Source of the DNA: a virus
IMG/VR virus record: IMGVR_UViG_3300010379_001370
Location: 1-20,791 of that record
Reading direction: 5' to 3' (one strand)
DNA: 20,791 bases
Every line of letters begins with the position of its first letter. Position 1 is the stretch's first letter. Both the position numbers and the translations under genes were made by a program. Positions 1 through 20,791 of the stretch are shown here, one piece after another. The notes beneath the pieces are model-generated. The model was not told the DNA's origin. It worked only from the letters and a program-made list of their open reading frames with translations, and did not search any database.

Positions 1-21
1 CTTACCGCACTTGCCGTGCAT
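1..21 (-). CDS. 5' end of a next gene in the sigma-factor operon (partial)
   Basis: An ATG at bases 21-19 follows an AAAGG Shine-Dalgarno sequence that overlaps the stop codon of the upstream 235-residue gene. Only MHGKCGK is readable before the window ends. The start is supported by the ribosome binding site and the tight operon spacing. The CGKC-like beginning might be a zinc site, but seven codons do not allow a function to be named. Confidence 0.35.
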
Positions 22-27
22 CGACCT

Positions 28-735
28 TTAGCCCGCCTTGATGTACCTGACCACCGCCGACCCCAGCGCCGCGATCGCCTTGGCGATCCGTCCGACCTTG
101 TATTCACACATCACCGGCAGCTCGCGAAGGAAGCCCCGCCGTAGCGTCCGCTTGCTCGAAGCCGTGATGAGCGCTCCGGCCTCGTCGGCCGTGAGGACCC
201 CGTTGACCACGAGGTCGTCGCTCATCGCCGTCAAACGCTCGCCGACAATTTGCTCGATCGTCCGAGCTCGCCGGCGTCCCGGCAGCGTCACCAGCCGACT
301 CATGATCTTCGGATCGAAACTGTACGTGGTGCGCTCCTCGAGCACCGCATGCACGGCCTCCGCGCCCACCGCGAGACGGAGCTCCTCGAGCGCCCTATCC
401 TCGAGGGACGTTGAGCCGGTGCGATCCTGGACGGTGTAAATGACCGTCGTCCCATCGGCGTTCACCAGCTTCAGCGGCGCCGCGTTCGGGATTCCGTCGT
501 GCGCCATTCGCTGGAGCCAGATCCGCTCCGCCAGCTCGCGGATCGGCCGCTCGTACGTCTCCGCCTTCGCCAGCGATTCCTTGGCCTTGCGCGTTTCCTC
601 GCAGTACATCCGCACGGCCTCACCGATCTCTTCGTACTCCGTCCCGACACCAACGAAATACCCGAAAGATTCGTTCTTCGCCGCGGCCAGGACCTCCGTC
701 CGCTCCCGAGCTTTCAGAAACGCGTTCACGGTCAT
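28..735 (-). CDS. Unassigned 235-residue phage protein, last complete gene of the sigma operon
   Basis: I do not recognise this family. The ATG at 735-733 overlaps the upstream stop as ATGA, which fixes the start and implies translational coupling; a longer open frame upstream would overlap the previous gene and is low-complexity. The protein is soluble, with no signal peptide or membrane segment. Residues 1-75 are helical and charged (AREEtype helices with ETRKAKESLAKAE). The middle (about 85-145) looks mixed alpha/beta, with VNADGTTVIYTVQD as a likely beta hairpin. The C-terminal 90 residues are basic (GRRRARTIEQIVGERL, then KRTLRRGFLREL), which would suit nucleic-acid binding. Its position behind a sigma factor in a minus-strand operon leaving the window suggests late-gene control or a link to packaging genes; that is inference only. 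Confidence 0.75.
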   Translation of the reverse strand: MTVNAFLKARERTEVLAAAKNESFGYFVGVGTEYEEIGEAVRMYCEETRKAKESLAKAETYERPIRELAERIWLQRMAHDGIPNAAPLKLVNADGTTVIYTVQDRTGSTSLEDRALEELRLAVGAEAVHAVLEERTTYSFDPKIMSRLVTLPGRRRARTIEQIVGERLTAMSDDLVVNGVLTADEAGALITASSKRTLRRGFLRELPVMCEYKVGRIAKAIAALGSAVVRYIKAG

Positions 736-938
736 TGCAGCATTAACTCCGATCCCACCGGAAGCCTGACCGGGTGACCCAGCGCCATCTTGGCCCTGGC
801 CCGCGCTTCCGATTTCGTTCTCGCCTGCACCTCGATGACCTCGAACACTTCCCGGAAGCCCCGCGGCCCCGTCTGCACGAACCCGGCCGGCGCGACCACC
901 CGCCACCTCTTGAACCCGACAATCGACGAGGCTCTCAC
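732..938 (-). CDS. Small unassigned phage protein (68 aa)
   Basis: A GTG at 938-936 overlaps the stop of the preceding gene as GTGA, and its own stop overlaps the next start as ATGA, so both ends are set by coupling. The product is small and soluble. After a beta-rich first half (FKRWRVVAPAGFV, then FREVFEVIEVQA) comes a helix, ARTKSEARARAKMALG. This beta-beta-helix pattern with SEAR..AK.ALG recalls small phage proteins of unknown function. No catalytic motif is seen. An upstream ATG in the same frame would add 14 residues but overlap the previous gene more deeply, so I prefer the GTG. Confidence 0.65.
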   Translation of the reverse strand: MRASSIVGFKRWRVVAPAGFVQTGPRGFREVFEVIEVQARTKSEARARAKMALGHPVRLPVGSELMLQ

Positions 939-1210
939 CGAGCGATGCTCCGATACGACGCCCGCCCCCGAGCCCAGCAACGAATCCTTAGATCCGGCTG
1001 CGGCAGCTCGAACAGCAAACGGTGATAATCAAACTCGATCCACGTGCCCCAGCCACCGACTTGCCATAGATTCCAGGCCCGGAACTGTTCCCACGTCGGA
1101 TGCCTTAGCTGATACGGAGCCCGCGCCGTGCGCTTTCCGAACAGCCGCCCGCGACGCTCTCTCCGCGTCTCTTGCCGCACACCTTCACCATTGCGCCCGA
1201 CATCACGCAT
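935..1210 (-). CDS. Unassigned 91-residue protein, tryptophan-rich centre
   Basis: The ATG at 1210-1208 shares one base with the stop of the sigma-factor gene (TGATG), so translation is probably coupled. The first 30 residues are strongly basic (RRERRGRLFGKRTAR). The central part is aromatic and looks conserved (PTWEQFRAWNLWQVGGWGTW, then EFDYHRLLFELP), probably a small beta-rich domain. There is no transmembrane segment or signal peptide. I do not recognise the family. Being directly behind the sigma factor, it could be its partner or an anti-sigma-like modulator, but nothing in the sequence proves this. Confidence 0.65.
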   Translation of the reverse strand: MRDVGRNGEGVRQETRRERRGRLFGKRTARAPYQLRHPTWEQFRAWNLWQVGGWGTWIEFDYHRLLFELPQPDLRIRCWARGRASYRSIAR

Positions 1211-1809
1211 CAGCCCGCTTTGATGCTAGTCTCGACCGCCACTCGCCGATGCCACCGCGCCGGATCCCAACCAGCCGCTTGGAGTTCGGCCGCGATAATC
1301 GACCGCGCCCGCGCCAGCAATTTTTTCACCGACCGAACGGTAAGATCGAATTCGTTTGCGCATTCGATAATCGACCATGGCGAAAGCCCGTCCAGCCCGT
1401 AGCGCCGCACGACCAGAGTCTGGGAAAGCAGATCGCAACGGTCCAAGGCATCGCGGACCGCATCGGCGATACTGTTCCGGCCCCCCTGCGTACCCACGCC
1501 GGCAATGCCATCTAGCTCGACCGCCGCGCGCCGCACCCCGGTCGGCGCCGCGACCAAACCCGCCGATCGCGCCTTGGCCAGCACCCGCTCGAGCGCCCGT
1601 ATGATGAACTTGCGTGCAAACGCCGAAAACGGTACGTGACAATCTGACCGCATCGGGTCGTAGCGGCCCGACGCAACCCAGATCGCCGTGAGCGCCTCTT
1701 GCCGCCCATCGTCGTATTCGAGCCCGCGCCGTGCGTAGCGTTCCGCAAACCAGCACGCGAGCAAATCGAGCTCAGCAGTCAGCGCGTCGCGCTGCTCGAG
1801 TGTGGCCAT
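1210..1809 (-). CDS. Phage-type sigma-70 family RNA polymerase sigma factor
   Basis: This 199-residue protein has the two core parts of a sigma-70 family factor. Region 2 spans about residues 14-75: FAERYARRGLEYDD, QEALTAIW, RYDPMR and then FSAFARKFI match the core-binding and -10-recognition helices (typical form: YDDLxQEAxxALWxAxxRYDP). Region 4 spans about 117-175, with the helix-turn-helix SPWSIIECANEFDLTVRSVK followed by KLLARAR, which normally contacts the -35 element. Regions 1.1 and 3 are absent or short, replaced by an Ala/Gly-rich linker at about 80-115. The size is that of an ECF or phage sigma. It leads a minus-strand operon and probably redirects host RNA polymerase to element promoters, perhaps late ones. 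No strong Shine-Dalgarno precedes the ATG. Confidence 0.85.
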   Translation of the reverse strand: MATLEQRDALTAELDLLACWFAERYARRGLEYDDGRQEALTAIWVASGRYDPMRSDCHVPFSAFARKFIIRALERVLAKARSAGLVAAPTGVRRAAVELDGIAGVGTQGGRNSIADAVRDALDRCDLLSQTLVVRRYGLDGLSPWSIIECANEFDLTVRSVKKLLARARSIIAAELQAAGWDPARWHRRVAVETSIKAG

Positions 1810-2144
1810 GGGGGTGGATGTCTCTTGATGTGCATCGCCGAGCCACTACCGATTGTCTACCCCTACTATTGCGGCGAGACACCCGGATCGATCCCCTAAC
1901 CGCGACCTTTCCGAGAGATCGGATTGTTATAGTCGGGAAAGGTGTTACAGGCCGAACGCACCCCGGGCAAAAGGCAAGGACGCCTGACCCGGGGAGGCAT
2001 CGCCTCGCAATAGTGAGAGTAGGTGCCGGCCGCCCCGATGGCATACGTACTGAGCGGAACGCCCGGCTATGCCCGGTTCGGACGGGCGAGAGGGGCCAGT
2101 TGGCTTTCCGAATGCTCCCATAAACGGACGCAGCGCGGCCCCAA

Positions 2145-2180
2145 AAACTTTCCCGCTTCTGATTAGAAACGGGAAAGTTT
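2145..2180. repeat. Perfect 11-bp inverted repeat, 14-nt spacer
   Basis: AAACTTTCCCG at 2145-2155 is repeated in reverse complement as CGGGAAAGTTT at 2170-2180. It sits 99 bases upstream of the recombinase start and has the same core (GGGAAAGT) as other copies in this intergenic region. There is no T tract, so a terminator is unlikely. It fits a dimeric protein-binding site. Confidence 0.7.
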
Positions 2181-2245
2181 GCTCGAAAACCGAGCGCGAA
2201 AGCACTAGATTTGCAGGATGTGCCGCGCACCGTCCGAGCAATGTA

Positions 2246-2275
2246 AACCGGAAAGTTAATGGGAACCGGATAGTT
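2246..2275 (+). repeat. Two direct repeats of AACCGGAAAGTT, 18-bp period
   Basis: AACCGGAAAGTT (2246-2257) and AACCGGATAGTT (2264-2275) differ by one base and are 18 bp apart, just before the recombinase start codon at 2279. The second copy covers the place where a Shine-Dalgarno sequence would be, so binding here could autoregulate the recombinase; alternatively these are arm-type recombinase sites. Confidence 0.6.
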
Positions 2276-2278
2276 TCG

Positions 2279-2878
2279 ATGCCGAGCCCACCGCCCATCC
2301 GTCCGCTAGGCGTCCCCCACAACAAGACCCGCCGGCCCGGTGGCGAACACCTGACCGAAGACCAAGTCGAGCGGATTCGCAAAGCCGCCCTCGGACTCGG
2401 CCGGCACGGCCACCGGGACGCAACAATGATCTTGATCGCCTACACCCACGCGCTCCGGGTCGGCGAGCTCGTCCGCCTCCGCTGGTCGCAGATCAACCTC
2501 GAGGCTGGCAAAATCTACATCGAACGGGAGAAGGGATCCATCTCCGGCGAGCACCCACTGCGCGGCGTCGAGATACGAGCGCTCAAAAGGCTAGGCCCCG
2601 ATCGCCAAGGATTCCTCTTCAGGCGGGAGCGAAAAGGCACCGTCGAGCCCATCACCCCGGATGCCTTCCGCAAGATCGTCCTCCGCGCCGCCCAGGCCGC
2701 CGGTCTTGATATCGCAGCACACCCCCACATGCTCCGCCACGCCTGTGGCTACAAGATGGTTAACGATGGCGTCGACCTCAAGATAATCAAAGTCTGGATG
2801 GGACATCAAAACGTCCAGAACACTGATATCTATACGCGACTGGCGTCCAACAAGCTGCAAGGCTTGTGGAAGGATTGA
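2279..2878 (+). CDS. Tyrosine recombinase, catalytic domain only (199 aa)
   Basis: All catalytic residues of a tyrosine recombinase can be placed: Arg60 (HALRVGEL), Lys85 in the beta-hairpin (EREKGS), His150-x-x-Arg153 (HMLRH), His176 (MGHQ) and the nucleophile Tyr185 (DIYTRL), nine residues after His176 as expected. There is no core-binding/SAM-like N-terminal domain, only a short tail before LTEDQVERI, so the size and build resemble FimB/FimE-type inversion recombinases or truncated integrases rather than full phage integrases of 300-400 residues. I chose ATG 2279 over an open-frame extension to 2069 because that extension would translate the repeat-rich region. Likely role: integration/excision of the left element or inversion of a nearby segment. 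A terminator follows about 100 bases downstream. Confidence 0.9.
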   Translation: MPSPPPIRPLGVPHNKTRRPGGEHLTEDQVERIRKAALGLGRHGHRDATMILIAYTHALRVGELVRLRWSQINLEAGKIYIEREKGSISGEHPLRGVEIRALKRLGPDRQGFLFRRERKGTVEPITPDAFRKIVLRAAQAAGLDIAAHPHMLRHACGYKMVNDGVDLKIIKVWMGHQNVQNTDIYTRLASNKLQGLWKD

Positions 2879-2975
2879 TCTAGCGACCCGCCAACAATTC
2901 GTTATCCTGCCTCGGCTACTCCCGCCAGAGGGGACGTACGTACGCCCAAGCGTCCCCAAAGAGTTGTAGCCTTCC

Positions 2976-3021
2976 CGGCGGCAAACCGGCACTCCTCATG
3001 CCCGGCGAGCCGCCGTTTTTT
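2976..3021 (+). terminator. Rho-independent terminator after the recombinase gene
   Basis: CGGCGGC (2976-2982) pairs with GCCGCCG (3009-3015), with an inner CCGG/CCGG stem, directly followed by six T's at 3016-3021. A second, weaker inverted repeat GGGGACG/CGTCCCC lies just before it at 2930-2957. The rest of the 2879-3112 gap shows no gene. The minus operon ending at 3113 converges on it. Confidence 0.75.
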
Positions 3022-3112
3022 CGCGCCCTCCCCTTCCCCGTTGACGACGCGACATGCAGAGCAGGGGACCCCAGTCGGCTTTGCGCGACGCGCACAGTTT
3101 CAACCGAAAAAA

Positions 3113-3373
3113 CTACGCAGATATGAGCGCTTCACTTTGGGATTCCGGCGCGCCGACTCCCAGTAAACCCTCCGTTTTGAAGCGACCCACACCCTGACGC
3201 AACAGCTTGGTCGCGAACTCGGAAATTCGCATGCGCTGCGCATAGGACAGGGACACGATCTGAGTCGCCAGACTTTCGGGAATCGTGACTGTCATTTGCC
3301 GCATCGGTTCCTTAACTGGTTTCTCCGGACCCCTGAGACTCTGGTTTTCCGGTTCCTTGATCTTCCGCGCCAT
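3113..3373 (-). CDS. Probable ribbon-helix-helix DNA-binding protein (86 aa)
   Basis: After a charged, flexible N-terminus (MARKIKEPENQSLRGPEKP) the sequence QMTVTIPESLATQIVSLSYA followed by RISEFATKLLRQGV has the strand-helix-helix pattern of the Arc/MetJ/CopG fold: a beta strand with alternating residues (MTVTIP), helix A starting after PES, and helix B with the SEFATKLL signature. Such proteins bind operators as dimers. The start at ATG 3373 is chosen because GGAGG lies eight bases upstream; it overlaps the end of the upstream gene by about 62 bases. It is the last gene of the minus-strand early operon and may regulate the divergent promoters at 4990-5084. Function inferred from fold pattern only. 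Confidence 0.7.
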   Translation of the reverse strand: MARKIKEPENQSLRGPEKPVKEPMRQMTVTIPESLATQIVSLSYAQRMRISEFATKLLRQGVGRFKTEGLLGVGAPESQSEALISA

Positions 3374-3656
3374 CCGTCTGTCCTCCACCCCGGGATTCTG
3401 GGATCGTTCCCGAGATAGATCGGAATTCCGCCGACGTCGCCTCCATTGCAGAGCCTAGGTCCCCGATCCACTTCGCCAACCGCACCGCCCAATTGATGAT
3501 CTCCGGCTTGCTCTTCTCCCAAAAAAAATCCTGGAGCTCCTCGACCGAAAGCGCCTCAATCTCGACAGTCACCGGCACCTGACACGAGCAATCGCCCCCA
3601 AGAGGGCCCTTAACCTCCAACGCCCGACGATACACCCGCACGAAAAACCCCGTCAC
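3312..3656 (-). CDS. Unassigned 114-residue early protein
   Basis: The GTG at 3656-3654 directly abuts the TAG of the upstream gene. The first 35 residues look like beta strands (FFVRVYRRALEVKGPL, then CSCQVPVTVEIEAL) with a CSC pair, followed by a helical part, SVEELQDFFWEKSKPEIINW and AVRLAKWIGDL. The last 30 residues are Gly/Gln/Glu-rich and overlap the next gene in another frame, so they are probably a disordered tail. No family is recognised. A link to its neighbours as a small early regulator or host-takeover protein is possible but unproven. Confidence 0.6.
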   Translation of the reverse strand: MTGFFVRVYRRALEVKGPLGGDCSCQVPVTVEIEALSVEELQDFFWEKSKPEIINWAVRLAKWIGDLGSAMEATSAEFRSISGTIPESRGGGQTDGAEDQGTGKPESQGSGETS

Positions 3657-4058
3657 CTAACACCTCCGCGCCTGTTGCTCGCGCCACTCCATCGCCTTCC
3701 CCGGCGACGTCCGCCCACGGCCGTCGCACAGATCGCATACGATGAACTCCGAAGGCCCGCTTTCATCCACCGGATCGAGCGCCCCATCGCCCCCGCACTT
3801 CGGGCACAACATTGTTAACCCCGCCACCTCATTATCCACCGGCCATCGCTGCAGCGAGCCCGTCCCGCCTGGCGGCTCCTCAAATTTCCACCGACGCGCC
3901 AACGTCGTCAGCGCTACCAACACTAGCTCGCCTTCACTGATTTGCGCCGAGCCCGCGAACCGCGTCAGCCACGGCAGCCAGCGCGGCGGGATAGGCACCA
4001 GCGCCAGCGCGGGATCGTCCCACCCCGGAAGTCGTACTTCACCCTCCCGCCAATTCAC
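3657..4058 (-). CDS. Protein with DnaJ-like double CxxCxGxG zinc motif (133 aa)
   Basis: The GTG at 4058-4056 overlaps the stop of the upstream gene as GTGA, which rejects a much longer open frame whose first 91 residues are a Gly/Arg-rich shadow of that gene. The N-terminal half (NWREGEVRLPGWDDPALALV to LVLVALTTLARRWKFEEPPG) is unassigned. The C-terminal half carries CPKCGGDG and, about 20 residues later, CDLCDGRG, two CxxCxGxG halves like one zinc unit of the DnaJ cysteine-rich domain; this pattern is frequent in small phage proteins and binds one zinc ion. It ends with a basic tail (EWREQQARRC). It could bind nucleic acid or act as a chaperone-like adaptor; no clear assignment. Confidence 0.7.
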   Translation of the reverse strand: MNWREGEVRLPGWDDPALALVPIPPRWLPWLTRFAGSAQISEGELVLVALTTLARRWKFEEPPGGTGSLQRWPVDNEVAGLTMLCPKCGGDGALDPVDESGPSEFIVCDLCDGRGRTSPGKAMEWREQQARRC

Positions 4059-4735
4059 GTTTCGCCATTGCCTTCCGCAACGACCCTCCCGACCTTCCTG
4101 ACTGCCTCGACGACCAACGCATGCCCGGCCGCCGCCTCGTCCCAACTGGAATAACGCCGCCCGAGCCGATTGTAAACGTCCCACGGACTGATAATCTGCG
4201 TCTCGAACAGCAGCGGCCGCCCGCCCTCGTGCATCTGAACATCCAGCCCCAAGAAATAAGTCGCCACCTCGGCATCGTCGACAAAATCCTGAGCGACCAC
4301 CCGATCCGCCGCTTCGAACCACCGCGCCCACTCCGCTAGATCCTCGACAAGCACCGGCTCATGACCCTCGAGCTTGTATTTGCCGCCCTCTTCTTTTCTG
4401 AGCATCGCCTCACTCCCCCGCCACCCCGCCCCGAAATCCCTTACGATCCGCTCTAGCTCCTCAGCGGACCCGGGACAAGACTTCAGAAACCATGCATAAC
4501 CCCGCTCGGTCGCGCGCTCCATCAGCGCCCCGGCCACACCCGCCTGGTCGCCGGCCGCCCGCGCCGCCATTACCGACAGCACCGCCGCCGCGACCTCGAT
4601 CTCTTCCTCACGCCAGAGCTCGCCCACTAGCTCATCCATCAGCGCCTGCGACGGCATCGTCCGACAGACGCCGTCGGCCATATGCATCGCCCCAAACACG
4701 GCCATAACCAATTCGATCGGCGTCAATGCTTCCAT
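4055..4735 (-). CDS. Unassigned 226-residue early protein sharing a domain with the 10287 gene
   Basis: I do not recognise the full-length family. Residues of about 35-80 (LVGELWREEEIEVAAAVLSV, then MAARAAGDQAGVAG and ATERGY) match the second half of the small plus-strand protein at 10287-10562 in length and key residues (E-x-E, AA-x-VL, GDQ-x-G, RA, Y), so a helical module is shared by the two divergent operons. The remainder is mixed alpha/beta and acidic (EDLAEWARWFEAADRVVAQD, later VATYFLGLDVQMHEGGRPLL). Start: ATG 4735 is preceded by GGTAGG; a GTG one codon earlier is possible. Its stop overlaps the next gene as GTGA. No signal peptide or membrane segment. Confidence 0.75.
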   Translation of the reverse strand: MEALTPIELVMAVFGAMHMADGVCRTMPSQALMDELVGELWREEEIEVAAAVLSVMAARAAGDQAGVAGALMERATERGYAWFLKSCPGSAEELERIVRDFGAGWRGSEAMLRKEEGGKYKLEGHEPVLVEDLAEWARWFEAADRVVAQDFVDDAEVATYFLGLDVQMHEGGRPLLFETQIISPWDVYNRLGRRYSSWDEAAAGHALVVEAVRKVGRVVAEGNGET

Positions 4736-4741
4736 CACAAC

Positions 4742-4939
4742 CTACCTCTCCGGTGGTTCCCGAAATTCCTGCTCCCGCGCCAACCGCGTCAAAGCCTGAT
4801 CGACCAACGTCCCCACATCGCACCGATTGAACACCGCGAAATCCTGCACCCATTTCTTCCATTCGGGACGCCCCCAGATCGTCCCGATCCGCTCGCTCTT
4901 GTGGCCCGATGCCTTCCCCTTGCGGCCCTTTGCAGCCAT
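4742..4939 (-). CDS. Probable small ribbon-helix-helix-like protein (65 aa), first gene of minus early operon
   Basis: ATG 4939 has GAGGTGG at the right distance upstream; earlier in-frame starts would fall in the promoter region. The basic N-terminus (MAAKGRKGKASGHKSER) leads to IGTIWGRPEWKKWVQDFAVF and CDVGTLVDQALTRLARE. A short strand, a helix beginning with PEWKKWV, and a second helix with the xVxTLVDQALxRLA pattern fit a ribbon-helix-helix DNA-binding dimer. As the promoter-proximal gene next to paired palindromes, it is a good candidate for the local repressor or autoregulator. This is inference from fold pattern and position. Confidence 0.65.
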   Translation of the reverse strand: MAAKGRKGKASGHKSERIGTIWGRPEWKKWVQDFAVFNRCDVGTLVDQALTRLAREQEFREPPER

Positions 4940-4989
4940 TACCACCTCGATCCCTGAATGCATTTCCAGCCTCCCCCAACGAATTCGAA

Positions 4990-5018
4990 ATGCTAACCGT
5001 CTGCAGACTAAATCGCAA
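4990..5018 (-). promoter_or_regulatory. Promoter for the minus-strand early operon with palindromic operator
   Basis: Read on the minus strand: -35 TTGCGA (5018-5013), 17-bp spacer, -10 TAGCAT (4995-4990). The spacer holds the perfect 10-bp palindrome GTCTGCAGAC (4999-5008), a plausible repressor site. It lies about 50 bases upstream of the first start codon at 4939. Confidence 0.5.
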
Positions 5019-5053
5019 TGTGACGCCCAGTGGACGTCCAATGGACACCTATC

Positions 5054-5084
5054 TTGCGTCCTCCGGACGCCCATGTATTATACT
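5054..5084 (+). promoter_or_regulatory. Promoter for the plus-strand early operon with inverted repeat
   Basis: TTGCGT (5054-5059) is followed after 16 bp by TATTAT (5076-5081), with the overlapping TATACT (5079-5084) as an alternative -10 at 19 bp. GCGTCC (5056-5061) and GGACGC (5065-5070) form an inverted repeat overlapping the -35 and spacer. Upstream, GGACGTCC and further TGGAC units repeat at 5030-5047. It faces away from the minus-strand promoter 60 bases to the left. Confidence 0.5.
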
Positions 5085-5141
5085 ATCCCTTGGAGGAATC
5101 GGTACCCATCCCCCCGGCGATCGCCGCCAGACAGGACACCA

Positions 5142-5366
5142 ATGCCCAAAGGCAAACCCAAACCCGACCACACGCCAGCCGAGCTCCGACTCTGTTCGAA
5201 ATGCGGCGTCCCCAAACCGCCGTCGAGTTTCTACCACTACCCTTCCACGCGACGTTACTCGAGCCGCTGCCGAGTCTGCTTGAAGGAAGTCAATCGAGTC
5301 CGCGCCGCCGCCTGCCGCGCAACGGCAATCACGGACCCAACCCCCAAACCGCACCCCTGGAGGTAA
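5142..5366 (+). CDS. Small zinc-ribbon phage protein (74 aa)
   Basis: The protein contains LCSKCGVPKPPSSFY and, after about 18 residues, CRVCLKEVNR: two CxxC pairs with the G-x-x-KP-x-x-x-F spacing seen in small phage and plasmid zinc-finger proteins often associated with HNH endonucleases. No HNH catalytic His-Asn-His set is present, so it is a stand-alone zinc ribbon, probably nucleic-acid binding. It is the first gene of the plus-strand early operon, with an ATG about 58 bases downstream of the putative -10 element and only a weak Shine-Dalgarno sequence. The C-terminus is Pro-rich (TDPTPKPHPWR) and probably disordered. Confidence 0.7.
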   Translation: MPKGKPKPDHTPAELRLCSKCGVPKPPSSFYHYPSTRRYSSRCRVCLKEVNRVRAAACRATAITDPTPKPHPWR

Positions 5367-5436
5367 AGGACCCAGGGACGGAAGTTATCCCGCATGGATG
5401 AAAGTCATTTTTCGCTTCCAACACGAGGATCCGCCC

Positions 5437-5757
5437 ATGGCACTAAAAACCCATCCCCGATCCCTGCGACAGGCAATCGACTACATGCGCACCCACCGCC
5501 GCGTGGAGCTCACCATTCCGATTCTCGGCCTCGAAGTCAAACAGCACTGTTTCTTCGCCGAGCTCAGAAACTCCACGCTCTGGTTCGGTGTGATCCGCCG
5601 CTCCAAATGGGGAAAAGCCGACCCCATCTACGGCGATCCGATCGGCGTGCGCATCCACGCCGGCGACGCCGACTCTGAGACCGGAATCACCTTCGGTCCG
5701 TACGGATTCGCCCTAACGCGCGGCCACTTCGTTGCCCGCATCAAATACCTTGGTTGA
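5437..5757 (+). CDS. Unassigned early protein (106 aa)
   Basis: ATG 5437 has GAGG eight bases upstream and is preferred; an in-frame ATG at 5398 would add 13 residues. The protein begins with a helical part (HPRSLRQAIDYMRTHRRVEL) and continues as a likely beta-rich domain (IPILGLEVKQHCFFAELRNS, LWFGVIRRSKWGK, then ITFGPYGFALTRGHFVARIK). There are no metal or nucleotide motifs. It lies second in the plus operon, 13 bases before the next gene. Function unknown. Confidence 0.65.
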   Translation: MALKTHPRSLRQAIDYMRTHRRVELTIPILGLEVKQHCFFAELRNSTLWFGVIRRSKWGKADPIYGDPIGVRIHAGDADSETGITFGPYGFALTRGHFVARIKYLG

Positions 5758-5770
5758 CGAAAGGACCACC

Positions 5771-6106
5771 ATGCAAATAACCCTGCGACCCACCGACCTC
5801 GTGACCCACGACGGCGAGCACTGGTTGCGAGTTTGGCGCGGAACCACCGACTCCGGCATCCACGTCTGCGCCCTCGTGCAAATCCTGGCAGTCGTGAACT
5901 ACGAAGATGCCGGCGCTCTCCTCCACGAGGTTGAGCACGCCATCGGCCCCGACCGCGTCGTGCCCCTCGATTCACTCTGCTGGATCCCCTCCGACCTCAA
6001 TCGCGAGAGCACCCGCGTGAAAAAGCATCACCGTTTCCACTTCGCCGGCCCCGACCCCTATTCCTTCGTCCCCATCCCGAAACGCCCCGAGGAACCCGGA
6101 CCATGA
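5771..6106 (+). CDS. Unassigned early protein (111 aa)
   Basis: ATG 5771 follows AAGGA at a suitable distance; a frame extension to 5732 would overlap the previous gene. The first half looks beta-rich (MQITLRPTDLV, HWLRVWRGTTDSGIHVCALV), followed by an acidic helix (YEDAGALLHEVEHAIGPD). The C-terminus is Pro-rich. LLHEVEHAI superficially resembles an HExxH metalloprotease helix, but it reads HEVEH inside an amphipathic helix with no further support, so I do not call a protease. Its stop overlaps the next gene as ATGA. Confidence 0.65.
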   Translation: MQITLRPTDLVTHDGEHWLRVWRGTTDSGIHVCALVQILAVVNYEDAGALLHEVEHAIGPDRVVPLDSLCWIPSDLNRESTRVKKHHRFHFAGPDPYSFVPIPKRPEEPGP

Positions 6107-6597
6107 GGACCATAAAAGCGCAATCGCTCTGGCAGCCATGGGCCCACTTGATCGCAGTCGGAGCTAAACGCTATGAAACGAGAAACTGGCGCACAGATTA
6201 TCGCGGACCGGTGGCCATTCACGCCGCGCAACACTGGACTGTGAGGATGGCTCTTCAGTGCTACGAAGAGCCGTTTTTCAAGATCCTTTCGCGCGCCGGA
6301 ACCCGGTTTCCGGCTCGGTGTGATCACACAAAGCTCCAAACTCTCGGTCTCGATTTCGGCGCTATCATCGCTGTCGCCGAGCTCGTCGACATCCAACGCA
6401 CCGAGCACATTCTTCCCCAGTTAGGCCCACAAGAGATCGCCTTCGGCGACTTCCGCCACGGCCGCTTTGCCTGGCTATACGAAAACGCTGTCCGCCTCGA
6501 TAATCCGATGCCCTGCATCGGCAAACAACGCCTCTTCAACGCACCACCCGAATTCGCCATCATCGTCGCAACAATCACCTGGAAACCCCGACCATGA
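6103..6597 (+). CDS. ASCH-domain protein (164 aa)
   Basis: The N-terminus IKAQSLWQPWAHLIAVGAKR followed by YETRNWRTDYRGPVAIHAAQ is the hallmark of the ASCH domain (typical form: LSVxQPWAxLIxxGxKxxETRxWxTxYRGxLxIHA), a PUA-like beta-barrel expected to bind modified or structured RNA. The second half (IIAVAELVDI, then FGDFRHGRFAWLYENAVRLD, CIGKQRLF) continues the barrel, including the typical G-x-F-x-W strand and the ending with Pro-x-x-GKQ-x-LF. Length is normal for phage ASCH proteins. It is coupled on both sides by ATGA overlaps. ASCH proteins are common in phages, but their role there is poorly known; RNA binding is family knowledge, the rest open. Confidence 0.88.
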   Translation: MRTIKAQSLWQPWAHLIAVGAKRYETRNWRTDYRGPVAIHAAQHWTVRMALQCYEEPFFKILSRAGTRFPARCDHTKLQTLGLDFGAIIAVAELVDIQRTEHILPQLGPQEIAFGDFRHGRFAWLYENAVRLDNPMPCIGKQRLFNAPPEFAIIVATITWKPRP

Positions 6598-6950
6598 AAA
6601 CCCTGAAACGCCCCAAGCTCAGCCTGATTGCCGCCATGGCCCTTTCCGACCATCTCGCCAAACACGGCGTGCGCCACACCGCCACAGCCATCCTCCACTG
6701 GCAACCCTGGAAGCTCGCCGCCGCCCGGCTGTACGTCCAATGGCAGCCCCAGCGCTCCGTCGGCCGACTCATGTCCTTCAAGACCTGGCTCAAACAACGC
6801 CGCGACCTCCGCTCCTGCAGAATCTGCGGATGCACTCAAGACGACGCCTGCCCCGGTGGATGCTATTGGGTTGACGAGGATCTTTGCTCCGCCTGCGTCC
6901 ACGAGGCCCAGCCCACTAACCCGACGCGCCAGCGAGGGATCTCCCGATGA
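6594..6950 (+). CDS. Zinc-finger protein with CxxCGCT...CPGGCYWV motif (118 aa)
   Basis: Start and stop both overlap neighbours as ATGA. Residues 1-75 are basic and helical (KTLKRPKLSLIAAMALSDHL, GRLMSFKTWLKQRRDLRS). Then comes CRICGCTQDDACPGGCYWVD followed by EDLCSAC. This Cys pattern recurs in many phage proteins and should bind zinc. The protein could be a small nucleic-acid-binding early factor. No catalytic site is visible. Confidence 0.75.
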   Translation: MKTLKRPKLSLIAAMALSDHLAKHGVRHTATAILHWQPWKLAAARLYVQWQPQRSVGRLMSFKTWLKQRRDLRSCRICGCTQDDACPGGCYWVDEDLCSACVHEAQPTNPTRQRGISR

Positions 6951-7177
6951 AGCACCCAAAACTGATCGACTACCTTGCCGGCCGCCCGCGGATGCCCCCC
7001 GTCGATCCCTGCGATGAGGACGCCGACCTCGATGGCCGGCGGCATATCATCGAAAGCTCGCTATTCGCCAACCTAGTCGTCTACGTGTCCCCCGGACTTT
7101 TCCCGATCGGCCAATTGTGCCATCGCCCCGACCCACCCTACACCCTGGCAGTCCTGGACCAATCCCATGACAACTGA
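6947..7177 (+). CDS. Unassigned small early protein (76 aa)
   Basis: ATG 6947 overlaps the upstream stop (ATGA), and the end overlaps the next start at 7167 by 11 bases. The sequence has an acidic start (DPCDEDADLDGRR) and a hydrophobic patch (SSLFANLVVYVSPGLFPIGQ) that is too broken for a membrane helix. No known domain. Kept because it fits the chain of coupled genes. Confidence 0.5.
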   Translation: MKHPKLIDYLAGRPRMPPVDPCDEDADLDGRRHIIESSLFANLVVYVSPGLFPIGQLCHRPDPPYTLAVLDQSHDN

Positions 7178-7463
7178 CACCAAAGCCCAGCCGCAGACGG
7201 AACTGCATATGGCACTACAGAAAGCTTTCGACATCCGAAGGGACGCACGACACGAGCTCGACGCCGCCGCCGCCGACGAGGCCGAGGCTCGCTATGCGCT
7301 CAGAACGTCGGGCCTTTTCAAGGCCCTGAAAACAGCCAAGGCAAACCGCAAAATCATCGAGCTGCGATACCGCGCCGCTTGCATCCGGTCCGAAGACATC
7401 GAAGAAGAAGCCCTGACCGGAAAAACCGGCCTCCCCATCCTCGACGGAGTCGCCCCGCGATGA
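7167..7463 (+). CDS. Predicted helical/coiled-coil early protein (98 aa)
   Basis: Almost entirely helical and rich in Ala, Arg and Glu: LQKAFDIRRDARHELDAAAA, EAEARYALRTSGLFKALKTA, KANRKIIELRYRAACIRSED. Heptad-like spacing suggests a short coiled coil. It overlaps the previous gene by 11 bases and the next by ATGA. Function unknown; an oligomeric accessory protein of the replication operon is one possibility. Confidence 0.6.
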   Translation: MTTDTKAQPQTELHMALQKAFDIRRDARHELDAAAADEAEARYALRTSGLFKALKTAKANRKIIELRYRAACIRSEDIEEEALTGKTGLPILDGVAPR

Positions 7464-7648
7464 CCGCGACAACGCAAGCCTTCCTCGCCCTGCTGGCGAT
7501 CGCCACGGCATTCCTCGGCGCCCTCGCCGTCACCAAACTCACCCAGCTCTTGGAGCAGCGTCAGCAGCCGACCCGCGTCCCGGTACGCGACCCCGACGAC
7601 ACCGACGACTGGCCCGACCCCGACCCCCAGTTGCCACCCATGCACTAG
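7460..7648 (+). CDS. Small single-pass membrane protein (62 aa)
   Basis: ATG 7460 overlaps the upstream stop as ATGA. Residues about 5-25 (TQAFLALLAIATAFLGALAV) form one clear transmembrane helix, followed by a short basic/Gln stretch (TKLTQLLEQRQQPTR) and an acidic Pro/Asp tail (DPDDTDDWPDPDPQ). Topology is probably N-out/C-in by the positive-inside rule. It could be an early membrane protein such as a superinfection-exclusion factor; that is a guess from size and place only. Confidence 0.6.
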   Translation: MTATTQAFLALLAIATAFLGALAVTKLTQLLEQRQQPTRVPVRDPDDTDDWPDPDPQLPPMH

Positions 7649-7692
7649 CGCGTTAGAGTTCTCCTTGGCCAGTGACTTGCTCCGCCAGTTTG

Positions 7693-7727
7693 GAACTGGC
7701 AACCGGCAACTGATCACTGGCAACTAC
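7693..7727. repeat. Five degenerate heptanucleotide tandem repeats (CAACTGG type)
   Basis: GAACTGG, CAACCGG, CAACTGA, TCACTGG and CAACTAC follow one another without gaps. They lie in the only sizeable gap of the plus operon (7649-7799), which otherwise shows no gene. The pattern resembles short tandem heptanucleotide repeats of bacterial intergenic regions. No hairpin terminator was found in this gap. Confidence 0.6.
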
Positions 7728-7799
7728 GGAAGCCCCGCTCGACTCAGTTTGTGGTTGCGAGCCCGACTGAACCGACCGGCAAATGAAAGGATCTTTGCA

Positions 7800-8102
7800 A
7801 TGTTGCCCCTTATTCCGCCCGCCTCTGGCGGACCCGGAGACGATGTCTCCACGTCCCAACCGCGCCGGATCCACATCCTGACCTTCCGCGTCCGCGCCGA
7901 ACCATTGAGCCGCTGCGAGCGACGCGCGAAACACTTCACACCGTCGATGTGGCCGGACTGGACTGACCAGTACCGCTACCACCTCGACAACGGCCCCACC
8001 TGGTGGCCCGATTGGACCGATACCGAATACGCCACGGTCCCCCTCACCGCCGCCGACATCCTGCCCGCGCGCAACCCTCGCACGGAAGGGGGCACGTCAT
8101 GA
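7800..8102 (+). CDS. Unassigned protein with repeated WPDWTD motif (100 aa)
   Basis: ATG 7800 is preceded by AAAGGATC at a usable distance; the longer open frame from 7665 would translate the heptanucleotide repeats and is rejected. After a Pro/Gly-rich N-terminus comes RRIHILTFRVRAEPLSRCER, then an aromatic part in which WPDWTDQY and WPDWTDTEY form an internal repeat about 20 residues apart. No family is recognised. The stop overlaps the next start as ATGA. Confidence 0.6.
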   Translation: MLPLIPPASGGPGDDVSTSQPRRIHILTFRVRAEPLSRCERRAKHFTPSMWPDWTDQYRYHLDNGPTWWPDWTDTEYATVPLTAADILPARNPRTEGGTS

Positions 8103-8389
8103 CGCCCAGCACGATCCCCACAATCCGCCTCGAGGGACGAAGCCTCCCCGTCCAGGAGATTAAGGACCGCTGCTTCGGTGCAGTGAAGTTCTTCGGCCGC
8201 GCCGTAACCGCCGGCGAAATCTGGCGGTTCGTCGACCCATTCCAAACGATCACCGATGAGATCAGAACGGTAACCCTCAACTCCCTGGTGTTCGAACGGC
8301 GCCTCATCGTCGAGCGATTCCATCACACCAAAAACGGAACCTATCAGACCCACACCAGCTACCGCATCGCGGAAGGAGCCCGACCATGA
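8099..8389 (+). CDS. Possible winged-helix protein (96 aa)
   Basis: Both ends are coupled by ATGA overlaps, which fixes ATG 8099 and rejects a 32-residue upstream extension. The sequence AVTAGEIWRFVDPF, then VTLNSLVFERRLIVER and finally a possible wing, GTYQTHTSYRIAE, has the helix-helix-helix-hairpin order of a winged helix-turn-helix. It directly precedes the DUF3987-type replication protein, so a role in replication initiation or early regulation is plausible. This is a fold guess by eye. Confidence 0.6.
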   Translation: MTPSTIPTIRLEGRSLPVQEIKDRCFGAVKFFGRAVTAGEIWRFVDPFQTITDEIRTVTLNSLVFERRLIVERFHHTKNGTYQTHTSYRIAEGARP

Positions 8390-10044
8390 CGAACACCTCC
8401 TCAGTCTTCCGTCGCTTGCTGCTTGGCGCCGACGTCCCGCAAGCGGAAATCGCCGACCTACCCGATCACCTCGCCGATGCCGCGCTCGAGCTCGCCGCCG
8501 TGCCCCGCGATTATCGGCACTCCCGATTCCAGGCCCTCGACCCGGATGTCCAAAACGAAATCCTCGCAGCGCTCGACGACCTCGTCGCCGAGGAGACCAC
8601 CGCCGCGGCTGAACCGCCGCCCTGGCCGCCCCTACGTCTCGACGAAGGGACATCCGTTAAGCCATTCCCGCTCGAAATTCTGCCGGCGCCCGCACGAGCT
8701 CTCGCTGAGTCCGGAGCCGAGTCGATCGGCTGCGCCCCAGACTTCTTTGCCGTGCCCATGCTCGCCGTCGCCGCCGGTGTGATCGGCCGGTCCGCCGTCC
8801 TCCTCCTGAAGCCCGGATATGCAGTCGGAACCACCCTTTGGGCCGCATGCGTGGGAATCCCGTCCGATGGCAAGACGCCGGCACTCAAACCGTGCTCCGA
8901 GCCAATCCATGCCATCGACAAACTCTTGCGCCGCGAGCACCGCAAAGTGATTAAGCAATGGGAGGTACTCTGCGCCCAAGCCTTCGCCGATCGCCAGCCC
9001 CTGCCCCCGCGGCCAAAGCGCCCCAGGATTGACGTCGACGACACCACCATGGAAGCGCTTAACCGCCTGCTCGAGCAAAACCCCCGAGGCCTCGTCATGA
9101 TCCGAGACGAACTGGCCGCATTCATGACCGGCATGAATCAGTACAAGGGCGGTCGAGGAAGCGACCGGGCGATAGCGTGCAAACTATGGTCCGGCCAGAG
9201 AATCGTAACCGACCGCGTCGGCCACGAAAACCAGGAGCCAATCTGTTGCGACGACCCCGCGCTAAGCATCGTCGGCGGCCTCACCGTGCACGGATTGATG
9301 GACCTGGGGGCCGCCAAAGGCCCTAGCGACGGCTTCGTCGACCGCTACCTCTTCAGCTTCCCCGATCTCCGAGCGGTGAGCGCATGGAGCGACCGCGGCG
9401 TCCCGGCGAAACTCATTCGCGCCTGGGCCGATCTGGTGCTCCGACTCTGGAACCGCCCGCTCATAGTCAAGCAACATCAGGCCCGGCCCCTCGCAATCGC
9501 CATGAGCGCAGCAGCCAAGGAAAGGTGGCGACAGCGATACAACGCCCACGTCGCGGAGATGAACGATCCCGAGTTCGACCCAGACCTCCGCGGAAACTGG
9601 GGCAAAATGCGCGAGTACGCCGGTCGCTTCGCACTTGTGCTCACACTACTACACCACGCCGCCGGCGATACCGACCCAGCCGCGGTTCCCGCGATCGAAC
9701 CACAAATCATCGATGATGCTTGGGATCTGGCGGACTATTTCAAAAGCCATGCGCTAAAAACCCACGGCTTGCTGCGGGGAGCCGGGACCCGGCGGGGACG
9801 CGCGGTCACCGCGATAATCGTCTGGCTTCGCACCCAGCGACTCGACCATTTCAGTCTGCGCGATCTCCGCCAGGCCCGCCGTTGGATCGACGACGGCACG
9901 CTCACCGAGGCTCTCACCGAGCTCGCCCAGCGCGGCGTTATCCGCCCCGCCGCCATCGCCGACCCCGCCTCCCGAAACGGCCGCCCCCCGTCGCCAGTCT
10001 TCCACGTGAACCCCGAATTCCTCTCGGGGTTCGAAAATGCCTAA
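8386..10044 (+). CDS. DUF3987-type P-loop ATPase, probable phage replication helicase/primase-like protein
   Basis: This 552-residue protein shows the DUF3987 layout. A disordered leader (1-80) is followed by the entry segment PPWPPLRL...FPLEILPAPARALAES, the helical part DFFAVPMLAVAAGVIG, a P-loop at about 157-164 (GIPSDGKT), a Walker B-like strand ending in acidic residues at about 236-242 (LVMIRDE), and DGFVDRYLFSFP at about 315-326, where Arg320 is a possible arginine finger. The P-loop is the DUF3987 variant followed by Pro (GKTPAL). The last 90 residues look like a winged helix (RRGRAVTAIIVWLRTQ, FSLRDLRQARR, LTEALTELAQRGVIRP). Such proteins are DnaB-like helicase relatives in phages and mobile elements. 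It ends the coupled operon three bases before the large inverted repeat at 10048. Confidence 0.85.
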   Translation: MTNTSSVFRRLLLGADVPQAEIADLPDHLADAALELAAVPRDYRHSRFQALDPDVQNEILAALDDLVAEETTAAAEPPPWPPLRLDEGTSVKPFPLEILPAPARALAESGAESIGCAPDFFAVPMLAVAAGVIGRSAVLLLKPGYAVGTTLWAACVGIPSDGKTPALKPCSEPIHAIDKLLRREHRKVIKQWEVLCAQAFADRQPLPPRPKRPRIDVDDTTMEALNRLLEQNPRGLVMIRDELAAFMTGMNQYKGGRGSDRAIACKLWSGQRIVTDRVGHENQEPICCDDPALSIVGGLTVHGLMDLGAAKGPSDGFVDRYLFSFPDLRAVSAWSDRGVPAKLIRAWADLVLRLWNRPLIVKQHQARPLAIAMSAAAKERWRQRYNAHVAEMNDPEFDPDLRGNWGKMREYAGRFALVLTLLHHAAGDTDPAAVPAIEPQIIDDAWDLADYFKSHALKTHGLLRGAGTRRGRAVTAIIVWLRTQRLDHFSLRDLRQARRWIDDGTLTEALTELAQRGVIRPAAIADPASRNGRPPSPVFHVNPEFLSGFENA

Positions 10045-10047
10045 CCC

Positions 10048-10216
10048 GTTACTCAAAACCCTCAAAACCCTCAAAAGTCCCGGGTTGCAACCAACCATGA
10101 AAAATCGCGGTTTTGACGCTAAACCCGTTCAGCATTAAAGCTATGCGAAAAAAGCGTCAAAAATAGTGCGTGCAACCAACCCGGGACTTTTGAGGGTTTT
10201 GAGGGTTTTGAGTAAC
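10048..10216. repeat. Perfect 40-bp inverted repeat with tandem 9-bp units and nested 10-bp inverted repeat
   Basis: Bases 10048-10087 are the exact reverse complement of 10177-10216. Within each arm CTCAAAACC is repeated twice in tandem with a third partial copy, and the arm ends in CCCGGG. Inside the 89-base loop, TTTTGACGCT (from about 10112) and AGCGTCAAAA (from about 10153) form a second perfect inverted repeat, and TGCAACCAACC occurs as a direct repeat at 10086 and 10171. No gene fits. Possibilities are an iteron-type origin next to the replication gene, a MITE-like insertion with 40-bp termini, or a very long RNA hairpin. I see no clear target-site duplication and no T tract after it. 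Confidence 0.9.
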
Positions 10217-10286
10217 CACCTAGCGTTTTTGAGAACCAGCGTTACCGAGAGCCATATCGCCTTCGGCTTCCTGGAGGCCCGCTGCC

Positions 10287-10562
10287 ATGCGACCGCGAAT
10301 TGAAGTGTCTCTTGAACCCCGAGAGCTCGATGCCATCGTGCGCGAAAGCATCCAGAAAAACCGCGGTGCCACGCGCGAGAGCCAATCCCAGCTCGCCCTC
10401 GACCGGGCGGTGGAGCAACTCTACGACGAAGGTGAACTAGAGCTCGCCGCCATCGTCCTGCACTGTATGGTCGGCCGCATCGTCGGCGACCAGCACGGCA
10501 TCCTTCAAACCTTGCTCCAACGGGCGATCGACCTCCGTTACGATAGATACAACCGAGGCTAA
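10287..10562 (+). CDS. Small helical protein, paralogue of a domain in the 4055-4735 gene (91 aa)
   Basis: ATG 10287 follows GGAGG at about ten bases. The first 35 residues resemble a short strand plus helix (RIEVSLEPRELDAIVRESI). The second half (AVEQLYDEGELELAAIVLHC, then GRIVGDQHGILQTLLQRAID and LRY) aligns without gaps with residues about 35-80 of the minus-strand protein at 4055-4735, sharing E-x-E, AA-x-VL, GDQ-x-G and RA. Function of this module is unknown; duplication within the element or recruitment into two operons are both possible. The 10217-10286 stretch upstream holds no other gene. Confidence 0.7.
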   Translation: MRPRIEVSLEPRELDAIVRESIQKNRGATRESQSQLALDRAVEQLYDEGELELAAIVLHCMVGRIVGDQHGILQTLLQRAIDLRYDRYNRG

Positions 10563-10564
10563 CC

Positions 10565-10777
10565 ATGGGCCAATCGGCCGATCTCCAAGCCGCCTTCATC
10601 CTCGGCTACATGGCCGCCGCCAACCGCTACCAGCCGCCCGGACCGAAGCGAAAGTGCGAGCTCGAGCTGATCGCTGAGGCCGAGGTAATCTGCCAACGCG
10701 ACCAAAATCTCAGACTTCCGCCCGCAGTCATTGGCCGCCGGCAATCCCCTGTTGCGCCTGCAAGAACGGAAAGTTGA
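10565..10777 (+). CDS. Last plus-strand gene of left element, possibly truncated at a junction (70 aa)
   Basis: ATG 10565 lies two bases after the upstream stop. Residues 1-54 (including AAFILGYMAAANRYQPPG and CELELIAEAEVICQRDQN) look like an ordinary small helical protein, whereas the last 16 residues are read from the 3' end of the convergent pseudopilin gene in the opposite strand. A 50-base overlap of this kind fits a gene cut by the element end and running on into host DNA, with the native C-terminus lost. The family is not recognised. An intact gene that merely overlaps is the alternative. Confidence 0.5.
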   Translation: MGQSADLQAAFILGYMAAANRYQPPGPKRKCELELIAEAEVICQRDQNLRLPPAVIGRRQSPVAPARTES

Positions 10778-12230
10778 AGTTGTAGCTGCTTCCATTCTGC
10801 GGGGCGGTCGGGTTGTCGAACGGGACATTGTCGTTGGTGGTGATCTGGCCGCTCCGCGAGAAGACGGTAACTAGGCGGTATTCCCCCTTGATCCGGGGGA
10901 CGGGCGGATAAGTCCCTCCCTGTAGCAGTTGCTGTGGGATGAGTCCGACCGGAAGGGTGGGCCTCGGGTTGGGGTTCGGGTTGGGGATCGGCGCCGTGAC
11001 GTCGGTGCGCTCGGCCAACCAGAAGTGGAAGAACGAGCTGGAGAGCCCGGACGAGGAGGGGGACGAGTAGAGCGTCGTGGTCACGACGGTACCGTCGGGA
11101 TTGACCAGGAACTCGACGTATCCATTGTTCTGATTCATGGACGGCGAGACCTGAATGCTTCCGTTCAGCGCCACCACGGGCAGGCGCGACCGCTCACCAG
11201 TCGTCGACCAGGTCGTCAGATCGATCACAACGCCGGAGGGAAGTGCGATTTCGCGACCCTTGGAGCTGGGAACGGGCCTGCGCGTGATCGCGTAAGGCTG
11301 GTTCAGGAACCCGAGCGTCCCGCCAGGCACGCTGGTCACGGTCTTGCTGACGTCCTGGCCCCCAGCGAGCGAGCCTTGCCACTGCTCGGCCTCCGTCCAC
11401 TCCCCGGCATCATCGACGATTCCATTGAGGTTGTTGTCCACTCCGTCCCACCCGTCGTCGACGAAACCGTCGACGTCGTCGTCCAGGCCGTTGACCAGGA
11501 AAAGGTATTCGACCTGGCGGGTGACAAAGCCACCGTTAGGAAGCGTGTACATGCGCTGAAGTTGCGGCGTGGAGCCCGGCAACCCGTCGTTGACGAACCA
11601 ATCCGGATTGCCACCGGCCGCGGTTGTCGTGATCGGTCCAACCACGGTGTAGGACCGGCCCGCGTTGCCGATCTGGATCTTCTCGCCGACGCGGATATTC
11701 CAAAACCATGATGTCGGCTCGTTGGGCAATCCCGTTCCGGTATCCACGGGGCATTCCTCGATCATCAGGACACTCGGGGCGCCCTGCGCCGCGGCCGGGT
11801 AAGGATACAAGCCTCCTCCGACGATCGGCCAGGGTGGCGCCGTGGCATTTGGGAAGGGCGAGACTCCGGGTTGATCCTTGATGATGCTCACCGCCCCCTC
11901 GCTGTAATCGGGCGCCGGCTCGATCGGGATAAAACGATTGGCGGCCAGCGGAAAGGTCGCATCAAGCATCCCCGTGGTCGGATTGATCCCGCTGAATGCG
12001 GGATCGGGCAATAGCCGAATTCCCGCCGGCGCGCCGCTGTGGATGGCCGAATCATGGGCGCCAACCAAAGCCCCTTGCAGGATCCGCGCCGCCTCGCTGA
12101 CCTGGCGGTGGTTAATTGCCGGCAGCACGACCGGTAGGGCCGCGATGCTCACGACAAGGATGATGAAGATCACTACCAACAGCTCAATCAGCGTAAATCC
12201 GTTCCGCGCCGGCTCTTTTCCGCGATACAT
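10728..12230 (-). CDS. Pseudopilin-like protein with N-terminal methylation motif (500 aa), probable host gene
   Basis: The N-terminus MYRGKEPARNGFTLIELLVV is a classic type IV prepilin/pseudopilin leader: a short basic peptide, cleavage before Phe13 by prepilin peptidase, a Glu at mature position 5 and then a hydrophobic helix (IFIILVVSIAALPVVLPAI). The build recalls GspH-type minor pseudopilins, but 500 residues is far longer than the usual 150-200. The large exported part is beta-rich and contains acidic, possibly Ca-binding loops near residue 250 (DDDVDGFVDDGWDGVDNN, then NGIVDD). Start: AAAGGGG precedes the ATG. It reads opposite to the left element, differs in style from the phage genes, and most likely belongs to the host chromosome. 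Long pseudopilins of this kind are typical of planctomycetes (general knowledge). Confidence 0.85.
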   Translation of the reverse strand: MYRGKEPARNGFTLIELLVVIFIILVVSIAALPVVLPAINHRQVSEAARILQGALVGAHDSAIHSGAPAGIRLLPDPAFSGINPTTGMLDATFPLAANRFIPIEPAPDYSEGAVSIIKDQPGVSPFPNATAPPWPIVGGGLYPYPAAAQGAPSVLMIEECPVDTGTGLPNEPTSWFWNIRVGEKIQIGNAGRSYTVVGPITTTAAGGNPDWFVNDGLPGSTPQLQRMYTLPNGGFVTRQVEYLFLVNGLDDDVDGFVDDGWDGVDNNLNGIVDDAGEWTEAEQWQGSLAGGQDVSKTVTSVPGGTLGFLNQPYAITRRPVPSSKGREIALPSGVVIDLTTWSTTGERSRLPVVALNGSIQVSPSMNQNNGYVEFLVNPDGTVVTTTLYSSPSSSGLSSSFFHFWLAERTDVTAPIPNPNPNPRPTLPVGLIPQQLLQGGTYPPVPRIKGEYRLVTVFSRSGQITTNDNVPFDNPTAPQNGSSYNFNFPFLQAQQGIAGGQ

Positions 12231-12246
12231 GATCAGCCCCTTTCAG

Positions 12247-12462
12247 CTACGGGCAACCGGCTAGGTACCAGGGGATGCATAGAACGTGGTAAACAACAAG
12301 CGTCAAAATCGGGACAATCAGGAGCCATTCGGCCAGCGAAATCGGACGACCCGGCAGCGATCGCCGAAGAGCGCGACGAAAAACCGCCCGCCGGCTAGTG
12401 GTTTTGCGAGCCCTGCCGGGGGCGGTCGAAAGGATTGTGGGAACCGCTAATCTATTGTACAT
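12247..12462 (-). CDS. Uncertain small membrane ORF upstream of the pseudopilin (71 aa)
   Basis: The open frame has a basic first half (PGRARKTTSRRAVFRRALRR) and one convincing transmembrane segment near its end (AEWLLIVPILTLVVYHVLCI). It ends 17 bases before the pseudopilin start, in the same direction. Against it, the only start codon lies inside the spacer of a good promoter (12454-12481), so the ATG would be upstream of the expected transcript start. Either the promoter or this start is wrong; leaderless initiation is not possible at this ATG. Confidence 0.35.
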   Translation of the reverse strand: MYNRLAVPTILSTAPGRARKTTSRRAVFRRALRRSLPGRPISLAEWLLIVPILTLVVYHVLCIPWYLAGCP

Positions 12463-12481
12463 GAGCCTAGACTCTCGTCAA
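12454..12481 (-). promoter_or_regulatory. Strong sigma-70-like promoter for the pseudopilin transcript
   Basis: On the minus strand TTGACG (12481-12476) is followed after 16 bp by TACAAT (12459-12454), close to consensus at both boxes. Transcription would start near 12446 and give a leader of about 215 bases before the pseudopilin start codon at 12230. It lies just outside the tRNA-derived attachment site at 12531. Confidence 0.5.
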
Positions 12482-12530
12482 TTCGACCAACGGACCCCAT
12501 GAGAGCATTGGCTCCTAGCCAATCCCTCAA

Positions 12531-12586
12531 TGGAGCGGAAGGGGCTCGAACCCTCAACCTTCGCATTGCGAACAATAAACGTTCGC
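12531..12586 (-). other. Attachment site: 3' half of a tRNA gene, probably tRNA-Ala(CGC)
   Basis: Read on the minus strand, 12572-12531 gives an anticodon loop TTCGCAA (anticodon CGC), the 3' anticodon strand TGCGA, variable loop AGGTT, T arm GAGGG-TTCGAGC-CCCTT, the 3' acceptor strand CCGCTCC and discriminator A; no CCA is encoded. U70 would give the G3:U70 pair typical of tRNA-Ala. The 5' half (D arm, 5' acceptor) is absent. Just at the break, GCGAAC (12568-12573) and GTTCGC (12581-12586) form an inverted repeat with a 7-bp spacer, the layout of a tyrosine-recombinase core site. This marks one end of the element carried to the right. Confidence 0.75.
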
Positions 12587-12676
12587 GTATTGGACACCCA
12601 ACCCAAAAGAGTTTTTTCTGGTAGGAAGAGGCCAGTTTCGTCTACCGCCTCACTACTCTTTCCCCTTGGGTATCCC

Positions 12677-13591
12677 ATGCCTCCCATCCCTTTCGCCGCC
12701 TTTGCAAGTGATTGTTGGGATCTCTACCGAGGTCCCCGTTACAGCCCCGCGACGACCCGCAAGATCGATCAGATCTTCATCGAGCTCGGCAAGCTGGGTG
12801 TTCGGTCCACCGCGGACCTGACCACCCAGCTCGTCACCGACTATGTATCGGAGCGGATGCTCCGCGTCTCCGTGAATGCAGTTCGCGGAGAGATGACCTA
12901 CCTGAAAGCCCTGATCCATTATGCCTACGACGAGGGCTTCGTGCCCAGTATCCCTCATTGGAAGCGCAGCCAACCCCGCCGAGCCCCCACCACTCGCCCG
13001 ATGATCCACTCCATCGACGAGCTCCGCCGCGTCCTCGATTACCTACGGGCCCGGACCGGGACCTGGGACGGGGCGCGGGTCTACACCCTGGCCTCATTTC
13101 TCTTGCACACCGGCTGCAGGCGAAATGAAACGCTGCTCGGACATCTTGACGACCTAGACCTGGACACAGGCCTTTACGAGGTCGTGGCGCGGACCCGGCT
13201 GAAGACTGAACGGTCCGCCCGGCTAGTCCCACTCCCGCCCGACCTGGTGGAGGACCTCCGGCGCTGGATGCCCCAGGCAGCCTCTGTTTGGCTTTTCCCG
13301 AATCTCTCGCGAACCGGCCCCTGGGTATCAGGCGCGCCGGGCCGCAGGCCCACAGAGCGACTCAGAGCCGCCGGAGACGCCGTCGGCGTGGCCGGCCTGA
13401 CCTGTCAGTCCATGAGGCACTGCTACGCCACCTGGGGCCGCCGGCGATTCGGGATCGATAGCCTGACCATGCGGGATGTCCTCGGCCATACCTCCGAGCG
13501 GACCCACTGGGATTACTACCTCGGCGACGAGGAGCGCCACGCCCTGGTCGCGGCCGTCCGCGGGGTGAGCTACCGGCCTAATCCAGCATAA
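12677..13591 (+). CDS. int: Phage-type tyrosine integrase (304 aa)
   Basis: The protein has an N-terminal SAM-like core-binding domain (about 5-100; SPATTRKIDQIFIELGKLGV, ending LIHYAYDEGFV) and a C-terminal catalytic domain. Catalytic residues: Arg148 (HTGCRRNE), Lys176 (TRLKTERS), Arg247 (QSMRHCYATW), His271 (LGHTSE) and Tyr280 (THWDYY), nine residues after His271. The usual first His of HxxR is Gln244, an unusual change. ATG 12677 is chosen because the upstream 49 codons translate the tRNA remnant. Gene and attachment site are 90 bases apart, the usual arrangement for integration into a tRNA gene. It is presumably the integrase of the right element. It is followed by a GCGGAGG/CCTCCGC hairpin at 13592-13612, without a T tract. 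Confidence 0.9.
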   Translation: MPPIPFAAFASDCWDLYRGPRYSPATTRKIDQIFIELGKLGVRSTADLTTQLVTDYVSERMLRVSVNAVRGEMTYLKALIHYAYDEGFVPSIPHWKRSQPRRAPTTRPMIHSIDELRRVLDYLRARTGTWDGARVYTLASFLLHTGCRRNETLLGHLDDLDLDTGLYEVVARTRLKTERSARLVPLPPDLVEDLRRWMPQAASVWLFPNLSRTGPWVSGAPGRRPTERLRAAGDAVGVAGLTCQSMRHCYATWGRRRFGIDSLTMRDVLGHTSERTHWDYYLGDEERHALVAAVRGVSYRPNPA

Positions 13592-13612
13592 GCGGAGGCC
13601 GAAAACCTCCGC
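13592..13612 (+). terminator. Hairpin just after the integrase gene, weak terminator candidate
   Basis: GCGGAGG (13592-13598) pairs perfectly with CCTCCGC (13606-13612) around a 7-base loop, starting right at the integrase stop codon. No T run follows, so intrinsic termination would be weak; it may only stabilise the mRNA end. Confidence 0.35.
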
Positions 13613-13675
13613 CGGCCGGGACGATCGCCCCCAGCTCGGTCGCCCGCCGGCCCGAACCGCGGTTTGATTAGGCGC

Positions 13676-13716
13676 AAAAAAGAAGCCCCCGGATGCACCG
13701 CACCCGGGGACTTCTT
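13676..13716 (-). terminator. Rho-independent terminator of the tail operon
   Basis: A 13-bp stem with a single mismatch (13680-13692 with 13704-13716, CCCCGG/CCGGGG core) and a short loop is followed on the minus strand by a T-rich run (plus-strand A's at 13676-13681). It lies about 65 bases after the last minus-strand gene. The rest of 13613-13780 shows no gene. Confidence 0.8.
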
Positions 13717-13780
13717 GAGTCCCGGACTAACCATGTCTCCCCGCAAGCCACCATCCCACGACAGCGGCCCGGGGACGTAG

Positions 13781-14047
13781 CTACGATCTTACCGAGCGCG
13801 TCCCCACCAACTCAACGCCCGCCGTCGGCAGATCACCCTCCAGGATCCGCTCGAGCCGCCGGCACGCCGCGACCAGGCCCCGGTCCCGCGCGTCCTTGAC
13901 CTCCTGATCGCAAAGCGGATCATTATCCGCCATCCGCTCCAACAACGGCGTGATCGCGATCAGCCACTCACGAGCATTCTTCTCGATCGCCCGCGCCATC
14001 GCCATCATCTCGAGCCGAGTCGGATCCCGCACGACCTCGTCAGCCAA
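13781..14047 (-). CDS. Unassigned last gene of the tail operon (about 88 aa)
   Basis: The conserved-looking part starts around LADEVVRDPTRLEMMAMARA and continues helically (IEKNAREWLIAITPLLERMA, KDARDRGLVAACRRLERILE). The start is uncertain: TTG 14047 overlaps the upstream gene by eight bases, GTG 14032 lies just behind its stop, and an ATG at residue 14 of this call is also possible. An open frame back to 14137 overlaps the upstream gene deeply and is not preferred. Helical and soluble; function unknown. It precedes the operon terminator. Confidence 0.55.
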   Translation of the reverse strand: MADEVVRDPTRLEMMAMARAIEKNAREWLIAITPLLERMADNDPLCDQEVKDARDRGLVAACRRLERILEGDLPTAGVELVGTRSVRS

Positions 14048-14258
14048 CCGCAGAACCCCCACAGCAGCCCAGACCCGACGGACCCGGCATACCACCAGGC
14101 ACCGCCCCCGGCCACGCCACCGGCCCGCCGTCGGCACCCTGTGCCCGCTTCAACTCCGAGACATTCCGGATGTGCGCATGCTTGGCCGGATCACCCGCCA
14201 GCTCGCAAAGCTGAGGTTCACCCACGCATACCGACGGACACGGACACCGCTCGCACAT
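14040..14258 (-). CDS. Small cysteine-rich protein (72 aa)
   Basis: ATG 14258 shares one base with the stop of the upstream 368-residue gene (TGATG), so I reject an open frame that begins 69 bases earlier. The N-terminus has MCERCPCPSVCVGEPQLCEL, five cysteines in 18 residues, probably a small zinc knuckle, followed by a linker and a Gly/Pro-rich C-terminus. It might be a virion or assembly accessory protein, given its place at the end of the tail operon. No family recognised. Confidence 0.5.
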   Translation of the reverse strand: MCERCPCPSVCVGEPQLCELAGDPAKHAHIRNVSELKRAQGADGGPVAWPGAVPGGMPGPSGLGCCGGSAVG

Positions 14259-15364
14259 CAATTGGTCACCGTGATAGTCTGCCCCGCACACGGTAGAGCC
14301 CACGGATTCGCCGGAGGAAACACACAACGCGACGACATCCCATTCGGCATCGAACCGCTCAAACTTACGCTCGCGCCAATCGAGCCGGTCAGCGTGAACG
14401 GAACCGACGCCCCTGGCCCCGCGCCACCGCTACAGCACGTATAGGCATTGCCGGCTCCAATACAGGCGGCCGGGCAGATGGCGTACGCGTCGAAGCCGCC
14501 GATATGGCCGTTGTAATGGCCAATCCCGCAGACGCCCGCCAGACCCACCATGGCATTTGGGCCCGACGGACACCGCAAAAGCACGGCCCACGGGACGGTC
14601 TGCGTCGACGTCGAAACGCCGTCCCAGCCGCCCAGGTTGCAGGTTGTCACCACGGCGACGCCTGCTGTTGTGATCGTCGAAACCCCGACCGGCTGCCAAC
14701 CCGTGATCGCGCCCGGGCCGGACACGAGCGGAAAGGTCTGGCTGCATACCGTCAGATAGAGGGTCCTTGGCAGCGGAAAATTGACTGTCGAACAACAGCC
14801 CCAACCCGCAATCAGCGAAGCGCCCCACAACACCGTCTGCTTGACCGCGAGTTGTTGCTGCCTCGCCACCCACACGTAATGATCCAGCGGCCACGAATAA
14901 CCCCCGCCGTTCGTCGGATCGATCCAATACGACCCGGTGGAAAGGGTCGTACATACCTTGCCATTCGCGTCCGACGTCAGCGGCCCCGCCAGCAGCGTGC
15001 CCCCCGAGTGGTCGTAGATCTTCACCACCACGCCCTGGAGCGCACTTCCATTGCACCCCAGAAACTGAATGCACGTCGTTCCCGGACAGCACGCGCATCC
15101 GCCTGTCGAGCCGACCCCCAAAAATTTCACCCCGCCGGACGGCGCCAGCGGATAACCGAAAAACGCGAACGGCGGAGCCTGCACGGCCAGCCGCCGGCCC
15201 CGCCGATTCGGCTGCACCGCCGGCAGTACGCTCTGCACCGCCGGCGCACTCGCCCCGACCGGCGGCAACGATTGCCGCACCTGGAACCCCCGGCGCCGCC
15301 GATCGCCGGCACCACCCCCTGCGGAATGAGGCGAACCACCTGGAGGAGGATGAGTGGAGGGCAT
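14258..15364 (-). CDS. Cysteine-rich structural (tail/fibre-like) protein (368 aa)
   Basis: After about 70 residues of Pro/Gly/Arg-rich sequence comes a cysteine-rich, beta-structured protein. Clusters such as GGCACCPGTTCIQFLGCNGS are followed by a probable Ig-like/CarboxypepD_reg-type unit (LQGVVVKIYDHSGGTLLAGP, then TSDANGKVCTTLSTGSYWID). Later parts are Gly/Thr/Ser-rich with further Cys pairs (GWGCCST, AYTCCSGG). About 20 cysteines suggest disulfides or metal sites on an exposed virion part. It lies near the end of the tail operon, where adhesins and fibres usually sit, and is a candidate host-recognition protein. No signal peptide. It is coupled downstream by TGATG. Specific family not recognised. 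Confidence 0.7.
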   Translation of the reverse strand: MPSTHPPPGGSPHSAGGGAGDRRRRGFQVRQSLPPVGASAPAVQSVLPAVQPNRRGRRLAVQAPPFAFFGYPLAPSGGVKFLGVGSTGGCACCPGTTCIQFLGCNGSALQGVVVKIYDHSGGTLLAGPLTSDANGKVCTTLSTGSYWIDPTNGGGYSWPLDHYVWVARQQQLAVKQTVLWGASLIAGWGCCSTVNFPLPRTLYLTVCSQTFPLVSGPGAITGWQPVGVSTITTAGVAVVTTCNLGGWDGVSTSTQTVPWAVLLRCPSGPNAMVGLAGVCGIGHYNGHIGGFDAYAICPAACIGAGNAYTCCSGGAGPGASVPFTLTGSIGASVSLSGSMPNGMSSRCVFPPANPWALPCAGQTITVTN

Positions 15365-15378
15365 GCATCACAAAGCCG

Positions 15379-15795
15379 TCAACAATCCGACCCCAGAAAC
15401 CAGTAGCCACCCGACCAACACCCCAGCCAAACCGACGTCCCCGTCGCGATCGTGCCACTGTGTTGGTACCAATTCCAGACCACGACGTTGTTATTGTTGG
15501 CATCGGCCGTCATCGTCGTTGCACCATTGGCCACGAAATACAGCGCCGCGTTCCCCGTGCCGTACGTGTAGGTACCACTCGAAAGCACGCACGCCGTGAT
15601 CGCCGTCGTGACGATCGCCGGAATGACCCCCAGACTGGGAATCGCCGACCGAGCCAGCCCCAGAGGCCGCGGATCGCCCGAAAGCGGAATCGACCGCCGC
15701 ACCCTCGTGGCCGCGCGCTCGACCTCATACCCCACCCGCCGCTTCTGGGCCGCCGCCACATCAGACAGCGCATCGGACGGTTGCCGGAACGCCAT
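15379..15795 (-). CDS. Unassigned virion-type protein with beta-rich C-terminus (138 aa)
   Basis: ATG 15795 overlaps the upstream stop (TGATG). Residues 1-50 are helical and basic (SDVAAAQKRRVGYEVERAAT). A hydrophobic link (GVIPAIVTTAITACVLSSG) leads to a beta-rich C-terminal part (TYTYGTGNAALYFVANGATT, then VVVWNWYQHSG and SVWLGCWSGGYWFLG) that looks like a small fibre or collar domain. It sits between the probable distal-tail protein and the Cys-rich protein, so a tail-tip role is plausible. Family not recognised. Confidence 0.65.
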   Translation of the reverse strand: MAFRQPSDALSDVAAAQKRRVGYEVERAATRVRRSIPLSGDPRPLGLARSAIPSLGVIPAIVTTAITACVLSSGTYTYGTGNAALYFVANGATTMTADANNNNVVVWNWYQHSGTIATGTSVWLGCWSGGYWFLGSDC

Positions 15796-16724
15796 CAGGC
15801 CTGGAACCCCGTGCGCTGACCGGAAATCGCGTTCGGATCAAAATTGAAAACCGCAAACGGCAGCTCCGGGTACCCCTTGAAACTCGTGTAGTAGGGAGTA
15901 CCGCCCGGCGGAAGCAGCTTGCCGTTCTGATCGAGCAACATGGGCGAGTTGATCGGCACCCCGTTGAGCGTGATGTGATACGGTTTGCTGTCGTTTCCGA
16001 TCGCCCGCATCCCCTGCGAAAGCACTTGCTTCCGGTAACCCTGCCCGTCGTCGTTCACCTTCGGACTCAGAAACTCAAACTCATAAGTCACCTGGTAATA
16101 CCAGCCAATGTCCTGGTGAAACTGACTCCGAGCCTGAATGTTGAGCACCTTGCAGTACAGCGGATCGAACCCGCCAAACTGATCCGAGTTGATGGCGTTC
16201 CGATATTGCAGCACATACGCCAGCGTAAAGTTCGCCTCGTTCCGCACAACTGTCATCACGAGCCGCGGATCGTCCACCACGAGAGGAGGGTCGAAAGGAT
16301 CCCCCGCCGTGTTGAGCACCGCAGTCCCCTCCGTGTCCACATCCAACACCGCCTCATGATCGCGGAGCGACCACGACACCTCGATCGGCATCAAGAGCGG
16401 ATTCTGTTCCTTCCCGCCCCCCGCCGTGTTGACGTCGTACCACCCATAGCCGACCGTGATAATCCAGCCGAGCCCATCGTCCCCTTCGGGATCGATCTGG
16501 ACCGAATCCGCGTAGGCGAACCTATCCCATTCGTTGGTGTTATACGAGGGAGTCATCCCGTCGCCATAAGCGATCCCAACCGCGTTCCCCGCCGTGATCG
16601 GCCCGTCGTACTGACTATTCGTCAGCACGCGGAACTTGCGCTGATAGCGCCGCCCAGAGCCGACCTGCCAACTCGCCGATCGCGAGCTTTCGTCCATCAG
16701 TTCAGTGACCGAAACTACCGCCAC
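15795..16724 (-). CDS. Probable distal tail/baseplate structural protein (309 aa)
   Basis: The start is a GTG at 16724-16722, two bases after the tape measure stop. The protein is beta-rich and aromatic, with no catalytic motif: RYQRKFRVLTNSQYDGPITA, GLGWIITVGYGWYDVNTAGG, FHQDIGWYYQVTYEFEFLSP and PYHITLNGVPINSPMLLDQN, ending in a GYPELPFAVFNFDP strand. Being the first gene after the tape measure, the site of the distal-tail (Dit-like) or hub genes in siphophages, suggests a tail-tip ring protein; I do not see a diagnostic sequence signature. The length is within the range of such proteins. The assignment is by position and fold impression. Confidence 0.75.
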   Translation of the reverse strand: MAVVSVTELMDESSRSASWQVGSGRRYQRKFRVLTNSQYDGPITAGNAVGIAYGDGMTPSYNTNEWDRFAYADSVQIDPEGDDGLGWIITVGYGWYDVNTAGGGKEQNPLLMPIEVSWSLRDHEAVLDVDTEGTAVLNTAGDPFDPPLVVDDPRLVMTVVRNEANFTLAYVLQYRNAINSDQFGGFDPLYCKVLNIQARSQFHQDIGWYYQVTYEFEFLSPKVNDDGQGYRKQVLSQGMRAIGNDSKPYHITLNGVPINSPMLLDQNGKLLPPGGTPYYTSFKGYPELPFAVFNFDPNAISGQRTGFQA

Positions 16725-16726
16725 CG

Positions 16727-18139
16727 CTAGTTTCCCGCCGTCATCTGAGTGCCGAGCTCGCCCTGGCCCTTGCTCTTCTCGTCAAATCGTTGGGCCATGC
16801 TACTCAGCGCCGTCGCCGCCCGCGTCGTCGCCTCGGCCGTCATTCTGGTGTTCGCCTCGATGCGATTTTGCAGCGTCGTCGAGCCCATCGCCTTGCTCTT
16901 CACGATCGAGCTATACGCTTCCTTGCTGCCCAATTCCGACGCCCCGGCGAACCCCGGCTCGACCACTTTCGGCGTGGTAACCCCCGTGCCGGCCCCGCGG
17001 AATTGCTCGCTCTTCTTGACGTTCAATTCCGCACGCTGCTGAGCCCCGGTCTTGACATCGTCGACGAATTGCCGCACCGCGTTGTGCGCCCATTCCTTGC
17101 CGAACGTCTGCCCCATCTGGTCCCAGTCCGCCTTGCTACTTTCCTTGAGGTTGTCAGACCAAACCTTGAAGAAATTCGTGAGCTCGAGCTTCGTCCCCGT
17201 GATTTTCTCAAACACCCAACCGAAGCCCTGCACCAACCAATCGATGCCCGACAGGATGTCCGCCACGACGCCCGAAAATACCGATCGCAGCCCGTAGAAA
17301 CCCGCCTGCAGGACCTGCACCACATCAGCCACACCGCCCACGGCCGTCGTGACCCAGTCCATCGCCTGCGCCACATACGACGACGTCTTGGTACCCGTGC
17401 TCATCCAGTTGATAAACTGATCGGTAACCGCTGTGATGTAGGGAGCAAGCTCAACCGCGATCGAGTTTCCGACACCCTGGATGCTCGCCCCGATTTGCGT
17501 GAACGCCACGTCCGCCTCAGCCAGCTTCGCCGTGTCGACGTCGCTCATCGCAACCCCCAGCGCCGAGGCCTGGTCACCGAGCTTTTGCAACCCCGCCGAC
17601 CCCTGCTGCGCCAGGTTGATCATTCCCTGCCCCGATTTCCCAAACAAATCCATGGCGACCTTGGAGCGCTCCATGGGATTCGGGATCTCCCGCAGCACAC
17701 CGAGCAGCAGCTTGAAGGATTTCTCCGGCCCGGCCGCAACCAGGCCCTGCGCCGAGATCCCGAACCGCTTCAAAGCCTCAGCCGCCGGCCCCTCCCCACT
17801 GATCGCGACCTCAGCCAATCGCTCATTCATCTTCTCGATCGAGTGCGCGAACGTCTCCGAATCGACGTGGGCCGTGCCCGCGGCATACGAGAGCTTCTGG
17901 AATGCCTCCGACGATATCCCCAATCGATCGGCCAGGACCTTCGTCTCGGCCGCGCCCGTGATACTCGACTTGACCCAATCACCGAGGCCCCTCGCGGCAA
18001 AGCCGGCCCCGATCGCGCCCGCCAGGCCAAGCAACTGGCTCTTCAGATCCTGCACCATCGAGACTGCGGCGCGCGCACCTTTGGACAACCCCGAGGTGTC
18101 GGTCGCCATCCCGATTTTTACCCATCCGATGGTGGCCAT
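16727..18139 (-). CDS. Tail tape measure protein (470 aa)
   Basis: The sequence has the typical make-up of a tape measure protein: an N-terminal MATIGWVKIGMATDTSGLSK start, a helix-rich Ala/Gly-rich segment (SQLLGLAGAIGAGFAARGLG), the conserved region about ADRLGISSEAFQKLSYAAGT and DLFGKSGQGMINLA, a hydrophobic middle (about 240-310, FYGLRSVFSGVVADILSGID), and a Gln/Thr/Glu-rich helical tail. It is the longest tail-operon gene and sits directly after the G/GT chaperones, as in lambda-like siphophages. 470 residues is short for the family and predicts a tail of roughly 70 nm by the usual 0.15 nm per residue. ATG 18139 has no clear Shine-Dalgarno; an internal ATG ten codons on is possible. A REP-like repeat occupies the upstream gap. 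Confidence 0.9.
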   Translation of the reverse strand: MATIGWVKIGMATDTSGLSKGARAAVSMVQDLKSQLLGLAGAIGAGFAARGLGDWVKSSITGAAETKVLADRLGISSEAFQKLSYAAGTAHVDSETFAHSIEKMNERLAEVAISGEGPAAEALKRFGISAQGLVAAGPEKSFKLLLGVLREIPNPMERSKVAMDLFGKSGQGMINLAQQGSAGLQKLGDQASALGVAMSDVDTAKLAEADVAFTQIGASIQGVGNSIAVELAPYITAVTDQFINWMSTGTKTSSYVAQAMDWVTTAVGGVADVVQVLQAGFYGLRSVFSGVVADILSGIDWLVQGFGWVFEKITGTKLELTNFFKVWSDNLKESSKADWDQMGQTFGKEWAHNAVRQFVDDVKTGAQQRAELNVKKSEQFRGAGTGVTTPKVVEPGFAGASELGSKEAYSSIVKSKAMGSTTLQNRIEANTRMTAEATTRAATALSSMAQRFDEKSKGQGELGTQMTAGN

Positions 18140-18149
18140 GGAGTTTTGC

Positions 18150-18197
18150 TGGAGTACCGCCTTTAGGCGGAAAGGACCGGCTGAAGCCGGGACTCCA
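18150..18197. repeat. REP-like double-hairpin repeat between chaperone T and tape measure genes
   Basis: TGGAGT (18150-18155) pairs with ACTCCA (18192-18197). Inside this outer stem are two hairpins, CCGCC-TTTA-GGCGG (18157-18170) and CCGGCT-GA-AGCCGG (18177-18190). The resulting cloverleaf-like palindrome resembles REP/BIME-type elements; I recall similar GGAGTCCCGGCTTCAGCCGG units dispersed in planctomycete chromosomes, but have not verified that. It occupies the 63-base intergenic gap and may terminate, pause or stabilise the tail mRNA between the chaperone and tape measure genes. Confidence 0.75.
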
Positions 18198-18202
18198 ACT
18201 TT

Positions 18203-18873
18203 TCAATCCCGCTCCCGCTCCGCCTTCAAACGCTGCGCCGTCGTGATCCCCTCGAAGATCGCCCGCCCCGCATCACCCGACATGATCCGCACCGGCTTGC
18301 CCCTGGGAATGAAATCCTCCGGCTTGATGCGCCCCGCGTCCTTGCCCAGCATCCTCACCAGCACTGTGCAAATCGTCCCGCCGATGAGCCATGCATCCGG
18401 GATCAAATCGAGTTTGTCATAGGCCAGCCACCGCGAAAGCTCTTCGGAATCCATCCCACTCCGAAGCTCCCGGACCGTTCGCCCCAGAGCGAGAGCCAGC
18501 TTGTGCTCAAACCGAAGGAGCGGATTCTCTACGAGTTTTTTTTTAGCTCATCGATGTCCGCGCGACTCATCTTGTTGTGCTTGGTCGCCGCCGCGAAAAC
18601 CCGATCCAGCGCCCGGCCCGACTTCTTGCTCACCGCCGGAATGTCTGCCGCGCTGAACAGCGCCTCGCCGTTCTCATCGCACAACACGGCCACCGCCAGC
18701 CGCGCCCGCACGTCCTTGTCCGGCGAGGCGACAATCGACGACTCCCACGCATCCCGCTCGCCGGCCGACATCATGCGGACGTAGACGCGCCCACCCCACT
18801 CCGGGACCTCCACCGCCAAGCGCGGCAGATCCTCGACCGCCAGGATCGCCGTCCGATCCAACGCCCTGCTCAT
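18203..18873 (-). CDS. Tail assembly chaperone GT fusion made by -1 ribosomal frameshift (223 aa)
   Basis: The reading frame starting with chaperone G shifts by -1 in the run of nine A's (minus strand, plus positions 18544-18536) and continues as KLVENPLLRFEHKLALALGR, TVRELRSGMDSEELSRWLAY, and so on to the stop at 18203. The T part contains LALGRTV-x-EL-x-x-x-M-x-SEEL-x-x-W-x-AY, the pattern of the DUF4035/T-protein of siphophages, so the continuation is a real coding region and not only an open frame. G gives 112 residues, T 111. The GT form binds the tape measure protein and the tail tube during assembly (lambda knowledge). An ATG at 18454 in the T frame is probably internal to the fusion. 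Confidence 0.85.
18529..18873 (-). CDS. Tail assembly chaperone G (114 aa)
   Basis: ATG 18873 overlaps the tail tube stop as ATGA; an upstream GTG is less likely. The sequence (AILAVEDLPRLAVEVPEWGG, RVYVRMMSAGERDAWESSIV, later ALFSAADIPAVSKKSGRALD) has the form of siphophage tail assembly chaperones: a short start, D-LP-x-x-x-VEVPEWGG-x-VYVR, a helix with ER-x-AWE, and a helical C-terminus (RADIDELKKNS). The non-shifted product ends two codons after the A run. It coats the tape measure protein before tail polymerisation and is absent from finished virions (family knowledge). Confidence 0.88.
   Translation of the reverse strand: MSRALDRTAILAVEDLPRLAVEVPEWGGRVYVRMMSAGERDAWESSIVASPDKDVRARLAVAVLCDENGEALFSAADIPAVSKKSGRALDRVFAAATKHNKMSRADIDELKKNS
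18535..18546 (-). promoter_or_regulatory. Programmed -1 frameshift slippery site
   Basis: In the G frame the minus strand reads CTA AAA AAA AAC followed by TCG TAG: nine A's, containing both A-AAA-AAA and A-AAA-AAC heptamers. A -1 slip joins G to the T frame, whose codon phase is exactly one base back. I did not model a stimulatory structure downstream or an upstream Shine-Dalgarno-like stimulator. Confidence 0.85.
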
Positions 18874-19286
18874 GTCCACGTCACGATCCCCGTAATTTTG
18901 ATCTCGATGTCCGCCTCGAGGTTATCTTCCGAATTCATCCCTTTCGGGGCGAATTTCGTCAGCAATGCCGAAAATGCCGCCTTATCCGTGCCACCCACCG
19001 TGTTGAAGAGAACGTTCCACACCACGGCCGGCTGCGGCCACGTGTTAATCGCCGTCGTGAGAAACTGATGAGTAGTGTCCGCCGGATCATATTGGATCGA
19101 CGCCGACACCGTCCCCATGTCCGGAAGTTGCGCGCGGAACGTCTTGACTGTCGAGCCGAGATTGGTCGTTTCCTTCGTACCCTGCGTCGCCTCCGGCCCC
19201 TCGACCTCGAGCACCTGCGCGATCGCCGTCAACGAGGCCGAAATCGTCGCTTTGAGAACTGTCCCTTGCCCTACATTGATCGCCAT
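18870..19286 (-). CDS. Major tail tube protein (138 aa)
   Basis: A compact, beta-rich protein of 138 residues lying upstream of the chaperone genes. Segments such as GQGTVLKATISASLTAIAQV, EVEGPEATQGTKETTNLGST, VKTFRAQLPDMGTVSASIQY and NLEADIEIKITGIVTWT match tail tube proteins, with the usual N-terminal strand, the ETT-loop (xxxKETTxL) and the final strand pair ending in G-x-VT. Polymerises into the tail tube around the tape measure protein. Genes before and after (completion protein, G/GT, tape measure) fit the standard siphophage order. ATG start, no signal peptide. Confidence 0.88.
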   Translation of the reverse strand: MAINVGQGTVLKATISASLTAIAQVLEVEGPEATQGTKETTNLGSTVKTFRAQLPDMGTVSASIQYDPADTTHQFLTTAINTWPQPAVVWNVLFNTVGGTDKAAFSALLTKFAPKGMNSEDNLEADIEIKITGIVTWT

Positions 19287-19296
19287 TGTTTACCCC

Positions 19297-20088
19297 TCAC
19301 ACGTTCGTCTGAGTGACCGATGTCGGCACCGGGACCCGATGCTTGATCCGGTATTTGAGGATGACGTTGTAAATCCAGTTGTCCGAGCCGTCAGGCGGAG
19401 CCGTCGTGTCGTCGTCTTCGTCTTCGTAGTAGTTCGTCAGAATCGGAACGGTGAACTGATTCCCCCGAAAACCGTCGAAGTAGTTCCGCACCACTTCCGC
19501 AATCGCGATCGAGCTCGACTCAGACAGCGAAAGCGCGCTGATCTCCACCATCGCCTTCGAAGTACCATCGGCCCCCGCCAGATTGCGGCCCCATTCCCGC
19601 TCCGTCACCTTCACCGTGACGCACGGATATTGACTCATCTGAGACGGATCTTCGAAGTAGATTCGCGTCCCCACCAGCGCCGTCAGCGACGCGATCGAGT
19701 TGAGCCAAGCGACCACCGCCTCCCGAAGTGTCAACTGCCTAGCACCCGGGACAGGCGCCACCTGGACATCAAATACCCGCCCAGCACGAAGCCGGCTCGC
19801 CCGCACAGCCGCGACAAAACGCAACAGCGGAGGAGGAGGCACCGCCCCCGGTGGCTTCGTAAGTTGCTCGGGAGCGACCCTCGCACGACTCGGCCGCCTA
19901 AACGGCACAACCGGCTTGACGCTGAGGTGACCGCCCTCACCCCCGGCAGCCCGCCGCGGAGAGAAGACCGACGCTCGCCCAGCCCGGCGCCGCTGGATCG
20001 CCACCGCGGCCACGCCGACGACGGGTTTGCCCGCTGGCGGAACTGCGTCAAACTCGATCGCACGACGACGTCTACGCTCCGATTCCAC
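19297..20088 (-). CDS. Tail completion/terminator-type protein with long basic N-terminal extension (263 aa)
   Basis: The last 150 residues (LTLREAVVAWLNSIASLTAL, VGTRIYFEDPSQMSQYPCVT, VEISALSLSESSSIAIAEVV, RNYFDGFRG) match the form of DUF3168-type tail completion proteins: short helices, an RIY-x-x-x-P-x-x-x-x-YPC-V-T-like strand, a long helix and the final strands. The first 110 residues are unusual, basic and Pro-rich (ESERRRRRAIEFDAVPPAGK, FSPRRAAGGEGGH, PGAVPPPPLLRF). A GTG at 20088 opens the frame; a shorter start, near the DUF3168-like part, is possible but the extension is read through with no stop. It sits directly upstream of the tail tube, the usual place for the tail terminator. 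Confidence 0.75.
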   Translation of the reverse strand: MESERRRRRAIEFDAVPPAGKPVVGVAAVAIQRRRAGRASVFSPRRAAGGEGGHLSVKPVVPFRRPSRARVAPEQLTKPPGAVPPPPLLRFVAAVRASRLRAGRVFDVQVAPVPGARQLTLREAVVAWLNSIASLTALVGTRIYFEDPSQMSQYPCVTVKVTEREWGRNLAGADGTSKAMVEISALSLSESSSIAIAEVVRNYFDGFRGNQFTVPILTNYYEDEDDDTTAPPDGSDNWIYNVILKYRIKHRVPVPTSVTQTNV

Positions 20089-20124
20089 TGATCGAAAGCA
20101 CCATCACGCCCAGCGTGAGGACGA

Positions 20125-20571
20125 CTACTCGTTAATGCGGAGCCAGCCCGAGTAATTCGTCGTGACTTGGGGCGTGAATTGCAGCACGAAGAACCCGCCA
20201 CCCTTGATGAAAATTTCATCGCCCTGCGGGAAATACTCGGTGAGACCCAGTTGCGGATTCACCTCCCGGCTATCAAATGCCACGATTCCCGACGGAGCCC
20301 CGGAAGGTTGCGTTCCCCATGTGCTCTGGAACGTCTCCGTGCATTCCGGCTCCAAAGGCAATGGAGTGACCGTCGTCGCGCCACTACCCGCCGACGTGGC
20401 CTTGGCAAATTGCAGCAAGCCAGGGGTCGCCGCGGCGTTGTACGCACCGAAGATCCCGAACCCCGTAACGGCGATGCGCTGTTGAGCCGGCGCACTCCCC
20501 ACCAAAATGTTGTACGTCGTGCCCGAAGTCAGACTCACCTGGGCAAAATTGCAAAACCCGCGCAGATTCAT
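20125..20571 (-). CDS. Unassigned virion-type protein (148 aa)
   Basis: ATG 20571 is preferred since GGGGGCG lies about seven bases upstream; an open frame back to 20670 would overlap the upstream gene. The protein is beta-rich (CNFAQVSLTSGTTYNILVGS, QQRIAVTGFGIFGAYNA, VTPLPLEPECTETFQSTWGT) and ends GFFVLQFTPQVTTNYSGWLR, a jelly-roll or Ig-like impression. Together with its operon place it suggests a head or tail decoration/structural protein. The SGWLRINE end resembles the C-termini of small planctomycete phage structural proteins only by general style. Family not recognised. Confidence 0.7.
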   Translation of the reverse strand: MNLRGFCNFAQVSLTSGTTYNILVGSAPAQQRIAVTGFGIFGAYNAAATPGLLQFAKATSAGSGATTVTPLPLEPECTETFQSTWGTQPSGAPSGIVAFDSREVNPQLGLTEYFPQGDEIFIKGGGFFVLQFTPQVTTNYSGWLRINE

Positions 20572-20656
20572 TGAGACGCCCCCGAGCTCGGGACTTAAAG
20601 CCAGTGAATTGAGAAAGAGCGACCTGGAACGCCATCCGCTGTCCGCAACACCGCGC

Positions 20657-20791
20657 TCACAGAGCGGCAATCAGCCCCACGATGAACTGGCAGATTTCCA
20701 CCGGATGTTGCTCGTAATACCAGACCCGCTCCCGGCACTTCGACCGCGGATAGTGATCGGCGTGCGAGTCATAGGCCGCGCCCGCGTCGTA
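20657..20791 (-). CDS. C-terminal part of an upstream structural-operon gene (partial)
   Basis: From the right edge, frame translation gives 44 residues without interruption: YDAGAAYDSHADHYPRSKCR, then ERVWYYEQHPVEICQFIVGL and IAAL, followed by TGA at 20659-20657. Composition and codon use look coding, and the direction matches the tail operon. The start lies beyond the window. Expected neighbours at this point are head-tail connector genes; the family is not recognised. The gap 20572-20656 holds only the leader of the next gene. Confidence 0.65.
   Translation of the reverse strand, partial: YDAGAAYDSHADHYPRSKCRERVWYYEQHPVEICQFIVGLIAAL

Follow-up and report, generated by a model that had tools for sequence, protein, structure and literature searches.

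In the SaPI/PICI systems, the replication origin lies immediately 3′ of rep and has an AT-rich region with a set of iterons on either side, a layout that a published survey held to be unique to PICIs (PMC6092414). In pRN1, a stem-loop located 3′ of the replication gene is needed for replication, and its structure is kept rather than its sequence (PMC4234260). Cch2, the predicted initiator helicase of SCCmec, uses its C-terminal domain to bind direct repeats that lie behind its operon, where a putative origin is placed (PMC7581432). With regard to DUF3987 itself, a primase survey presents the family only as predicted helicases (PMC5862659), and the PICMI report states that deletion of the satellite gene prim, which is modelled by DUF3987 together with DUF5906, lowers the copy number (PMC10803314). 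Neither paper describes a DUF3987 origin. A search of the open-licence literature for DUF3987 together with iterons or origins found no paper, and an earlier report elsewhere is possible.

The locus described here lies in a virus record from IMG/VR that is 20,791 nt long and is referred to, as a whole, as the window; it consists of a large inverted repeat directly behind a DUF3987 gene. It resembles the SaPI/PICI origins (PMC6092414, PMC7581432) in its position immediately 3′ of the initiator-helicase gene, in its two iteron sets (three units per arm) flanking an AT-rich region, and in the C-terminal domain of the initiator, which binds DNA in those systems and in the window is a predicted winged helix that may do so. 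On the other hand, the SaPI systems employ the SaPI Rep family, whereas the window encodes a DUF3987 protein with an MCM-like predicted fold; DUF3987 elements use strict 9-bp tandem units in inverted sets; and their layout is also found in full prophages and plasmids of several phyla, not only in phage-inducible islands. The origin layout thus appears to be broader than PICIs. The window as a whole, which may span more than one element, also differs from a PICI in holding a tape measure protein and tail proteins.

Similarly, pRN1 has a large stem-loop just 3′ of its replication gene (stem and loop of 21 and 58 nt, compared with 40 and 89 nt in the window), a protein that ends in a winged helix, and a structure that is kept as the sequence varies (PMC4234260). 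By contrast, it is described as having no iterons, whereas the arms in the window are iterons, and its protein is a fusion of a primase-polymerase and an SF3 helicase. Cch2 would share the reading of downstream repeats but belongs to another helicase family. The PICMI gene prim shares the DUF3987 model, but that report describes no origin and infers a rolling-circle-like replication (PMC10803314). It is very probable that the segment in the window is a replication origin of a known general layout, belonging to a helicase family that had not previously been linked to this layout.

The inverted repeat and its iterons

The DUF3987 gene (8386–10044, plus strand) encodes a protein of 552 aa. Because its stop codon ends at 10044, the left arm of the inverted repeat starts after three bases, as the original prediction had noted. 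The two arms (10048–10087 and 10177–10216, neither assigned to a strand) proved complementary at 40/40 positions in a sequence comparison, with 89 nt between them, and the further repeats that had been predicted inside this segment (10048–10216) were all recovered. Each arm carries tandem 9-bp units, which in the left arm can be read as CTCAAAACC at 10052 and 10061, followed by CTCAAAAGT. When mismatches are allowed, there are three units per arm: a left set on the plus strand (10050–10076), comprising TACTCAAAA (2 mismatches), CCCTCAAAA and CCCTCAAAA at 10050, 10059 and 10068, and a right set on the minus strand (10188–10214), comprising TTTTGAGGG, TTTTGAGGG and TTTTGAGTA (2 mismatches) at 10188, 10197 and 10206. 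The nested 10-bp inverted repeat (TTTTGACGCT at 10111–10120 and AGCGTCAAAA at 10153–10162) forms a further inverted pair of diverged iterons, TTTTGACGC on the minus strand and GCGTCAAAA on the plus strand, each 2 mismatches from TTTTGAGGG/CCCTCAAAA. The 11-bp direct repeat TGCAACCAACC marks the inner edges of the arms (10086–10096 and 10171–10181, the first copy being on the plus strand). An outlying iteron-like site, TTTTGAGAA (2 mismatches; 10227–10235, minus strand), may be due to chance.

The spacer (10088–10176, unstranded) is a candidate melting region: it is 57% AT, compared with 37% for the window and a fraction of 0.36 in the flanks, and equally AT-rich 89-nt windows amount to 0.07%. 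The inverted repeat is far beyond chance, as had been predicted: the arm pair is the only inverted repeat of at least 14 nt with a span below 500 nt in the window, and the fold energy of the segment is 14 SD below that of dinucleotide shuffles. It is also unlikely to be an ordinary terminator, as had likewise been claimed, for the loop is long and the right arm is followed by CACCTAGCG, without the T-tract that follows the short GC-rich stem of an intrinsic terminator. The segment has no Rfam match at the gathering score, and searches for a tRNA or tmRNA were negative. A 9-bp period can arise from overlapping coding sequence (GFE/TLK repeats), because the units are translated in loci L008 and L088; this origin of the period is possible elsewhere, but the segment in the window lies outside any convincing gene.

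The DUF3987 protein

DUF3987 (Pfam PF13148, E 5.6e-53) is the sole Pfam domain in the window protein, which contains no primase domain by Pfam and matches PHROG 2373, “DNA helicase.” Neither the MCM family profile nor a sequence search of solved structures gave a match. A structure model built from 37 sequences (mean pLDDT 88.8, pTM 0.80), which replaced an earlier one from 9 sequences (pLDDT 67), was used for structural searches. All of the best 50 rows were MCM chains or MCM-containing complexes, and the top match had a Z of 17.3 and an rmsd of 3.8 Å over 269 residues. Foldseek agreed, with weak E-values (best 1.3e-3), and also listed RuvB and ClpX. The computation thus predicts that the core of the protein adopts the MCM AAA+ fold and suggests an initiator helicase.

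The tail of the model shows the order H469-484, E488-490, H491-497, H503-515, E519-521 and E538-541, from which residues 469–541 (9790–10008, plus strand) are predicted to form a winged helix-turn-helix, the candidate reader of the iterons, which would bind DNA. Several of the MCM matches reach into the MCM C-terminal domain, with poor overall rmsd. A predicted AAA+ core followed by a winged helix is the likeness to the archaeal and eukaryotic MCM proteins; in contrast to these, the window protein has no detectable match to the MCM sequence family, and DUF3987 forms a distinct family in bacterial mobile elements, with iterons of its own.

Recurrence of the architecture after DUF3987 genes

A blind search for CCCTCAAAACCCTCAAAA across about 85,000 species genomes yielded 52 loci, seven of which contain a DUF3987 gene (L063, L071, L073, L074, L079, L088 and L089). 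These derive from Zavarzinia, Bartonella, a methanotrophic endosymbiont, a deltaproteobacterial MAG, Sphaerotilus, a Pirellula-labelled MAG and Brucella pituitosa, and the distance from the end of the DUF3987 gene to the iterons is about 45–245 bp, with an overlap in L088. In the Bartonella vinsonii locus (L071, 2500–5799), a single iteron cluster is preceded by two tandem DUF3987 genes. Iterons likewise stand by the 3′ end of the DUF3987 gene on the provirus contig L008. Many of the remaining loci appear to be chance matches in coding sequence, and most of the 38 viral matches to a 17-mer are one unrelated coding sequence. Two other viral or genomic loci are recorded as separate observations: L023 (2072–2180), an otherwise unrelated viral contig of 45% GC, contains ~12 CTCAAAACC units in tandem, and in L035 (110–300) CCCTCAA/TTGAGGG units are clustered directly 3′ of a 614-aa gene without a Pfam match, which may represent the same layout in another helicase-like family.

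In the converse approach, DUF3987 genes were sampled by family only, from Planctomycetota, Alphaproteobacteria, Gammaproteobacteria and Verrucomicrobiota. The exact iteron CCCTCAAAA was not enriched in 120 such genes and was rejected as a general DUF3987 signal; only the architecture is enriched. An ungapped inverted repeat with a best score of at least 12 was found in 33/118 post-stop regions, compared with 2/118 and 4/110 controls. Under a stricter definition, which requires two tandem 9-bp dimers in inverted orientation at −30 to +330 of the stop codon, 36 of 119 DUF3987 genes were positive, compared with four of 232 control segments taken in-gene or at +450 (Fisher p 6e-15) and none of 30 integrase genes. 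The positives comprised 12/24 alphaproteobacterial, 16/33 gammaproteobacterial, 4/16 verrucomicrobial and 4/46 planctomycete genes, although the planctomycete proteins are the nearest to that of the window among those sampled. When the motif-found loci were pooled with this set, 60/161 were positive (6/3220 shuffles). Of 26 strong direct repeats, 23 had a 9-bp period. In a separate set of 38 viral DUF3987 loci, which were collected through protein similarity, 26 were positive (controls 0/38 and 1/37), a rate that is not representative of all DUF3987 genes because the query came from the motif-bearing subfamily, some of these contigs being near-duplicates as well. Computation thus places the element after DUF3987 genes as a conserved position.

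About 60–70% of DUF3987 genes have no detectable element. A C-terminal G..RP pattern failed to predict its presence, and the idea of a C-terminal motif was therefore dropped; VapE-like helicases showed no clear element in three readable cases. No element occurs downstream of yfjI of E. coli K-12. In the CP4-57 prophage region of that strain (L236), the interval between alpA and yfjI, upstream of the latter, contains TGCTATTTCCGCC...AATAGCGGAATAGC, which is an inverted repeat of the iteron type seen in Gammaproteobacteria, and yfjI may belong to a rearranged or decayed replication module.

The units differ among elements (CTGACAGAA, TTGCTAAAG, CCGACAAAA, CCCTCAAAA and CGCACAATT), and 34 family-sampled cases fit one degenerate 9-bp register, ~YGMNARAAC read circularly, with 4.69 bits in the register alignment compared with 3.18–3.52 in column-permuted controls. 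Iteron similarity correlates with protein similarity (Mantel r 0.40 for the core and 0.39 for the C-terminus, p 0.0005), which fits a gene and a site that move and diverge together, whether through co-adaptation or through common descent. The spacers are AT-richer than their flanks across the group (0.54 vs 0.48, p 0.001). For the 12 bp beyond the iterons, complementarity reaches only 0.45 (0.35 in a 9-bp misregister). The window, with its long perfect hairpin, is therefore an extreme case and not the rule, and an extended hairpin was rejected as the conserved feature. The perfect 40-bp complementarity exceeds what iterons need and is not general among the relatives.

Several plasmids show related structures. 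In RHOAph (10.7 kb, Rhodovastum), an inverted repeat of 24 bp, perfect and enclosing a 63-nt loop, starts at the DUF3987 stop codon, and the annotation includes a capsid gene and parA; in Salinibacter pSR11 (11.5 kb), a 46-bp inverted repeat with 9-bp TTGCACTT units lies at the DUF3987 stop codon. In both of these small plasmids, DUF3987 is the only recognisable replication gene, which indirectly supports autonomous replication by the gene and the origin together. Iterons are also present in Acinetobacter pYUSHP14-1 and in Bartonella pBT01, which additionally encodes RepC, and Priestia p3 has scattered GTCTACG-type repeats. Among the DUF3987 genes of cyanobacterial plasmids, three of four are without an element; the remaining cyanobacterial plasmid has a 22-bp inverted repeat, and a Sulfitobacter plasmid a 17-bp inverted repeat, in either case without 9-bp units.

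A candidate origin and its alternatives

The suggestion of a replication origin, one of those made originally, gained strong support from this comparison, since the architecture recurs after DUF3987 genes in several phyla while its sequence varies. The segment is probably the replication origin of its mobile element (a phage or satellite), read by the DUF3987 protein that is encoded just before it. Iteron arrays elsewhere also act in copy control and partition, which favours a role other than that of an origin, in which the iterons would be bound by DUF3987 or another protein of the element for autoregulation, partition, incompatibility or packaging. The presence of parA on small plasmids with the element points the same way, and arrays 3′ of a gene could control the downstream transcript. 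Such a role is nevertheless rather unlikely: the element tracks the helicase gene and is absent after integrase genes, it matches the proven PICI origins in position and in having two arms around an AT-rich spacer, and a site for autoregulation would be expected before the gene, not behind it. It is still less likely that the segment acts at the 3′ end of the DUF3987 transcript as a structural RNA, a transcription terminator or a hairpin that stabilises the mRNA. The extremely stable fold and the position straight after the stop codon would suit such a function, but Rfam recognised nothing, the loop and the sequence behind the right arm are unlike those of a terminator, and integrase genes are without the element. 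Moreover, what the relatives keep is 9-bp units in inverted sets, with the modest extra complementarity given above, rather than the hairpin as such; thus, the structural RNA proposed originally finds weak support.

Perfect arms are also what would be expected of a young insertion, and the segment had been considered as possibly MITE-like; a recent inverted duplication without function would look the same. The copy-number search suggested along with this idea, which was run on the record and on 2.9 million viral contigs, returned a single near-identical record (L003), with no further copy in the window and no dispersed copies, and a blastn search with the segment gave nothing useful among phages and plasmids. 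Related elements have it at a fixed position relative to the gene, and unrelated ones show the same architecture in the same place with a different sequence, all of which makes an insertion or duplication highly improbable. Perfect arms in a metagenomic contig could, finally, result from an assembly fold-back, which had been named as a potential refutation. This is extremely improbable because the second IMG/VR contig, L003, carries the structure identically: it is 99.98% identical to positions 1–12038 of the window (3 mismatches over 12,038 bp), and the spacer between the arms is unique and has the same orientation in both contigs. In addition, elements of this kind occur in isolate genomes and in complete plasmids. 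The sampled planctomycete genomes contained no close relative of the window.

For the origin, a feasible mechanism may be that the two 9-bp iteron sets, which flank the AT-rich spacer in opposite orientation, are bound by the C-terminal winged helix of DUF3987, that the MCM-like AAA+ domain forms a hexamer on each arm, and that the spacer melts and two helicases depart in opposite directions. Binding, melting, hexamer loading and replication are steps that we infer from SaPI/PICI Rep, SCCmec Cch2 and pRN1 ORF904. In eukaryotes, inverted sites load opposed MCM hexamers, and the inverted arms would likewise load two opposed hexamers. On a wider view, the balance tips slightly towards DUF3987 proteins being widespread bacterial MCM-like initiator helicases, each with its own 9-bp inverted-iteron origin behind the gene; together they would make up a class of replicon, found in phages, satellites and plasmids, that has gone unrecognised.

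The value of the locus lies in the rule that it reveals rather than in a single hairpin. DUF3987 is a common phage, satellite and plasmid protein of unknown function; a cognate origin found by position alone would give the family a testable function, provide a rule for locating origins in thousands of mobile elements, and offer a natural series of diverging initiator–iteron pairs. If a bacterial MCM-like helicase does read its own origin by a winged helix, it would offer a compact model of how opposed helicases are loaded.

Three other features of the window deserve mention. An imperfect palindrome of the AAACTTTCCCGC...GCGGGAAAGTTT type (2145–2180) adjoins the first tyrosine-recombinase ORF (2069–2878). 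Right where the second tyrosine-recombinase ORF (12530–13591) begins, GGTTGAGGGTTCGAGCCCCTTCCGCTCCA (12531–12572, minus strand) resembles the 3′-half of a tRNA and is likely to be an attachment site, although ARAGORN and Rfam detect nothing in this region. Between the replication module and this second integrase, the minus strand (10728–12230) encodes a protein of 500 aa, either host-derived or phage-borne, whose N-terminus carries a methylation motif of the prepilin type.
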